From IMG/VR virus record IMGVR_UViG_3300025101_000005, positions 1 to 55,708 of that record: a stretch of DNA of 55,708 bases; one strand, written 5' to 3'. A model generated the notes under the pieces. That model saw only the letters and a list, made by a program, of their open reading frames with translations. It was not told the DNA's origin and did not search any database. Shown one piece after another: positions 1 to 55,708 of this stretch. Each line of letters starts with the position of its first letter. Position 1 is the stretch's first letter. The stretch comes from a virus. Made by a program: the position numbers and the translations under genes.

Positions 1-99
1 GTCACCTCCCCTACCCAACAAATAATCGGAGCAAAAATTGAAAACGTCTGAAAAAAGAAGTACAAAGAAGTGCGAACGGTGCGAAAAGGACTTTTATGT
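1..99. repeat. Contig-end direct repeat, left copy
   Basis: Identical over 99 bases to the last 99 bases of the window. It includes the ribosome-binding site and first codons of the TerS-like gene. The repeat cuts through a coding region and its odd length equals a common assembler k-mer, so I read it as circular-assembly redundancy, not a packaging repeat. The genome is then a 55,609-bp circle (circularly permuted, or a circularised form). Confidence 0.9.
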
Positions 100-493
100 A
101 AAGCCAAGCCACATGGATAGGGCTAAATACTGTTCCTGGGAGTGCCGAACAGCCAAAGGAAGTGTGAAAGATATGAAATCAGTCATGGCTACAGTGGAAA
201 ACAAGCCACTAACGCCCCAGCAATCGGCGCAAATACGTAGTAATATAGCGCAATATGTAAAAGACCAGATTGTAATAGCCAATGAAGTGGTGATGCACGG
301 CAAAGAATGGACGCCAACACAGGCAAGGGTCTTTGGCATGCTACTAAATAAAGTAGTTCCAGACCTAAACGCTGCATATCACAAGCACGAACATGAGATT
401 AAGAACTTAACCGAGATGTCTCGTTCAGAATTGGAGCAGATTGCTTCTGGAACCAAACAAATTGAAGGAGAATATGTAGAAGATGTTAATTAA
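38..493 (+). CDS. Zinc-ribbon terminase small subunit-like protein
   Basis: 151 residues. The start is TTG at 38, chosen because GGAG lies just upstream and no ATG precedes the conserved part. An N-terminal zinc ribbon is formed by Cys12, Cys15, Cys32 and Cys36. A helical middle follows, then an acidic C-terminus ending in GEYVEDVN. The gene lies two genes upstream of the large terminase, with overlapping reading frames, which is the usual place of the small terminase that recognises phage DNA for packaging. The zinc ribbon would suit DNA binding. The assignment rests on position and a DNA-binding fold, not on a diagnostic motif. The gene crosses the arbitrary contig junction. Confidence 0.6.
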   Translation: MKTSEKRSTKKCERCEKDFYVKPSHMDRAKYCSWECRTAKGSVKDMKSVMATVENKPLTPQQSAQIRSNIAQYVKDQIVIANEVVMHGKEWTPTQARVFGMLLNKVVPDLNAAYHKHEHEIKNLTEMSRSELEQIASGTKQIEGEYVEDVN

Positions 494-704
494 AAACCAA
501 AGAAAGGACGCAATTCAGTCCAGAATTACGCTAGAACAGTTCGCTTCGGCTATGAAACAAATTAATTTAGAGAATGTTCCGCCAGAAAAACGCAAAGCAG
601 CAGTGCTTGACCACATATTTACAATAATGTCGGATACAGTTGTGGACTCTGGTCTCAAATACGAGATAAAGTCCAGCCAACTATTAAGGAAACGTCTTGG
701 CTAA
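483..704 (+). CDS. Small hypothetical protein between terminase genes
   Basis: 73 residues, mostly helical and charged. It starts with ATG at 483, overlapping the end of the TerS-like gene by 11 bases, and overlaps the start of TerL by 8 bases, so it is translationally coupled on both sides. An AAGGAG-like sequence at about 465-471 can serve as ribosome-binding site. I recognise no family. Lying inside the terminase cassette it might be a packaging accessory, or the TerS role could be split between it and the preceding gene. Confidence 0.6.
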   Translation: MLIKNQRKDAIQSRITLEQFASAMKQINLENVPPEKRKAAVLDHIFTIMSDTVVDSGLKYEIKSSQLLRKRLG

Positions 705-2316
705 ACCAACGCAACAGGAAGTTGCGAGATATTTACTGCGATTACGTGACGCCAGTGACTCATTCCGTGGCTTCGTAAAACTTATGCAACCTGATTGGGA
801 GCTTGCAGACTTTCAAGAAGAGCTAATAGAAGTATTAGACAACTTAGAAAAAGGTGAGCTGGGTGCTGACAACCTTCTCATCACAATGCCACCACGTCAC
901 GCCAAATCAACTTTCGGCACAATATACTTCCCTTCTTACTTCATGGCTCGTAACCCATCTCGTTACGTCATGTCTTGTTCTTACAACTCACAGCTCGCCA
1001 CAGACTTCGGCAGACAGATACGTGGAGTGGTAGAAGACAAAGCAATACCTCAAGCTTTCCCTGACTTTAAATTATCACAGGACAGTAGAGCAGCAGACGT
1101 ATGGCGTACCGAAGATAACGGTGCATACTTTGCTGTAGGTATTGGGGGTACGACCTCTGGTCGTCCCGCCAATCTTCTTATAGTGGATGACCCAGTAAAA
1201 TCCCGTGAGGACGCCGAGTCTATGACTCAGCGCAACAAGACATGGAACTATTACACATCAGCACTAGCCACACGTCTTCAGCCAGAACAGGACGGCACGA
1301 GACCAAAACAAATAGTAATCCTGACCCGCTGGCATCCAGATGACCTAGCTGGACGCCTCCAGCAAACAGAGGACTGGGAAGAAGGAAGATGGAAACATGT
1401 TAACTTCCAAGCAATAAAAACAGTCCGTAGTGGCAAAATAAGCCGTCGTGAGCTACCAGAAGACGATTCTAGGTACATCGAACCAGGGGAACTAGCAAAG
1501 CTCGCCCCTGGCAAGCGTACAGTAGATGTTCACGACGAAGCATCTTTATGGCCCGAACGCTTCAGCCTTGAAGACCTAAAGCGACGTGAGCGTTTAAACC
1601 CCAGAGAGTTTGCATCTCTATACCAGCAGCGCCCATACATCGAAGGTGGTAACATTATAAAAACAGAATGGTGGCAAAAGTATCCCAAAGACCTTTCACC
1701 AGAAAGTTTTACAACTTTAGTTATTGGCGTCGATACGGCTTTCAAGAAAACAGAGACAGCTGACTATAGTGTAGCTGTAGTAGCTGGCATGGATAAAAAC
1801 GGTGACATATATATAGTAGACATCATACGAGGCAAGTACGACTTTCCAGAGCTAAAGCAAATGCTAGTCCGTCTAAACAACAGGTGGCGAGGCAAAGGAC
1901 TCCGAGCTATGTACATTGAAGACAAAGCCTCTGGTCAATCTATACTGCAAGAACTAAAACGTGAAAGTGGTATGTCTGTAATCCCTTACAAGGTAGTCCA
2001 TGATAAGGTAGCCAGAGTCAACGCTATACTGCCTTTGATAGAAGGGGGACGAATATTTATTCCAGAACAGGCAGAATGGTTAGATTCATTCATAGACGAA
2101 ACAGTAACATTCCCTGGAGGAAACCATGATGACCAAGTTGATGCTATGACAATAGCTGTTGATGTCCTGTCAAGAACATCTATTTCGCCCGATGCTTGGA
2201 GCCTTCACACAGATGCTTCACAGTCATTAAACAATGCCAACATAAAATCTCTTGGAGATTCCTTAACCAAACGAATTGATAAAAAAGCACATGAATGGAA
2301 AGGTTGGGGTCTTTAA
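697..2316 (+). CDS. terL: Terminase large subunit (TerL)
   Basis: 539 residues, usual length for the family; TTG start at 697 with AAGGA upstream. It is the ATP-driven motor and nuclease that packages DNA into the prohead through the portal. The N-terminal ATPase shows a Walker A variant MPPRHAKST (residues 64-72) and Walker B LLIVDDP (160-166, acidic D164/D165). The C-terminal RNase H-like nuclease has an acidic VIGVDTAFKK strand near residue 346 and NHDDQVDAM near residue 475, the final metal-binding aspartates. It is followed by the portal gene, as expected. The stop TAA at 2314-2316 directly abuts a GGACGAC element. Confidence 0.95.
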   Translation: MAKPTQQEVARYLLRLRDASDSFRGFVKLMQPDWELADFQEELIEVLDNLEKGELGADNLLITMPPRHAKSTFGTIYFPSYFMARNPSRYVMSCSYNSQLATDFGRQIRGVVEDKAIPQAFPDFKLSQDSRAADVWRTEDNGAYFAVGIGGTTSGRPANLLIVDDPVKSREDAESMTQRNKTWNYYTSALATRLQPEQDGTRPKQIVILTRWHPDDLAGRLQQTEDWEEGRWKHVNFQAIKTVRSGKISRRELPEDDSRYIEPGELAKLAPGKRTVDVHDEASLWPERFSLEDLKRRERLNPREFASLYQQRPYIEGGNIIKTEWWQKYPKDLSPESFTTLVIGVDTAFKKTETADYSVAVVAGMDKNGDIYIVDIIRGKYDFPELKQMLVRLNNRWRGKGLRAMYIEDKASGQSILQELKRESGMSVIPYKVVHDKVARVNAILPLIEGGRIFIPEQAEWLDSFIDETVTFPGGNHDDQVDAMTIAVDVLSRTSISPDAWSLHTDASQSLNNANIKSLGDSLTKRIDKKAHEWKGWGL

Positions 2317-2347
2317 GGACGACCAAGTTAATAACAGAAAGTATAGT
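2317..2347 (+). promoter_or_regulatory. GGACGAC-type promoter 1 (portal)
   Basis: GGACGAC at 2317-2323, 18 bases, then TATAGT at 2342-2347. The element begins on the base after the TerL stop. The expected transcription start falls at or next to the portal ATG (2355), and no Shine-Dalgarno is present there, so the portal message may be leaderless. Same architecture as the elements at 15871, 43859, 45977 and 55353. Confidence 0.55.
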
Positions 2348-2354
2348 TTATATT

Positions 2355-4316
2355 ATGAGTGTAGGTGGCCCAAAAAGTAGAACGACAATAAATTCTGGTT
2401 CTGGATACAGAAACGCTGAGTACGTATCAGGCCCGAATGAAGGTGTGGTTGTTGACCTTTCTGAATTTGCAGAAGAATTAATTAACTACCAAGACATATC
2501 TCACCGATTGTCAGACGAGCAAGAAAGACGAATCGTAGACTATGTAAAGTCTATGGTCGATATGTCTTACTTTAAAATCAGAAAAAGGTACGACCATTGG
2601 ACGGAAGCAGACCGAGCCCATGATGTTTACGTACCACCAGACACTACAGATTTCAGAGAAAAAGCTGTAATCGCCGATACCAGAGCTATCGCCGATACGG
2701 TTCTTACATACATGATGGCAGCACTATCAGGCAGAAACCCAATGTTTCAGCTTGAAGGTCTCAACAGAAAATCCAGACAATCATCTATGATTCTGGAAAG
2801 AGTATTGCATCAGCAGATGCGAAGAACGGCTGGTGAAGCACGTCTCGCCCAACTTCTCCTTGATAGCATACGCTACGGGTTCGCTCCTACGAAAATAGTT
2901 TGGGACTCTGGGACAAATCAAAATCGTATGATTAACTTTGACCCAAGGCGCTGCTTCCCAGACCCACGAGTAAACTGGGGTGACTGGGACAACATGCAGT
3001 ACATAGTCTTCTCAGACTACGTCAGCTTCAACTCTCTTCTATACAGCGGAATGTATCCGAAGCTAAAGATGTTCCCAGCTCTACGTCACAAGATTTCACC
3101 ACCACGAAATGCTTGGAGCGCACACCAGTTTCATAGAGAAGAAGGCAGAGGTCTATCAATAGACCCGTCTGCACCGAACCAAAGAGAAAGATTCGACCAC
3201 GCATATTTCACACTTGGCGACGCACGGGTGGTAGACGAAGCGTGGGTACGTCTATCTGGTCACGAAATCAACATACCTACAATCGACCAGATATTCCTAG
3301 TCATCACAATACTAGACGAAAACGTAGTCATCCGATTCCAGCTCAACCCATACGGCAGACAGATGCCAGCTGTTATCGGTGGTCTATACCAAGACTCGCA
3401 CAAGACGTATGGTCAATCACTCTACGACCTTATCTTGCCGATGCACGATATAGCTACATACCTGATGCGTTCACGTATCGACAACATTAGTGCAGCACTT
3501 AACAATCTGATATTTGTTGACCCAACACAGGTAAGTGTTCCTGACCTAATTGACAGGAATCCTTGGGGCGTTGTCAGAACATTGCCAGGTACAAAGCCTG
3601 GGGACGGTGTATTTATTGCACAGGTTCCAGACGTAACCCGTGGTCACTTCAATGATATTGCAGCAATGTCTGAACTCAAGCAAAGAGTATCAGCAGCATC
3701 CGACGCACAACAAGGTATGCCAACATCAGACGGCATCCGAACAGCAACAGAAATACAGCGTCTAACACAACTAGGCTCACAACGTCTTGGGGTTTTAGCT
3801 CGTGTTATGTCAGCTACCACCATCCGACCTATGGTGCGGATGATGGTATCAAACATTCAGGACAGTCTATCAATGGACGGCTCTGTTAAAATAGACGAAA
3901 GAGAAATGCCAAACCAACTATCCGATATGGTTGAAGACGGCTATCTCGACTTTGACGTGCAGAAAGATTTACAAGGCGATATTGATTACCTTGTGATTGA
4001 CGGCACATTACCACTCGAACCAACACGTAATGCTGAGACATGGATGAACATGCTACAGATTATGGCGCAGACAGGTTTGAATATGGAATACAACGCTGGT
4101 CAGATTGCTGAAGAAGCTATTAGAGCTATGGGCATTACAGATATGGACAGGTTCCGTATCTCGAAAGACCAGATGGCACAAGACGGCCCAAGCCCATCTC
4201 AGCAAATGCAGCTTATGGAAAAGATGCGAGGTGCATCAGTACAACCGAATGAGAACGTCCAGAAAGAAGTTCAGAAAGGCAACCTCATTCCACTAAGAGA
4301 GAGGCAAGGACAATGA
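2355..4316 (+). CDS. Portal (head-tail connector) protein
   Basis: 653 residues when started at the ATG at 2355 (MSVGGPKS); a longer frame from 2295 would overlap TerL and adds nothing conserved. It has portal features: a central region rich in short beta segments and long helices, and a C-terminal helical, glutamine- and methionine-rich tail. It follows TerL, where the portal normally lies. It would form the dodecameric ring at the capsid vertex through which DNA passes and to which adaptor and nozzle attach. No Shine-Dalgarno precedes the ATG. The last codons overlap the next gene by ATGA. Confidence 0.85.
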   Translation: MSVGGPKSRTTINSGSGYRNAEYVSGPNEGVVVDLSEFAEELINYQDISHRLSDEQERRIVDYVKSMVDMSYFKIRKRYDHWTEADRAHDVYVPPDTTDFREKAVIADTRAIADTVLTYMMAALSGRNPMFQLEGLNRKSRQSSMILERVLHQQMRRTAGEARLAQLLLDSIRYGFAPTKIVWDSGTNQNRMINFDPRRCFPDPRVNWGDWDNMQYIVFSDYVSFNSLLYSGMYPKLKMFPALRHKISPPRNAWSAHQFHREEGRGLSIDPSAPNQRERFDHAYFTLGDARVVDEAWVRLSGHEINIPTIDQIFLVITILDENVVIRFQLNPYGRQMPAVIGGLYQDSHKTYGQSLYDLILPMHDIATYLMRSRIDNISAALNNLIFVDPTQVSVPDLIDRNPWGVVRTLPGTKPGDGVFIAQVPDVTRGHFNDIAAMSELKQRVSAASDAQQGMPTSDGIRTATEIQRLTQLGSQRLGVLARVMSATTIRPMVRMMVSNIQDSLSMDGSVKIDEREMPNQLSDMVEDGYLDFDVQKDLQGDIDYLVIDGTLPLEPTRNAETWMNMLQIMAQTGLNMEYNAGQIAEEAIRAMGITDMDRFRISKDQMAQDGPSPSQQMQLMEKMRGASVQPNENVQKEVQKGNLIPLRERQGQ

Positions 4317-4594
4317 GCAAGGTAGAAGCACTCAAAGCCTCCATTACAGACAAGAAGATAGTTGACTTGATGGAGGAGAACGACAGGCTCTTGGGGTTAG
4401 AGCTTACAGAAATGAACAAGACGAGGACGTCTGAATACAAGTCAATCAAGGACAAAATGACAGCTATGGAAGAAACCATAGTCAAATTAGAAACAAAGAT
4501 TGAGTCACTAGAAGGAGCTGGTCAGGACGACAAGTATAAGATTACTAAAGTAAAACTAATACAGTTGATGAAAGATTTGGGGTATTACAACTAA
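4313..4594 (+). CDS. Coiled-coil hypothetical protein
   Basis: 93 residues, ATGA overlap with the portal stop and TAATG overlap with the following fibre gene, so it is translated as part of the same string. Nearly the whole protein is charged and helical, with a heptad-like stretch at residues about 40-70 (METIVKLETKIESLEG-like pattern) predicting a coiled coil. No enzyme motif. Its place between portal and fibre suggests a small structural or chaperone role, but that is inference. Confidence 0.65.
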   Translation: MSKVEALKASITDKKIVDLMEENDRLLGLELTEMNKTRTSEYKSIKDKMTAMEETIVKLETKIESLEGAGQDDKYKITKVKLIQLMKDLGYYN

Positions 4595-6873
4595 TGGCAC
4601 AAACTCAACCAACAGGCGAACAGATACGATTCCGTTCCTCTAAGACAGGGGAACACATTTTAGATACGTACATGGAGAATACCGAGAAGGGTACACGTAC
4701 TCTTCCCGATATGATTGACGACCTTTTTGACGGGTCAGGCGTATTTCGTTCAACTAACTTTGAGTTTAGATTCGACCCAGCCACAGACAAGATACAAGTT
4801 CGTGTCGGTCAGTTTGCAAACGCAACTGCTGGTTATCAGGACATTACAACATTTTTTAACGTCACAGGCACATTTAGCTCATCAACAACATATCAAAACT
4901 TCGATGTAGTAACAGACAGCATCAAAGACGTGTACATCGTACACGGGCTAACTTCAGGACAAACTTTTTCTAGCGAATCAAATTTTACATCGAGCAGCAA
5001 CACAACAAAGATAGTTGATGTTTCCGAAGCACGAGCTTATGCCATAAAAGTAAACGGAGCCATTACAGGAACTGAGTATAGTGCAAAAGCCTGGGCTATT
5101 GGAGGCACAGGTGTAACAGGCGCAGCCAACGGCGGTAACGCAAAAGACTGGGCAACAAAAGTAAACGGCACAGCAGATAATGCAGAGTTCTCCTCGAAGG
5201 CCTACGCTCTTGGCGGAACTGGTGTAGACACCACCACTGGTTCTGCCAAGGACTGGGCTATCAAAACAGGCAGTACAGTTGGCAACACAGGAGAGTATTC
5301 AGCAAAGTTTTGGGCGACATCTACAAACGTAGTCACAGTTGCCAATGGAATTGCAAACATCAACACCGTTGCAACAGGCATTGCTAACGTCAACACCACA
5401 GCTACAAATATAGCTGACATCAACACCGTTGCTGGAATCAATGCAAACGTAACAACAGTAGCTGGGATACAAGCTAACGTAACCACAGTTGCAACGAACA
5501 ATGCGAATGTGACCACAGTTGCTGGAATCTCGTCTGACGTTACAAGCGTAGCTGGTATTTCGTCTGCGGTATCTGCCGTAAACTCAAACGCTACGAACAT
5601 TAATGCCGTCAACTCAAACTCAACTAACATCAATAGTGTCGCTGGTATAAATTCTAACGTCACTACTGTTGCTACTAACATAGCGAACGTAAATAGTGTT
5701 GCTGGTATATTCTCAGGGACACAGACGTTTACTGTTACAGTTGTGCAATCGGGTGGTAACAAGTTTGCAATAGACGGCGCAACAGCACCAGCTTTAACTC
5801 TTGTAAAGGGTTTTACATACACATTTGATGTAAGTGACAGCTCTAACTCTGGACACCCTCTAAGATTTAAAGACGCTTCTGGAAACTCTTTTTCTACAGG
5901 CGTAACAGTTAACGGAACGCAAGGACAGTCTGGAGCTACTGTAGTTCTTGCGGTTCCAACATCAGGAACACAGCCAGCAAGATATTATTGTACCGTTCAT
6001 GGAAACGGTATGGGTAACTCAATTACCACGCAAAACAACGACATTGCTACAGTCGCAACAATATCCTCAGACGTAACTGCCGTATCAAACATACACGCAA
6101 ATGTCACAACTGTTGCTGGAATATCATCAAATGTAACATCCGTAGCTGCCAACAACGCAAACGTAACAACGGTTGCGGGTTCAATCGCCAATGTAAATAC
6201 AGCTGCGGGCTCAATCGCAAATGTCAACACAGTCGCTGGTTCAATAGCTAATGTAAACACAGTGGCAGCGAACGTCACAGACGTAAACTCATTTGCTAAC
6301 ACTTACGCTATTGGGGGTTCTGCTCCATCAAGCCCAACAACAGGCGACCTTTGGTATGATACGTCTGCAACGCAGATGAAAGTATATAATGGTTCTGCTT
6401 TTGTACTATTCGTCACAGGTTATGATACCGACAATCTACCAGAAGGCAGCTCAAACCAATACTTCACAAACGCAAGAGCAGACGCTCGAATCACAAATGC
6501 TTTCGGCAGTAACGTAACTCTTGGAGCGGAGCTTAGAGGCCCAGCTACATTTGTTATCGACCCAGCAGCAGTTGGCGACAACACAGGTTTGGTTCAAATC
6601 AAGGGAAGTTTGCAAGTAGATGGTACGACAACCACAGTAAATTCTGCTACTTTGGATGTGACTGATAAGAACATTACTGTCGCCAAGGGTTCTGCAAATG
6701 CAGCAGCCTCTAACGGAGCTGGGATTACAGTCGAGATTGGAAGCGGTACAGACGCAACATTAACATACGCAAATACGGATGATACGTGGAACGTAAACAA
6801 GAATTTAAAAATAAACGCAGCTTTAGCAGCGACACAAGACGACGCTGTTGCACTAAGCATTGCGCTTGGGTGA
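4594..6873 (+). CDS. Tail fibre with embedded cupredoxin-like domain
   Basis: 759 residues. Residues 1-85 form an N-terminal anchor ending in a DKIQVRVGQFAN...AGY motif that aligns position for position with the fibre at 18296. Residues about 245-370 and 490-570 are a degenerate repeat (units like IANVNTVAG), probably a trimeric fibrous shaft. Between them, residues about 380-480 look like a cupredoxin: a beta-sandwich with potential type-1 copper ligands His421, Cys466, His469 and Met473 (C-x2-H-x3-M). The C-terminus from about residue 635 is a head-like domain. It acts at the tail in host attachment. It is translated by TAATG coupling. Confidence 0.8.
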   Translation: MAQTQPTGEQIRFRSSKTGEHILDTYMENTEKGTRTLPDMIDDLFDGSGVFRSTNFEFRFDPATDKIQVRVGQFANATAGYQDITTFFNVTGTFSSSTTYQNFDVVTDSIKDVYIVHGLTSGQTFSSESNFTSSSNTTKIVDVSEARAYAIKVNGAITGTEYSAKAWAIGGTGVTGAANGGNAKDWATKVNGTADNAEFSSKAYALGGTGVDTTTGSAKDWAIKTGSTVGNTGEYSAKFWATSTNVVTVANGIANINTVATGIANVNTTATNIADINTVAGINANVTTVAGIQANVTTVATNNANVTTVAGISSDVTSVAGISSAVSAVNSNATNINAVNSNSTNINSVAGINSNVTTVATNIANVNSVAGIFSGTQTFTVTVVQSGGNKFAIDGATAPALTLVKGFTYTFDVSDSSNSGHPLRFKDASGNSFSTGVTVNGTQGQSGATVVLAVPTSGTQPARYYCTVHGNGMGNSITTQNNDIATVATISSDVTAVSNIHANVTTVAGISSNVTSVAANNANVTTVAGSIANVNTAAGSIANVNTVAGSIANVNTVAANVTDVNSFANTYAIGGSAPSSPTTGDLWYDTSATQMKVYNGSAFVLFVTGYDTDNLPEGSSNQYFTNARADARITNAFGSNVTLGAELRGPATFVIDPAAVGDNTGLVQIKGSLQVDGTTTTVNSATLDVTDKNITVAKGSANAAASNGAGITVEIGSGTDATLTYANTDDTWNVNKNLKINAALAATQDDAVALSIALG

Positions 6874-6885
6874 TAGGAGAACTAG

Positions 6886-7239
6886 ATGGCAAATACATTT
6901 AAAAATGCGACAGCACAAAAAGTAGATACAAGTTTTGTTACAGTATATGACGCTAACGCAGCAAACTTAACAGCAACGGTTGTTCTTGGTGTAGCACTCT
7001 GCAACAGAACAACAGGAACAATCAAAGTAAGCTGTGTACTCCGAGTTGGGGGTGCAGACGGAAGCTCAAACGCAAATCACCGATTGATACTAAACGACGT
7101 ACAGATTTTATCAGGAGCTACCCTCGAAGTCATGGGTGGTCAGAAATACATACTGCAAGCAAACGACGACTTACAGTTTAAGTCAGACACTGCTGACAGC
7201 CTCGATGTTGTCATGGGCGTAATGGAGATTACTAGCTAA
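6886..7239 (+). CDS. Small beta-rich tail-associated structural protein
   Basis: 117 residues, ATG at 6886 with AGGAG six bases before it. Short beta strands (VTVYDANAAN, ATVVLGVAL, IKVSCVLRVGG) and a C-terminal strand pattern give the look of a small jelly-roll decoration or fibre-tip protein. It lies inside the fibre cassette and ends by TAATG overlap with the next fibre gene. No membrane segment, signal peptide or enzyme motif. Role in the adhesion apparatus is inferred from position and composition. Confidence 0.65.
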   Translation: MANTFKNATAQKVDTSFVTVYDANAANLTATVVLGVALCNRTTGTIKVSCVLRVGGADGSSNANHRLILNDVQILSGATLEVMGGQKYILQANDDLQFKSDTADSLDVVMGVMEITS

Positions 7240-8375
7240 TGCCATACTTAGGACAGTCACCCAAAGAAACGTTTAGCGCTGCTACTTCTCAAGTAATCAC
7301 GGGCAACGGAGGCACGTCTTACAGTTTAAACACTGCTGTTTCTTCTCCCGAAGATTTAGAAGTATTTGTTAACAATGTCCAACAGCAACCAACAACGACT
7401 TACACTGTAAGTGGCTCAACAATTACTTTTGATGAAGCGCTTAACTCAACGGACACATGCTACGTTGTATTTCGTGGGGCAAGAAAAGAGTCACGAGTAC
7501 ACCCAGCGGGGCAAAACCTTCAGGCAGCAAACATTACTGCAACTGGAAACGCAACAGTTACTGGTGACCTTACTGTAGATACTAATACACTTTTTGTAGA
7601 CGCATCAATCAACACAGTAGGTATATTAAACACTTCCCCTGGTAATTACTTGGACGGCGAGTTTACTGTAGGTAATAGCACCAAAGACCAATACATAAAT
7701 GTTGTAACAGGAGCTGCTAATGCAGCTGGAATATGTTTTCAGGACACTACTGGCACAAGTATTGTGGGCGGGTTGCGTTACACACACGGAGATAATGGAT
7801 TAGCTCTTTGGGCTGGGGGGTCAGAGATTGCAAGGATTCAATCAACTGGATTGAAACTTACTGCTGGAAAAGGAATTGATTTTAGTAATAACGCAAATGC
7901 TTCTGGTTCAGATACAGAGCTTTTAGATGATTACGAAAGTGGTACATGGACAGCTAGCTTCAGGTCTCACAGCAATGGAACAGAGACTACTCCAGCCAAT
8001 CACGACACCACTACACAAGACACAGCTGCGGAATATGTAAAAATTGGAAGGCTGGTTTTTGTAAGTGCTTGGGTAAGCGTTGATACCAAGAACAATCACA
8101 TATTTTTTGATTGCACGGGCCTTCCATTTGCTAGTGCTGCTGGCAGTGGAGGCGTCGGTATGGCTCTTCCTCATTTAAGAGGAATACGTTTTGGTTACAG
8201 CAGCACTTATATTATGGACAAAATTACGATTAGCGCTCAAATTTCTAGGGGTGGGCATACATCGTGTAGTTTTTCTACAGCAGCTACGTACACACCGTTT
8301 TCAGGGTATTGGCACGTTTTAAATATAAATGGTGGAAAATACGTTGGTTTTGCTGGAACTTACGAGGCAGCTTAA
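7239..8375 (+). CDS. Tail fibre protein with MPYxG N-terminal domain
   Basis: 378 residues. The N-terminus (MPYLGQSPKETF, then SYSL, a VFVNN strand and TYTVSGSTITF) matches the N-terminus of the gene at 9505, so the two share an attachment domain. Residues about 95-160 hold regular DLTVDTNTLFVDASINTVG-like strands typical of phage fibre shafts preceding a receptor-binding head. The C-terminal 170 residues form a separate domain ending in a C1q-like run. Part of the adhesin cassette; TAATG overlap with the gene before. Confidence 0.75.
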   Translation: MPYLGQSPKETFSAATSQVITGNGGTSYSLNTAVSSPEDLEVFVNNVQQQPTTTYTVSGSTITFDEALNSTDTCYVVFRGARKESRVHPAGQNLQAANITATGNATVTGDLTVDTNTLFVDASINTVGILNTSPGNYLDGEFTVGNSTKDQYINVVTGAANAAGICFQDTTGTSIVGGLRYTHGDNGLALWAGGSEIARIQSTGLKLTAGKGIDFSNNANASGSDTELLDDYESGTWTASFRSHSNGTETTPANHDTTTQDTAAEYVKIGRLVFVSAWVSVDTKNNHIFFDCTGLPFASAAGSGGVGMALPHLRGIRFGYSSTYIMDKITISAQISRGGHTSCSFSTAATYTPFSGYWHVLNINGGKYVGFAGTYEAA

Positions 8376-8386
8376 AGGAGATAATT

Positions 8387-8656
8387 ATGGCAATAACAAA
8401 AAGAGAAGAAGTAGATAAAATTGAAATTGTTGGACAATTTAAAATTATTCAACAAAGAATATCTACTGTAATTGAAGAAGACGGCAAAGAAATATCAAGA
8501 GCCAATCACAGGGTGAGTTTTACGCCAGAGGACGACGTTTCTAAAGAATCAAAAGAGGTTCAAGATTTAGCAAAAATCTACCACACAGACGCCGTTAAGA
8601 AGGCTTACAAAGAATCTAATGTTCATCCAACTGTGAGAGATAACGAGGGTTCGTAA
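8387..8656 (+). CDS. Small charged hypothetical protein
   Basis: 89 residues from ATG 8387, chosen over the upstream in-frame ATG at 8309 because AAAGGAG stands at 8374-8380 and the upstream part overlaps the fibre gene. It is rich in Glu and Lys, with no membrane segment. Beta-strand start (KIEIVGQFKIIQQRI) and helical end. Its place between two fibre genes suggests a fibre assembly factor or minor structural part; no family recognised. The stop overlaps the next ATG (TAATG). Confidence 0.65.
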   Translation: MAITKREEVDKIEIVGQFKIIQQRISTVIEEDGKEISRANHRVSFTPEDDVSKESKEVQDLAKIYHTDAVKKAYKESNVHPTVRDNEGS

Positions 8657-9495
8657 TGGCAAGAAGTAAAATTACAGAGGCTTCTTTATCAACGCCAAGC
8701 CAGTTTTTTGCTGTTGGAGGCACTCTGACTCAGTACCGCAGTGGTGGGGTTACATACAGAGTTCACTCATTTACAGATACTGGTAACCACAAAATTGTAT
8801 TCAACGCCACAGGTGCTGTTGATTTTCTTATTGTTGCGGGCGGAGGTGGCTCCGCAGCTGCTGAAGGCTACACGGGCTCTACAGGTGGCGCTGGTGCTGG
8901 AGGTATGGTCGAAGGCGCATCTCAAACAATAGCTCGTGGAGAATACACAATCGTTGTGGGTACTGGAGGTGCAAAATCTACAGACATAAACGCTCCAGGT
9001 AGTAATGGTGGCGACAGTTCCTTTAACAGTTTTATAGGCAAAGGCGGAGCTGGAGGAGGAGATTATGAAGGTGGTCAAAGAAATGGTGGCTCTGGTGCTG
9101 GTGGCTCAGAAGACAATGAACCAGGCGGTACATCAACACAAGACACATATTCTGGAACAAGTGGTGTAACTGGATTTGGAAACGCTGGTGGTTCTGGCGG
9201 GCCTTACGGGGGCGGTGGTTCTGGCGGTTCTGGAGGTGGAGGCGGAGCTGGTGGAGCTGGCACGAACGCAAATAATGCAACTGCAAACGGAGGTGTTGGG
9301 CGTGCAAACAGTTTAAGGACAGGGTCAAATGTAACGTACGCACGAGGCGGTAACGGATACGCACACAATGAAAGCTCCGTAGACGAAGCAGCAAATACTG
9401 GTAACGGCGCACACGGAGTTTCAAGCACAGGGGGCAATAACACTAATAGTGGTAATGGGGGCTCTGGGATTGTGGTAATAAGATATGCTTTATAG
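8656..9495 (+). CDS. Glycine-rich receptor-binding adhesin
   Basis: 279 residues. Residues 1-60 form a beta-rich N-domain; a segment DFLIVAGGGG follows. About 180 residues are then dominated by Gly runs interspersed with Ser, Ala and Asn, closing with GSGIVVIRYAL. This pattern is that of Gly-rich lectin-like or gp38-type distal adhesins, where glycine stretches pack as polyglycine-II helices and the loops between bind the receptor. It would sit at a fibre tip and set host range. The comparison with gp38 is by composition and layout only. Confidence 0.7.
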   Translation: MARSKITEASLSTPSQFFAVGGTLTQYRSGGVTYRVHSFTDTGNHKIVFNATGAVDFLIVAGGGGSAAAEGYTGSTGGAGAGGMVEGASQTIARGEYTIVVGTGGAKSTDINAPGSNGGDSSFNSFIGKGGAGGGDYEGGQRNGGSGAGGSEDNEPGGTSTQDTYSGTSGVTGFGNAGGSGGPYGGGGSGGSGGGGGAGGAGTNANNATANGGVGRANSLRTGSNVTYARGGNGYAHNESSVDEAANTGNGAHGVSSTGGNNTNSGNGGSGIVVIRYAL

Positions 9496-9504
9496 GAGTT
9501 TAAC

Positions 9505-9972
9505 ATGCCATACATAGGACGTGAGCCACTTAGCTCAGATTTTAAAAAACTAGATAACATCTCCCCAAACGGCGGTGCATCTTACAGTCTTCTATTCAAT
9601 GGTGCAGCATACGACCCAGGCAGTAGCACTCGTCTTATCGTTTCGGTAAATGGTGTAACGCAAGCCCCAGACGTAGCGTACACAGTATCAGGCTCAACAA
9701 TTACATTCACAGCAAACTTAGTATCTGGCACAGACGTAGTTGATTACATTGTAGGAATGGGCGACGTCTTCAATGCTGGTGCGGTTGCAGACGGTACAGT
9801 AACCCCAGCAAAACTTGCCTCGACTCTCGTCTTGGACGACACACCCATACGAACTAATATAAACTCTTTAAATAACTCGGTAACAGTTGCAGCCAATCAG
9901 AACGCTTTTGTTGCTGGGCCAATAACAATTACACAACCATTAACGATTAATGGGACATTTACGGTGGTATAG
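9505..9972 (+). CDS. Short fibre protein with MPYxG N-terminal domain
   Basis: 155 residues, ATG at 9505 with AGGAG upstream. It starts MPYIGREPLSS and carries the strand pattern RLIVSVNGVTQ and YTVSGSTITF, paralogous to the N-terminus of the fibre at 7239. A short spacer (GTVTPAKLAS) and a C-terminal beta segment (FVAGPITITQPLTINGTF) follow. It probably docks on the same tail component as its larger paralogue. The stop is one base before the next ATG. Confidence 0.7.
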   Translation: MPYIGREPLSSDFKKLDNISPNGGASYSLLFNGAAYDPGSSTRLIVSVNGVTQAPDVAYTVSGSTITFTANLVSGTDVVDYIVGMGDVFNAGAVADGTVTPAKLASTLVLDDTPIRTNINSLNNSVTVAANQNAFVAGPITITQPLTINGTFTVV

Positions 9973-10476
9973 ATGGCATCAGAGCTAACAGTACAAACAA
10001 TAAAAGCACCGACGTCTGGTGGTAATGCCAACAAGATTTTGATTGGTAGCGGGCAAAACCTTATATCCCCTGGGCATGTAATTCAAGTATTAAACATGAG
10101 AACTGATGGTGGCAGAAGCACAACATCAACTTCTTTAGTTAATACTGATATGACTCTAACAATTACTCCAGTAGCAACCTCTAGTAAAATATTAGTTTGG
10201 GCAAATATGTATGAAGTTTATACTGGTAATACAAATACTTCCGTTATGTTTTCTATCAATAGGGGCGGAACTATTATTGGTGACCATGCTGGCGCTACGC
10301 TATTTTATTCACCAGCAAGTCAATACGGTAATGTTCAAATTCAATATTATGATGAACCTAACACAACATCAGCCACTGAATACAAAATTCAGTTTAAATC
10401 TAATAATGGTAACAGTGTATCCATTAACGGTGATAATACACAAAACCATCTTATGTTAATGGAGATTGCTGGATGA
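9973..10476 (+). CDS. C1q-like fibre-tip protein 1
   Basis: 167 residues. A short adaptor (MASELTVQTIKAP...) precedes a jelly-roll-like domain with the hallmarks GHVIQVLNM, SSKILVWANMYEV and C-terminal YKIQFKSN/LMLMEIAG. The same framework recurs in the genes at 10473 and 11568. Such compact beta domains act as trimeric receptor-binding heads in many phage fibres. Overlaps the next gene by ATGA. No signal peptide or enzyme motif. Confidence 0.65.
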   Translation: MASELTVQTIKAPTSGGNANKILIGSGQNLISPGHVIQVLNMRTDGGRSTTSTSLVNTDMTLTITPVATSSKILVWANMYEVYTGNTNTSVMFSINRGGTIIGDHAGATLFYSPASQYGNVQIQYYDEPNTTSATEYKIQFKSNNGNSVSINGDNTQNHLMLMEIAG

Positions 10477-10970
10477 GTACGTTATTCGTAGACAATCTCA
10501 AGCCGAACCTATCATCAGGCGTTCATGCTAGCGGTCATATTGTACAAGTTACGGATATGACTAAAGTAACTGACTTGCAAGTTACTGTAAATAACTCCTC
10601 TTCAAACACAGCAATTACTCAAGTTAAAACAGACATAGTTCCAAAGTTTGCTAATAGTAAAATCATAATAAATTTTCATACTCAAATATTTGGCCCATCT
10701 GGTAACTATCTTGCGGTAATGATATTTAGAAGCATCAATGGTGGTTCTTTTGGACACACAACAGGAAAGCCACATGCTTTCATTGGTAACGGTGATTGGC
10801 ATGATTGCCACATAAGTATAACTGATTCTCCGACATATACTTTAGGACAGACTGTAAGTTACATGCCGTATGTTTACACACACAATACGTCAGCGAACAC
10901 TTATTTTGGATGGGGCTCAAGTGCTGGTGGTTCGATGACAACACAGTATCTTATGGAGGTTGCACAATGA
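10473..10970 (+). CDS. C1q-like fibre-tip protein 2
   Basis: 165 residues, ATGA-coupled to the gene before. N-terminus MSTLFVDNLKPN, then GHIVQVTDM, NSKIIINFHTQIF and a C-terminal TQYLMEVAQ, corresponding to the framework of its neighbour while the loops differ completely. This is the pattern of a duplicated receptor-binding module whose contact loops diversify. ATGA overlap also couples it to the following gene. Confidence 0.65.
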   Translation: MSTLFVDNLKPNLSSGVHASGHIVQVTDMTKVTDLQVTVNNSSSNTAITQVKTDIVPKFANSKIIINFHTQIFGPSGNYLAVMIFRSINGGSFGHTTGKPHAFIGNGDWHDCHISITDSPTYTLGQTVSYMPYVYTHNTSANTYFGWGSSAGGSMTTQYLMEVAQ

Positions 10971-11563
10971 GTTCAGTAATTAAAGTTGATGCAATCCAGA
11001 ACCAGTCAGGCACAAGCGCCATAGCGATTGATGTCGGTGGAAGACCAGTATTGTCTGATGCTTGTGTTGCCGTGCAATGCTCTAATAGTAGTAGTTTCGG
11101 AACTAGCAGTAATAGCACTTACGTTGGTAATTATAAAATGCCTCTGCCAACATTTACTAGCGCCACTCGTACTGTCCAAGTCAACAGAGGCGGTATGATA
11201 CTAACATTTCCAAGTTACGCTGGTGGCAATTATGCAAAAATTGTTGTACCTGTTACTGGAGTGTATGAGTACCGTTTTTATGGTGGATGTAGAAACTATA
11301 ATACGAGCGATTGGTGGACTCACGGCCTTGAAGTAAATAGTGAATCAGCATCTGGTACTGGTAGTCTTACCCATAATCTTTGGAACTTTCAGATGAATAA
11401 TTCCTCAGACCAAAATGATGATGAATTTGTTCCAACCGAACATAGTTGTGTTATTGCTTTAAATGCAAATGACTACGTTGTTCCATTTGTCCAATCAGTC
11501 CAAAGAATAGACTATTCAAATACTAACATGAGGCATGGATTTATATTCAGGCAAATAGGATAA
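10967..11563 (+). CDS. C1q-like fibre-tip protein 3
   Basis: 198 residues from ATG 10967, preferred to the in-frame ATG at 10910 because it gives an ATGA overlap and avoids a long overlap with the previous gene. N-terminus MSSVIKVDAIQNQSG is a common fibre-adaptor opening. The remainder is beta-rich, with a C1q-type core (KIVVPVTGVYEYRFYGGC) and C-terminal MRHGFIFRQIG. The phrase VPVTGVYEYRF resembles the central strand of C1q/TNF-like heads. Likely a receptor-binding tip; target unknown. Confidence 0.65.
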   Translation: MSSVIKVDAIQNQSGTSAIAIDVGGRPVLSDACVAVQCSNSSSFGTSSNSTYVGNYKMPLPTFTSATRTVQVNRGGMILTFPSYAGGNYAKIVVPVTGVYEYRFYGGCRNYNTSDWWTHGLEVNSESASGTGSLTHNLWNFQMNNSSDQNDDEFVPTEHSCVIALNANDYVVPFVQSVQRIDYSNTNMRHGFIFRQIG

Positions 11564-11567
11564 AGAC

Positions 11568-12137
11568 ATGGCACTAACAAAACTAAATGACGCAGCAATA
11601 TCTTCAATAACTAACGCTGGTTTGCCATCCTTAGACCATACGAACATGTCAGTTGGCAGTGTTTTGCAAGTTGTACAAGTTGCGACAGACCATCAACAAA
11701 ATTTTAATACGACTGCATATACAAATCTAGGTAATTTTTCACCAATTATTACACCTAAATTCAGTAACAGTAAAATTCTAGTAAATGTCTGTTTACACTT
11801 TGGTGAAGGCGCTGATACTTTTCCATCATTTAAAGTTTATAGAACGCCTAGTGGTGGCAGCGCAGCTCAGATTGCTCAAGGTTCAAACCTTCGAGAAAGA
11901 GCATCTTTTTCATTTGTTGGAACAGAAAATAGTGGTCGTGACCAATATAGAATGACTTGTGTAAACTGGCAGTATCTTGATAGTCCTTCAACAACTTCTG
12001 CTTTAACGTATCGTGTTGATGTTAGTCCAATGAGAACTACTCCTAGACACATGTATTTTAATAGACATTACGAAATGAGTGACAATAACAGAGCTTCAAC
12101 CATATCTACATTTACTTTATCAGAAATCAAACAATAA
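11568..12137 (+). CDS. C1q-like fibre-tip protein 4
   Basis: 189 residues. Adaptor MALTKLNDAAISSITNAG, then GSVLQVVQV, PKFSNSKILVNVCLHF and a closing beta strand ISTFTLSEIKQ. The S-K-I-L/I-V/I strand matches the genes at 9973 and 10473, placing it in the same paralogous set. It closes the adhesin cassette; the next gene follows after 9 bases with AGGAGG. Function as receptor-binding module is inferred. Confidence 0.65.
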   Translation: MALTKLNDAAISSITNAGLPSLDHTNMSVGSVLQVVQVATDHQQNFNTTAYTNLGNFSPIITPKFSNSKILVNVCLHFGEGADTFPSFKVYRTPSGGSAAQIAQGSNLRERASFSFVGTENSGRDQYRMTCVNWQYLDSPSTTSALTYRVDVSPMRTTPRHMYFNRHYEMSDNNRASTISTFTLSEIKQ

Positions 12138-12146
12138 GGAGGCAAT

Positions 12147-12530
12147 ATGACTGACATAGCACAAGCACTTACGTCTCTCGAAATCAAAGAATGGGTATTG
12201 CGTGGCGAGCCCACATCTAAAGCTGAGTTCGAGAAGATGTTTGTAAAAGTAACTGGCGCAGATAAAGACGGAAGCGCCATAGAAAGCACTGACCCAAAGG
12301 ACTTTGGTGTTACTTGGGATGAGGTAAAAGCAGAACAAGATAAGCTAATAGCAGCAGAGCCCATGAAGCTTTTACGTGCAGAACGAAACATAAAGCTTGC
12401 AGAAACAGACTGGTGGGCAAGCTCTGACCTTACAATGACAGATGCACAAAAGAAGTATCGTCAAGATTTGCGTGACATTACAAAAACATACGATAGTCTG
12501 GAGAAAGTAAAATGGCCTACAAAGCCATAA
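12147..12530 (+). CDS. Tail assembly chaperone-like protein
   Basis: 127 residues with AGGAGG seven bases upstream of ATG 12147. The C-terminal half has the recognisable pattern LLRAERNIKLAETDWW ... YRQDLRDITKTYDSLE ... WPTKP, which matches the phage tail assembly chaperone (APC) type family found next to fibre genes. These proteins help fibre folding or trimerisation and are not kept in the virion in the best-known cases. Position right after the fibre cassette fits. The N-terminal half is not recognised. Confidence 0.7.
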   Translation: MTDIAQALTSLEIKEWVLRGEPTSKAEFEKMFVKVTGADKDGSAIESTDPKDFGVTWDEVKAEQDKLIAAEPMKLLRAERNIKLAETDWWASSDLTMTDAQKKYRQDLRDITKTYDSLEKVKWPTKP

Positions 12531-12539
12531 AGGTGCAAT

Positions 12540-12779
12540 ATGGAGTTAATGGTATGGAATGGAGTTCTAACGTTAATACTTGGCTTGGTCGGGTATTTTT
12601 TACGTGAGAAGTCTAATGAAATTAGTCGTTTGTCTATTCTTCTCAATAAGACACGAGAAGAAATTGCAAAAGAATACGTGACGAAAAAAGAAATGGAATC
12701 TGATATAAATAGGGTTATAGATAGATTAGATGCACTAGATTCTAAGATTGATAGGTTAATTGAAAAGAGAGGGCGATAA
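12540..12779 (+). CDS. Small membrane-anchored coiled-coil protein
   Basis: 79 residues. An N-terminal hydrophobic helix (residues about 4-21, VWNGVLTLILGLVGYFL) is followed by a charged coiled coil (about 30-75, with INRVIDRLDALDSKIDRL heptads). One membrane pass with a helical cytoplasmic or periplasmic arm would suit a lysis accessory or a minor virion protein. Far from the holin/endolysin pair, so a structural or assembly role is as likely. TAATG overlap with the next small gene. Confidence 0.65.
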   Translation: MELMVWNGVLTLILGLVGYFLREKSNEISRLSILLNKTREEIAKEYVTKKEMESDINRVIDRLDALDSKIDRLIEKRGR

Positions 12780-12922
12780 TGAACGGCAAAGAAGGAAAAA
12801 TAGAAAAGTACAATCCAAAGGATGCTGCCATAAACAGACCCATGAACAAAAAAGGTCATGGTTCTATAATGGCTGGCAAAGCGATTGTACGAAAGAGTAA
12901 GAAGATTAAAAGAACTAAATGA
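12779..12922 (+). CDS. Small basic protein (47 aa)
   Basis: 47 residues, MNGKEGKIEKYN... ending KSKKIKRTK. It starts by TAATG overlap with the previous gene and ends by ATGA overlap with the next, filling exactly a gap in the operon; that tight fit on both sides is the main reason to believe it. Very lysine-rich C-terminus suggests nucleic-acid or capsid-interior contact, but no family is recognised. Confidence 0.6.
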   Translation: MNGKEGKIEKYNPKDAAINRPMNKKGHGSIMAGKAIVRKSKKIKRTK

Positions 12923-13200
12923 CCCCACAGGCAAAGCTCAAAGCGATAAAGGAGCTTACAAGTTCAAAGGGTTGGACAGTTCTTTTAGATGTAATGAATG
13001 ACGAGATTCTGGCGTCTGCCATGTCTATTGCTGAGTCAGCAAACATGGATTTGACAGAAATAAACTTCAGACGTGGCTCAATATGGGCTGCTAAGAGGAT
13101 GCTCGAATTACCTGTACGTCTGCAATCAAAGCTGGAGTCGGAGGTTGCACTGTCTGATATGGACGACAGAAACAAGAACACAGGCAATAATGAGCAATAA
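12919..13200 (+). CDS. Hypothetical protein upstream of scaffold
   Basis: 93 residues, all-helical, ATGA-coupled to the 47-residue gene. It has a mixed charged profile with an acidic, Asn-rich C-terminus (SDMDDRNKNTGNNEQ). Located just before the scaffolding protein, it might be a minor head assembly factor. No membrane helix, no cysteines, no enzyme motif. A UUCG-type GC hairpin lies at about 13211-13228 between it and the scaffold gene; without a T-run it is not an obvious terminator. Confidence 0.6.
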   Translation: MTPQAKLKAIKELTSSKGWTVLLDVMNDEILASAMSIAESANMDLTEINFRRGSIWAAKRMLELPVRLQSKLESEVALSDMDDRNKNTGNNEQ

Positions 13201-13244
13201 TTTAAATTAACCCCCCGCTTCGGCTGGGAGAATGGAGAAATAAA

Positions 13245-14318
13245 ATGGCGACACCGCAAAACCCCCAAGACGCTATGGCTGCTGTAGACAGACTGGCCTC
13301 ACAACAAATGGGCGTTAACCCTAATCAGGCGCAAACACCAGCACAACCAGCTACTGCCCCTGAGAAGAAAAAAGAGGACAGCAACGAAGGCAAAGCAGCT
13401 GAGAAAGGCAGTCCTGAAACTGAAGGTGACAAGATGACCGCTGAAGCAATCATCTATGAGATTGAGTTTGGCGATGGAAGTGACCCGAAGACAAAAAGAA
13501 ACCTAACACCTCAACAAATTAAATCAACGTTTGAGAGGTATAGCGCTCTTAATTTTAAGAACGCAAAGTATAAGCCTGTTATGGATGTTATTGAGCAGTA
13601 CATGCGCAAAAACCCTGGGGCGAATACAAAAGACGTTGCTCAGATTCTTAGCAATTTAGCAAAAGGAGAAGAAGCAAATCCCACAATGGGCAACACACAG
13701 GGCGATAAGCCAGGTGTTTATGAGAAAGATGCAGCAGTCAAGTCTGGAGACATGGAGGCAAGTCTTAAGAAGTGGGAAGAAGAAAACGCAGCTTCACTGC
13801 CACCTGGGTACAAAGAGATGATGATGTCTGGAGCCCAAGGAAATCAAGGCATGCAAGCTATGCAGCAACAAATCAACCAGCTATCACAGTTACTACGTGG
13901 TGTATTGGCTAACTCACAAGGAGTTGCAGACGCAGCTAAGAACCAAGTTGCCAATTCACAAGCACAAAGCGTACAGGCTGTACAGCAACAGATTGCTAAC
14001 AATATTGACAAAGTACAACAAGCACTGGGTCTACCTGACACCGCTGCTAATGACTTTATGATATTTGCAGCAGAACGTGGCTTTACTATGGAAGATTTTG
14101 TTGACCCTCAAATGACTATTAAGGTCATGCAAGATTTTAAAAACAGCATGAACAGTCCAGAGATGGAGAGAATGAAGGCTATCGCTGAAAGGCGACAGGC
14201 ATTTACGGGCTCGCTAGGTCAAACACCAGCAGCAAATCCGACAAATGCACCAGCCGAAGCTGGCTCTACTTTGGATAACTTGATTAACAAGACTATGTCT
14301 AGGAAGATGCAAGGCTAA
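13245..14318 (+). CDS. Capsid scaffolding (assembly) protein
   Basis: 357 residues. Strongly hydrophilic, rich in Gln, Ala, Asn, Met and Lys, with a disordered N-terminus (residues 1-60: PQNPQDAM..., PAQPATAPEKKKEDSNEG) and long helices, including a Gln-rich coiled segment (about 195-265). The C-terminus ends in a basic helix (LDNLINKTMSRKMQG) typical of scaffold tails that contact the coat. Placed one small gene upstream of the major capsid protein as in most podoviruses. It would direct prohead assembly and then leave. Confidence 0.8.
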   Translation: MATPQNPQDAMAAVDRLASQQMGVNPNQAQTPAQPATAPEKKKEDSNEGKAAEKGSPETEGDKMTAEAIIYEIEFGDGSDPKTKRNLTPQQIKSTFERYSALNFKNAKYKPVMDVIEQYMRKNPGANTKDVAQILSNLAKGEEANPTMGNTQGDKPGVYEKDAAVKSGDMEASLKKWEEENAASLPPGYKEMMMSGAQGNQGMQAMQQQINQLSQLLRGVLANSQGVADAAKNQVANSQAQSVQAVQQQIANNIDKVQQALGLPDTAANDFMIFAAERGFTMEDFVDPQMTIKVMQDFKNSMNSPEMERMKAIAERRQAFTGSLGQTPAANPTNAPAEAGSTLDNLINKTMSRKMQG

Positions 14319-14321
14319 TAA

Positions 14322-14522
14322 TTGTACAAAGCATTTGTGACAATATGTCACTTAATGAATCCTGAGTATTGTATTGTACTGGAAGACCAATACGGCCCGT
14401 ACAAGACAGAGGAAATGTGCAAAAGACGTGCGTACGAAATATCAAGAAAAGTTCATAAAGGCTATCCTATGTACAAGTCTAAAAGGTTTAGATGTCCTAA
14501 AATTGGAGATTATGATTTATAG
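14322..14522 (+). CDS. Small Cys-containing hypothetical protein
   Basis: 66 residues from TTG 14322, three bases after the scaffold stop; an AAGG lies about 8 bases upstream. Sequence MYKAFVTICHLMNPEYC... with a VLEDQYGPYKTEEMCKRRAYEI middle. I have the impression of seeing such short proteins often in marine phages, but know no function. Cysteines at positions about 9, 17, 33 and 58. The stop TAG overlaps a GGGATGAC sequence resembling the promoter element described elsewhere. Confidence 0.6.
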   Translation: MYKAFVTICHLMNPEYCIVLEDQYGPYKTEEMCKRRAYEISRKVHKGYPMYKSKRFRCPKIGDYDL

Positions 14523-14554
14523 GGATGACAAGTACATAGTTTATAACATATCAT
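14523..14554 (+). promoter_or_regulatory. Possible degenerate GGACGAC-type promoter (capsid gene)
   Basis: GGATGAC at 14523-14529, overlapping the stop TAG of the previous gene, then 19 bases to TATCAT at 14549-14554. One base differs from the core GGACGAC and the spacing is one longer than in the better copies. The major capsid gene follows at 14674 after an untranslated stretch of about 120 bases that also holds TAAAAT near 14636. Suggestive only. Confidence 0.3.
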
Positions 14555-14673
14555 ACTAATAACACACAAAGTTGCGCTACGGCTCAATGTGTTAAAGAGT
14601 TTATGCGATGGTTAATTTCCGTAATGACTCGACTGTAAAATAACCGTAACTAAATGCTATAAGGAGGTAAATT

Positions 14674-15867
14674 ATGGCAGCAATACAAGGATTGCGGGGA
14701 ACAGGAGAGTTTTCATCTGATTTCCGCCCAAAAAATTACCGTGAGCTTTTCACATTGTTGGAACCAAACGGTAACGCTCCACTGAACGCTATGCTTGCAA
14801 TGGGTTCATCCGAGCCAACAGACGACCCAGAGTATAAAAACTTTAGGGACGAACTACCAGAGCGTACTTTGAAAGTGAATGGTGCTGTTGCTTCAACATC
14901 AACAACATCAGTTACAATCGACGCAGCTGACGACAATAAATTCGCTGTAAAAGGCGCAATCATTGTTAACAGTGAGACAAGCGAAGTGATGCACGCTACT
15001 GCTGATACTACTGGCACTACCCTTACAGTGACCAGAAACATTGGTGGTACATCACATCAAATTGCAGATAATGCAATCTTGTTTATCTCTGGCTTTGCAG
15101 CGGCTGAAGGTGACACTTCTCCAACTGCAATCAGCTTTGACGCTTCAGTAGTCTCAAACTTCACTCAGATTTTTAGGACTGCTTTTCAAGTATCAAATAC
15201 TTTGCAAAGCACATTTCTAAGAACTGGTGACAAGTTAGACGAGGCTATGACTAAGGCACTTAAGCTCCACATGTCTGACATTGAGCGAGCTATGTTCTTT
15301 GGTAGTAAGCACGAAGCTAACGGTTCAACTGCACAACCAACAAGGTTTACTGGTGGTCTATTGAACAGCTTAACAAACGTTGTAGACATTGCGACACAGA
15401 ACGCCACTTTCGGTGGTACTAATGCTGGTACAATGACTGAAGATGGTTTCGACTCTCTTCTAATCAACACAGTGTTTAAGTTTGGTTCAAAACAAAAGAT
15501 TGCTTTTGTTGGTGAAACAGTAGCGAACCACTTGCAGCAGTATGGCAAGGATAGATGGCAGCCTACACAAGTTGAGGGTGCTTATGGAGTTAACTTAACA
15601 AGGTATGCTACATTTGCTGGCGACTTGATGGTACACTTGCATCCGCAGTTCCGTCAGTTACCGCACATGAAGAGTGCTATGGTAATTGTTGACTTCCCGT
15701 TCTTGGTATATCGTTTCCTAGAAGGACGTGATACTCAGTTGCTAGAAAACAGGCAAGCCGTTGACGCAGACAGCGTCAAGCACGAGTACCTAACCGAATG
15801 TGGTTTGGAACTCTTGCAAGACAAAGTACATGCGTACATTAAAGGCTGGACTGCAAGGAAGAACTAA
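14674..15867 (+). CDS. Major capsid protein
   Basis: 397 residues; ATG with a strong AAGGAGG seven bases upstream. The N-terminal arm (GTGEFSSDFRPKNYRELFTLLEPNG) and overall layout resemble the SU10/DUF5309-type HK97-fold capsid proteins. A Ser/Thr-rich inserted beta segment (residues about 70-125) probably forms an insertion domain; the rest reads as P-domain and A-domain helices and strands, ending DKVHAYIKGWTARKN. It follows the scaffold and is closed by its own perfect terminator, as expected for the most expressed virion gene. The family name is less certain than the function. Confidence 0.88.
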   Translation: MAAIQGLRGTGEFSSDFRPKNYRELFTLLEPNGNAPLNAMLAMGSSEPTDDPEYKNFRDELPERTLKVNGAVASTSTTSVTIDAADDNKFAVKGAIIVNSETSEVMHATADTTGTTLTVTRNIGGTSHQIADNAILFISGFAAAEGDTSPTAISFDASVVSNFTQIFRTAFQVSNTLQSTFLRTGDKLDEAMTKALKLHMSDIERAMFFGSKHEANGSTAQPTRFTGGLLNSLTNVVDIATQNATFGGTNAGTMTEDGFDSLLINTVFKFGSKQKIAFVGETVANHLQQYGKDRWQPTQVEGAYGVNLTRYATFAGDLMVHLHPQFRQLPHMKSAMVIVDFPFLVYRFLEGRDTQLLENRQAVDADSVKHEYLTECGLELLQDKVHAYIKGWTARKN

Positions 15868-15870
15868 TTA

Positions 15871-15901
15871 GGACGACCTTACAGTTCGATTGAGGCATAG
15901 T
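15871..15901 (+). promoter_or_regulatory. GGACGAC-type promoter 2 (behind capsid gene)
   Basis: GGACGAC at 15871-15877, 18 bases, then CATAGT at 15896-15901. It starts four bases after the capsid stop. Its expected start point near 15908 lies inside the left arm of the terminator hairpin at 15899-15926, so messages starting here would lack the left arm and escape termination. Confidence 0.5.
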
Positions 15902-15926
15902 AAGGGGGCAATAATGCCCCCTTACT
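15899..15926 (+). terminator. Intrinsic terminator after major capsid gene
   Basis: Perfect 12-bp stem (AGTAAGGGGGCA with its complement) and ATAA loop, followed by TTTTAT. It would stop most messages leaving the capsid gene and so set the capsid to downstream tail protein ratio. It overlaps promoter 2. Confidence 0.88.
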
Positions 15927-15943
15927 TTTATCAAGAGGTTAAT

Positions 15944-16246
15944 ATGACAGAGAAAAAAGTTAGAGCTAGAACGAAAAAAGGTCATTACAAATCTGATGAC
16001 CCGTCTACACCAGATGTAAACGAGGCTTTCGTTCAGGAAGAGCCAAAAAAAGCTTCTGAGCCAACAATAGTTTGGTTTGAAAGCAGACAACCAGAAGCCA
16101 GCATGTTTGATGTAGCTGGTTTGCGTTCAATTAGACGATACTCAGACAATCATTTAGAATGGAAAGTAATGTCAGATGACGTTGCTAGGTTTGAGAAAGA
16201 CCACTTTATTATGAATGGAAGGGTACGTAGGAAGGTTGGAAGCTAA
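15944..16246 (+). CDS. Small hypothetical protein after capsid gene
   Basis: 100 residues from ATG 15944; AAGAGG upstream supports this over the in-frame ATG at 15890, which lies in the terminator. Basic N-terminus (TEKKVRARTKKGHYK), acidic middle and a C-terminal domain (TIVWFESRQPEASMFDVAGLRSI) ending RVRRKVGS. It may be a head-completion or decoration factor since it lies between the capsid and adaptor genes; no family recognised. TAATG overlap with the adaptor. Confidence 0.6.
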   Translation: MTEKKVRARTKKGHYKSDDPSTPDVNEAFVQEEPKKASEPTIVWFESRQPEASMFDVAGLRSIRRYSDNHLEWKVMSDDVARFEKDHFIMNGRVRRKVGS

Positions 16247-16785
16247 TGCCAACAGTTACAACTGATACCGCTACTGAAACAAGCAACACTAATCCTCACA
16301 TACGTGAGAAAAACTCTCCCCTTGAGAGTCTAATATTTCAGGCGCTAAGACGTTACGGCGATTTTAGCCCTGGAACATTAGATGGGGATGTAGGCTTGAT
16401 GTTCCTTGAGTTTGCAAACATGGTTGTTGACGATATACGTATGCACCCATACGCACCGTCAACCACTACCACCGCAACATCTGGTGACACAACAACCACC
16501 ACAACAACAGTAAATGGCATAGATTATTATGAATCTTTGCAAGACGTTCGTGAGATTGACGATATTATCATAGTCCAAGGATTACTTTATCATTACGCTT
16601 TGCAACAAGGCAGTGAAAAAGTGTCCGTGTATTTACCAACATACAACACAACCCTTAATAGGCAGTTGTGGAGACAGAAGAATGGCAATACAAAGATACG
16701 TATGACTGTTGTGGATGACGGCACAAACAAAGGAAACATTAATAAAGGAAAAACAAATACAGTAAATGGAACGGTCACCTACTAA
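16246..16785 (+). CDS. Head-tail adaptor (gp11/gp4-like)
   Basis: 179 residues. Residues about 25-70 (ESLIFQALRRYGDFSPGTLDGDVGLMFLEFANMVVDDIRM) form the helical bundle typical of podovirus adaptors such as T7 gp11 and P22 gp4, which bind the portal and connect it to the nozzle. A Thr-rich loop (about 75-92) and a second helix pair follow; the C-terminus is flexible and Asn/Lys-rich. Position between capsid and nozzle genes fits. TAATG coupling with both neighbours. Confidence 0.7.
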   Translation: MPTVTTDTATETSNTNPHIREKNSPLESLIFQALRRYGDFSPGTLDGDVGLMFLEFANMVVDDIRMHPYAPSTTTTATSGDTTTTTTTVNGIDYYESLQDVREIDDIIIVQGLLYHYALQQGSEKVSVYLPTYNTTLNRQLWRQKNGNTKIRMTVVDDGTNKGNINKGKTNTVNGTVTY

Positions 16786-18296
16786 TGTCCAGCACTATCA
16801 AGTCTCCAAGTGGGGTAAAAACCAAGGTATTTGCTTACGAGAACTTTCAAGGTCTTGATACATCTCGTGACATAACCTCTTTAGATACTGGTAAGGAGCA
16901 ACACCTAAACCAGATTGTTAATGGCACGGCAGACTGGCGTGGGCAAATAGTTCGTGACGCATCAGTTGTATTTAGAAAAGGTGAGTTCAAAGTAAATCAC
17001 ATTCGCTTCTTTGGTAAGGACGAAGCTTTATGGGTAGAGCAAACAGGCTCTGGTCTTAACTTTAAGTCTGACAGAGACCACGAACTACTAGACGTACACC
17101 CAACAGCAGCAATAGTTTCTACTACAGTATTCAACCAATCAGTTCAGTTGGCTGCAAGAGCAAGGCCAATGTACCGATATGACGGCGTAAATTTTACAAG
17201 AAACCAATCACCGTCAATAAACAATTTGCAACCAGGGTTTCTTACGTCTGTGCAAAGACGTCTTGTAATTGCTGGAATCCCAGGTAGAGAAACGCAAGTA
17301 CACTTAAGTCGTGTAGACCAAGACGAGATATTTCCTGAAGACGAAGACCCAGCATCAACAAACGTCTTGCGAGCTGGATTTATAGACATTGCAAACTTGC
17401 TTGGAACAGCTGACCAAATAACTGGTCTTGGCTCATTCGAGCAAAACAGATTGGCAGTATTTACTGCTGACCGAGCCATCATATTTAAAATAGACCCAAG
17501 TATAGATAACTGGCTTGTTGATGATAATGCAAACATCAACATTGGCTGTGCATCTCACAATAGCATTGTAAACGCTGGAACAGACCTGTTGTTCTGCTCA
17601 AGGTCTGGCATACATTCAATTAAACGTTCAGAAGACAACGGTATATTGGTTTTCTCATACAGTCTTTCAGATAAAATTGATATTTTATACAGAGAGCTAT
17701 TTGAATCTGTAGAAGACCCAGAGCAGATTAGCGCCGTTTTTGACCAAGACACAGCACAATACCATTTGTTTTTCCCACAAGCTGGTGGGTTTTTATGTAC
17801 AAGACTTACTTTATCTATGAACCCAGAAGGTGGTCAACCACAACCAAAGTTTAGTACAGGAACCTTTTTAAATTCTAGGTGTGGTGCGTTTCTTAACGGG
17901 AAACTTTTGTTTGGTACAACTGGTGGTGTTTTTGAGTTATTAAAGGTAGAAGAGGTTAAGGATAATTCTATCACTCCAGAACTAACAGTGACGACACCGC
18001 TTTTGTGGCATGGTAGTTTAGAGGATACAAAAGAAACATCGAGCATAATTTTGCAGATGGCTGGTAAAGGAAAAGTATCTGTAGAAGCTCAAGACGACAA
18101 AGGAAGGCTTATTGGCACAATGTTTATGGAAGTAGATGACACATCGGACGACAACTACTTTCAAGATGTGCCATTATCAAGGCAATATGAAAGAAAATGG
18201 CAACATAGGTACAGAGCAGCCCAGTATAAGTTTAAAACTGAAGGGGGTGACGGATTGCTTAGACTTATTGGTTTTGCAGTAGTAGTGAGGACATAA
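16785..18296 (+). CDS. Tail nozzle (tubular protein B-like)
   Basis: 503 residues. It opens with YENFQGLDTSRDITSLDTG, the type of N-terminal segment seen in beta-propeller nozzle proteins, and continues as repeated beta blades to about residue 400 (RLVIAGIPGRETQVHLSR, RLAVFTADRAIIFKI, GIHSIKRSEDNGILVF, GKLLFGTTGGVFEL) before a C-terminal beta domain. It would form the distal tail tube of a short tail, downstream of the adaptor. It is flanked by adaptor and fibre genes and is TAATG-coupled to both. Confidence 0.75.
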   Translation: MSSTIKSPSGVKTKVFAYENFQGLDTSRDITSLDTGKEQHLNQIVNGTADWRGQIVRDASVVFRKGEFKVNHIRFFGKDEALWVEQTGSGLNFKSDRDHELLDVHPTAAIVSTTVFNQSVQLAARARPMYRYDGVNFTRNQSPSINNLQPGFLTSVQRRLVIAGIPGRETQVHLSRVDQDEIFPEDEDPASTNVLRAGFIDIANLLGTADQITGLGSFEQNRLAVFTADRAIIFKIDPSIDNWLVDDNANINIGCASHNSIVNAGTDLLFCSRSGIHSIKRSEDNGILVFSYSLSDKIDILYRELFESVEDPEQISAVFDQDTAQYHLFFPQAGGFLCTRLTLSMNPEGGQPQPKFSTGTFLNSRCGAFLNGKLLFGTTGGVFELLKVEEVKDNSITPELTVTTPLLWHGSLEDTKETSSIILQMAGKGKVSVEAQDDKGRLIGTMFMEVDDTSDDNYFQDVPLSRQYERKWQHRYRAAQYKFKTEGGDGLLRLIGFAVVVRT

Positions 18297-19858
18297 TGGC
18301 AAGAATTAGACAACAGTTTCCGCAGAACTACGGCTCTTCTGGAAACATAAATACAGAATTTGAGAATTTATTTCGCTACTTAAATGCAGCAGAACTAGGC
18401 GATAATACTCTCGGTGAATTGTTACAAACAATTTTTAGTAGTACGGGCGAATGGCAAGGCCCAATCGAGTTCAGAAAAGATGCAAGTGGTGACATCCAAT
18501 ACAGGGTCGGAACATACGCAGACGACACAACTGGTTACATAACACTTGTTTCGGCAGCTGAACTACGTGGCGCATCAGGCGCATCTGTTGGTGAAATTGG
18601 GGCTCCAATTATTCACTCAAGACAAGACACAGTAATATCTGGCACTTCAACAACAGTCATTGACTATGCTCACTCAGCTACAGACGAACTTCTTGTATAT
18701 GTAAACGGCATCCTGAAAAGAACAGGAGCTTCATTCGACTATGTTAGCAGCCCAACAGCTGGTACTAGCAGTAATGGAGCGGTTACGTTTAACAGTGCTT
18801 TAGCTAATGCTGATGTTGTTTCTATATACAAGATTAGGTCAACAGCCATAACAGGATTTACAAGGTCAGACACTGTAACAACAGGAAACCAAGCTGTGTT
18901 TGCTTTTGTTCACGACTCAACAGCAAGGCTACAAGTTTATAAGAATGGTATCTTAATGCGTGAAGGTGGTGCGAATGACTACACCACATCATCAACGACA
19001 AATACTGTTACATTCAACTCATCTGTTGCATCAGGAAACACTGTAACAATTATTACAGTTGAGAACACATCTGTACAAGCCGTAACAGGACACATGTTTG
19101 AACAAGACTTTGTTCACACAGATAGTGGTCTTATACAACTGGCAAAAATTAGAATAGACAACAATGCTATTGCCCAAGCAAAAGTAAATGGTTTGTCATC
19201 AGCTCTTACTGCAAAAGCGAAACTTACAGTTTCTAACTCTACACCATCATCCCCAGCAACTGGTGATTTGTTTCTTGATACATCGCAAACACCAAACCAG
19301 TTGAAGTTCTTTGATGGCACGCAGTTCTTAAAGACGTCTCCTGAATCATCTCTCCCGACCTTTACATCAGCTAACGCAAGTCAGTTTGTAAAGGTAAATG
19401 GTACAGGGACGGCTCTTGAGTATGGAACAGTCGACCTTTCCTCCGTTGTTCCAGTAACTCAAAAAGGTGCAGCAAACGGTGTGGCGTCTCTCGACTCAAC
19501 TGGTAGGTTGCCTTCCACACAACTTCCTACCGTTCTTTCTACTGACAGTTTTTTTACTCAAGTAGGAACAGCTGCAAACCAAACATACGGCGTAAAAAGA
19601 ATATTTAAACAAAAGATTAGAATAGACGGCATAGCAGTAAGAACCACATCAGGTACTTGTAGTGTGCAAATATCTGTAGATGGTGTTGGTTTGGGTAGCA
19701 CACTTAGCGCCAGCTCTACGCCTTCTGAAACAGCATTAGGAACACCGATTGAAATAGATGCTTCTGTTTCATCAAAGAAAATAGAATTTATTGTAACCAA
19801 CAATTCTTCAGCGAGTGTGTTAGAAGTAACTATGGCTGTAAGTGTGATTGCGAGTTAA
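18296..19858 (+). CDS. Tail fibre/tailspike-like protein 2
   Basis: 520 residues. The N-terminal anchor (residues 1-82) carries IEFRKDASGDIQYRVGTY...GY, aligned residue for residue with the anchor of the fibre at 4594. Two beta modules follow, each with a LLVYVNGILKRTG-type strand (residues about 105-180 and 190-255) like the MPYxG domains. Then come a collagen-like-free linker with TPSSPATGDLFLDTSQTPNQLKFFDGTQF pattern and a C-terminal beta head. Likely binds the nozzle and contacts the host. Coupled to the nozzle gene. Confidence 0.75.
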   Translation: MARIRQQFPQNYGSSGNINTEFENLFRYLNAAELGDNTLGELLQTIFSSTGEWQGPIEFRKDASGDIQYRVGTYADDTTGYITLVSAAELRGASGASVGEIGAPIIHSRQDTVISGTSTTVIDYAHSATDELLVYVNGILKRTGASFDYVSSPTAGTSSNGAVTFNSALANADVVSIYKIRSTAITGFTRSDTVTTGNQAVFAFVHDSTARLQVYKNGILMREGGANDYTTSSTTNTVTFNSSVASGNTVTIITVENTSVQAVTGHMFEQDFVHTDSGLIQLAKIRIDNNAIAQAKVNGLSSALTAKAKLTVSNSTPSSPATGDLFLDTSQTPNQLKFFDGTQFLKTSPESSLPTFTSANASQFVKVNGTGTALEYGTVDLSSVVPVTQKGAANGVASLDSTGRLPSTQLPTVLSTDSFFTQVGTAANQTYGVKRIFKQKIRIDGIAVRTTSGTCSVQISVDGVGLGSTLSASSTPSETALGTPIEIDASVSSKKIEFIVTNNSSASVLEVTMAVSVIAS

Positions 19859-19863
19859 TATGT

Positions 19864-20292
19864 ATGATAAAGGTAATAACGCATGATAATGAAAGAATTT
19901 CAAAATGGGCTAGTAAGCACCTTGAAGATATTACTTGGAACAGCCCTCAATGTTTTGGATTTGAACTCAACGACAAACTTATCGGTGCAGTCATCTTTAG
20001 CGAGTGGACTAAGAACGATATTCACGTCAGTGTTGTATCGACCAATGCTCGTATGTGGCAAAAGCGTATACTCCATATTCTCTTCCACTATACGTGGGTT
20101 ACTTGCGGTTGTATTAGGATGTCTGCGTTGGCTAAAGAATCAAATAAAAAATCTCGTAGACTTCTTGAGGCGCTTGGTTTCAAGGAAGAAGGACGACTAC
20201 GTAACTATCACGGCAGCGAAGATGGAGTCGTCTACGGTATCCTCAAAGAAGAATCCGAAAGATGGTATAAAACGCAAGAGAGGGAGGCCTAA
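19864..20292 (+). CDS. GNAT-family N-acetyltransferase-like protein
   Basis: 142 residues. The order fits a compact GNAT: beta strands FGFELNDKLIGAVIFSEW, a long helix, then RMSALAKESNKKSRRLLEALGFKEEGRLRNYHG, whose N-K-x-S-R-R-L-L-E-x-L-G-F-K-x-E-G pattern is the typical acetyl-CoA side of the fold. Such genes are common among podovirus structural genes and may acetylate a phage or host protein; the substrate is unknown. ATG at 19864 follows closely on the fibre stop. Confidence 0.72.
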   Translation: MIKVITHDNERISKWASKHLEDITWNSPQCFGFELNDKLIGAVIFSEWTKNDIHVSVVSTNARMWQKRILHILFHYTWVTCGCIRMSALAKESNKKSRRLLEALGFKEEGRLRNYHGSEDGVVYGILKEESERWYKTQEREA

Positions 20293-20297
20293 AAAAA

Positions 20298-22172
20298 ATG
20301 TCTAAAGGCGGAAGTTCACCAGCACCACCTGATTACACAGCTGAAAAAAGCCAAATCAGGAAGGACACAGAAAAGAAATACGGCGAGCAAGCTGAAGCTT
20401 ACAACACTGCCGTAGATACATTTAACACGGCACTAGGCGGTTTTCAAAGCCAGTACGACAATCTTTCGAGTGCGCTTTCTGGAGCAAATGTATCTAATTT
20501 GTATGATGACCCTACGACGACAGATGTAAACGAGAACATCTTTGATGTGTACTCCCCACAGATAAGTGACCTCGCTACTGCTTTAAGTGGTCTTGATACA
20601 GATATAGACAAGCCAATATTTGAGTCATCTGTTGGCTCAGAGTATGGGCCTATTGGTATTACAAACATTCCAGACCTAAACAAGTTTTCTACAACTGATT
20701 TTGATACTCTCTCATCAAACATTAGTGGTCTTTCTGATACTCTTAATCAGTTAAAAGCAGACAGAGCAGCAGAAGAACAACGTATTACAGACTTTGGTCA
20801 AAGCTTGAACCAAGGTTTAGGTGGCATGGGTGTATCATTAGGTCAGTTAGGAATTTCAGACCTTGCATCTATGAATCAGCTAGAAAAACAGTTGTCAGAC
20901 CTTAACTTGCAAAAGCAAGGGTTCTCGTCTGACATTATGGGTCAGTTTATGCCAGGGGGTTTTTCTAACTTCCAAAATCAATACGACACACTAACCGCTG
21001 GCCTTTCAGACCTTAGAGGTAGAAGGCAAACAGAGCTTGATAGAATCGGCACATTTGGCGACACACTTTATACTGACGTTGATAGCTACTTTGACAGGCT
21101 CGATAACCTTGGAATCGCAGATGAATCTGGCATCGGTTCTCTTATTGATGACATCGAAGATAGACAAAGACAGGCTGGAAGATTCTCGTCTGAACTTGGG
21201 TTTGACTTTGGTAATCAGCTAGGCGAGCTACAAGACGTTCTAGGTGATGTTAAAGACCTACAAAGCGAAAGAGTTGCAGAGCTTGCACGTTTAGAAAACG
21301 CAAAAGCAAATTTCTTATCTCAGGCTGGTAACGTTGAGCAAGCTGCTGAAGGTGGCAATATGTTCAGCGCTTCTATTCTCGATAATATTGATGACCAAAT
21401 ACGTGACCTTAAAAATGAAATTTCTGGCTTCTCATCTGAATTACCATTTGATTTCTCAGGAGCTACAGGCTCTATTGCAGACGCTGAAACTGCGTTGGCT
21501 GGTTTACAGGGCGAAAGAACAACCGCACTAGACGACATTCTTTCAAGAGTGCAAACAGCTGGAACGGGTATTGGAGACATTGCTCTATCAGACGAAGACG
21601 CCATAACTGGCAGACAAACAGACTTACAAAAGCTTCAGCAAGAGCTTGCTAAGTTTTCTGGTGGTAGAGTTGGTAACATAGGTGGTGAGATAACTGCGGG
21701 CCTCGACCAAGTAGATGCTCGTCTTGCAGACTTAGCAACCAAGCGTTCAGAGATTGAGACAGCAGCGCAACAACTTGTTGAAGACATTAACAACGCATCT
21801 TTTTATGGTGTTGATGACCTTACTGGTTCTCAAACAGCGTTTGACCAACAGAAAGCGCAAGTTGATTTATTTAACGCACAGCAAGCACTAGATGAAATTG
21901 CACAAGCAGAACAAAGGCTACAGTCTGAAAGACAAAGACTCGAAACAGATGCAGAAGCCGTTGCTGCTAGGTCAGGACAAGCACAGCAAGACTTACTTGC
22001 ATCAATAGGGGCATCAGGTGTTCCTGAGTTTCAGAACTTCGCTCAGATAGACCCAATAACCCTAGAGCAATATTTAAATCTATTAGCTCAAGGTGGCGAC
22101 GAAGAAGAGCTGGGAGCATTAGCAAACTTGCCTTCAGCGTTTAGTCAAAACTTAGGGGTTATAAGTGTATAG
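20298..22172 (+). CDS. Large coiled-coil virion-associated protein
   Basis: 624 residues. Short disordered start (MSKGGSSPAPPDYTAEK), then a nearly all-helical protein with a loose repeat of about 70 residues: D-L-x-x-L-x-x-x-R near 235-250, 320-335 and 405-420, each followed by a short GF/FS-containing segment (FSSELGFDFG, FSSELPFDFS). No cysteine-based or enzymatic motif. It stands just before the internal-virion genes and probably belongs with them as a tail or ejection protein. Confidence 0.6.
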   Translation: MSKGGSSPAPPDYTAEKSQIRKDTEKKYGEQAEAYNTAVDTFNTALGGFQSQYDNLSSALSGANVSNLYDDPTTTDVNENIFDVYSPQISDLATALSGLDTDIDKPIFESSVGSEYGPIGITNIPDLNKFSTTDFDTLSSNISGLSDTLNQLKADRAAEEQRITDFGQSLNQGLGGMGVSLGQLGISDLASMNQLEKQLSDLNLQKQGFSSDIMGQFMPGGFSNFQNQYDTLTAGLSDLRGRRQTELDRIGTFGDTLYTDVDSYFDRLDNLGIADESGIGSLIDDIEDRQRQAGRFSSELGFDFGNQLGELQDVLGDVKDLQSERVAELARLENAKANFLSQAGNVEQAAEGGNMFSASILDNIDDQIRDLKNEISGFSSELPFDFSGATGSIADAETALAGLQGERTTALDDILSRVQTAGTGIGDIALSDEDAITGRQTDLQKLQQELAKFSGGRVGNIGGEITAGLDQVDARLADLATKRSEIETAAQQLVEDINNASFYGVDDLTGSQTAFDQQKAQVDLFNAQQALDEIAQAEQRLQSERQRLETDAEAVAARSGQAQQDLLASIGASGVPEFQNFAQIDPITLEQYLNLLAQGGDEEELGALANLPSAFSQNLGVISV

Positions 22173-22184
22173 GGGCGTTAGCGA

Positions 22185-23726
22185 ATGGCATTTAGCGCAA
22201 TATTAGGATTAGCTGGTAACTTATACGCAGCAAACCAAGCATCAAAGGACGCAGCAGCTGCAAGGTCTTTGCAGATGCAGCAGATGGAATCGCAAAGACA
22301 GTTCCAAAATGCAAACTTTATGCTGGCTCAAGATGCACGTAAAGAGCGTAGAGAGCAAAATCAGTATCTACAACAAATAGAAGCTCTTAACAGGAGGCTT
22401 GCTGGACAGGAACGTGAGTTCCAAATGTCTGAGCTAGACAACTTTAAGAGGGCTTTGTTGAAGGAAAGAGAATCAGACATTGAACGTCAGATTCTTCAGG
22501 ACAAAGAGGCTGCACGTCTTTCTACATTTAGACTAGAACAACTCCTCAAAGGACAGGACATTAGCGAGCAAGAGCGAGCTTTTGCTATACAACAACTTAA
22601 CTTAGCTAGAGCAACGGCATCTGGTGAACGTGATGAAGAGCTAAGACGTTTCTTACAAGACAGAGCAACAGCACAGATAGAGCGTGACTTTCTTGTAAAC
22701 ATGGCTCTTGATGCACAAGATACAGCACGTCTTGAGCGTGCTGACGGTATGGCTGTGCGTGACCAAATACTTAATCAGATACTTGGATTACAAGGCGCTG
22801 TAAACCAAACTGCTTCTCAGCTTGGTTACGTTCCTATTCCAGCAGCTGTATCCGAAGGAGACATACAGTCAGAAATAGACAAGCGAACAGCTCAAAATAT
22901 TTCAGACGTAGACCGAGCAGCAGAAGCGGTAGCTTCTGTAGGCGAGGCTGGTCTTATACGTCAGGGCATGGATGACAGCACAAAAGGCACAGCAGTTCGT
23001 GGTGATATTGCAGCACGTCTTGCAAACGAATATTCAAAAGCCAGAGATTCAGCTTATGACGATGCACTAAAATACATCTCTGGAAGAGAACAAGTCTTCG
23101 GCACAAATGTGGGCAACATTATGGATGCAAGAAGCAAATTGCTTGCAGAGACAGCTGGTGTAGCTGGTACAGGACTACAGCAACTAGCTAATCTTCCAAG
23201 CGCACCATCAGCACTATCAGGATTCAACTATGCACGAATGATACCGTCATCAATCATAAACAGAAACATTAGCAGTGCAAATGATTTTAGGGCTCCTGTT
23301 GCTATTGGCAGTTCAATATACAACAACCCAGCATTGATGACAGCAAACCTAGCCAACTACACCAGACCAACAAGCATGGCTACTAATCAGGGCTTTAATG
23401 TTAAGTCTGGCATATTCAACCCAGCAGCAGTCAGTCTTGATAGCTCAAACTATCTTGGTAACGCTACAAGTATAGGTAACCAAATGATGAGTCAGCTTGG
23501 CTCATACGCTAATAACATGCAAAACAGAGCCCAAACAGCTGGTCAAAACTTTGGTCAGTCTTTTGGTCAGTTTGTAAACGACCAATCACAGGCTGGGGGA
23601 ATGACGTTTCAGTATGATGCAGACGGCAAAGTAATCCCAGGCAGTGGAGTAAAACAAAATGATGGTCTGTTCTACAGCATAGACCAATCATTTAATAAAT
23701 TTTTTAATAACCTGACAGGTTCTTGA
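22185..23726 (+). CDS. Internal virion protein (gp14-like)
   Basis: 513 residues. N-terminus MAFSAILGLAGNLYAANQASKDAAAARS is the small-residue, membrane-active helix seen at the start of T7 gp14-type ejection proteins. It is followed by a long charged helix (about 30-215, many Gln, Arg and Glu), and a Ser/Asn/Gly-rich C-terminal half. Such proteins are ejected ahead of DNA to build a channel through the outer membrane. Order gp14-, gp15-, gp16-like fits the next two genes. Similarity is by architecture, not close sequence. Confidence 0.65.
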   Translation: MAFSAILGLAGNLYAANQASKDAAAARSLQMQQMESQRQFQNANFMLAQDARKERREQNQYLQQIEALNRRLAGQEREFQMSELDNFKRALLKERESDIERQILQDKEAARLSTFRLEQLLKGQDISEQERAFAIQQLNLARATASGERDEELRRFLQDRATAQIERDFLVNMALDAQDTARLERADGMAVRDQILNQILGLQGAVNQTASQLGYVPIPAAVSEGDIQSEIDKRTAQNISDVDRAAEAVASVGEAGLIRQGMDDSTKGTAVRGDIAARLANEYSKARDSAYDDALKYISGREQVFGTNVGNIMDARSKLLAETAGVAGTGLQQLANLPSAPSALSGFNYARMIPSSIINRNISSANDFRAPVAIGSSIYNNPALMTANLANYTRPTSMATNQGFNVKSGIFNPAAVSLDSSNYLGNATSIGNQMMSQLGSYANNMQNRAQTAGQNFGQSFGQFVNDQSQAGGMTFQYDADGKVIPGSGVKQNDGLFYSIDQSFNKFFNNLTGS

Positions 23727-23734
23727 GGTAGAAT

Positions 23735-25822
23735 ATGGTAGATTTTGTAGGATTCGGGACAGGCTATAACAAGCAAATGGACTCAGACGAACGTAGACGT
23801 CTTGAGTTGGCTAAAGCTTTTAACGATTTTAGACAAACAAACCCATACGCTTCGCCTATGGAGATGCAGTCTTTTGTAGACCAAGCTGCTGCTGGCAGAA
23901 ACTATCTTGCTGGTGGCATGCCTAGCGCAGACGTCTTGAATATTATTGGTAAGCGCAATGCTGAAGCACTGCAAGCCAAGAAAAACCAAGAAGCTCAAGC
24001 TGCTGCTGCAAGTAAATTTGATTTGTTTTCAAAAGCAGCAAACATAAGTGATGACCTTACCTTAAGGTTTGGCGGTAGTCCTATAAATGAAGAGACGGGT
24101 CTTCCTACAGAAGAATTTACAAAATTTTTAGATGAACTTAAAACACAAAGTGGCGTTGATTTTAGTGGTGTAATTACACCCAACAGAATAAACCAAGTTA
24201 GAACAGATAGAACCTTGACCCTTGTTCCCAAGGTTGTTGAGTACATGAAAAGCACAGACGGCACAGTTAGTGTAGAACAGGCTGCTGCTGCTTTGGGTGT
24301 GCCAAAATTTCTAGTAAAAGGTGTATCAGATAGAGTTAAGACCGTACTTGACAGAGAAAAAGAAACATATTTGTACGACAAGAAGAAAGACCTTCTTGCT
24401 CAAATCAAACCAATTATGGAGCGTGGAGGCGATGTTGAGGAGGCAATAGCTGCTTTTAAAACAGATGCAACAAGTTTTGGAGTAAATGAAACCGAACTAA
24501 ACAAAGCTGTCGACGAAATGAAAACGGAATCCACTAGGATTAAAAAGAAAATTGAAGAAGACAGAAACTACGAGCTAGCTGAAAGAGTACAAAAAGCTAA
24601 GATTGCGTTTGGTAATGATGTTCAAAATGTTCCTCAAGTCAAAGTGGCTATTGCAAGAGGCGACATTAATACAGCCAAAAAGCTTATGGAGGAGTATCTT
24701 TTAAATAATTATACAACTCTTGGTGATGCCGAGAAAGCAGCCGTAATAAGTACCTTTGATACTATTATTGAAGGCCTAACAGTAGAATCTCAGTACGAAC
24801 AAGACACTCTACATAACGAAAAGAAATCACTTGCAGACAAGACTGTGGCTGGCGTACCAGCAGCAGTTCTGAAGAAAAGCCAAGACTCTGCTTTCAACTT
24901 CTTTACAGGTGGCAAGAAAGGTCAAATCAATCCAGCAACTTCTGGAGAAGCAGTTGCAGCACCAGCCGTTGTTGCTGAACTAGCTAAGAAATATGACCTT
25001 AGTAACTCATACACATTGTCGCTCTTGTCTGACTACTTTAAGAGGCTGGGCAAAGAGGAAGGCTCTGATTACAACGCTGTTCTTGCTGGAGCAAACTCAA
25101 TCCTTGAGAACTCACGTGGCGTAACAACGATTGAACAAGCTACTGAGTACACGCAAGACCTTACAAGGAGACAGCTTGGTGACTTTGACGGAGACCAGAC
25201 TTTTGATAACTGGTTCACTAACGAGAAAACACAATACACTAAGAAGTTTGACGAAGCTAAAGCTGCACTAACCAGTGCATTACAAGAGTCTGACGCAACT
25301 GCAAAACTTAGAGCCCTTAGAGGTGTTGCTGCTGGTCTTAATCAGCTTCAACAAGTTACTGCTGAAAGCTTTAGAAATGCGTTTAGATATGCTCAAGGTA
25401 AAGACAGGTGGATTACTGCTGGAACCCCTGGCTGGAATAGAACAGACGTAGAAGGGTGGCAGAATGGTGTTAATACTGAAAAAGATGCTTTGATGAAGCA
25501 AATCACAGAACAAATTGCTATTGCCGAAAGACAAGTGCAGAACACACCAACCGCACCTACTCTTGTTGATAATATAAGTAGCCAAGAAAGGACTCTTAGA
25601 GACTCTAACATTCCTACTGTTATAGCAAGTCAGCAAGGACAGAGACAAAAAATGGTTAAGGAATTTATGGGTATACGAAACATAAAACGAGATATGATTA
25701 ACAAGCTAGATTCAGGCCAGTATCAAGAGTTTCAACAAGACCCTGTGTCCTTTATCAAGCGATACTACAACACGTATTATTCTCAATGGATAACACAAAA
25801 CAATAACGGGGATGACTTATAG
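23735..25822 (+). CDS. Internal virion protein (gp15-like)
   Basis: 695 residues, all-helical and charged, without membrane segments. Middle-sized protein between a gp14-like and a giant gp16-like protein, the position of T7 gp15, which forms part of the periplasmic ejection conduit. Residues about 190-345 are dense coiled coil; the C-terminal 100 residues end in a compact helical part (FIKRYYNTYYSQWI). The stop TAG forms the start of a TAGGACGAC element. Confidence 0.6.
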   Translation: MVDFVGFGTGYNKQMDSDERRRLELAKAFNDFRQTNPYASPMEMQSFVDQAAAGRNYLAGGMPSADVLNIIGKRNAEALQAKKNQEAQAAAASKFDLFSKAANISDDLTLRFGGSPINEETGLPTEEFTKFLDELKTQSGVDFSGVITPNRINQVRTDRTLTLVPKVVEYMKSTDGTVSVEQAAAALGVPKFLVKGVSDRVKTVLDREKETYLYDKKKDLLAQIKPIMERGGDVEEAIAAFKTDATSFGVNETELNKAVDEMKTESTRIKKKIEEDRNYELAERVQKAKIAFGNDVQNVPQVKVAIARGDINTAKKLMEEYLLNNYTTLGDAEKAAVISTFDTIIEGLTVESQYEQDTLHNEKKSLADKTVAGVPAAVLKKSQDSAFNFFTGGKKGQINPATSGEAVAAPAVVAELAKKYDLSNSYTLSLLSDYFKRLGKEEGSDYNAVLAGANSILENSRGVTTIEQATEYTQDLTRRQLGDFDGDQTFDNWFTNEKTQYTKKFDEAKAALTSALQESDATAKLRALRGVAAGLNQLQQVTAESFRNAFRYAQGKDRWITAGTPGWNRTDVEGWQNGVNTEKDALMKQITEQIAIAERQVQNTPTAPTLVDNISSQERTLRDSNIPTVIASQQGQRQKMVKEFMGIRNIKRDMINKLDSGQYQEFQQDPVSFIKRYYNTYYSQWITQNNNGDDL

Positions 25823-25850
25823 GACGACTGTAATACAGCAATAATATAAA
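25822..25850 (+). promoter_or_regulatory. GGACGAC-type promoter 3 (giant protein gene)
   Basis: GGACGAC at 25822-25828, overlapping the stop TAG, then 16 bases to TATAAA at 25845-25850 (or 18 bases to TAAATT). ATG of the 3195-residue gene at 25880 has GGAG upstream. The gap between these two genes is one of the few in this operon, which fits a promoter. Confidence 0.45.
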
Positions 25851-25879
25851 TTAAACCTATCGGATAACTGGAGTACCGA

Positions 25880-28800
25880 ATGGCAAACCAAACAAATTAT
25901 GACGGCATATCATTTACACCACAAGAAGAGGGTGCAACAGACGTAGGATACCTTAACGTATCCCCCGACCAAATCACAAAAGACCCCCGATTTCTTACAG
26001 ATTTGCGTAAATACTACGCAGACTACGGACAGTTTTATTCTACAGACCAAGAATACCTAGACGAATTTTACGAAGACGCTACTTGGCGAGACCTAAACAC
26101 TGCTGGTGCAGTGATTGGTGCTACTTATACTCAAGGCGAGAGTAAAGAAACAAGAGCAAGAGCAAAACGTCTTGAGCAAGCATGGCGTCAGCTCCCAATG
26201 TTTTGGCAAGAAGGTGGTAGAGGCATTGCTTCTGCTGCGCCTGACATTGCTAAAGCTATTATTCTTGACCCAGTAAACCTTATTCCAGTTATTGGTGCGT
26301 ACGGCAAAGCTGCACAAGTAGCAAAAGCAGCGTATCTAGCTGGTCAGACTGGAAAGCAAGCAACAATCGCTGGTGTAAAATCTGGTATTATAGGCGCTGG
26401 TGTTCGAGAAGCTGCAATCGGTGCTGGTGCAGAAGGCGTAATTAGTACAGCAAATCAAATTAGAGATGTACAGCTTGGCTTGGAAGACGAAGTAAGCATT
26501 GGTCGAGTTGCAAAGGATGCAGTTATTGGCGGTGCTACTGGTGGACTTATTGGTGGTGGCGTTCTTGGCCCAGTACCAGCTGTTATTGGTGCAAGACGTG
26601 GAATTAACACAACAGCAGCCCAAACAGACGAGCTTATAAGCAAAGGTCTTACAGGTCAGCAAATCGCAGACACTGTAGCAGCACGTGGCGTTACGGGTTT
26701 TGACGAACTTGTTACAGCATCAAAAGATACAGACGCATTTATCCAGCCAAGTGATGCAGCGACAACAGAAACAACAGCGACCACAGAGTCACCTACAGCT
26801 GAGATTGATGAGAAAATCAATCAAATAAAAACTTTCTATAAAGAAGAGCAAGACCTACTCGATAGTCAGCTAGACGACGGCATAGACCCAGACATTGTTG
26901 CAGAAACAGAAGTAAACCTGAACGAACTGGCTGCACTTAGAGAGTTTGGCGAGAACCTAAAAGCAGAACAAATAGAAATCAGCAAGCTTGAAGCCTCAAA
27001 CAATCCTAACTTAAGGGCTCAAGCTCAGAAGCGTCGTGCAATTTTTGAAAGAAACTACTCAAAGTTTAGACGAGCAACAAGAGGCGGTCTCAATTTATCT
27101 GAAATCAACGAGATTCTTGAGCAGTATAGAGCGAAGCCAAGCGACACTGCTGACGCAAACCCAGTAGAAACAGAAGCAACAACAACTGAAGCTACTGGCG
27201 AAGGCACTACAACCACAGAAGCAGCGCCCGAAGGACGTACAGAAGGCGCAGTTTCAGAAGCTGACACCACTACTACCACTACAACGACTGAAACTGTGCC
27301 AGCAGACGAGACTGTTACAGCCACTGTCGAAGTTAAATTCGATGACATGCCTTTCAGAAACGAAGCGCAGAAAACAAAAATACAATCAAGGTTTAACGAA
27401 GAGTACACCCAAGAACAATTTGAAGCTGATTTTGCAGCTGGCAAAATTTCTGTTGGTAGGGATGGTAAGTTTACACGAGATTCTGTTGGCGAGGTAACAG
27501 CAAGCGCATCATTGGCTAGGGACAGAAAAGCGTTCACAGAAATGATGGATTCAGGCAAAGCTGAACCAAATGAAACTACAGTTACAGCAGAACCAGAAGC
27601 TAAGACAGACGAAATTATTATTGATAGCGAGTCACGAGGAAAAGCTTTAGCAGCTGGTCTTGACCCGAAAGATATTCCAGCAGCAGAGGCATCTGCTTCT
27701 GGTCGTGTTACAAAACGACAAGTTAACAAAGCAATTAATGCTGCAAAGAACAATCCTCCATCTTCTTATGCACAACAAGTGCAAAGGGACTTGGATACGC
27801 TTCTTGCAAACATTGGCAATGACATTGACGTAGACGAGAACAGTCTTAGAGCTTTGATTAGGGTTATGTCCCAGGACAAAGCTTCTTACAAGTCTGACCC
27901 AGACGACATCTTGGCATTGTTTGATGAGTTCAGCAAAAGCGGTATGGCTACAGGCGATAAGGCTTTTACACAAACAGAACTCAAAAAGATACGTCAGCTC
28001 GTTAGAAAGATTCGAGACCCTAAAGATGGCAACCCTGAGTTTTCAAAAGAAACAGCACAGATACTTGCAGAGAGACAAGTTCTCAACGCAAGAGACAATC
28101 CTGAAACGCAGACCGAATCACTGGTTCGCTCTGTTCAAAAGTCTATCGACAACAAAGGCATTTACGAAACAGCTGGTAGAGATACACGTGGACGTATCCA
28201 AGCTATGCTTCGTAAGAGTTCCGTAAACGTAAAACCAAACGAGTTTGCAAAAGAAGAAGCTATTATTAAAGCAACATCTGGCAAGGGGCCAGATGTTGTT
28301 AAGTATATCTCTGGTGGCGAAACAGCTGTAGGCCCAGATGGAAGAAAGATTCGTGTAAAAGCTGGCACTACTTTGTTTGCAGACGGCGTAACAAAGAGAA
28401 GCTTTGTAAGCTACGAATACCTTATGAAAACACGTGGTGTGAACATCGGTAAGAAATCAACAAAGAAAGTTAAACAGCCTACAGACGAAACACCAACAAT
28501 TACTAACGAGGTTGTTCAGAAGCTTGTTGCTGATTTACAGACTGACGGAGATACAGACAAGTTTATTAGAACTGTAAAAGCACTTCAAAAGAAAGGTGCT
28601 GGTGTACCTGAAGAGCCTTCAGCAACTGTAGACGTACCAACAACAAGTGCTGGTAAGAAACTAATTATCCGCTCAAAGAACAATGCTGCTGATGTTCGTA
28701 TGATTAGCCAAAAGCAAATCAGCGAAGGCAAAGGCATAGAAGCTATTATCGGTCAAAAGGGTGGGCCTAACTCAAACCCAGCAAACTGGGATATTAAATA

Positions 28801-31800
28801 CGCACCTTTTGATGCAGAGGCCAAAACGTTACGAGCAAGACAAGAACTATTTGAAAGCTTACCTTCTGGCGAAGTCCCAGGGCAAACACGTGAAGACGTT
28901 ATTAAAAAGCCTATAGACGAAGCTGAGTTTAATGAAAAAGAACTTGAGCTAAGTGAAGCAGAAGTAGCCATTGTAAACAACATCCTTGGTGAGATGGGTT
29001 TCCGTGGAGCCAATGGATTAAAAGGTAACTCGATTACTGGGCAAACCTTAATGGTTATGGAAGATAAGCTTAGTATGGGTGGGTGGCCTGTAAAAGAAAG
29101 TGCAATGGATGCACGTATTGAGCAGATAGCTTTCCTTGAAAACCTTATGGCTAAGATTGCACCTGATGGTGTAAACAAACCTGTTCAAACAAGGTCAGAA
29201 GCAAAGCTGGCTATAGAGAATATCTTTGCTGGTCACTCATCAGAAGAGATTGCTGGAGCCAAAAGACTTATTGATATGCTTGGAGGAGACCCAGACAAGG
29301 CTCCCCTAATCAGAGGCAAGACGACAGATACTATCGGGGCATACAGAGGTTATTACACACAAAGAGATAACGCTGTAACCATGAGAACTGGTCAGGGTCG
29401 TGGCACTGACATGACTCAGCTTACTCCCACAATAAACGTTTTGTACCATGAGGTTGGTCACTGGGCTTACAGAAACATTCTGACACCAGAAGACAGGGCT
29501 CAGTTTTGGAATATAGCCAAGACACACTACAAAGGAGGCAAGATAGATTCTGACTCCATAGATGAATCACGCTACCTTCAGAACCAAACAATTAGCAAAG
29601 AAGGTCGACCTGATTATGTTGTAAGACAACCTACAAGCCCACAAGAATACTTTGCAGAGCAGTTTGAAATGTGGGTCTCTCGAAAGAAAGCCTCACCAGA
29701 TTTGGCTACAGAGAAGTTTTGGCAAAGGATTGCTACGTACGTCAAAGGTATCTTTGACAGATACTACTATGGCGCTGAACTAAACCCAGACCTAGAGCCT
29801 ATCTTCGCTAAAATTATTCCTGATGTACAAGAAGAAGTTACATTCCGTCTTGGTGTAGATGACAAGCCAAAGACTGATTTCGGACGGCACATACAAAAGC
29901 GTCTTGTTCAGTTGCAAATCACTAAAGAAAACCTAGAAAGTGCAATAGGTCGTGATAGCGCAGATGGAATTGTTGAAGCTCACAAAGAGCTGCAACAGCT
30001 TCTGCTAGAGATGGTTCCGAACTCTAAGGTAGTGGCACGAGATGGTGCAGAGAACGCTATATTCTCTCCACTAAGAAAAGGTGCAGCTGGTAGAAAAGGT
30101 ATGGTCAAGATTATTCGTGACCGAATCAATAACTACGACGAAATGATTGATGGCAAACAGTACGGTACAGACGACGGGTTTGACACACGTAACTATGGTG
30201 ACTTTTCAACTCAAGCAGATATGGAGAAAGTAGCTGAACAGTTAAAAGACTTTTACTACAACGGTTATGGTGGAACATTTGTGCCAGCTGAAGGAATCCC
30301 TGGTCGAATAAAAAACCTAGAGGCTTCGTCTACGCAAAACCTTATTGGCATGATTGATAAGCAGCTAAACTCTGTTTATCAAAAGGTTGAAAACACCACT
30401 AATCTTATTGGTGGTTCTAAACCAGACATGGCTAACAAGCCTCCAGTGCGCTCAAACGGCAAGGTTCAGCCAAGCAAAACAGCCAAGAATACAAAGATTA
30501 AGAACGAAAGAATTAAAGAGCAGACCCTTAACGAAGCTGTGCAAGTTGCAAAAACAAAGAAGAATAGCAGAACAAGGGTTACTACAAAGAATACACCAGC
30601 AATCAATCAGAACTCAGCTGAATCAGTCAAGGGCAAGAAGCTTAATGACTTGCTTGCTTTGTTCAGAAAGCATAAAGGCACAGAGTATGGTGACCAAATT
30701 GGTGTAGAGATTGTAAACAAAATCAAATCTCAGCCAGCGCCAGCCAAGCAAGTACGTGTTTCACGTGGAACATTTAAGCTAAGTGGAGATGCTCTTGAGT
30801 CAGAACTGCTAGATGCTCTGCATGTAGGAGACAAAACTAGGGTAGATGAGGCCTATGCTGAAGTCGTGCGACGTGCAAACAACAAGCGTGCGAAGTCACA
30901 AGGTGGTGCAGCTATACTCAAACCTAAGTTTAAAAAGTCAAAGATGGCTATTGCTACAGAGATAGCTCACAACAAAGGTGTCGTTAGAAACGATGGTATA
31001 CCTTCTGCTGCTCGTGCTTCTGTAAGGGAGATGTTGTCTTACATCACTCACAGAGACACAGAGATGCAACAGGTCAGCAGAACTATTGCATACAGAATGA
31101 TGAACATTCTTAACAAATCATCTTATGGAACTATGCAAAACGCCAACAGAATTACTATGGACATCATGGCTCGTCTTGGTAGGGGTGACTATGCTGTAAC
31201 GGGAGATGGTGCGTTTGGAAACTACAACCTCCCAGACTTTAAAAACTTTAGAAATACAGTAAGACGACTGGCTACATCTTTAAACAAAGGCGAAGATATA
31301 GACAGCGGTATTACAGAACTAAACAATATGGTCATTCGTTCTGGAGCATTGCCACAAGACGAGATGGACGTAATAAGGGCTGCTTACGATGCTCTTGATG
31401 ACACAGCAAAAGCTCAAGTTATTGCCAAGCATGGAAGTAAGTACGAAGGTTACTATTCCATGACCAGAGATGAGATGCTGGCTAATGAATGGTTTGGAGA
31501 TTCTATATCACGATACATGAAAGAAGACATAACTCGTGATGACATTCTCGAACTAAGCATATCTGGCGACACACAAAACATAGCCAACATAGCCGTTCTC
31601 GACAGGGCAATAGACAGAACCATAGAGTATTCTTCTTACATTGCTAATGGTCAGATTGGTAGACAAGACGTTAAGAACGCTTACAGACGTGTATCCATGT
31701 ATGGCGACATGTTTGAAGACAATGCTGCTCGACCACTGGCTGGTTCGCTAGAAGGCAAGTACCTTACACACCCAAGCTATGCAGCTGATTATGCACATGA

Positions 31801-34800
31801 CAGTTTCATGTCTATGTCTAAAGACAAGAAGACAAAGATTCTTAGGTTTGTAAAAGGCGGATACGGGTTTGATGAACCCAATCAAATGCCATTGTTCTTT
31901 TATCATGGTACACCACGTGGCAACAAATTAAAGAAATCAAACAATCCAAACGTGCAGATGCGTCCGTCTGATATAGGGTTGTACGGCCCTGGCATTTACG
32001 TAACAGAGAATCCTTTTGTTGCATCACAGATGTATGCAAGGACACCAACGTTCAATGCAATGGTTGATGCAATAGATGAATCAAACCTATCAGACATTAT
32101 TAAAGAAGATTTGCACTGGGATGCTTTTGAACTTACACAAGTAAGACGAGACATTGGAAAGCTAAGACGACAGTATGCGTCTTTGCAGCCAGATGCTTAC
32201 TTGCAGCGGGAGATTGCAGACGAGAGGGTTATCGTTAAAGAACAGCTAGACGAACTCATACAGGTTGAGCGTGGTTTAGTAGCAAACATGAAAAATAATG
32301 GCATGGAGTTTGAGTCTGATGTCTTGCCTACAGTTATAAAACTAGATAGCCCAGCAGACTTCAGAGCAACAAGTATATATCAGTCTGAAGACGACCCGTT
32401 CTTGCAAGCTATCATGGCAAAGTTTAACGAAGAAGACGTGCCAGCAGAGATGATTTCTTCTCTTAGCATGCGTGGCGTAGATGGCAGAGCATTTGGCCCA
32501 AGAAGTGGAGAAGATATTTATAATTCTGTTATTGATGCTTTTGTTCGCTTCGGTGGCAGAAGTAAGACAGGCGCTCAAGCAGAATTTAACAATATGTTAC
32601 AAGAGATGGGATACGATGGTCTCTTAACTACACACAGAAATAGTTTGAATGATGGGGATGAGTTCGTTCAAACTAATAGGACTTATGGCGCTTCAAGTAT
32701 TCAACATGAAACAGCTGTTTTGTTTAACTCAAATCAAATTAAACACATCGACGCAGATGAGTTTAACGATATGGAATATGGCATCTATGCACAAACCACA
32801 GGCAACCCAATTCCAAAAGGTGCTGTAGGAAGCATGGCAAGGGGTCTTCAAGACGGAGACTTTAACAGCATAAATGACATTCCTGTCGGTGAGTTTGGAG
32901 AGCTACTAGAATCAGCTGGCGGTGACCCAAACTATGTTGGCGCTCTTATGTCTCTTATGAGAAAGAGAACGCTTACACCAGCCGAAGAAGAAACAATTAG
33001 AAAGTCTAGCCCTGTTGGGTTCCTTAAATCACAGTCTAACAACTTGAGAGATATGGGTGCTAGGTGGCTAGGCGACTGGTATGAAAACCATTTCCCTAAT
33101 TTGAACCAACGCTTTGCTGGCATATACTTTCCAATACAGAAGGCAATGAGAGGTTTGCCTGACTCTGATGGAAGCCTGAAAAGATATTTTAAGAAGTCTG
33201 TAAATGTTGGGACAACAGTCACAGACAAAATTGCAGAGCAACCAAAATCACATTCTAAGATTGTAAAAGCTTTACGTTACGGAGATGGAAGCCGTCAAGA
33301 AACAGCTCTTACCGACCAAGAACGTGTTGTTTACAGGCAAATTAGAAGTGCCTTTGAAGCAGAAAGACAAGCCATGTTAGATGCTGGCTTGATGGTTGGC
33401 TATAGACAAAACTATTTCCCACAAGTTTGGAACGCAAAAGCTATTGGCAAAGACAGAGATAAGTTTCTCGAAGTTCTACAACGATACTACAACAAAGACG
33501 CACTTCTAAATGGCAGAACACCTACAGACGAAGAAGCAAAAGACTTTGCTGAAGGCGTTATGATGAAGCTTGTAGATGATGAGGATGGTGCAGACGGAAC
33601 ATTTATTCCAGTAAAAGGCACAACAAGGAGCCCAACATTTGACAACGTTGATTACTCAAGGGTTCTTGAGCTTGATAAACCAGAGTTTATTGATGAGCTT
33701 CGAGACCTAGAAAAGTATTTAGAGAGTGACCTCGATGCGTTGCTTGTTAAATACTTTGAGGGTAGCTCAAGAAAGATGACCCATGTGGACGAGCTTGGTA
33801 TTAATAGCCACGCTGTTTACGATTACATGCAAGTAGCTGAAGAAGGTGTGCAAGGAATTGCAAAACTTCTATCAACAAACAAACAGTTTAGGTTTGACAG
33901 GAGTGCAACAAACGCATCTGGCATGATGGAAACATTTACTTTGCAAGACGTAATACGTATGCCGTTTGCAAACAGTGATGCTGAAGCTCTTAGATTTGCA
34001 GAGCAGTTAGTGAACACACATAATGGTGCTGGCGCTCCAGCTGCAAGACAACTTATATATGCGGTAGCTCCAATAGACCCACGCACTGGCAGAATGAACC
34101 AGACATATAAGAGACGTGCTGATGCAATCGTGCATGCTCTTGATGACTTCAAAGGCAAAACAGGAGTGTTGCAACCACAAGACTATGACTTTATCGAGCG
34201 TTCTTTGAAGCCTGTTATGAAGAAGCCTCTAACAACTATGGGAGGCAAAGCAATACAAACAGCCTCAAGGAATTTAAGATTCTTTAACAACATTACGTTG
34301 CTTTCATACACAACTCTTACATCACTTGGTGACTTGGTACTTCCAGTCATTCGTTCTGGAAGTATGAAGTCTTGGATGAAAGGCATGTTCAGCCTGAGAG
34401 ATGCTGAGATGAGGCAAGCGATTAGAAACACAGGCGTTGCTATGGAGAACATCATTCACGAAAGAATGATTCATCTGTATGGCGCACCTGATGGCAAGGC
34501 ATCACATGCTTTCTTCAATGCCACGTTGCTTACAGACTGGACTGATATGAACAGACAGATAGCAGCAGCAACTGGTTACAACTATTTCCAAGCTATGCAG
34601 ACGAAAGCATTTAACAACTTCAAGGAAGGTGTGCCTTACGCACAGCAACCAGCATCATACAAAACTGCACACAGAGCTTTGAAGATGTATGGTCTTGAGA
34701 TGTATTTGCCTGGGGCAGAAGTAAATCCAAAATCTCTTGGCGATAAAAACGTCTTGCAAGACAAGCATGTTAAGATGGCTATGATAAGATTCGCTGATGA

Positions 34801-35467
34801 TTCTATCTTCCAACCTAATGCAGACGACGTGCCAATGTGGGCTCAGACACCAATAGGTGCGCTTGTATTCCAGCTCAAGTCATTCCCGCTGATGATGACA
34901 CGTCTTACAGGACACGTCTTGAAGGAAGCAAACTCTGGAAACTTTGGCCCACTGTTAGCTTTCGCAGCTCTTGGCCCAACATTTGGTATGGGAACTCTAG
35001 CAGCAAAAGATATTTTGCAGTCACGTGGTGGCGATGATGGTAGAAGCCCAGAGACTAGAAAGAGAAACATTCTTAAATCTCTAGGCTATGACAAGAAAGT
35101 ACACGGAGATGAAGACAACTTCCTTGGCTGGTATGTTGAAGGTTTAATTGTAATGGGTGGTCTTGGTCTTATTGGAGACATGATGCACACAGCAGTTGAA
35201 CAAATAGACAACGGAGCTTACGGACGAGAAAGAATGTGGGGAACATTACTCGGCCCAACGTTTGGTCTTGGCAACTCAGCAGCTAATGTTTTTGCTGGTA
35301 TCGGAGCAGAAGAAGGAAGCGGTAAATCAAGACAAGCAGTCAGAGAAATTGCCAACAGGATACCAGTTGTCGGTGGTAACAGAGCAGCTAAAGAAGCTAT
35401 CGTTGATGCAGTTGCTGGTGAATCTGATGACAATTCAAAGTCTTATCTAAGGAGCATCACTAAATAA
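25880..35467 (+). CDS. Giant polyvalent internal virion protein (gp16-like)
   Basis: 3195 residues, one sixth of the genome. Residues about 100-240 have Gly/Ala-rich hydrophobic helices suited to membrane insertion; 290-470 is low-complexity Thr/Glu/Ala. A zincin-like motif HEVGH (residues 1190-1194) with a downstream EYFAEQFEMW glutamate suggests a metalloprotease-like domain. Residues about 2000-2295 resemble an ADP-ribosyltransferase of polyvalent proteins: YHGT (His2009), GPGIYVTEN (Tyr2040) and HETAVLFNSNQI (Glu2277) supply H-Y-E. About 2750-3195 is helical and hydrophobic, like LPD38-type ends. It is presumably ejected into the host with DNA, forming a conduit and carrying enzymes that counter defences. 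SNase and lysis genes follow directly. Confidence 0.8.
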   Translation: MANQTNYDGISFTPQEEGATDVGYLNVSPDQITKDPRFLTDLRKYYADYGQFYSTDQEYLDEFYEDATWRDLNTAGAVIGATYTQGESKETRARAKRLEQAWRQLPMFWQEGGRGIASAAPDIAKAIILDPVNLIPVIGAYGKAAQVAKAAYLAGQTGKQATIAGVKSGIIGAGVREAAIGAGAEGVISTANQIRDVQLGLEDEVSIGRVAKDAVIGGATGGLIGGGVLGPVPAVIGARRGINTTAAQTDELISKGLTGQQIADTVAARGVTGFDELVTASKDTDAFIQPSDAATTETTATTESPTAEIDEKINQIKTFYKEEQDLLDSQLDDGIDPDIVAETEVNLNELAALREFGENLKAEQIEISKLEASNNPNLRAQAQKRRAIFERNYSKFRRATRGGLNLSEINEILEQYRAKPSDTADANPVETEATTTEATGEGTTTTEAAPEGRTEGAVSEADTTTTTTTTETVPADETVTATVEVKFDDMPFRNEAQKTKIQSRFNEEYTQEQFEADFAAGKISVGRDGKFTRDSVGEVTASASLARDRKAFTEMMDSGKAEPNETTVTAEPEAKTDEIIIDSESRGKALAAGLDPKDIPAAEASASGRVTKRQVNKAINAAKNNPPSSYAQQVQRDLDTLLANIGNDIDVDENSLRALIRVMSQDKASYKSDPDDILALFDEFSKSGMATGDKAFTQTELKKIRQLVRKIRDPKDGNPEFSKETAQILAERQVLNARDNPETQTESLVRSVQKSIDNKGIYETAGRDTRGRIQAMLRKSSVNVKPNEFAKEEAIIKATSGKGPDVVKYISGGETAVGPDGRKIRVKAGTTLFADGVTKRSFVSYEYLMKTRGVNIGKKSTKKVKQPTDETPTITNEVVQKLVADLQTDGDTDKFIRTVKALQKKGAGVPEEPSATVDVPTTSAGKKLIIRSKNNAADVRMISQKQISEGKGIEAIIGQKGGPNSNPANWDIKYAPFDAEAKTLRARQELFESLPSGEVPGQTREDVIKKPIDEAEFNEKELELSEAEVAIVNNILGEMGFRGANGLKGNSITGQTLMVMEDKLSMGGWPVKESAMDARIEQIAFLENLMAKIAPDGVNKPVQTRSEAKLAIENIFAGHSSEEIAGAKRLIDMLGGDPDKAPLIRGKTTDTIGAYRGYYTQRDNAVTMRTGQGRGTDMTQLTPTINVLYHEVGHWAYRNILTPEDRAQFWNIAKTHYKGGKIDSDSIDESRYLQNQTISKEGRPDYVVRQPTSPQEYFAEQFEMWVSRKKASPDLATEKFWQRIATYVKGIFDRYYYGAELNPDLEPIFAKIIPDVQEEVTFRLGVDDKPKTDFGRHIQKRLVQLQITKENLESAIGRDSADGIVEAHKELQQLLLEMVPNSKVVARDGAENAIFSPLRKGAAGRKGMVKIIRDRINNYDEMIDGKQYGTDDGFDTRNYGDFSTQADMEKVAEQLKDFYYNGYGGTFVPAEGIPGRIKNLEASSTQNLIGMIDKQLNSVYQKVENTTNLIGGSKPDMANKPPVRSNGKVQPSKTAKNTKIKNERIKEQTLNEAVQVAKTKKNSRTRVTTKNTPAINQNSAESVKGKKLNDLLALFRKHKGTEYGDQIGVEIVNKIKSQPAPAKQVRVSRGTFKLSGDALESELLDALHVGDKTRVDEAYAEVVRRANNKRAKSQGGAAILKPKFKKSKMAIATEIAHNKGVVRNDGIPSAARASVREMLSYITHRDTEMQQVSRTIAYRMMNILNKSSYGTMQNANRITMDIMARLGRGDYAVTGDGAFGNYNLPDFKNFRNTVRRLATSLNKGEDIDSGITELNNMVIRSGALPQDEMDVIRAAYDALDDTAKAQVIAKHGSKYEGYYSMTRDEMLANEWFGDSISRYMKEDITRDDILELSISGDTQNIANIAVLDRAIDRTIEYSSYIANGQIGRQDVKNAYRRVSMYGDMFEDNAARPLAGSLEGKYLTHPSYAADYAHDSFMSMSKDKKTKILRFVKGGYGFDEPNQMPLFFYHGTPRGNKLKKSNNPNVQMRPSDIGLYGPGIYVTENPFVASQMYARTPTFNAMVDAIDESNLSDIIKEDLHWDAFELTQVRRDIGKLRRQYASLQPDAYLQREIADERVIVKEQLDELIQVERGLVANMKNNGMEFESDVLPTVIKLDSPADFRATSIYQSEDDPFLQAIMAKFNEEDVPAEMISSLSMRGVDGRAFGPRSGEDIYNSVIDAFVRFGGRSKTGAQAEFNNMLQEMGYDGLLTTHRNSLNDGDEFVQTNRTYGASSIQHETAVLFNSNQIKHIDADEFNDMEYGIYAQTTGNPIPKGAVGSMARGLQDGDFNSINDIPVGEFGELLESAGGDPNYVGALMSLMRKRTLTPAEEETIRKSSPVGFLKSQSNNLRDMGARWLGDWYENHFPNLNQRFAGIYFPIQKAMRGLPDSDGSLKRYFKKSVNVGTTVTDKIAEQPKSHSKIVKALRYGDGSRQETALTDQERVVYRQIRSAFEAERQAMLDAGLMVGYRQNYFPQVWNAKAIGKDRDKFLEVLQRYYNKDALLNGRTPTDEEAKDFAEGVMMKLVDDEDGADGTFIPVKGTTRSPTFDNVDYSRVLELDKPEFIDELRDLEKYLESDLDALLVKYFEGSSRKMTHVDELGINSHAVYDYMQVAEEGVQGIAKLLSTNKQFRFDRSATNASGMMETFTLQDVIRMPFANSDAEALRFAEQLVNTHNGAGAPAARQLIYAVAPIDPRTGRMNQTYKRRADAIVHALDDFKGKTGVLQPQDYDFIERSLKPVMKKPLTTMGGKAIQTASRNLRFFNNITLLSYTTLTSLGDLVLPVIRSGSMKSWMKGMFSLRDAEMRQAIRNTGVAMENIIHERMIHLYGAPDGKASHAFFNATLLTDWTDMNRQIAAATGYNYFQAMQTKAFNNFKEGVPYAQQPASYKTAHRALKMYGLEMYLPGAEVNPKSLGDKNVLQDKHVKMAMIRFADDSIFQPNADDVPMWAQTPIGALVFQLKSFPLMMTRLTGHVLKEANSGNFGPLLAFAALGPTFGMGTLAAKDILQSRGGDDGRSPETRKRNILKSLGYDKKVHGDEDNFLGWYVEGLIVMGGLGLIGDMMHTAVEQIDNGAYGRERMWGTLLGPTFGLGNSAANVFAGIGAEEGSGKSRQAVREIANRIPVVGGNRAAKEAIVDAVAGESDDNSKSYLRSITK

Positions 35468-35850
35468 TGTACGAGTACGCCATAAAAGAAATAACCAAAG
35501 TAGTTGATGGCGATACTGTCGACATGGTGATAGACCTTGGCTTCAGCCTTACAAAGAAAGAACGTGTACGTCTTGCTGGTATCGACGCACCAGAAAGCAG
35601 AACACGTGACCTCGATGAAAAGCAGATGGGGCTCGAAGCAAAAGCATTTCTTACAAGACGTCTTGCTGACGGCGAGCCTTCAGGTCTCAAAGTTAAGACA
35701 GAAAAAGACGGCAAGTATGGTAGAATGTTGGGGTGGATTTACATAGGACAGACGAACTTAAATGAAGAGATGGTCTATCGTGGTTACGCCTGGGAGTATG
35801 ACGGAGGCAAGAAAACAAAAAGCCTAGACGAACTGAAGGCGAAGCGATGA
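35467..35850 (+). CDS. Staphylococcal nuclease-like (thermonuclease) protein
   Basis: 127 residues. The fold signature is plain: VVDGDTVDMVIDLGF (strand 1-2), RVRLAGIDAPESR (calcium and phosphate site), then KYGRMLGWIYI and VYRGYAWEYDGG. Arg39-like and Glu-equivalent residues of the SNase active site are present in RLAGIDAPE and DGKYGR. It would cut DNA or RNA, possibly host nucleic acid, as a small cytoplasmic phage nuclease. TAATG-coupled to the giant gene and ATGA to the next. Confidence 0.85.
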   Translation: MYEYAIKEITKVVDGDTVDMVIDLGFSLTKKERVRLAGIDAPESRTRDLDEKQMGLEAKAFLTRRLADGEPSGLKVKTEKDGKYGRMLGWIYIGQTNLNEEMVYRGYAWEYDGGKKTKSLDELKAKR

Positions 35851-36161
35851 ACCAAAAAAAACTACAAGTAGAATCTAAGTATGCAGAATATGATGAAGAC
35901 GGTGATGGCATTGTGAGTGATGAAGAACTTGCTCACGTAAAGACTATAAAAGAAACCGAGACGAGTTTACGAAAAAATTTAGCACAGTTACGCATGGCTA
36001 GGTTCACACTGATTGCTATGGGTGCATTTACTGCTGCAATGTTTTTCGTACCAATAGAGCGAGTACAAGCTCTAGCGGATATTAGTAACCTATTCTATAT
36101 ATCAGGCGCTGGAATAGTCGGCGCATATATGGGAACAACAGCATGGATGGCAAGAAAATGA
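35847..36161 (+). CDS. EF-hand membrane protein next to holin
   Basis: 104 residues. Residues 16-27 form a textbook EF-hand loop, D-E-D-G-D-G-I-V-S-D-E-E, with all calcium ligands at positions 1, 3, 5, 7, 9 and 12. Two membrane helices follow (about 55-75, FTLIAMGAFTAAMFFV, and 85-103, LFYISGAGIVGAYMG). One EF-hand followed by two transmembrane helices, beside a holin and endolysin, suggests a calcium-sensitive lysis regulator or secondary holin. This role is inference. Overlaps both neighbours. Confidence 0.75.
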   Translation: MNQKKLQVESKYAEYDEDGDGIVSDEELAHVKTIKETETSLRKNLAQLRMARFTLIAMGAFTAAMFFVPIERVQALADISNLFYISGAGIVGAYMGTTAWMARK

Positions 36162-36541
36162 TACAAGCACTGATTGGCCCAGTAACAGGGCTACTAGATA
36201 AATTTATAGAGGACAAAGACCAGAAGAATAAAATTGCTTTTGAATTAAGCACGATGGCAGAACGTCACGGGCAAGAATTAGCACTGGCTCAGATAGAAGT
36301 TTTAAAAGAAGACGCTAAAGGCAACTGGTTTCAGTCGTCTTGGCGACCCTTGATTGGCTGGATTTCTGGCTTATCCCTTGGAATCAATTACATGGTCGCA
36401 CCGATTTGCGCTGGCTTTGGCATTATGATACCACAAGCAGACATGTCCGTAATGATGCCATTGATGTTTGGCATGCTCGGAATTGGTGGAATGAGGAGCT
36501 ATGACAAGATGAAAAAAACTGATACGAAAGGAATCAAATGA
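36143..36541 (+). CDS. Holin, GTA 3TM-type
   Basis: 132 residues (an alternative start at 36158, ATGATACAAG, gives 127 and the tighter ATGA overlap). The pattern LDKFIEDKDQKNKIAFEL, ALAQIEVLKEDAKGNWFQSSWRPLIGW is that of the 3TM gene-transfer-agent-type holin family, with three hydrophobic helices from about residue 70 on (IGWISGLSLGINYMV, ICAGFGIMIP, MMPLMFGMLGIGGM). It would permeabilise the inner membrane at the end of infection. Directly upstream of the endolysin. Confidence 0.8.
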   Translation: MDGKKMIQALIGPVTGLLDKFIEDKDQKNKIAFELSTMAERHGQELALAQIEVLKEDAKGNWFQSSWRPLIGWISGLSLGINYMVAPICAGFGIMIPQADMSVMMPLMFGMLGIGGMRSYDKMKKTDTKGIK

Positions 36542-36993
36542 CATTTAAATTATCAGAGCGAAGCCTCGGCAAGCTTGAAGGCGTGAATGACAGCATGAAA
36601 CTTGTTGTTATGAAAGCCATAACCCTTACAAAAATTGACTTCGGAGTTATTTGTGGTCTGCGAACTCAAGAAGAACAAGAGGAGCTGGTAGCAAAAGGTG
36701 CATCCAAGACGATGAAATCACACCACCTTACTGGCAACGCTGTAGACTTAATGTGTTACATTGGTTCACGAGGTTCCTGGGAATTAAATTTGTATGACGA
36801 CATTGCAGACGCAATGAAACAAGCAGCCCAAGACGAAGGAGTTGGAGTACGTTGGGGTGCTGCGTGGCAAATACCAGATATTCGAGAATGGGATGGGACA
36901 ATGGAAGAAGCTATGAACGCTTACGTAGATTTACGTAGGTCACAAGGCAGACGTCCTTTCATTGACGCTCCACACTTTGAACTCAGCTCATAA
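36538..36993 (+). CDS. Endolysin, M15 D-Ala-D-Ala/L-Ala-D-Glu peptidase type
   Basis: 151 residues. M15-family zinc site: CGLRTQEEQ, then SHHLTGNAVD (His63 and Asp70 as ligands, H-x6-D) and a late PHFEL (His146). This fits the peptidoglycan-cleaving VanY/endolysin group, of usual size. It would cleave the peptide bridge of the murein once the holin opens the membrane. No signal peptide. It is the last gene of the long plus-strand block; no clear terminator is seen in the 34 bases before the convergent minus-strand genes. Confidence 0.88.
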   Translation: MTFKLSERSLGKLEGVNDSMKLVVMKAITLTKIDFGVICGLRTQEEQEELVAKGASKTMKSHHLTGNAVDLMCYIGSRGSWELNLYDDIADAMKQAAQDEGVGVRWGAAWQIPDIREWDGTMEEAMNAYVDLRRSQGRRPFIDAPHFELSS

Positions 36994-37027
36994 CAGGTTT
37001 GTAAATAAACTACTTATTATTATTGTT

Positions 37028-37222
37028 TTAGTCTGCTGGATACTTGATGACCCTTCGGCATTGCTTCTTCTGTACAATGGGGTCTCTCTTTTGTTCAAGT
37101 AAGTTAGCCATAACCAAACAACTTGCATGGCTAGTAAACTCTAGTCTGTGTAGTTTTACTTCCGACGACTCAACGTCTGGAACAATCAGCAACCACAAGC
37201 TGTAAACAATTACTTCCTTCAT
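37028..37222 (-). CDS. Small hypothetical protein with N-terminal hydrophobic helix
   Basis: 64 residues. N-terminal hydrophobic stretch (residues 3-15, EVIVYSLWLLIVP) could be a signal or short membrane anchor. The rest has Cys36 and Cys56 and the SCLVMANLLEQKRDPIVQKKQC pattern seen in small exported phage proteins. Start is ATGA-like overlap with the DUF7768 gene. No function known. It is the last gene of the leftward early operon and converges on the endolysin. Confidence 0.55.
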   Translation of the reverse strand: MKEVIVYSLWLLIVPDVESSEVKLHRLEFTSHASCLVMANLLEQKRDPIVQKKQCRRVIKYPAD

Positions 37223-37539
37223 TTGAAAGACCTGTACTCAACAGTCTTGTTCAAATCTCTAGCTACCTTTATGCCTTGCTTCATCCCTTTCGATATACCT
37301 CTGTCTGTATAGACGACCACATAATCTGCAACATCATACCACTTAAATGCAGCATCTAATCCTATTTGCCTTTCTGACTCTACGTCTTCGTCTAGCACTT
37401 GCGTGTAGAGTAGGTGAGATAAAAAAGGGCTCTCGCCCTTTTTTAATGAATCAAGCATACACTTACGTGCGAACTCTCTATTTTTTTTTCGGTCTGCCTC
37501 GTTTTGCCCTTTGTACGGGCTTTCCACTATTACTTTCAT
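37219..37539 (-). CDS. DUF7768-like protein (deoxyribosyltransferase-like fold)
   Basis: 106 residues. Pattern VIVESPYKG, NREFARKCMLDSLKKGESPFLSHLLYTQVLDE, then ERQIGLDAAFKWYDVADYVVVYTDRGISKGM matches the DUF7768 family of phage proteins, which has a Rossmann-like fold related to nucleoside 2-deoxyribosyltransferases. Catalytic activity is not shown; a role in nucleotide metabolism is inferred. The 5' end overlaps the DUF6378-like gene by 62 bases. Its coding sequence includes a perfect 10-bp hairpin flanked by A and T runs (see 37421-37444). Confidence 0.75.
   Translation of the reverse strand: MKVIVESPYKGQNEADRKKNREFARKCMLDSLKKGESPFLSHLLYTQVLDEDVESERQIGLDAAFKWYDVADYVVVYTDRGISKGMKQGIKVARDLNKTVEYRSFK
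37421..37444. terminator. Terminator-like hairpin inside coding sequence
   Basis: A6-GGGC, loop TCTC, GCCC-T6: a perfect 10-bp stem with a 4-base loop, U-run in both directions. It lies within the DUF7768-like gene, whose Lys-Lys-Gly-Glu-Ser-Pro-Phe codons make it up. It might attenuate leftward transcription, or stop rightward read-through from the endolysin side. Confidence 0.55.
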
Positions 37540-37810
37540 TTGTTATTTCTCCTCCAATAGCTCCATAAGCACACAAGTCCACCCATGAATCTGCATGCTC
37601 TGGTGTTTTTATAAGCCGTGAAATCTTTAAACCCATCATACACATAACAACTTGCTCGGCTGTTATCTCTTTACCAAGAATCACAGACCAAATCTTAGCA
37701 ATGTCCTCATGGTTTTTCTTTGCTGGCCCATACACTTTAGCTCTATCACTATTGATAAGCTGGTCTGCTGTACCCAAAAACGAAGTGCGATTAAATTTTT
37801 TCTTACTCAT
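37478..37810 (-). CDS. DUF6378-like phage protein
   Basis: 110 residues. Pattern LINSDRAKVYGPAKKNHEDIAKIWSVILG, ITAEQVVMCMMGLKISRL, DSWVDLCAYGAI fits the DUF6378 phage family, small helical proteins in early regions with no established activity. The C-terminus is basic (KPVQRAKRGRPKKK), with an AT-hook-like RGRPKKK that could bind DNA. It overlaps both neighbours (8 bases upstream, 62 bases downstream). Confidence 0.72.
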   Translation of the reverse strand: MSKKKFNRTSFLGTADQLINSDRAKVYGPAKKNHEDIAKIWSVILGKEITAEQVVMCMMGLKISRLIKTPEHADSWVDLCAYGAIGGEITNESNSGKPVQRAKRGRPKKK

Positions 37811-38063
37811 TTTTCATTCTCATTTTTATTAGTTGTATCTGTGCCTCAAGCTCTCGCTTCTTGTGGTTAAGTTCCACAGTCTCCTTGCGAAGATGCTTAC
37901 GTTTATCATTGGCTTTTGCAAAGTCATCCTTCTCAAGATTGCTTCTTGAAATGCGCTCTAGTATAGAGTTGATTTCGTTCTCGTTATGCTCGATGTCTTT
38001 CATAACTTCGGAACGTTTCTTGTGTAATGTTACAAATTTATTTTCTAACTCTTCATACTTCAT
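37803..38063 (-). CDS. Small coiled-coil protein
   Basis: 86 residues from ATG 38063; the in-frame upstream ATGs overlap the nuclease gene and are unlikely. The protein is one long charged coiled coil (LENKFVTLHKKRSEVMKDIEHNE..., RKHLRKETVELNHKKRELEAQ). It follows the Cas4/RecB-like nuclease gene with a one-base gap between that gene's stop and this ATG. It may be a partner of that nuclease or a recombination mediator. No family recognised. Confidence 0.62.
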   Translation of the reverse strand: MKYEELENKFVTLHKKRSEVMKDIEHNENEINSILERISRSNLEKDDFAKANDKRKHLRKETVELNHKKRELEAQIQLIKMRMKNE

Positions 38064-38064
38064 G

Positions 38065-38886
38065 TCAGCTTCCCTTCGGCAACGGTTCATAAAGCTCGTA
38101 AAAGTTACACAGTTCTCTGGCACTTCGTTCGTGTTTCTGGCAATACCAGTCACCATCTGACTTGGCGATTGCAAACCTACACGTCGTGCATGATTTAGGA
38201 ACATCAATTTGTCCCCAACACGCACCCCTTTTAAAACACCCTCGGCATCTCCAATCTGTTTCGTCATTGCTAATCTTCCTCGCTTTGTTAAGTAAAACCC
38301 TTTCAATCCGTTCTTTAATAAACATAAACTCAAGGTCATCATAATCCACAATCTCAGAATGGTATTCGCTAGTATTCTTATTGATTGCTATAAAAAAAGA
38401 TGTCGGCATTTGCGACATCCCCATCATCATTTGTAACTGTGAGTAGTATCTTGGATGTGATTTCTTCACACCATCTTTATAAAACTTTTTCCATGAAGCA
38501 TCGTTCATGCTTTTGATTTCAAGAACATGCAAGTCTTCCTTGCTTTCGTCTAGCTGTATGTGTCCATCCATGTGACAGACGACATGACCCCCTAGTTCTT
38601 CGTATGTATGTTGTCTTCCAGTCAGTCCGTCTTTTTCCCAGACTCTGACATCTGCTTTAATTTTTAAATCTCTAACGACTTCGTCTTCAAGAATGTGACC
38701 GAGTCTAAATATTCTTTTTAATCTTGGTGTCGGTGGATTGTTCGGAAACCCACGCAGACTAAATGCTATCTCAGCATCACAAGCAGTACCAATCATAGAC
38801 GCACCGATGTAATCTCTGGCTTTCTCTCTTGGTTCTTTCTCGTAGCCCTCGTCTATTGCTTCTACTACTTTTTTTGCTTCGACCAT
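38065..38886 (-). CDS. PD-(D/E)XK exonuclease, Cas4/RecB-like with C-terminal Cys cluster
   Basis: 273 residues. Nuclease core: GHILEDEV (about 63-70), CHMDGHI (Asp107) and VLEIKSM (Glu123, Lys125), the D...E-x-K of the PD-(D/E)XK fold, followed by the QLQMMMG helix (Q-x3-Y-like motif). A C-terminal cluster near residues 205-265 (CRGC, C-x3-W, CTTC, WYC-x2-H, LC) is Cys-rich and could bind Zn or an Fe-S cluster. It would resect DNA ends for recombination with the Sak4-like and SSB proteins encoded directly upstream. Confidence 0.8.
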   Translation of the reverse strand: MVEAKKVVEAIDEGYEKEPREKARDYIGASMIGTACDAEIAFSLRGFPNNPPTPRLKRIFRLGHILEDEVVRDLKIKADVRVWEKDGLTGRQHTYEELGGHVVCHMDGHIQLDESKEDLHVLEIKSMNDASWKKFYKDGVKKSHPRYYSQLQMMMGMSQMPTSFFIAINKNTSEYHSEIVDYDDLEFMFIKERIERVLLNKARKISNDETDWRCRGCFKRGACWGQIDVPKSCTTCRFAIAKSDGDWYCQKHERSARELCNFYELYEPLPKGS

Positions 38887-38904
38887 ATTAAAACCTGTAT
38901 AAAA

Positions 38905-38939
38905 AAAGAAGGAGTGGGGAGGATTTCCACTCCTTCTTT
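38905..38939 (-). terminator. Intrinsic terminator after SSB gene
   Basis: 13-bp perfect stem (38905-38917 with 38927-38939), 9-base loop, and a run of seven T on the minus strand. It lies between the SSB and the nuclease gene of the leftward operon, so it should reduce expression of the nuclease and the small genes behind it. Confidence 0.85.
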
Positions 38940-38947
38940 GCTAGTGA

Positions 38948-39433
38948 CTAAAACGGAATTTCGTCGTCTAAGTCTTTATTATCTGAGGGAGAATCAGACT
39001 TGTCAGACTTAGCGTCTGCCTTAGTAGGCATAAACGACTTGACCTCTGAACTCTGTCTTTGAACCCCATCGTCACCAGTCCAAGGCTTCCCTAAACCGAC
39101 TCTGATTTTACATTGCAATCCTTTCAGAGACGCAACATCCCCAGGCTTGTCAGGTGTTGAGTGTCCAGCACAGACAAGAAATGATTTCAACTGTCTGAGA
39201 GCAATCTCTTGTGCCTGACTGCTGGTGTGCTTGATGTTCAAGTTTACCCTTATATCACCTTGACCATCGACATCATCGAAGTCAAGAACCAATTTGCGGT
39301 TGTTGGTTGCACCAACTGGTTCAAGGGATGCACTCTTACATTCCACTGTATAAACGCCTTGTTGAAGACGTGTGCTTCCTGACCCTTCTTCAACTGAAGA
39401 CAAGTCAAGATTAGTAAAGTTCCAATCACTCAT
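38948..39433 (-). CDS. ssb: Single-stranded DNA-binding protein, DUF669-like
   Basis: 161 residues; AGGAG upstream of ATG 39433. Beta-rich OB-like body (GVYTVECKSASLEPVGATN, KLVLDFDDVDGQGDIRVNLNI) with an acidic, disordered tail ending LDDEIPF, the typical SSB C-terminal tip that binds partner proteins. Fits the DUF669-type SSB group of phages. It lies between the Sak4-like ATPase and the nuclease, as a recombination/replication SSB should. The gene ends at a strong terminator. Confidence 0.8.
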   Translation of the reverse strand: MSDWNFTNLDLSSVEEGSGSTRLQQGVYTVECKSASLEPVGATNNRKLVLDFDDVDGQGDIRVNLNIKHTSSQAQEIALRQLKSFLVCAGHSTPDKPGDVASLKGLQCKIRVGLGKPWTGDDGVQRQSSEVKSFMPTKADAKSDKSDSPSDNKDLDDEIPF

Positions 39434-39435
39434 AT

Positions 39436-40191
39436 TTATTTCTCCTCGGCAGTAGCCATTCGTGTTAATAATTCAGTGACATCATCCACTTGTTCAAATG
39501 GTTTCAGTACACTTTTTGGGTCTCTGGTCTTGCCATGCCACCCACTCACTTCGTCCGTAACGATATATCTCTTAACCTTTGGTAAACCCTTATCGTTTGT
39601 CTCTGTCCGTCTCACACCACACAAGACGTGGTCAAACAAAGCTGGAACTTGTTTCGCAACAGAAGCTCCTTTTACCATTGGCCAATAATGAGTTACATCA
39701 TTAGCGTCCTTCTCCTCCTTCGCCAAACAGGTAACGTAAACGTGCATAGGCAAGTCACGTATCCACTTCAAAGCACCAATCATAATACGTGCATTGTCGC
39801 CCCATATTTTAAAGTTGTTGCTCTCTCCCTGATTTTCTTGCTCAAGATGCTCCATCAATCTGTCTGACATCTCTGTCAAACTATCAATGGCTATCCACTT
39901 GTAACCTTGCTTGGCAAATTCTTCCGTCTTAATCATCTGCATAATTCCACGGAAACTATACGTTCCACTCTCAGGCTCGTGCTTACCAGCCCAAGAAGTA
40001 AAAGGAACATAGTCTATCTCTACGTCTTCGATTGATTTCAACCCAGCCTCACCAGAAAGAATGAGACCCTTACCGTATCTAGCTTGGTAATATCTACACT
40101 GAAATGTTTTACCAAACCCATGATGCGCATAAAGAAGAACCTTCGTAGGCCCATCTTGCATAATGTCTTTTGTGCTAAACGTTTTGAACAT
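39436..40191 (-). CDS. Sak4-like RecA-fold ATPase/annealase
   Basis: 251 residues. Walker A HHGFGKT (residues 23-29), then EAGLKSIEDVEIDYVPFTSW, and Walker B KWIAIDSLTEMSD (about 97-109). It closes with motifs common to the Sak4 (AAA_24) group of phage single-strand annealing proteins: a RecA-core ATPase without the DNA-binding domains of RecA. It would pair single strands in phage recombination with the SSB gene that follows by two bases. Confidence 0.8.
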   Translation of the reverse strand: MFKTFSTKDIMQDGPTKVLLYAHHGFGKTFQCRYYQARYGKGLILSGEAGLKSIEDVEIDYVPFTSWAGKHEPESGTYSFRGIMQMIKTEEFAKQGYKWIAIDSLTEMSDRLMEHLEQENQGESNNFKIWGDNARIMIGALKWIRDLPMHVYVTCLAKEEKDANDVTHYWPMVKGASVAKQVPALFDHVLCGVRRTETNDKGLPKVKRYIVTDEVSGWHGKTRDPKSVLKPFEQVDDVTELLTRMATAEEK

Positions 40192-40609
40192 TTTTAACTA
40201 CCCTCACTTTCGGTTTGTCTAAATTGCGTGTTAAGCAATATCTGATTTCATTTTGAGTTTCCAAAGGCATCTTTGTGTACTGCCTTTTATCTATGCTAAG
40301 ATTACGCCTTACATAATTTGGAAGAGGTTTCTCTTCAAAATGTTTTTCAAGCGCATCCTTATCCCAAGACCATCTTTCAGTACGAGAAACAGTGACCTCA
40401 TACAATCCTAAGTCTTTGGATTGTGAGCCTGACTCCTCTGGAAATAATCTTGAAATGTCTCCCTCTAGCACAGATATTTGCTCATCGAGGGTCTGCCGTT
40501 CTTGGCTTAGTTTATACAGCTTGGAAGACATTTCCTCCAATCGCTGTGTCGTTTTAGATGCGACATCATCTTTGCGTGTTTTGTCAAACACGTCCCAACT
40601 ATCAGTCAT
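40175..40609 (-). CDS. Early operon coiled-coil protein
   Basis: 144 residues; AAGGAGG directly upstream of ATG 40609. Residues about 20-60 form a charged coiled coil (RLEEMSSKLYKLSQERQ), followed by a compact basic domain (LYEVTVSRTERWSWDKDALEKHF, YTKMPLETQNEIRYCL). First gene of the leftward operon, so expressed early. The overall layout recalls small recombination or host-nuclease-inhibitor proteins such as Gam, but no clear motif supports that. Overlaps the Sak4-like gene by 17 bases. Confidence 0.6.
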   Translation of the reverse strand: MTDSWDVFDKTRKDDVASKTTQRLEEMSSKLYKLSQERQTLDEQISVLEGDISRLFPEESGSQSKDLGLYEVTVSRTERWSWDKDALEKHFEEKPLPNYVRRNLSIDKRQYTKMPLETQNEIRYCLTRNLDKPKVRVVKNVQNV

Positions 40610-40630
40610 AAGACCTCCTTATTTTAATGT

Positions 40631-40659
40631 GTCATCAGCAAATTTTTATGAATGATGAC
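40631..40659. promoter_or_regulatory. Inverted repeat, candidate operator
   Basis: GTCATCA at 40631-40637 and TGATGAC at 40653-40659, a 7-bp inverted repeat with a 15-base spacer, placed in the leader of the leftward operon and just before the -35 of the rightward promoter. The HTH protein encoded at 40721 is the obvious candidate to bind it. Confidence 0.45.
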
Positions 40660-40687
40660 TTGATTAATAATATAGGTGTAGTATAAA
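40660..40687 (+). promoter_or_regulatory. Rightward promoter for HTH and PrimPol genes
   Basis: TTGATT at 40660-40665, 16 bases, TATAAA at 40682-40687. Start expected near 40694; AAAGGAG precedes the ATG at 40721. Its -10 overlaps that of the leftward promoter. Confidence 0.55.
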
Positions 40688-40708
40688 TTATACATTAATG
40701 CAAGTCAA
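40680..40708 (-). promoter_or_regulatory. Leftward early promoter
   Basis: On the minus strand TTGACT (40708-40703), 17 bases, TATACT (40685-40680): five of six matches to each sigma70 box at ideal spacing. Drives the recombination operon from 40609 down. The palindrome GTATAAATTATAC (40681-40693) lies over both -10 regions and is a likely operator. Confidence 0.65.
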
Positions 40709-40720
40709 AAGGAGAACAAA

Positions 40721-40948
40721 ATGCGACTTAACATCGAGAAGCTCATCACCGATTTGGGTGGGGCGTCTTCGGTGGCTAAGATAACTGGCGTGGTTCGTAC
40801 TGCCCCATACGGCTGGATGAAGAGACGCTATATAAGTAGCCAAGTTCTTGAGAAAATAAAGGAGCATGCTCCAGAAATTGACTTTAACAATTACTTTGAG
40901 GAAGACGAACATGAACGAAAAACTGGCAGCAGCGCTGGATTATCTTGA
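40721..40948 (+). CDS. Small Cro-like HTH regulator
   Basis: 75 residues; AAAGGAG upstream of ATG. Helices at about residues 4-11, 15-21 and 25-32 (EKLITDLGG, SSVAKITGV, TAPYGWMKRRYISSQ) give a lambda-Cro/YdaS-like helix-turn-helix, where positions 15-35 are turn and recognition helix. The C-terminus overlaps the PrimPol gene by 38 bases. It stands at the divergent promoter pair with two palindromes and probably controls both directions. No CI-like second repressor was found, so lysogeny control is unclear. Confidence 0.72.
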   Translation: MRLNIEKLITDLGGASSVAKITGVVRTAPYGWMKRRYISSQVLEKIKEHAPEIDFNNYFEEDEHERKTGSSAGLS

Positions 40949-42812
40949 GAGAGGTTGGTCTGTAATACCAATCAAACCAGACGCTAAAAGACCCGCTATT
41001 AAGTGGAGACAATATCAAGATAAGCCACCTACGGAGAAAGAAGTAGACCAATGGTGGACACAATGGCCTGACTATGACATTGCAATCATAACAGGCGAGG
41101 TAAGTGGAATTGTTGTTGTCGATTGTGACAATGAAGAAGCTTACGAACAGGCAATAAACACAGGCATGCGCTCGGCTTTTACAGTCAAGACGAAAAGAGG
41201 AGTGCATTTATATTTCGAGCATCCCAAAGATGGAGTTCGTCGTGGGCCTCGTGCTGGCGTAAACAGCACGGGCTCCGACTGGCCTCGTATAAATGGGTTG
41301 GATTTTAGAGGCGACGGCTCTTATGCGTTGCTACCTCCAAGTAAAAACTATAGTTGGGAGATAGGTATAGGCTTAGACTGGGATGACATTCCAACTTGGA
41401 AGGATTGGAAACCAGTCTTACCATCTATGGATGGCAAAGACTTTGAGTTCTCACAGCTAGACTTGTCTTCCGTAATGCCATTAGACCCAGACGAGTTTAT
41501 ATCGGAGTGGGATAGGACTGCCAAATATGTCCGTGATTCTTTTCCAAACTCACTGAAGATTCCATCTGGTCTTGGCAACGGACGCAACGAACGTGTGATG
41601 CGTTACATATCTGAATCCATACTTGAAGGGTTCTGGGGTCACGACTTACGTCTTCGTGGCTTTGCGTTTATGAATGAGTTTTTTGAAGCGCCCTTAACAG
41701 AACGTGAGTTTGAGGCAACGGTTCTGTCTATGGAACAATCAGAACGACGTAATCATCCTGACAGATTTGATGAGAAGGGTGACTATATATATAAGCCATA
41801 CATAAATGCTAACCAACCAGTCGAAGCTAGGACACGCAGACTTATACAAATGAAAGATGCAGACCAGCTGTTACAAGAAGCTGATGCAAAGACGTATCTG
41901 ATAGAACCTTGGCTTCCAAGTAATACGATTGTGCAAGTGTTTGGATACAGTGGTCACGGGAAGTCGTTGTTTGTACAACATGCAATGGGTGCTTTGTCTG
42001 CTGGCAACAAATACTTTGGCCCTTTTGAGATAGGTAAACCAGCACGTGTATTGTATATGGACTTCGAGATGGGCATGGCTACCATCGCAAGACGATTGAT
42101 TGACTTGAAATCAATACATTCTGACACGGCTGACAGACTCAATATCTGGACTCCGTTTATTGATAAGAAAGAAATTAATCTGCACAACAGAGATGGTTTA
42201 CAGGAACTGCAAGGTTGGATTGAGTTCTCCGACCCAGACGTTGTTGTCATAGATACACTACGAACAGCTTACCCAGGGCTACAGGAGAACAGCTCAGACG
42301 AATGGTCAAAGGTAAACCAGCTCGCAGTGAAGCTCAGAAACTCTGGCTTGTCTGTAATACTTATACATCACAGTAACAAACCAAGTGACAGTGGCATTGG
42401 AAGAGAAGCTGGCTCAACGAATCAGCTTACTACTTTAGAAACACAAATACGTGTAGCACAAGTATTCCAAGACGAAGATACAGCGAAACAAAATGCTGCG
42501 TTGTATGATGGCAACTATGACCAACCTGTCTGGCCCTTGCTGCAAGGAAGTTTGCCTGAGAACTTTCGTCTGTATATGGTGATGGAAGTTCGATACGGAA
42601 AAGTTCGTGAGTGGACAGACCTACACGATAGAGTTCAGTGGCTAGGGTTTTCTGCAAACGATATTACTGGCGAGAAGCGTATCGTCGCTAGCAAATCTAC
42701 AAAACAAAAAGCAAAAGAGATGGCTCTGAATGGATTAGACGCCGAGCATATAGCCGAAAAGCTTGGCAAGCCTCTTACTTTGGTTCGTCTTTGGTTGGAG
42801 TTATCGAAGTAA
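40911..42812 (+). CDS. PrimPol-RepA-like primase-helicase
   Basis: 633 residues from ATG 40911 (GAGGA upstream); the earlier in-frame ATG at 40866 lies within the HTH gene. N-terminal primase-polymerase domain: GWSVIPIKPDAKRP, acidic VVVDCDNE (Asp71, Asp73) and GVHLYFEH (His99), the archaeo-eukaryotic PrimPol residues. A second part is a RecA-type RepA ATPase with Walker A GYSGHGKS (about 345-352) and Walker B VVVIDTLRTA (about 441-450). A C-terminal HTH (about 605-633, LDAEHIAEKLGKPLTLVRLWL) may bind the origin. It should prime and unwind DNA; with no DNA polymerase gene present, host polymerase is needed. Confidence 0.85.
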   Translation: MNEKLAAALDYLERGWSVIPIKPDAKRPAIKWRQYQDKPPTEKEVDQWWTQWPDYDIAIITGEVSGIVVVDCDNEEAYEQAINTGMRSAFTVKTKRGVHLYFEHPKDGVRRGPRAGVNSTGSDWPRINGLDFRGDGSYALLPPSKNYSWEIGIGLDWDDIPTWKDWKPVLPSMDGKDFEFSQLDLSSVMPLDPDEFISEWDRTAKYVRDSFPNSLKIPSGLGNGRNERVMRYISESILEGFWGHDLRLRGFAFMNEFFEAPLTEREFEATVLSMEQSERRNHPDRFDEKGDYIYKPYINANQPVEARTRRLIQMKDADQLLQEADAKTYLIEPWLPSNTIVQVFGYSGHGKSLFVQHAMGALSAGNKYFGPFEIGKPARVLYMDFEMGMATIARRLIDLKSIHSDTADRLNIWTPFIDKKEINLHNRDGLQELQGWIEFSDPDVVVIDTLRTAYPGLQENSSDEWSKVNQLAVKLRNSGLSVILIHHSNKPSDSGIGREAGSTNQLTTLETQIRVAQVFQDEDTAKQNAALYDGNYDQPVWPLLQGSLPENFRLYMVMEVRYGKVREWTDLHDRVQWLGFSANDITGEKRIVASKSTKQKAKEMALNGLDAEHIAEKLGKPLTLVRLWLELSK

Positions 42813-42978
42813 CTTTTGCATCAGGGAAGTGCTTTCTAATTTCGTCAACTATCTTGGCGACTTCTGGATTGCGCTTCCTATTTTCTTCACGCTGTTTCTC
42901 AATCTCTAGGTCACGATTGTGTTTCCAAGAGTTATATTTATGTTCAATTTCTTTTTGTCTTAGGTTTAATTTTTTCAT
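42775..42978 (-). CDS. Small charged helical protein
   Basis: 67 residues, minus strand, overlapping the end of the PrimPol gene by 38 bases tail to tail. Highly charged helix (EIEHKYNSWKHNRDLEIEKQREENRKRNPEVAKIV) and a short C-terminal strand (DAKVTSITPT). No Shine-Dalgarno is seen before the ATG, and the upstream region holds one arm of a 13-bp inverted repeat. The codon pattern looks coding, but expression is uncertain. Confidence 0.45.
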   Translation of the reverse strand: MKKLNLRQKEIEHKYNSWKHNRDLEIEKQREENRKRNPEVAKIVDEIRKHFPDAKVTSITPTKDEPK

Positions 42979-42988
42979 GTATTAAGGA

Positions 42989-43094
42989 TGATACAACGAC
43001 TTTCACTTCGCTAATAACGCCTTAAGTCAAAAGGCGGGGTTTACAACCCCGTCTTTTAAAGACTAAACGTTTAGTCGTTGTATCACTTTTGACT
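42989..43094. repeat. Nested inverted repeats, candidate origin or regulatory hub
   Basis: Outer arms TGATACAACGACT (42989-43001) and its complement (43073-43085). A second pair, AGTCAAAAG (43025-43033) with CTTTTGACT (43086-43094), interlocks with it. The 14-base palindrome ACTAAACGTTTAGT lies at 43062-43075, and a terminator hairpin stands in the middle. It lies between the primase-helicase and the next operon. Reading outward, AGTCGTTGTATC faces both flanking genes. Confidence 0.6.
43031..43057 (+). terminator. Intrinsic terminator after PrimPol
   Basis: Stem of 11 bp with one G-T wobble (AAGGCGGGGTT against AACCCCGTCTT), loop TAC, then TTTT. It terminates rightward transcription from the HTH-PrimPol operon before the promoter for 43186. 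Confidence 0.75.
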
Positions 43095-43133
43095 GGATAA
43101 ATCAACACCTAGAAAAAAATTTCTTGTAAATAT

Positions 43134-43161
43134 TTGTTATTAGTATTAAATGTTATACTAT
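43134..43161 (+). promoter_or_regulatory. Extended -10 promoter for 43186 operon
   Basis: TGTTATACT at 43151-43159 gives an extended -10 (TG-n-TATACT). TTGTTA at 43134-43139 is a weak -35 at only 14 bases spacing (16 if TACTAT is used). AAGGAG precedes the ATG at 43186. Confidence 0.45.
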
Positions 43162-43185
43162 ACATGGAAAAAGGAGCAGTGATAT

Positions 43186-43479
43186 ATGCCAAGAAACATT
43201 CGAGTCTCGGACTCGAACTTATCTTGGCTTCGTCAAAACCATAGAATTAAAACTTACTCTGACATGGCACAACACCTTAATTGTTGTGTCGATACCTTGA
43301 AAAGAATACTTGTAAGAGAAGGCTTGCAAGAGTTCGATGGGGCCAAGTATCAGGTTCGCCGTGACTTCCAAGGAAAAACGTGGGCTAGGCCGTGCATGAA
43401 ATGTAAAGATACGACAGAGCGACCAAAGAATTGGTTTTTTTGTAAGTCTTGTCGTAAAGATTTGGGGTACGAGGATTGA
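43186..43479 (+). CDS. HTH plus zinc-finger protein
   Basis: 97 residues. An N-terminal helix-turn-helix of resolvase/MerR-like type (residues about 20-48, YSDMAQHLNCCVDTLKRILVREG) precedes a zinc finger, C70-x2-C73 and C86-x2-C89. The pairing of a DNA-binding helix with a Cys4 ribbon, in front of the resolvase-like gene and the small-protein cluster, makes it a candidate regulator, for example of the GGACGAC promoters. That link is speculation. The stop TGA overlaps the TTG start of the next gene. Confidence 0.68.
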   Translation: MPRNIRVSDSNLSWLRQNHRIKTYSDMAQHLNCCVDTLKRILVREGLQEFDGAKYQVRRDFQGKTWARPCMKCKDTTERPKNWFFCKSCRKDLGYED

Positions 43480-43859
43480 GTAAGCAAAAGAAAAAAGGCG
43501 ACGACTACGAAAGAGAGTTAGCCAAATACATTAATCAAGAAACAGGACTGAAGACAGCGCACAGAGCCCCATTATCTGGTGGTGGTTACGTGGATATGTC
43601 GGGTGGTGCAGATATTCTTGGTGTCCCAGGGATATTCATAGAAGCTAAACGTGTTGAACGTCTGAACTTCCATGACGCCCTGAGACAAGCCGAACGTAAC
43701 ATAGGAAAAACAAATGCACCAGAGGTTCCTATCGTAATTAATAGAAAAAATAGAATGAGAACAGGCGAAAGCCTTTGTCTTATAAGGCTAGACGACTTCT
43801 TAAAATTTTATTGTAGTTACCTGAGAGAAACAGGTTCAGTTAAATTTAACAACAGATAG
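43476..43859 (+). CDS. Holliday-junction resolvase-like PD-(D/E)XK nuclease
   Basis: 127 residues from TTG 43476 (overlapping the TGA before). KGDDYERELAKYIN gives the first acidic helix; GGADILGVPGIFIEAKR has the Asp and the E-x-K of the catalytic triad. This is the compact layout of archaeal Hjc-like and phage resolvases, which would cut four-way junctions formed during replication and recombination before packaging. RVERLNFHDALRQAERN forms the following helix. The stop is TAG, starting a GGACGAC element. Confidence 0.75.
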   Translation: MSKQKKKGDDYERELAKYINQETGLKTAHRAPLSGGGYVDMSGGADILGVPGIFIEAKRVERLNFHDALRQAERNIGKTNAPEVPIVINRKNRMRTGESLCLIRLDDFLKFYCSYLRETGSVKFNNR

Positions 43860-43889
43860 GACGACTAAGACGTTGTCATCCAGTATCTT
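43859..43889 (+). promoter_or_regulatory. GGACGAC-type promoter 4 (small basic protein cluster)
   Basis: GGACGAC at 43859-43865, beginning on the last base of the stop TAG, 18 bases, TATCTT at 43884-43889. Start expected near 43896; the first small gene begins at 43961. Confidence 0.5.
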
Positions 43890-43960
43890 TATTGAAGGTA
43901 GAGAAGTACAGTTTATTGGCTGTATACTTTTGTACATACTTTATAGAGTGGTTTTTGGAT

Positions 43961-44224
43961 ATGGCACGAAAGAAAAGCGTAAAACTGTCAGTAGGAAGAG
44001 GCGAAAAGAGACCCGCCTCCAAAGGGGCGGGCCTCACAGCAAAAGGCAGACGTAAATATAACAAAGCTACAGGCTCTAACTTGAAAGCCCCACAACCACA
44101 AGGTGGTAAGCGTAAGAAATCATACTGCTCAAGGTCTGCTGGTCAGATGAAAATGCACAACATCAGCTGTAAGAAGACTCCAAAGAAAAGAATTTGCGCA
44201 GCCAGACGTAGGTGGAAGTGCTAA
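43961..44224 (+). CDS. Basic Cys-containing small protein (DUF6321-like)
   Basis: 87 residues from ATG 43961, preferred over the in-frame 43892 start, which lies in the presumed leader. Very basic (many Lys and Arg); RPASKGAGLTAKGRRKYNKATGSNLKAP is the recognisable DUF6321-like segment (GLTAKGR-x-KYN), then Cys-containing GGKRKKSYCSRSAGQMK and a KRICAARRRWKC end. First of a string of such genes. It may condense or coat nucleic acid, or modify capsids; this is inferred from composition. Confidence 0.65.
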   Translation: MARKKSVKLSVGRGEKRPASKGAGLTAKGRRKYNKATGSNLKAPQPQGGKRKKSYCSRSAGQMKMHNISCKKTPKKRICAARRRWKC

Positions 44225-44835
44225 TGGCAGACGACTGGGATGAGTTTTCAACACTTGTTGCAGCTGAGATTCAATCTTGGTCTGAAGAAGTATTAGAAAA
44301 ACCAACACCATTATTTGCAGACATGCCCCCATGTCCTTTCGCAAAAAAGGCTTGGCTCGAAGGCAATGTCGTCGTTCATGTAACCGAAAGACTAGAACCT
44401 GTAATAGAAATCAAGAACGAGATGTGTCTTACAGACGAGATAACACACGTTGTAGCATGGACAGGTTGGGAAGACTTGAGCTTTGAAGATTTCAACAGCT
44501 GGCTAGACAATCAAAATAAAAATCATTTTGGAATTTGGTTGATGGGTTTTCACCCTGAAGCCGAATCGCATCCTAACGTACCAGAATTTGAAGGTATCGT
44601 TGAGGACGACTATGCACTACTACTTGTGCAATCATTAGGTTATCTTGTTAAATCTTCTGATAAGTTGAGGAAGACAAACTATTATCAAAAGTTTAATATA
44701 GATGACATAAAGTATATTAATCATCGCAAGGAGGTCTATCATGCGTGGAATGAAAAAATCAATGAAAAAGCCTATGCCAAAGAAGAAAACTATGGCATCA
44801 AAAAAAGGCTCTATGAAGAAAAAAAAGGTCATTAG
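44224..44835 (+). CDS. Acidic protein with CPFA motif
   Basis: 203 residues from ATG 44224 (TAATG overlap); an earlier in-frame ATG at 44212 is less likely. MPPCPFAKKAWLEGNVVVH at about 34-52 contains a CPFA motif like those of DUF1415-type proteins, followed by beta strands (EPVIEIKNE) and THVVAWTGWEDLSFEDF. Acidic, in contrast to all its neighbours, and so possibly their partner. Its last 95 bases are shared in another frame with the 34-residue gene at 44741. Function unknown. Confidence 0.62.
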   Translation: MADDWDEFSTLVAAEIQSWSEEVLEKPTPLFADMPPCPFAKKAWLEGNVVVHVTERLEPVIEIKNEMCLTDEITHVVAWTGWEDLSFEDFNSWLDNQNKNHFGIWLMGFHPEAESHPNVPEFEGIVEDDYALLLVQSLGYLVKSSDKLRKTNYYQKFNIDDIKYINHRKEVYHAWNEKINEKAYAKEENYGIKKRLYEEKKGH

Positions 44836-44845
44836 GAGAGCTTAA
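44741..44845 (+). CDS. Nested 34-residue lysine/methionine-rich protein
   Basis: Begins with MRGMKKSMKKPMPKKK and ends IRRA. A perfect AAGGAGG stands at 44729-44735, five bases before the ATG, although both lie within the upstream gene in another frame. It ends TAATG with the next gene. MRGMKKSM recurs as the start of the gene at 45517. Half of the residues are Lys or Met. Likely real, given the strong signal and the fit with its neighbour. Confidence 0.6.
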   Translation: MRGMKKSMKKPMPKKKTMASKKGSMKKKKVIRRA

Positions 44846-45036
44846 TGATTAAGAAAAACCGAGGCGTTATCTTCGGAACACGTGGCAAAACACCAGGGAT
44901 GCAGTCGATGAAGGTTGGTGGCAAAAACATCAACCCTTATCGTGCAATGTCCATGATGCCTAGCCAGTTCGGAAGAACAACCACAGGAGTAAAACCTATC
45001 TTCGGTGGTCGTGGTCGTTCCCTCAGACGTAGGTAA
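44845..45036 (+). CDS. Small basic Gly/Arg-rich protein
   Basis: 63 residues; ATG overlaps the stop of the 34-residue gene (TAATG), with AGGAG upstream at 44833-44838. Sequence has GTRGKTPGMQSMKVGG and ends GGRGRSLRRR, a flexible basic protein without recognised domain. Part of the string of basic proteins at 43961-45977; nucleic-acid or virion binding is likely from composition alone. Confidence 0.6.
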   Translation: MIKKNRGVIFGTRGKTPGMQSMKVGGKNINPYRAMSMMPSQFGRTTTGVKPIFGGRGRSLRRR

Positions 45037-45041
45037 ACACT

Positions 45042-45173
45042 GTGGCTAGTATTGGTAGGAAAGTAAAAGCTGTCGCAAACAAAACGCAGACAGGTAAAAT
45101 GAAGCACGCAAATTGTCCTTGCGTGTTGGCACGAGGTAACAATGGCAAGAAAGTCAACGTCAAAAAAGGGTAA
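45042..45173 (+). CDS. Possible 43-residue basic protein from GTG
   Basis: GTG at 45042, six bases after the previous stop, gives MASIGRKVKAVANKTQTGKM... with a CPC motif (HANCPCVL) and a lysine-rich end NVKKG. It overlaps the next gene (45142) by 32 bases in another frame. It fills what would otherwise be a 105-base gap and matches its neighbours in composition. Shine-Dalgarno is weak (TAGGT), so this is a moderate call. Confidence 0.42.
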   Translation: MASIGRKVKAVANKTQTGKMKHANCPCVLARGNNGKKVNVKKG

Positions 45174-45327
45174 GACATCTAGCAAGAAAGACGCTTGTTA
45201 CCACAAAGTTAAGTCACGCTACACAAAATGGCCTAGCGCTTATGCTAGCGGAGCATTAGTTAAATGTAGACGTGTAGGCGCAAAGAACTGGGGTAAGAAG
45301 AGTGGCTCGAAGCGAAAGTCTGCATAA
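45142..45327 (+). CDS. Basic Cys protein with SRYTKWPSAYASGALVKC motif
   Basis: 61 residues; GAGG six bases before ATG. It has the distinctive KKDACYHKVKSRYTKWPSAY and SGALVKCRRVGAKNWG segments, a pattern I know from many marine cyanophage- and pelagiphage-type genomes as a short conserved protein, two Cys about 22 residues apart. Role unknown; a structural RNA/DNA-binding or virion part is possible. Overlaps the next gene, which starts at GTG 45302. Confidence 0.68.
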   Translation: MARKSTSKKGKTSSKKDACYHKVKSRYTKWPSAYASGALVKCRRVGAKNWGKKSGSKRKSA

Positions 45328-45520
45328 ATGGTTCAGCAGAAACAAAGGCAAAGGCTGGGTAGACTGCAAGACTGGAAAGCCTTGTGGTCGTAAGTCGGCG
45401 AAGGGTAAATCCAAGAGACCTTATCCAGCTTGCAGACCGACGAAGGCTCAATGCTCGTCTGCCAGCAGAAAGAAGAAAGGGCCAGCACGTATCAGCTGGA
45501 AGAAAGGAAAGAAGAAATGA
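45302..45520 (+). CDS. DUF5872-like basic protein
   Basis: 72 residues from GTG 45302. Pattern SESLHKWFSRNKGKGWVDCKTGKPCGRK and RPYPACRPTKAQC matches DUF5872-type small proteins of marine and giant viruses: aromatic start, conserved CKTGKPCG, then two more cysteines. Function not known; four cysteines may bind zinc. It overlaps the gene before by 26 bases and the next by ATGA. Confidence 0.66.
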   Translation: MARSESLHKWFSRNKGKGWVDCKTGKPCGRKSAKGKSKRPYPACRPTKAQCSSASRKKKGPARISWKKGKKK

Positions 45521-45660
45521 GGGGAATGAAGAAAAGCATGACCAAAGGAAAGAGCTTAACTAAAAAGCAAAAGATGATTGCTGGTATGGCTCCTCCGTTT
45601 AACAAGATTACAGGCGCAGACTTCAAGAAGTTAAAGAAGAAGCGCACGAGAACAGCTTGA
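45517..45660 (+). CDS. Small basic protein (47 aa), MRGMKKSM family
   Basis: 47 residues from ATG 45517 (ATGA overlap with the gene before); a longer frame from 45430 would run through the previous gene. It starts MRGMKKSMTKGKSLTKKQKMIAGMAPP, so its first eight residues repeat those of the nested gene at 44741. The C-terminal ITGADFKKLKKKR motif is typical of short marine phage proteins. TGA overlaps the TTG start of the following gene. Confidence 0.62.
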   Translation: MRGMKKSMTKGKSLTKKQKMIAGMAPPFNKITGADFKKLKKKRTRTA

Positions 45661-45977
45661 TTTGCCACGAATGTGGAGGCTCTACAAAAGTATTAGACAG
45701 TCGTTCCAAAGACGGAAGCATAAGACGCAAGAGAACATGCACGAATTGCAGTACGAGTTTCTGGACATTGGAAGTATTAGAGACCTCCTTGCACACAGAG
45801 AAAGACTGTACGTCAGAGAAGAACGTTTCTCAGACGAAAAGAAAAGTGACCCCAAAAATCTCCCAGGAAAAACTAAATAACACATCTTACATGTTCGACG
45901 TCGACAGCTTGTCAGACGAAGAGCTAGAAAAACAAGTCATGTCTGGCAATGTAAGGTTTGACGAAGACGAACTATAG
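45657..45977 (+). CDS. NrdR-like zinc-ribbon protein without ATP-cone
   Basis: 106 residues from TTG 45657. The N-terminal 45 residues form a zinc ribbon (CHEC at 3-6, CTNC at 28-31) with VLDSRSKDGSIRRKRTC, matching the NrdR ribbon; the ATP-cone domain of NrdR is absent. The C-terminus is acidic (SDEELEKQVMSGNVRFDEDEL). It may be a DNA-binding regulator, possibly of ribonucleotide reductase genes of the host or of phage promoters. Its TAG stop starts GGACGAC element 5. Confidence 0.68.
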   Translation: MICHECGGSTKVLDSRSKDGSIRRKRTCTNCSTSFWTLEVLETSLHTEKDCTSEKNVSQTKRKVTPKISQEKLNNTSYMFDVDSLSDEELEKQVMSGNVRFDEDEL

Positions 45978-46007
45978 GACGACACTTGCTACTCCCCTAG
46001 TTATTTT
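45977..46007 (+). promoter_or_regulatory. GGACGAC-type promoter 5
   Basis: GGACGAC at 45977-45983, starting on the last base of the stop TAG, 18 bases, TATTTT at 46002-46007. The next gene starts at GTG 46033 with AAGGAGG at 46021-46027. Confidence 0.5.
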
Positions 46008-46032
46008 ATAAGAGGGTGTTAAGGAGGGCAAG

Positions 46033-46485
46033 GTGGAACCAATTACTATGGCAGTCGCAGCTTTTAACGGAATAAAAGCGGGCGTGGCTGCTGGAAAAGA
46101 AATCTCGTCTTTGGCTAAAGACATCGGAAAAATGTTTGATGCCATTGATAACGTCAAACAAGAGCATAATAATGAAAAGGGAAAACCCTTTCAGTCTGCT
46201 AACGAAGAAGCATTACAAACTTTTATTAATAAGAAGCAAGCAGAAGACCTTGAAGACAACTTACGTCAAATAGTTATTGCAACTAGAGGCCCATCTGCAT
46301 GGCAAGAACTAATACGTATGCGTGTCGAAGTCAGAAAACGTAGGCAAGAAGAAGAAGAAGCTAAACGAAGACGACGACGAGAAATATTAGAACTTATTGG
46401 TACTTGGTTCGCAGTCATACTCGCAGTCGTCGTCGTTGGTGGTATCGCAATCTTAGGATTAGCTAAATATCTAGGCAGAATCTAA
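46033..46485 (+). CDS. C-terminally membrane-anchored coiled-coil protein
   Basis: 150 residues from GTG 46033, supported by AAGGAGG five bases upstream; ATG 46048 is an alternative. Small-residue N-terminal helix (MAVAAFNGIKAGVAAGKEI), charged middle with an Arg/Glu-rich coiled coil (about 95-120), and one C-terminal membrane helix (about 127-146, WFAVILAVVVVGGIAILGL). Resembles small virion or lysis-related membrane proteins of marine phages. Role not known. It converges on the minus-strand winged-helix gene and overlaps its end by 15 bases. Confidence 0.62.
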   Translation: MEPITMAVAAFNGIKAGVAAGKEISSLAKDIGKMFDAIDNVKQEHNNEKGKPFQSANEEALQTFINKKQAEDLEDNLRQIVIATRGPSAWQELIRMRVEVRKRRQEEEEAKRRRRREILELIGTWFAVILAVVVVGGIAILGLAKYLGRI

Positions 46486-46725
46486 TAAGATTACAGCCCA
46501 ATACTGTAGATATTGAGGGGCTTTTGGCCCCTCAATATAATTGCGTCCATCTTTTTCAATGAACCCAATGTAAAGTAATGTGCGCAGATAACGTGAGACA
46601 CTATGTTGTGTCACACCTATGGCGTCAGCTATCTCCTTTTGCTGATTCACTGGTGTCGTCGACTGGCGGAGGTGCTTTAGAATTTTCACTGCCATCACTT
46701 TCTGGTTGTGCGTTAGTCGGTGCAT
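46471..46725 (-). CDS. Small winged-helix regulator
   Basis: 84 residues; GAGGA five bases before ATG 46725. Helices MAVKILKHLRQ, QKEIADAIGVTQHSVSRYLRTLL (the recognition helix) and a wing YIGFIEKDGRNYIEG form a MarR/ArsR-type winged helix. It would bind DNA near the integrase, perhaps at the inverted repeat at 47929. Its first 100 bases lie in another frame over the end of the preceding gene. The C-terminus includes the 12-bp hairpin at 46510. Confidence 0.7.
   Translation of the reverse strand: MHRLTHNQKVMAVKILKHLRQSTTPVNQQKEIADAIGVTQHSVSRYLRTLLYIGFIEKDGRNYIEGPKAPQYLQYWAVILLDSA
46510..46538. terminator. Hairpin at convergent gene ends
   Basis: Perfect 12-bp stem (46510-46521 with 46527-46538) and 5-base loop, within the last codons of the winged-helix gene and 25 bases behind the membrane protein gene. 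No T-run on either strand, so terminator function is possible but not clear. Confidence 0.45.
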
Positions 46726-46933
46726 CTTTGTCCTCTACTCTGTTAATCGTTGCAAATAACCATCGTGTATTCAGTATAGAATTTTTCATAAAGTCTATGA
46801 CTGTCATTGCTCCGTCTTTGTTGAAAACATTTTGCGTAAACGTCATCTCCAGACCAACGAACTGGTCGTCGTTCTTTACCATCCAAACGTCTGCGACCTT
46901 CACAAACTCTGGCTGTTTAGTTTCTTCTTCCAT
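46625..46933 (-). CDS. Small acidic protein after integrase
   Basis: 102 residues from ATG 46933, with GGAG seven bases upstream; in-frame ATG 46948 is less likely. Sequence EFVKVADVWMVKNDDQFVGLEMTFTQNVFNKDGAMTVIDFM forms a beta-helix mix; the C-terminal 35 residues are disordered, rich in Pro, Ser, Asp and Glu. It lies between integrase and winged-helix genes, so an excisionase or integrase partner is conceivable, but it has no HTH. The last 100 bases overlap the next gene. Confidence 0.55.
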   Translation of the reverse strand: MEEETKQPEFVKVADVWMVKNDDQFVGLEMTFTQNVFNKDGAMTVIDFMKNSILNTRWLFATINRVEDKDAPTNAQPESDGSENSKAPPPVDDTSESAKGDS

Positions 46934-46934
46934 G

Positions 46935-47921
46935 TTACTCTCCTTCAAGTAAGTTGATTGTTGTTTCTAAATGTGTCGGTGCGAGATGCGAATACCTCAT
47001 CACCATTGCTAGAGACGAATGTCCAAGCAAGTCTGCAACCGCTCGAAGAGATGCCCCCTTTTGCACCAAGTGACTAGCGAACGTGTGCCTACAATCATGT
47101 GGTGTAAAATCTTTTATGCCAGCAACGTTGCAAGCGTTGTAAAAGCTGTCGTAAAACTTAGACCTCACCCACTGGCTTCCGTCTGGCTGAGTGAAAACGA
47201 AATCGTCGTCGTCGTCGACTGTCAGAACTTTAGATACTCTGGCCCCCAGCGGAACAGCTCGAACCTTTTTTCGTTTCGTCTTGCCTTTTTTGCTGGTGAA
47301 TAATGCCGAGCCCCTGTGAATATCCTGTGGACAAAGTGCGAAAGCCTCGCCAATCCTCGCCCCCGTATAGAATAAAAAGGTTACGACGTCTTTGATTGTG
47401 CTATCGCAACAGTCAATCAGATGGTCTCGCTCGGTCTCGGTCAACCAACGCAAGCGACTATCATCCACGTTCGGACGTACAATATTTATGCTTGGCACAT
47501 CCCACCCCATACTCTCTGCATGCGATAGCATGGCTTTGATACTGTTCAACTCTCTCGCCACAGTGTTTGGCTTGTTCCCTCGGCTTGTAACGTGGCTCAT
47601 AATTTGCTCCAACGTCAACGCATGCAATGGAACATGTCCAAGTGCAGACGAAAAAAGTCGCATGATTGTTTGGTCGGTAGTCCCAGGTGAACTTGGTCGT
47701 CCCAGGAAAGCATCCGCTGCGTCAGCTGCAAGACGTCTTGATTTCGTCTTGACCTCTCCCGCTGCGACGGCAGCATAAGTTTTTGTGAGTTCGTCTTTGG
47801 CTTTTGATTTCTGGCTCTTGTGAAGGCCCGTGGATTTCCGTACTCGGATGGGTCTTCCGTCTTGTATGACAGTGCCAGTTATCTGCCATACGTCTTTGCG
47901 TAAAGTTAAGTTAAGTGTCAT
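46935..47921 (-). CDS. int: Tyrosine recombinase (integrase)
   Basis: 328 residues; GGGAG before ATG 47921. N-terminal part with a beta-rich arm-type domain (residues 1-35), SAM-like core-binding domain about 75-145, and catalytic domain to the end. Active-site residues: Arg189 (FYTGARIGEA), Lys about 213, His275 and Arg278 (HDCRHTF), His301 (LLGHSS) and nucleophile Tyr310 (VMRYSHL). It would catalyse site-specific integration into the host chromosome. No attP is evident beside it, but the region upstream holds a perfect 12-bp inverted repeat over its promoter. Confidence 0.9.
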   Translation of the reverse strand: MTLNLTLRKDVWQITGTVIQDGRPIRVRKSTGLHKSQKSKAKDELTKTYAAVAAGEVKTKSRRLAADAADAFLGRPSSPGTTDQTIMRLFSSALGHVPLHALTLEQIMSHVTSRGNKPNTVARELNSIKAMLSHAESMGWDVPSINIVRPNVDDSRLRWLTETERDHLIDCCDSTIKDVVTFLFYTGARIGEAFALCPQDIHRGSALFTSKKGKTKRKKVRAVPLGARVSKVLTVDDDDDFVFTQPDGSQWVRSKFYDSFYNACNVAGIKDFTPHDCRHTFASHLVQKGASLRAVADLLGHSSLAMVMRYSHLAPTHLETTINLLEGE

Positions 47922-47928
47922 GTTGTAC

Positions 47929-47980
47929 TCCCTTGTATAACCCTCACACTATAATATAGTATAACAGATTATACAAGGGA
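47929..47980 (-). promoter_or_regulatory. Integrase promoter with flanking inverted repeat operator
   Basis: On the minus strand TTGTAT, 17 bases, TATAGT: a good promoter for the integrase. TCCCTTGTATAA (47929-47940) and its exact complement (47969-47980) frame it. One arm covers the -35 and the other the ribosome-binding site. A 13-base palindrome ACTATAATATAGT (47948-47960) lies between. Confidence 0.6.
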
Positions 47981-47990
47981 ATAAGTTTGG

Positions 47991-48137
47991 TCACTTCTTG
48001 AACCACTTGCAGTAAGGGCATTTGATTATCTCATGCCAAGTTTGTTTCAAGGCTTGCTTGAAATGATTGTTCACGTGATATTCTTTTATCACGCCCTTAC
48101 CTTTACAGAATGTGCAGACGTTCTTCTTCTTACGCAT
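47991..48137 (-). CDS. Small double-CxxC zinc-finger protein (48 aa)
   Basis: 48 residues: Cys8-x2-Cys11 (CTFC) followed by KGKGVIKEYH, then Cys40-x2-Cys43 (CPYC), a zinc-knuckle arrangement like half a DnaJ ribbon. Starts at ATG 48137, overlapping the stop of the upstream gene by 8 bases. The strict CxxC pairs and coupling support it although the Shine-Dalgarno is weak. Function unknown; nucleic-acid or chaperone-type binding is possible. Confidence 0.55.
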   Translation of the reverse strand: MRKKKNVCTFCKGKGVIKEYHVNNHFKQALKQTWHEIIKCPYCKWFKK

Positions 48138-48393
48138 CTGCTGGAAGTTCTGCTGTTGGCAATTTGTTGAAGTCTTCCACGTCCATGTCTAGCCAAAAGC
48201 TAGCATCTCCATACGATACTTGCGCACGTATCTCGGTATCATTGTGAATGAAAGACATGCCGATGGGGTACTTGACCCCATCTTTCAGCATCTTGTAACC
48301 TTTCTCGTATATAGAGCGGTTCTTCTTCAGCCTCACGGCTTTGTTGTTGAGACGCACGATGTCGTCTTTAGTCATGTATGTAACTTTTGTCAT
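48130..48393 (-). CDS. Hypothetical protein
   Basis: 87 residues; AGGAGG before ATG 48393. Basic helix (RLNNKAVRLKKNRSIYEKGYK) and a beta C-terminal part with acidic end (WLDMDVEDFNKLPTAELPADA). No cysteine, no membrane helix, no recognised motif. Expressed in the leftward GC-richer operon behind the CobT-like gene. Confidence 0.6.
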   Translation of the reverse strand: MTKVTYMTKDDIVRLNNKAVRLKKNRSIYEKGYKMLKDGVKYPIGMSFIHNDTEIRAQVSYGDASFWLDMDVEDFNKLPTAELPADA

Positions 48394-48402
48394 GTAATCC
48401 TC

Positions 48403-48870
48403 CTATGTTAGACGTTTAGTTACCTCGGCGTGTACGTCTCCGTACACTGCCGAATCCACAATCAGGGATACACCCTCGATTGTCTTCGTGTCAGAACCCA
48501 CAGTGACGTCTACACTCGAACCATCTTTACGTTCGCACAAGTAGTAATACTTTGGGTTCTTGCATCCAATCATGCACAAAGCACCAGTGCCAAGGTCTTT
48601 CTCGACGTCATTGACCCAACCACCCACGATGGAAAAGATACCTTTCTTGCTTGGGTCAATGCTATCAACTGCCTTAATCCAAAACGGACGAAAGTTACCT
48701 CGACCCTTCTTCTTTGGCTTGGACGTAGAGCCACCGACCATTGAATCCATATCGGATTCGGTCAGCACTCCATCATCCACCACACGCTTACCAATCGCAG
48801 TAATCAGTTCACGTTTCTCGTCTGTACTCATGGCTGAGTACAGTTCCATGATTGTCTCAATAAGTTTCAT
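48403..48870 (-). CDS. Hypothetical protein with beta-rich C-domain
   Basis: 155 residues from ATG 48870 (GGAGGA upstream); a longer start at 48909 lies in the neighbour and is unlikely. N-terminal helices (IETIMELYSAMSTDEKRELITAIGKRV), a basic linker (KPKKKGRGNFRPFWIKAV), then a beta domain (GIFSIVGGWVNDVEKDLGTGALCMIG, KYYYLCERKDGSSVDVTVG). No family recognised. Overlaps the upstream gene by 14 bases. Confidence 0.6.
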   Translation of the reverse strand: MKLIETIMELYSAMSTDEKRELITAIGKRVVDDGVLTESDMDSMVGGSTSKPKKKGRGNFRPFWIKAVDSIDPSKKGIFSIVGGWVNDVEKDLGTGALCMIGCKNPKYYYLCERKDGSSVDVTVGSDTKTIEGVSLIVDSAVYGDVHAEVTKRLT

Positions 48871-49042
48871 TGTCTTCCTCCTCCCACTTCTTGAGCATGT
48901 CCTCTGCAACTGCTCGATACAGAGAACCTTTCTTCTTTTCGATATGTTTCAACGCTTGCTCGTTGGTCATGCCGTAATCGTTAAGGCATACAGCCAACAT
49001 GCTATCCACTTCGGGTGCTACACTGTTTGCTATCTTACTCAT
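48857..49042 (-). CDS. Small helical protein
   Basis: 61 residues from ATG 49042, overlapping the end of the preceding gene by 8 bases; the in-frame start at 49072 is less likely. All-helical: IANSVAPEVDSMLAVCLNDYGMTNEQALKHIEKKKG, then a charged tail. It resembles neither toxin nor regulator. Translational coupling to both neighbours supports it as a gene. Confidence 0.58.
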   Translation of the reverse strand: MSKIANSVAPEVDSMLAVCLNDYGMTNEQALKHIEKKKGSLYRAVAEDMLKKWEEEDNETY

Positions 49043-49550
49043 GCTTTGCCCCCACTTTGAAAGAGATGTCACAATACTCGCCAGTCTCTTCGTCTAGGTA
49101 GTAGAAGTCTTTGGCTAGCATGTTGGCAATCTTCTGCCTCACGAGGTTCGGTGCTTGCGAGCCCTTGTAAATGAACCCACCACCTTCGACTACGTCTGCG
49201 ACGTATCGAGAGACAACACCAACAATTTCTCGCCAGTCGTTCGGGTCATAGAACGCTTTGCCACCATCACACTTGGGTGCTTTTCTCATTTCGAGAAGTG
49301 CTTGCTCCACCTTTGGCTTTGAGTAAGACGAGGGTGTCTTCGCAACTGGGTTCTGAGCCTCCCATGCTGACTTGGTTGTCGCCCTCGTATACACAGTCGT
49401 CTTGCGTGTAGACTTCTTCTTCGCCTTGGCTTTGGTTTTGCCACCAACAAACTCTGCGATGTCATCCTCAATGACCAATGGCTTTTCTTCTTGCAAGCCG
49501 TAGTCGGCAAGCTTTTTATCAACGATTGTTTTCTTTATGTCTGAACTCAT
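49035..49550 (-). CDS. Hypothetical protein with basic linker
   Basis: 171 residues; GGAGG before ATG 49550. An N-terminal acidic part (KPLVIEDDIAEFVGG), a highly basic middle (KTKAKAKKKSTRKTTVYTRA) and a C-terminal domain (KAFYDPNDWREIVGVVSRYVADVVEGGGFIYKG, NMLAKDFYYLDEETGEYC). The C-terminal part may bind a partner; no function known. Lies directly behind the CobT-like gene in the same direction. Confidence 0.6.
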   Translation of the reverse strand: MSSDIKKTIVDKKLADYGLQEEKPLVIEDDIAEFVGGKTKAKAKKKSTRKTTVYTRATTKSAWEAQNPVAKTPSSYSKPKVEQALLEMRKAPKCDGGKAFYDPNDWREIVGVVSRYVADVVEGGGFIYKGSQAPNLVRQKIANMLAKDFYYLDEETGEYCDISFKVGAKHE

Positions 49551-49695
49551 AGTCCACCTCCATACATATTAGTTTGATTGCATTGTAATTCGTTGACCTC
49601 ACATGTTGGTCAACAACTCTATGGGCAACCTCTAACCAAAACTTGGTATGCCAACCACGTTTCGGAAAGAGGCTGAACCATTCCGTACGTACCAC
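49519..49695 (-). CDS. Possible 58-residue protein
   Basis: GTG at 49695 gives a reading frame with protein-like composition (EWFSLFPKRGWHTKFWLEVAHRVVDQH, rich in Trp), ending KENNR within the first codons of the next gene. It fills the gap behind the CobT-like gene. No good ribosome-binding site, and the region also holds a perfect palindrome around 49696, so this is tentative. Confidence 0.35.
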   Translation of the reverse strand: MVRTEWFSLFPKRGWHTKFWLEVAHRVVDQHVRSTNYNAIKLICMEVDYEFRHKENNR

Positions 49696-49705
49696 TGTGG
49701 TACGT
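49687..49705. repeat. Perfect palindrome after CobT-like gene
   Basis: ACGTACCAC-T-GTGGTACGT, 9-bp arms around one base, seven bases downstream of the CobT-like stop. No T-run follows, so an operator or mRNA-end structure is more likely than a terminator. Confidence 0.5.
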
Positions 49706-49711
49706 TTCCGT

Positions 49712-51661
49712 TTACCTCGACGCATTGAGCAATAGAGAATTGTCAACAACAAACCTCTCTCCCAATAGGATACGTGCAAGGTTATCCATGCCAGCATGTG
49801 CAAGCGTCTCCACCGAATCCACAACTGTGTACTTCGGATAATATCTCTTCACACTGTCTGTCTGAATACCGATGCCAAGACATTCAATGTCTTCGGCAAC
49901 CAACTGATTGATAGCATCTCGGCAATGTTGGTCGAGGGCTCTTGAATCGCCACTCGCACAAGGCATGCCGTCTGACAAGACGAACATAATCTTGCGACGC
50001 TCACTCCTTGGCTTGAGTCTGTCTCTTGCATACAGGATTGCCTCGCCGTCTGAATTGTTGCCACCCGCCATGTCTGCGATAGTACCGAGCGAACCCTTTG
50101 CCTCGTACAGACGTTCTTCAAATGCCTTGAAGATGTACATGTCCAAGGGCTCGTATCTGCTGAAACTACCAGTGCTTTCGGCTCTGATGGAATGACGAGT
50201 ACCACTCTTGTGACTGGTTCGATTGTTGAAACCCAACACCTCGTACTTGATAGATGTTCGGTCAATCGCCTCAATCATGGCAATGGCACACTGCATAGCA
50301 ACGTAGGCTCTGTGGCTTGCCATCGAACCCGATAGGTCAATCAAGAACGTGACGGCAGTATCCAAGTCTTGTCTCTCGGTACGTATCTTGAACACGTTGG
50401 GCTTGCTGTTGTATGCACCAACAAAACGTCTGCTATCGAGACGACCTTGCTCCTTGGCATAATCCCAATCTCGGTTCTCACGAGCAAGCAAGGCACGCTC
50501 AAGCTTTCGTCGCATGACATTGACGTCGCCAGCCATGCCAGCAACTTGCTTGTCATACTCGTCTGCCGTACCTCGTGCCATCCATCTGCCAAGTGTCTGA
50601 CGTGAGCCATACTTACTTGGCTCGTCAAGTCTGTGATGCCACTTGTCACTGGCAGTAGACAACGGACGATAAGAACCACGACCACCCTTGAGCAACTCGG
50701 TTGTCTTGCGTAGTTCTTTGACCACACAATCCTTGACGTCGAATTGTTCGTAGACTTCTACGTCTTCGGACTCTTCGGGTTTCGCCTCCGAGGTAGCATC
50801 ACCACGTTCTCCGCCTCCATACTCGTTGCCGTGTTTGTGTCCGTCGTCTGGTTCGCTTTTCTCTCCACCACTCGAAGGGTCGTCGCCTTTGCTCCCATCT
50901 CCGTCAGACCCCTCATCAGAAGACCCATCGCCTTTCTCCTCTGTTGGGGCTCCACCATCATCTCCACTCGTAGGTTTATCCCCTTTCTTAGTTCCACCAT
51001 TAGGGTTATCAGTTTCTTCATTGGCATCTGCCTCCTCTCGTAGTTCACGTTCGATGGTTCGTGCAAGGTCAACAATGTCCTTGCTGTTTCTGCATGCGTC
51101 GATAGCCTTGACCCACACTGGCAACTTCTTGCGAAGATTGTCACTGCATACGTCAAGACATTCGCCACAAGTCTCGCCACCATATCCCTTGCGACCTTCC
51201 CAAGTGATGGCAACTGGTGCGAGGAATCTGTCGTCTTTCAATCGCTTGTCCGTCTTGGATACGTTGTCAAGGAACTCTCGATTGACCGCAGACGTAGTGG
51301 CTCGCAAGTTTTTCTCACTCCCAGGGTAATCACGCATGACTCGTCTCTCCAACCATACGTCTTCGAGACCATTGGCTAGTGACTTGAGCAGTGTGTTGTT
51401 CTCTCTCGCACACTCATTGAAGAATGAACGAAGAGCCTTGAAGTTCGTGTGCTTGACGTGACCACTCTCATGGTCAACGTAGCCACGAATTATCTCGGCA
51501 GTGGCATCATCAACCTCTGCATTGTGGTCAATAGACGGCAGATAGATGGTCGAACCATCCGTCGCCGCTCCGTCGCCTTGGAACACGACGGATACGTCTT
51601 GCTTTCTACCGAATACGGATGAGGTCTTTTGAACCTCGTGTGTGAATAAATCTCCTCTCAT
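49712..51661 (-). CDS. CobT-like VWA-domain protein
   Basis: 649 residues from ATG 51661 (GGGAGG upstream). N-terminal region has VDHESGHVKH (His64, Glu65, His68), an HExxH-type site; a 90-residue acidic Gly/Ser/Asp/Glu low-complexity linker follows (about residues 210-305). The C-terminal VWA domain has the metal site LIDLSGSM near residue 440 and a later DGMP segment. This is the plan of CobT, the partner of CobS in aerobic cobaltochelatase; here it follows a CobS-like gene. Since no CobN is present, the pair is more likely a MoxR/VWA-type remodeling machine than a chelatase. Confidence 0.82.
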   Translation of the reverse strand: MRGDLFTHEVQKTSSVFGRKQDVSVVFQGDGAATDGSTIYLPSIDHNAEVDDATAEIIRGYVDHESGHVKHTNFKALRSFFNECARENNTLLKSLANGLEDVWLERRVMRDYPGSEKNLRATTSAVNREFLDNVSKTDKRLKDDRFLAPVAITWEGRKGYGGETCGECLDVCSDNLRKKLPVWVKAIDACRNSKDIVDLARTIERELREEADANEETDNPNGGTKKGDKPTSGDDGGAPTEEKGDGSSDEGSDGDGSKGDDPSSGGEKSEPDDGHKHGNEYGGGERGDATSEAKPEESEDVEVYEQFDVKDCVVKELRKTTELLKGGRGSYRPLSTASDKWHHRLDEPSKYGSRQTLGRWMARGTADEYDKQVAGMAGDVNVMRRKLERALLARENRDWDYAKEQGRLDSRRFVGAYNSKPNVFKIRTERQDLDTAVTFLIDLSGSMASHRAYVAMQCAIAMIEAIDRTSIKYEVLGFNNRTSHKSGTRHSIRAESTGSFSRYEPLDMYIFKAFEERLYEAKGSLGTIADMAGGNNSDGEAILYARDRLKPRSERRKIMFVLSDGMPCASGDSRALDQHCRDAINQLVAEDIECLGIGIQTDSVKRYYPKYTVVDSVETLAHAGMDNLARILLGERFVVDNSLLLNASR

Positions 51662-51671
51662 GTTTACCTCC

Positions 51672-53504
51672 CTAGTTGAAGATTCTGTCGACGATACCAT
51701 TCAACACGGCTCTGTCTTGAGCCGAGCATCTGTCGAGAACAACAGTCTCGATGGCTTGTCGCACACCAAGTTTGTTGTCTCCACTTGGCATCAGTGAAGT
51801 GAATGTGTGGATAGCATTGCCGAGAGCAATGTAACCACGTGGCGAAATGGGTTGCATGACCTTGGAAGTCGTGAACGCATTGATATGCTCGGTCACATAC
51901 TTGCTGACCTTGTTGACCATTGCTTTGTCCAAGCTTGGCACGGAAGACTTGATAAGTTCCTCACGTTGCTTTGCATCCATGTACTCGACGTGAATCCAAA
52001 CCTTGAATCGGTCAAGCAATGCCATGCTCTGTGGTCTTGCACCTTGGTACATGCCGAACTCGTCGCCTTGACCAACTGTGTTGCCAGTCGCAAACATACG
52101 GAACATTGCATGTGGCTTGACAAGACGACCACCATCCTCGGTAAGCAACAAGCCGTTGCCCTCGAAGGCTCTCTGCATCACGTAGGCAATGTCAGGTCTG
52201 ATGAAGTCCAACTCGTCAAAGCAACCAATCGTAGGACTTGCCATCATCTGTGGCAGTATGCCGTCCACGAACTTGGAAATCGTAGCCTCGCCGTCCTTGG
52301 TCAAGACGTCACGACCAACCAAGTCCATACGTGTAATCTCACTGTCAAAGTTGACACGTGAGAAGGGCCAACGCAGACGAGCAGCCACTTGCTCGATAAG
52401 TGTCGTCTTGCCCGAACCAGTGTGACCATGCAAGTAACAAGGTTGATTGGTAATCAACGCATACAGAACTCTGAACAAACTCATTGGTCTGAACACGTAG
52501 TTGGTGTCAATATCTGGCACGTGAGGATGGTCGCCATCCCATTCCCAACACGGAACGTCGAAGTCGAAACTGTCGAGACCCTTGCCAGTGATACCGAACA
52601 ACGCATGAGCCTTGGCAACCTTGACCTTGCCACTCGGAATAGTGCCGTCGCCTTTGACCTCGGAAGTCGTGGGAGCAACAATCGTGGCTGATGACTTGCG
52701 AAGACGAACAATGTCGTCACTCATCTTCTGCATGGTATCAATCATGTCCGAAATCTTGGGCAAGCCGTTGGATGTCAACGCAAGGTCAATCAATGCAGAC
52801 GCATCAGCGTTCGGTGCTTTCGGTATTGGCACGGCACTGTCCTCGTCTTTCTTCTGCGTGGCAAGGATGTGCTTGGTCAAAGCATTGCTTTTGCTCGTGT
52901 GGTCTGGTTCGGGTACGTCTGTGCGACTCTCAAGCAAGCTTGGCATTGGCTTGAGCCTCTCGGTGTCGCCGAAGATGTTGTGCAAAGCTTGCATTGCATC
53001 CTCGCTTGTCCATCCCTCGTTCACGACCAAGTCGTCGTGTACATTGCACAGTTCTTCGAGTCCATAGTCCTCGACGTTAGTGGATACTTCACTCATGGGT
53101 TCCTCCTCGGTTGTTGTAGTGAAAGCAGATAGTCGGCACTCTTCGTACGCTTTGTCGTCAAACGTACGTGGTCGTCCGAATATGTAGCCAGTTTTGGATT
53201 TGCTACTCGTGGTAGCATAGCCCTCGTGGTTTGGCTTACGGATAGCATCAAGCACTTGGCTTGGTGCAATTTTGCCGACAATGATGCCAACCATTGTCTC
53301 GACGTCTAGGCTGTCACGTAAACCAGTGTAGGTTGCTCGTGGGTTGATTTGTTCAACGCCATCTCCCACGATTGGGCTATCGTCGAAAGCAACTTGGATT
53401 GCCCCTTTCGACCATGTTTCGAGAAATGGAGTGACCAAGTCACGAACCATTTTTCGTCTTTCCGTGAAGTCTCCCTCACGAAGAGCGTCTTGAAGTGTCG
53501 TCAT
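51672..53504 (-). CDS. CobS-like AAA+ ATPase
   Basis: 610 residues, much longer than CobS because of a long N-terminal extension (about 330 residues, helical and charged) of unknown role. The AAA+ core is close to CobS: LHGHTGSGKTTLIEQVAARL (Walker A near residue 365), RVNFDSEITRMDLVGRD, Walker B IGCFDELDF, and MFRMFATGNTVGQGDEFGMYQG with arginine-finger-type RFKVW. It should power the VWA partner encoded next, 10 bases after its stop. Known cob-like genes occur in several marine phages, but their function is unsettled. Confidence 0.82.
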   Translation of the reverse strand: MTTLQDALREGDFTERRKMVRDLVTPFLETWSKGAIQVAFDDSPIVGDGVEQINPRATYTGLRDSLDVETMVGIIVGKIAPSQVLDAIRKPNHEGYATTSSKSKTGYIFGRPRTFDDKAYEECRLSAFTTTTEEEPMSEVSTNVEDYGLEELCNVHDDLVVNEGWTSEDAMQALHNIFGDTERLKPMPSLLESRTDVPEPDHTSKSNALTKHILATQKKDEDSAVPIPKAPNADASALIDLALTSNGLPKISDMIDTMQKMSDDIVRLRKSSATIVAPTTSEVKGDGTIPSGKVKVAKAHALFGITGKGLDSFDFDVPCWEWDGDHPHVPDIDTNYVFRPMSLFRVLYALITNQPCYLHGHTGSGKTTLIEQVAARLRWPFSRVNFDSEITRMDLVGRDVLTKDGEATISKFVDGILPQMMASPTIGCFDELDFIRPDIAYVMQRAFEGNGLLLTEDGGRLVKPHAMFRMFATGNTVGQGDEFGMYQGARPQSMALLDRFKVWIHVEYMDAKQREELIKSSVPSLDKAMVNKVSKYVTEHINAFTTSKVMQPISPRGYIALGNAIHTFTSLMPSGDNKLGVRQAIETVVLDRCSAQDRAVLNGIVDRIFN

Positions 53505-53539
53505 ATTTACCTCGTGTAATGTTAAAGTTGAAAGTAAAA

Positions 53540-53571
53540 CGAGAGGCAGATTCCGAAGAATTTGCCCCTCG
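53540..53571 (-). ncRNA. Structured leader hairpin of CobS-like gene
   Basis: 14-bp stem with one mismatch and one wobble and a CGAA/TTCG tetraloop, in the untranslated leader 36-67 bases upstream of the CobS-like ATG. Immediately beside it is the 26-base element ATAAAAGTTCCTT-N6-CGCACGT, repeated at 55324. Could be an mRNA stabiliser or regulatory RNA structure. Confidence 0.5.
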
Positions 53572-53573
53572 AT

Positions 53574-53599
53574 ATAAAAGTTCCTTTATAAACGCACGT
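53574..53599. repeat. Leader repeat element, copy 1
   Basis: ATAAAAGTTCCTT, six variable bases, CGCACGT. Copy 2 at 55324-55349 has the same two blocks at identical spacing. Both lie beside a hairpin and upstream of a minus-strand gene start. Confidence 0.6.
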
Positions 53600-53625
53600 C
53601 GTGTATAGAAGATTGTCATGTCGTA

Positions 53626-53654
53626 TGTATAACACGTTAGACAACAACTGACAA
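53626..53654 (-). promoter_or_regulatory. Promoter for CobS/CobT-like operon
   Basis: On the minus strand TTGTCA (53654-53649), 17 bases, TATACA (53631-53626). Start expected near 53619, giving a leader of about 115 bases with the hairpin and repeat element before the ATG at 53504. Confidence 0.45.
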
Positions 53655-53660
53655 CTCCCT

Positions 53661-54323
53661 TCATGCCTTCAACCATTCGAGCATGGTTTTTCGTGAACTT
53701 ATCTCGTTCTCGTTGAACTTAACGCACCCCCACTCGCCGTGCTTTTTCTCAATTTTGCCGTCTTCGTCGAGTAGGTTTCCGTGTTCGTCTATGCGTTCGT
53801 CGTCTAGCATGCTTTGGAACAGATACTCGCCGACTTGCTCCAATGCCCACTCTGGCATTGTTCCGTCCTCGAACGATTCTTGCATGCCGATACATGTGTC
53901 TGTGCCGTCTTCGTAGAAACCAACGAAGTCACAACCACCCTCTTCGTACTCGGCTGATACAGTCCAACCGAGTTCGTGTGCTTTGTCGTACACTCCGATT
54001 GGTGGGCTCCACGCAGAATCGAAGTTGAATTGGATGCCGTTCTCGTCTGCGTTCTCTTCCCAATCGCACTCTTCGAGGTTGACTTCCCACTTCGTACCCC
54101 AGTTCTGCACTCGCCAATCCCACCAAGCGACGTCCATCTTCACTGGCTCGTTGTTGCCTGTGATGTGAGGGAACGTCGGCTTGACTTCGATTGTGCCGTC
54201 GTAGTTGGGTTCGGGCAGAAAATGTGCGAGGAAGTTGCCCTTTTGCATGTCCTCGACTAACGCCTTGACTTTCGACTTGTCGTCGTGGGTAAGGCTTACC
54301 CAGTTGCTACACCAGTTTGGCAT
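53661..54323 (-). CDS. YubB ferredoxin-like domain protein
   Basis: 220 residues; AGGAGG before ATG. N-terminal MPNWCSNWVSLT is the signature of the YubB/DUF1281 (Api92-like) family; the body alternates strands and helices with many Trp (WWDWRVQNWGTKW, FNFDSAWSPPIGVYDK, GWTVSAEYEEGGCDFVGFY), matching that ferredoxin-like fold. Widespread in phages and plasmids; function not settled. Acidic C-terminal half with HGNLLDEDGKIE. Confidence 0.85.
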   Translation of the reverse strand: MPNWCSNWVSLTHDDKSKVKALVEDMQKGNFLAHFLPEPNYDGTIEVKPTFPHITGNNEPVKMDVAWWDWRVQNWGTKWEVNLEECDWEENADENGIQFNFDSAWSPPIGVYDKAHELGWTVSAEYEEGGCDFVGFYEDGTDTCIGMQESFEDGTMPEWALEQVGEYLFQSMLDDERIDEHGNLLDEDGKIEKKHGEWGCVKFNENEISSRKTMLEWLKA

Positions 54324-54332
54324 GTTGACCTC

Positions 54333-54479
54333 CTATCTGTCGTTGCCGTTCATTCGTCTGCACTCGTCCTCCACACGTGACCTCACACGTGAATGGTAGA
54401 CACACTGTCCAGACCTCGCATGGTAGACGCCCCATCCTCTCGGATGAGACGCCACGTAGTAGTCGTCGCCCCACATCAT
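54333..54479 (-). CDS. Small hypothetical protein (48 aa)
   Basis: 48 residues from ATG 54479 (or 47 from 54476), overlapping the stop of the membrane protein gene by ATGA. MMWGDDYYVASHPRGWGVYHARSGQCVYH... ends RRMNGNDR; a compact aromatic beta protein. Tight coupling on the upstream side and 9 bases before the next gene support it. Confidence 0.6.
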   Translation of the reverse strand: MMWGDDYYVASHPRGWGVYHARSGQCVYHSRVRSRVEDECRRMNGNDR

Positions 54480-54754
54480 TTCCACGTGCCTGACTTGGGT
54501 TCGTATGGGATGAAGACACACTCGCCGTTCTTCCACGTGCCATCAGGGTAGTAGATGACTTCGCCACATCCACCAAACCACTCGATTATCACGAGCATGA
54601 ACAATGCGTAGACGAGCATGAAAGCCGTTAGGTATGCGAGAGCCTTGCCGAAACTACGTAGTAGTCGACCTAGTCTCTTGCGTCGTAGGCGTGTGTTGGT
54701 TATCGACGTTCGTGGAAGTAGCTCGACGAAGTCGTTGTGTCGTTGTTTTCGCAT
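54476..54754 (-). CDS. Small membrane protein with basic N-terminus
   Basis: 92 residues; GGAGG before ATG. Basic N-terminal segment (RLRRKRLGRLLRSFGK), a membrane helix (about 38-60, AYLTAFMLVYALFMLVIIEWF) and a 30-residue C-terminal tail with a YYPDGTWKNGECVFIPYEPKSGTW beta pattern. The positive-inside rule puts the N-terminus in the cytoplasm. Might act on the host envelope; no family recognised. Confidence 0.62.
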   Translation of the reverse strand: MRKQRHNDFVELLPRTSITNTRLRRKRLGRLLRSFGKALAYLTAFMLVYALFMLVIIEWFGGCGEVIYYPDGTWKNGECVFIPYEPKSGTWK

Positions 54755-54796
54755 GGTATCCTCCGTATGCGTTGATGAAAAAAAAGACCAAAAAAA

Positions 54797-54824
54797 AACC
54801 CCACACCCGTGAGGGTGTGAGGTT
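54797..54824. terminator. Intrinsic terminator, both directions
   Basis: 12-bp stem with one mismatch (CCCACACCC/GGGTGTGAGG core, loop GTGA), with a T-run of eight on the minus strand and five on the plus strand. Ends the gene at 54835-55239. Confidence 0.85.
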
Positions 54825-54834
54825 TTTGATTCGC

Positions 54835-55239
54835 TTACTTGCGTAATTGCACAAGTGCGTTAAGAAAGCTTGCAAAAGCTTTCTCGTCCATGCCGTTCAC
54901 TTGCGAAGCAAGGTCGGACAGTACATTCGGCTGTGAAGCCTTCGGCTTTGCCTTGGCTTTCGCTTTCGGCTTTGCCGTCGTCTTCGGCTTGGCTGGGGTT
55001 GCTTTAGCAACCTTCGCCCATGCAACCCTTGCCTCGTCGCCAGTCGAGGCGTATGCGTTGATGCGAGCAGTGTCGTTGCCCTTTAGGGCTTTGAGCAAGT
55101 TGCCCCAACGCTTACGCTTGGAAGACTTCGTCTTCGTCTCCACGTAAGCCACGAGTTCAGCTTTCACCTTCTGCGACTTTGTCGTGGAAAACTGCTTCGC
55201 AACTTCGGTAGCTGATGGGTTTGTGTTTGCATGTGTCAT
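54835..55239 (-). CDS. Basic histone-like repeat protein
   Basis: 134 residues from ATG 55239 (GAGGAG upstream). Helical N-domain (TEVAKQFSTTKSQKVKAELVAYVETK, WGNLLKALKG), then an alanine/lysine/proline repeat (about 84-105, KPKTTAKPKAKAKAKPK-like) as in histone H1-type tails, and a C-terminal helix (DEKAFASFLNALVQLRK). The tail should bind DNA, so it may be a nucleoid-like or DNA-organising early protein. First gene of the leftward GC-rich block, preceded by a long structured leader. Family not identified. Confidence 0.68.
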   Translation of the reverse strand: MTHANTNPSATEVAKQFSTTKSQKVKAELVAYVETKTKSSKRKRWGNLLKALKGNDTARINAYASTGDEARVAWAKVAKATPAKPKTTAKPKAKAKAKPKASQPNVLSDLASQVNGMDEKAFASFLNALVQLRK

Positions 55240-55323
55240 GTGAGTTCTCCTCGTGCGTTGGTTGAGAACCTCGTGTGTAACGCACAGAACACGTCGAGGT
55301 TGAACCGAGAAAATCGGCTCACC

Positions 55324-55349
55324 ATAAAAGTTCCTTCGGAACCGCACGT
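55324..55349. repeat. Leader repeat element, copy 2
   Basis: ATAAAAGTTCCTT, six bases, CGCACGT, matching 53574-53599. Here the six bases complete a GTTCC-GGAAC hairpin with a T-run on the minus strand, which would act as an attenuator ahead of the gene at 55239. Confidence 0.6.
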
Positions 55350-55352
55350 GAG

Positions 55353-55383
55353 GGACGACTCGCCGTCTCGTTCCGTCTAAACT
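55353..55383 (+). promoter_or_regulatory. GGACGAC-type promoter 6 (terminase operon)
   Basis: GGACGAC at 55353-55359, 18 bases, TAAACT at 55378-55383. It points across the contig junction toward the TerS-like gene, leaving a leader of about 255 bases with the hairpins at 55438 and 55494. The only non-coding copy not directly after a stop codon. Confidence 0.42.
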
Positions 55384-55397
55384 GCTGAAATGATTAC

Positions 55398-55548
55398 ACA
55401 TGCGTTACTTTCAGGCATTGTTCAGAGCCTACCGAGGCTAAAATTGAAAATTTTAGCACGCACACGTAGGAAAAACCCCTACATAGGGAGTCAAAACCCT
55501 TGTAGAACAAGGGTTTACATGCGTTATGTGACTGATTTGTGCCTGAAA
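55398..55548. repeat. Cluster of direct and inverted repeats, candidate attP/origin
   Basis: Direct repeat ACATGCGTTA at 55398-55407 and 55517-55526. Inverted repeat TTTCAGGCA (55409-55417) with TGCCTGAAA (55540-55548). Hairpins CTAAAATT (55438-55456, 3-base loop) and AAACCCTTGT (55494-55516, 10-bp arms, 3-base loop). CCCTTGTA is also the half-site of the inverted repeat at the integrase promoter. Confidence 0.55.
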
Positions 55549-55609
55549 CACGTGCAAGACGAGGCTGGGGGGAGGGGGTCATCCCGCCCGCCACTCGCAT
55601 TGCACTATT

Positions 55610-55708
55610 GTCACCTCCCCTACCCAACAAATAATCGGAGCAAAAATTGAAAACGTCTGAAAAAAGAAGTACAAAGAAGTGCGAACGGTGCGAAAAGGAC
55701 TTTTATGT
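55610..55708. repeat. Contig-end direct repeat, right copy
   Basis: Exact copy of bases 1-99. The partial TerS-like reading frame here is the same gene as at position 38 and should not be counted twice. Confidence 0.9.

Follow-up and report, generated by a model that had tools for sequence, protein, structure and literature searches.

Polyvalent proteins, as defined by Iyer et al. 2017 (PMC5512222), unite in a single chain at least two domains whose biochemical activities are unrelated. Giant virion-delivered proteins carrying both a zincin-like metallopeptidase (MPTase) and an ADP-ribosyltransferase (ART) with an H-Y-D site have been a recognised class since 2017, in which the zincin occurs in one to five copies (PMC5512222). 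The MPTases of polyvalent proteins have a three-stranded sheet, a helix bearing the HExxH motif and a glutamate in the following helix; in the ARTs the active site is formed by a histidine on strand 1, a tyrosine on strand 2 and an aspartate on strand 5 (PMC5512222). Among giant phage proteins, a DarB-like protein of 4515 aa was found by mass spectrometry in virions of Burkholderia phage JC1 (PMC9144972), and the virion RNA polymerase (vRNAP) of phage N4, about 3500 residues long, is ejected and has an HExxH domain (PMC12633501).

The nearest named relative of the protein described here belongs to Roseobacter phage CRP-810 (OR671924), with about 38% identity over 89% of a 2873-aa query. The accessible part of the paper on this phage (PMC11288001) describes a new, mostly integrase-bearing phage family of global distribution, linked to Roseobacter and SAR11 hosts, in which a gene annotated as internal virion protein D is common to all subgroups; polyvalent domains of this protein are not mentioned in that part of the paper. 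By synteny and sequence it is the same gene as the one considered here, and it has the same domain set; in CRP-810 the homologous region (positions 13926-23566 of locus L024) is annotated as three overlapping ORFs, whereas the IMG/VR relatives have one intact ORF.

The window, i.e. the whole 55,708-base IMG/VR record that was analysed, contains at 25880-35467 on the plus strand an ORF of 3195 residues which, by ORF call and translation, has no interruption; the first-pass annotation had described it as one gene, and the single-ORF copies present in many related marine phages of IMG/VR agree with this. The product is probably the large ejection protein, or internal virion protein, of a presumably temperate marine podophage of the CRP-810 type, a polyvalent protein encoded in the position of T7 gp16, which would be ejected, possibly cleaved by its own zincin, and equipped with an ART that would act early in infection. 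The bases of this reading are domain homology, conservation of catalytic residues, fold predictions, synteny and purifying selection; packaging, ejection, both enzyme activities, self-processing and a host target are the parts of it that we infer. The features are the following, with the evidence for each.

25880-35467, plus strand: predicted giant internal virion/ejection protein (polyvalent protein; CRP-810-type 'internal virion protein D'); ORF of 3195 aa
20298-25822, plus strand: three upstream genes (624, 513 and 695 aa); gene order, CRP-810 synteny
25979-26569, plus strand: N-terminal domain, aa 34-230, a homologue of internal virion protein D from HTVC019P; hhalign, tblastn, HMM
26222-26599, plus strand: moderately hydrophobic helices rich in Gly and Ala, aa 115-240, possibly membrane-active; composition, hydropathy
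29177-29914, plus strand: zincin-like metallopeptidase domain 1, aa 1100-1345; AlphaFold2 model, BFVD matches
29447-29461, plus strand: HEVGH site, H1190-H1194; conservation in relatives
29645-29647, plus strand: E1256 of the second helix (PQEYFAEQF), predicted as third ligand of the zinc ion; conservation, model helix 195-211
30557-31711, plus strand: zincin-like domain 2, aa 1560-1944, degenerate in this phage; HExxH of relatives, hhalign to domain 1
31313-31327, plus strand: lost HExxH of domain 2 (T1812-E-L-N-N1816); alignment with relatives
31487-31492, plus strand: E1870/W1871 of the domain 2 Glu helix, kept; alignment with relatives
31832-32779, plus strand: ART domain (ART-PolyVal type), aa 1985-2300, in which a long helical insert separates strand 2 from strand 3; PF18760, AlphaFold2, PDB match
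31904-31906, plus strand: H2009, ART strand 1; conserved in 70/70 aligned, model residue 65 in strand 62-67
31997-31999, plus strand: Y2040, ART strand 2; conserved in 69/70, model residue 96 in strand 94-98
32615-32617, plus strand: D2246 (GYDG), where strand 5 begins, predicted as the third residue of the catalytic site; conservation, model residue 302
32708-32710, plus strand: E2277, catalytic Glu of the first-pass annotation, not conserved; alignment of 74
32852-35464, plus strand: C-terminal domain, aa 2325-3195, the most conserved part of the family; hhalign, HMM, PHROG

The giant gene lies in a module whose order is portal, capsid, tail genes, large core genes, giant gene, holin and endolysin. 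On its 5' side are found terminase, portal, tail and major capsid genes and three large genes of no clear family, and on its 3' side a small nuclease-fold gene, a holin with three transmembrane segments and an endolysin. For two of the three large upstream genes no family match was found; gene order and synteny with CRP-810 indicate that all three are, by position, probable partner core/ejection proteins. Pelagiphage HTVC019P has, in its internal virion protein D, a clear homologue of the N-terminal domain (aa 34-230: hhalign probability 99.2, E=1.4e-19, 188 columns; HMM iE=1.5e-54; matched also by tblastn). Thus, the T7 gp16 position proposed at first reading is supported both by gene order and by homology of the N-terminus to an annotated internal virion protein D. 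Delivery into the host, to which the synteny and this homology point, is likely. The N-terminus and the conserved C-terminal domain would then serve packaging in the head core and formation of a channel to the cell, and the exit of the giant protein from the virion would accompany or precede that of the DNA. The N-terminal region is also rich in Gly and Ala, as had been noted before (G+A reaches 50% in stretches of 40 residues that start at about residue 144, the mean being 18%), with Kyte-Doolittle peaks of 1.4-1.5 at aa 122-141 and 214-238; these helices may act on membranes, as had been proposed.

Other genes of the record are worth describing. A tyrosine integrase is encoded at 46935-47921 on the minus strand, and the phage is therefore probably temperate, like other CRP-810-type phages. 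The nuclease-fold gene (35467-35850) is Staphylococcal-nuclease-like (PF00565, E=1e-16) and begins at the stop of the giant gene; this adjacency is seen in close relatives only, and in the large protein of Aeromonas phage phiA008 a domain of the same type is fused to the N-terminus. A GNAT acetyltransferase-like gene, present in CRP-810 too, is located within the structural module (19864-20292). Finally, adjacent genes for a CobT-like VWA protein and a CobS/MoxR-like AAA protein occur at 49712-53504, possibly auxiliary genes of the cobaltochelatase type or a MoxR-VWA pair.

Scans of IMG/VR yielded about 200 homologous loci, many of them overlapping on the same records; in most long ORFs of the relatives the order is N-terminus, linker, zincin 1, domain 2, ART and C-terminus. 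Comparison with two close relatives gave dN/dS values of about 0.02-0.17 in all segments of the giant gene, indicating that the whole chain is under purifying selection. Against the relative L002, dS reaches 0.89 at 29912-30557 (aa 1345-1560) and is 0.2-0.35 elsewhere, which suggests local recombination in this segment. The C-terminal domain retains 51-61% identity between distant members and is shared with the large proteins of phage phiA008 (hhalign E=4e-11; HMM 3e-16) and of Microcystis phage Mae-Yong1326-1 (HMM 1e-7), as well as with structural proteins of the Pseudomonas phage KPP25 type; it also matches PHROG 6958, 'virion structural protein' (E=7e-7). The phiA008 protein has HELGH and a DEWFADQF helix too. 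A scan of genome contigs with the C-terminus returned a single match, on a short contig of a Rhodobacteraceae metagenome bin. The LPD38-like character first attributed to this hydrophobic part has to be abandoned: LPD38 (PF18857) matched neither the window, nor the records of 12 relatives, nor any of 31 C-terminal sequences in hmmscan, while the same search found the JC1 protein, used as positive control, with E=8e-37.

The ART domain was recognised by profile, by conservation and by predicted fold. PF18760 (ART-PolyVal) matches 33 of 43 relatives (best E=1.7e-11), and its curated cut-off of 31.2 bits is exceeded in two of them (40.6 and 46.4 bits); the window slice reaches 27.7 bits, below that cut-off, and Pfam gives a single weak ART match on the window protein itself. 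A sequence search of the whole protein and its slices against the PDB returned nothing useful, and the matches of the ART profile to LSD1 and prefoldin in the PDB search were discarded as coiled-coil noise. The first-pass annotation had proposed structure prediction of 1980-2300 and of 1100-1320, and in both cases the expected topology was observed in models of slightly larger slices, computed with AlphaFold2 from alignments built without the CRP-810 row. For the ART (residues 1945-2315, 42 sequences; pLDDT 87.2, pTM 0.84) the model has strands at 62-67, 94-98, 203-209, 214-217, 303-319 and 323-337.

The same annotation had assigned the site to His2009, Tyr2040 and Glu2277. The ART fold and the first two residues, found in FYHGT and GIYVT contexts, stand, with H2009 invariant and Y2040 replaced in a single sequence among 70 relatives; the glutamate does not. 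Indeed, the E2277 column of the 74-sequence alignment contains E in 21 rows, D in 18, T in 14, K in 6, Q in 5 and others in the rest, whereas at D2246 71 rows have D, the other three having E (2) or Q (1). In the model D2246 (302) is placed just before strand 303-319, the published place of the third residue, and E2277 (333) falls in strand 323-337. Since D2246 is conserved and E2277 is not, and the published site is H-Y-D, the catalytic triad is H2009-Y2040-D2246. The ART is likely to be enzymatically active, and it would transfer ADP-ribose from NAD+ to a host macromolecule before any phage gene is expressed. In the deep relatives L084, L100 and L071 the site reads H-Y-E or H-H-Q; these proteins, together with the deep relatives that lack a detectable ART, are candidates for altered or lost activity.

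The second predicted enzymatic module is a zincin-like domain at aa 1100-1345. Composition predicts 0.02 HExxH motifs in the protein, and the HEVGH at 1190-1194, first noticed as a metalloprotease-like site, is maintained among 76 unique relatives (H1190 in 73, E1191 in 71, H1194 in 70), as is E1256 (70). The AlphaFold2 model of 1060-1353 (47 sequences; pLDDT 80.9, pTM 0.80) begins with a helix, followed by strands 84-89, 98-101 and 106-111, by helix 125-140 with HEVGH at model residues 131-135, and by helix 195-211, where E1256 is residue 197. Model and conserved residues agree with the published layout of polyvalent MPTases (PMC5512222), and a zincin-like domain with a predicted zinc site made of H1190, H1194 and E1256 is well supported. 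In fold searches of this slice the top PDB matches are zinc peptidases, at E values of at least 0.4 and not significant; in BFVD, a collection of predicted viral structures, three significant matches were obtained (E=2.7e-14), each to a phage protein named for a 'large polyvalent protein associated domain'.

A further zincin domain, in tandem with the first and absent from the first-pass annotation, is recognised from sequence comparison at about aa 1560-1944. In 39 aligned relatives this region bears an intact HEIGH or HEVGH followed by an EWFxE helix; the window has T1812 and N1816 in place of the two histidines but retains E1870 and W1871. Alignment of domain 1 with domain 2 by hhalign gave a probability of 87% and E=3.7e-6, with both HExxH motifs and both Glu helices superposed; in control comparisons domain 1 did not match the ART profile at all, and domain 2 matched it only through 18 residues at the shared boundary. 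The HExxH of domain 2 is intact in the majority of divergent relatives, and degenerate in the clade of this phage; CRP-810 has both sites intact (HELAH, HEIGH), whereas the window has lost the second. Among 80 unique C-terminal rows both sites are intact in 34, only site 1 in 29 and only site 2 in 6; site 1 is intact with site 2 unreadable in 7, and in 4 site 1 itself is unreadable. No fully readable protein has lost both, and each has at least one intact HExxH. The tree shows one change of site 1 and six of site 2; the pattern of at least one intact site is then only suggestive, since it relies on a single loss of site 1, and for the same reason a correlated-loss test on the tree has no statistical power. 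A tandem protease/pseudoprotease pair, in which at least one zincin stays active to cut the chain during or after ejection and to free the ART, the live copy differing between lineages, is a speculative proposal and a rather doubtful one.

The degenerate second domain is also relevant to a different explanation, in which the protein has kept its zincin and ART folds chiefly as core structure of the ejectosome, with activity weak or lost, and serves only as a DNA channel or core protein like T7 gp16. Domain 2 is under strong purifying selection (dN/dS 0.035-0.068), so that a dead enzyme domain can be kept for structure; several deep relatives have no detectable ART, and an ART-like fold may belong to a protein of a solved pre-ejectosome. 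However, the catalytic residues are among the most conserved of the protein, with H-Y-D present in 53 of 57 thinned ART-bearing rows and the zincin ligands as frequent as reported above; the D-to-E changes in L084 and L100 retain an acidic residue, and loss of zincin site 1 goes together with an intact site 2. A mainly structural role is considered unlikely.

If the protein is instead an ejected enzyme, as preferred here, the substrate of the zincin has to be considered. The intact domain would cut the giant chain itself, or possibly a host protein. Self-processing is favoured for polyvalent MPTases, with DdrB of P1 as precedent (PMC5512222); it is not a given, because the N4 vRNAP, which has a similar domain, is packaged uncleaved (PMC5512222), and for this protein it is put forward tentatively, at somewhat less than even chances. 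An effector protease directed against the host, for example against a defence or regulatory protein, is listed as an option in the same study, and weak Pfam matches to Peptidase_M91, an effector metallopeptidase family, occur in four members (best E=0.001); given the preference expressed there and the P1 precedent, such a role instead of self-processing seems improbable here. That a giant structural protein has its HExxH and H-Y motifs by chance, as the single weak Pfam match and the zincin slice devoid of significant PDB matches could suggest, is extremely improbable and already contradicted by the aligned sequences, in view of the expected motif number, the residues conserved across dozens of diverged relatives, the PF18760 and BFVD matches and the fold topology.

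Returning to the ejected, polyvalent protein that we favour, comparison with T7 gp16 reveals a likeness of position, after other core genes; conversely, T7 gp16 is devoid of zincin and ART, and its N-terminus is not homologous, the window N-terminus giving no match to it. Residues 615-785 of T7 gp16 align with the C-terminal domain at E=0.0025 and probability 12%, which is only a hint, and Pfam detected no lytic transglycosylase in the window protein. T4 Alt, an ADP-ribosyltransferase that is injected and immediately modifies host proteins, RNA polymerase among them, provides a functional analogy only. It belongs to the R-S-E class of ARTs, a clade separate from the H-Y-D enzymes (PMC5512222).

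A closer structural parallel may exist in another podophage core protein. In the PDB the ART model finds its best match in 9k3a_B, a chain of the 'Cyanophage A4 pre-ejectosome', with E=2.3e-3 and probability 0.99 but a low TM of 0.30 and an rmsd of 18.6 A; the sequence of this chain is identical to that of ORF27 of Anabaena phage A-4L. ORF27 has an ART-like H..Y..D region, as in the window protein, with LYHGT, GSGTYFS and GVDAL following one another in the expected order close to the C-terminal end; these motifs were read from the sequence, of which 1071 residues are resolved in 9k3a_B. It differs in being 1717 aa long, with no HExxH detected and no sequence homology to the window protein outside the ART motifs. 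A structural link between the ART of the giant protein and a solved podophage pre-ejectosome is possible.

The most similar described architecture is that of the vRNAP of Roseovarius Plymouth podovirus 1, a giant virion-linked protein with the same combination of MPTase (HExxH plus Glu) and H-Y-D ART (ART-PolyVal E=2e-8, plus HExxH motifs); no virion RNA polymerase was found in the window protein by Pfam or PHROGs. With zincin(s) and ART, identified by sequence and predicted fold, the window protein has the two unrelated domains that define polyvalent proteins, and it is distinguished from those of Iyer et al. 2017 by an N-terminus like internal virion protein D, by a C-terminal domain of its own and by a tandem zincin pair with one member decaying. 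What is added here is a domain map of the ejection protein of a widespread marine phage family, with a corrected ART site, which shows the residues to be mutated, a tandem live/dead zincin pair and the possible pre-ejectosome link. Should the inference hold, CRP-810-type phages would carry a conserved, ejected ADP-ribosyltransferase and protease acting before phage transcription; the host of CRP-810 is in culture, so that ejection, processing and ART targets are directly testable. In comparison with the known systems, the giant protein is a well-conserved addition to the class of polyvalent proteins, and not a new kind of system.
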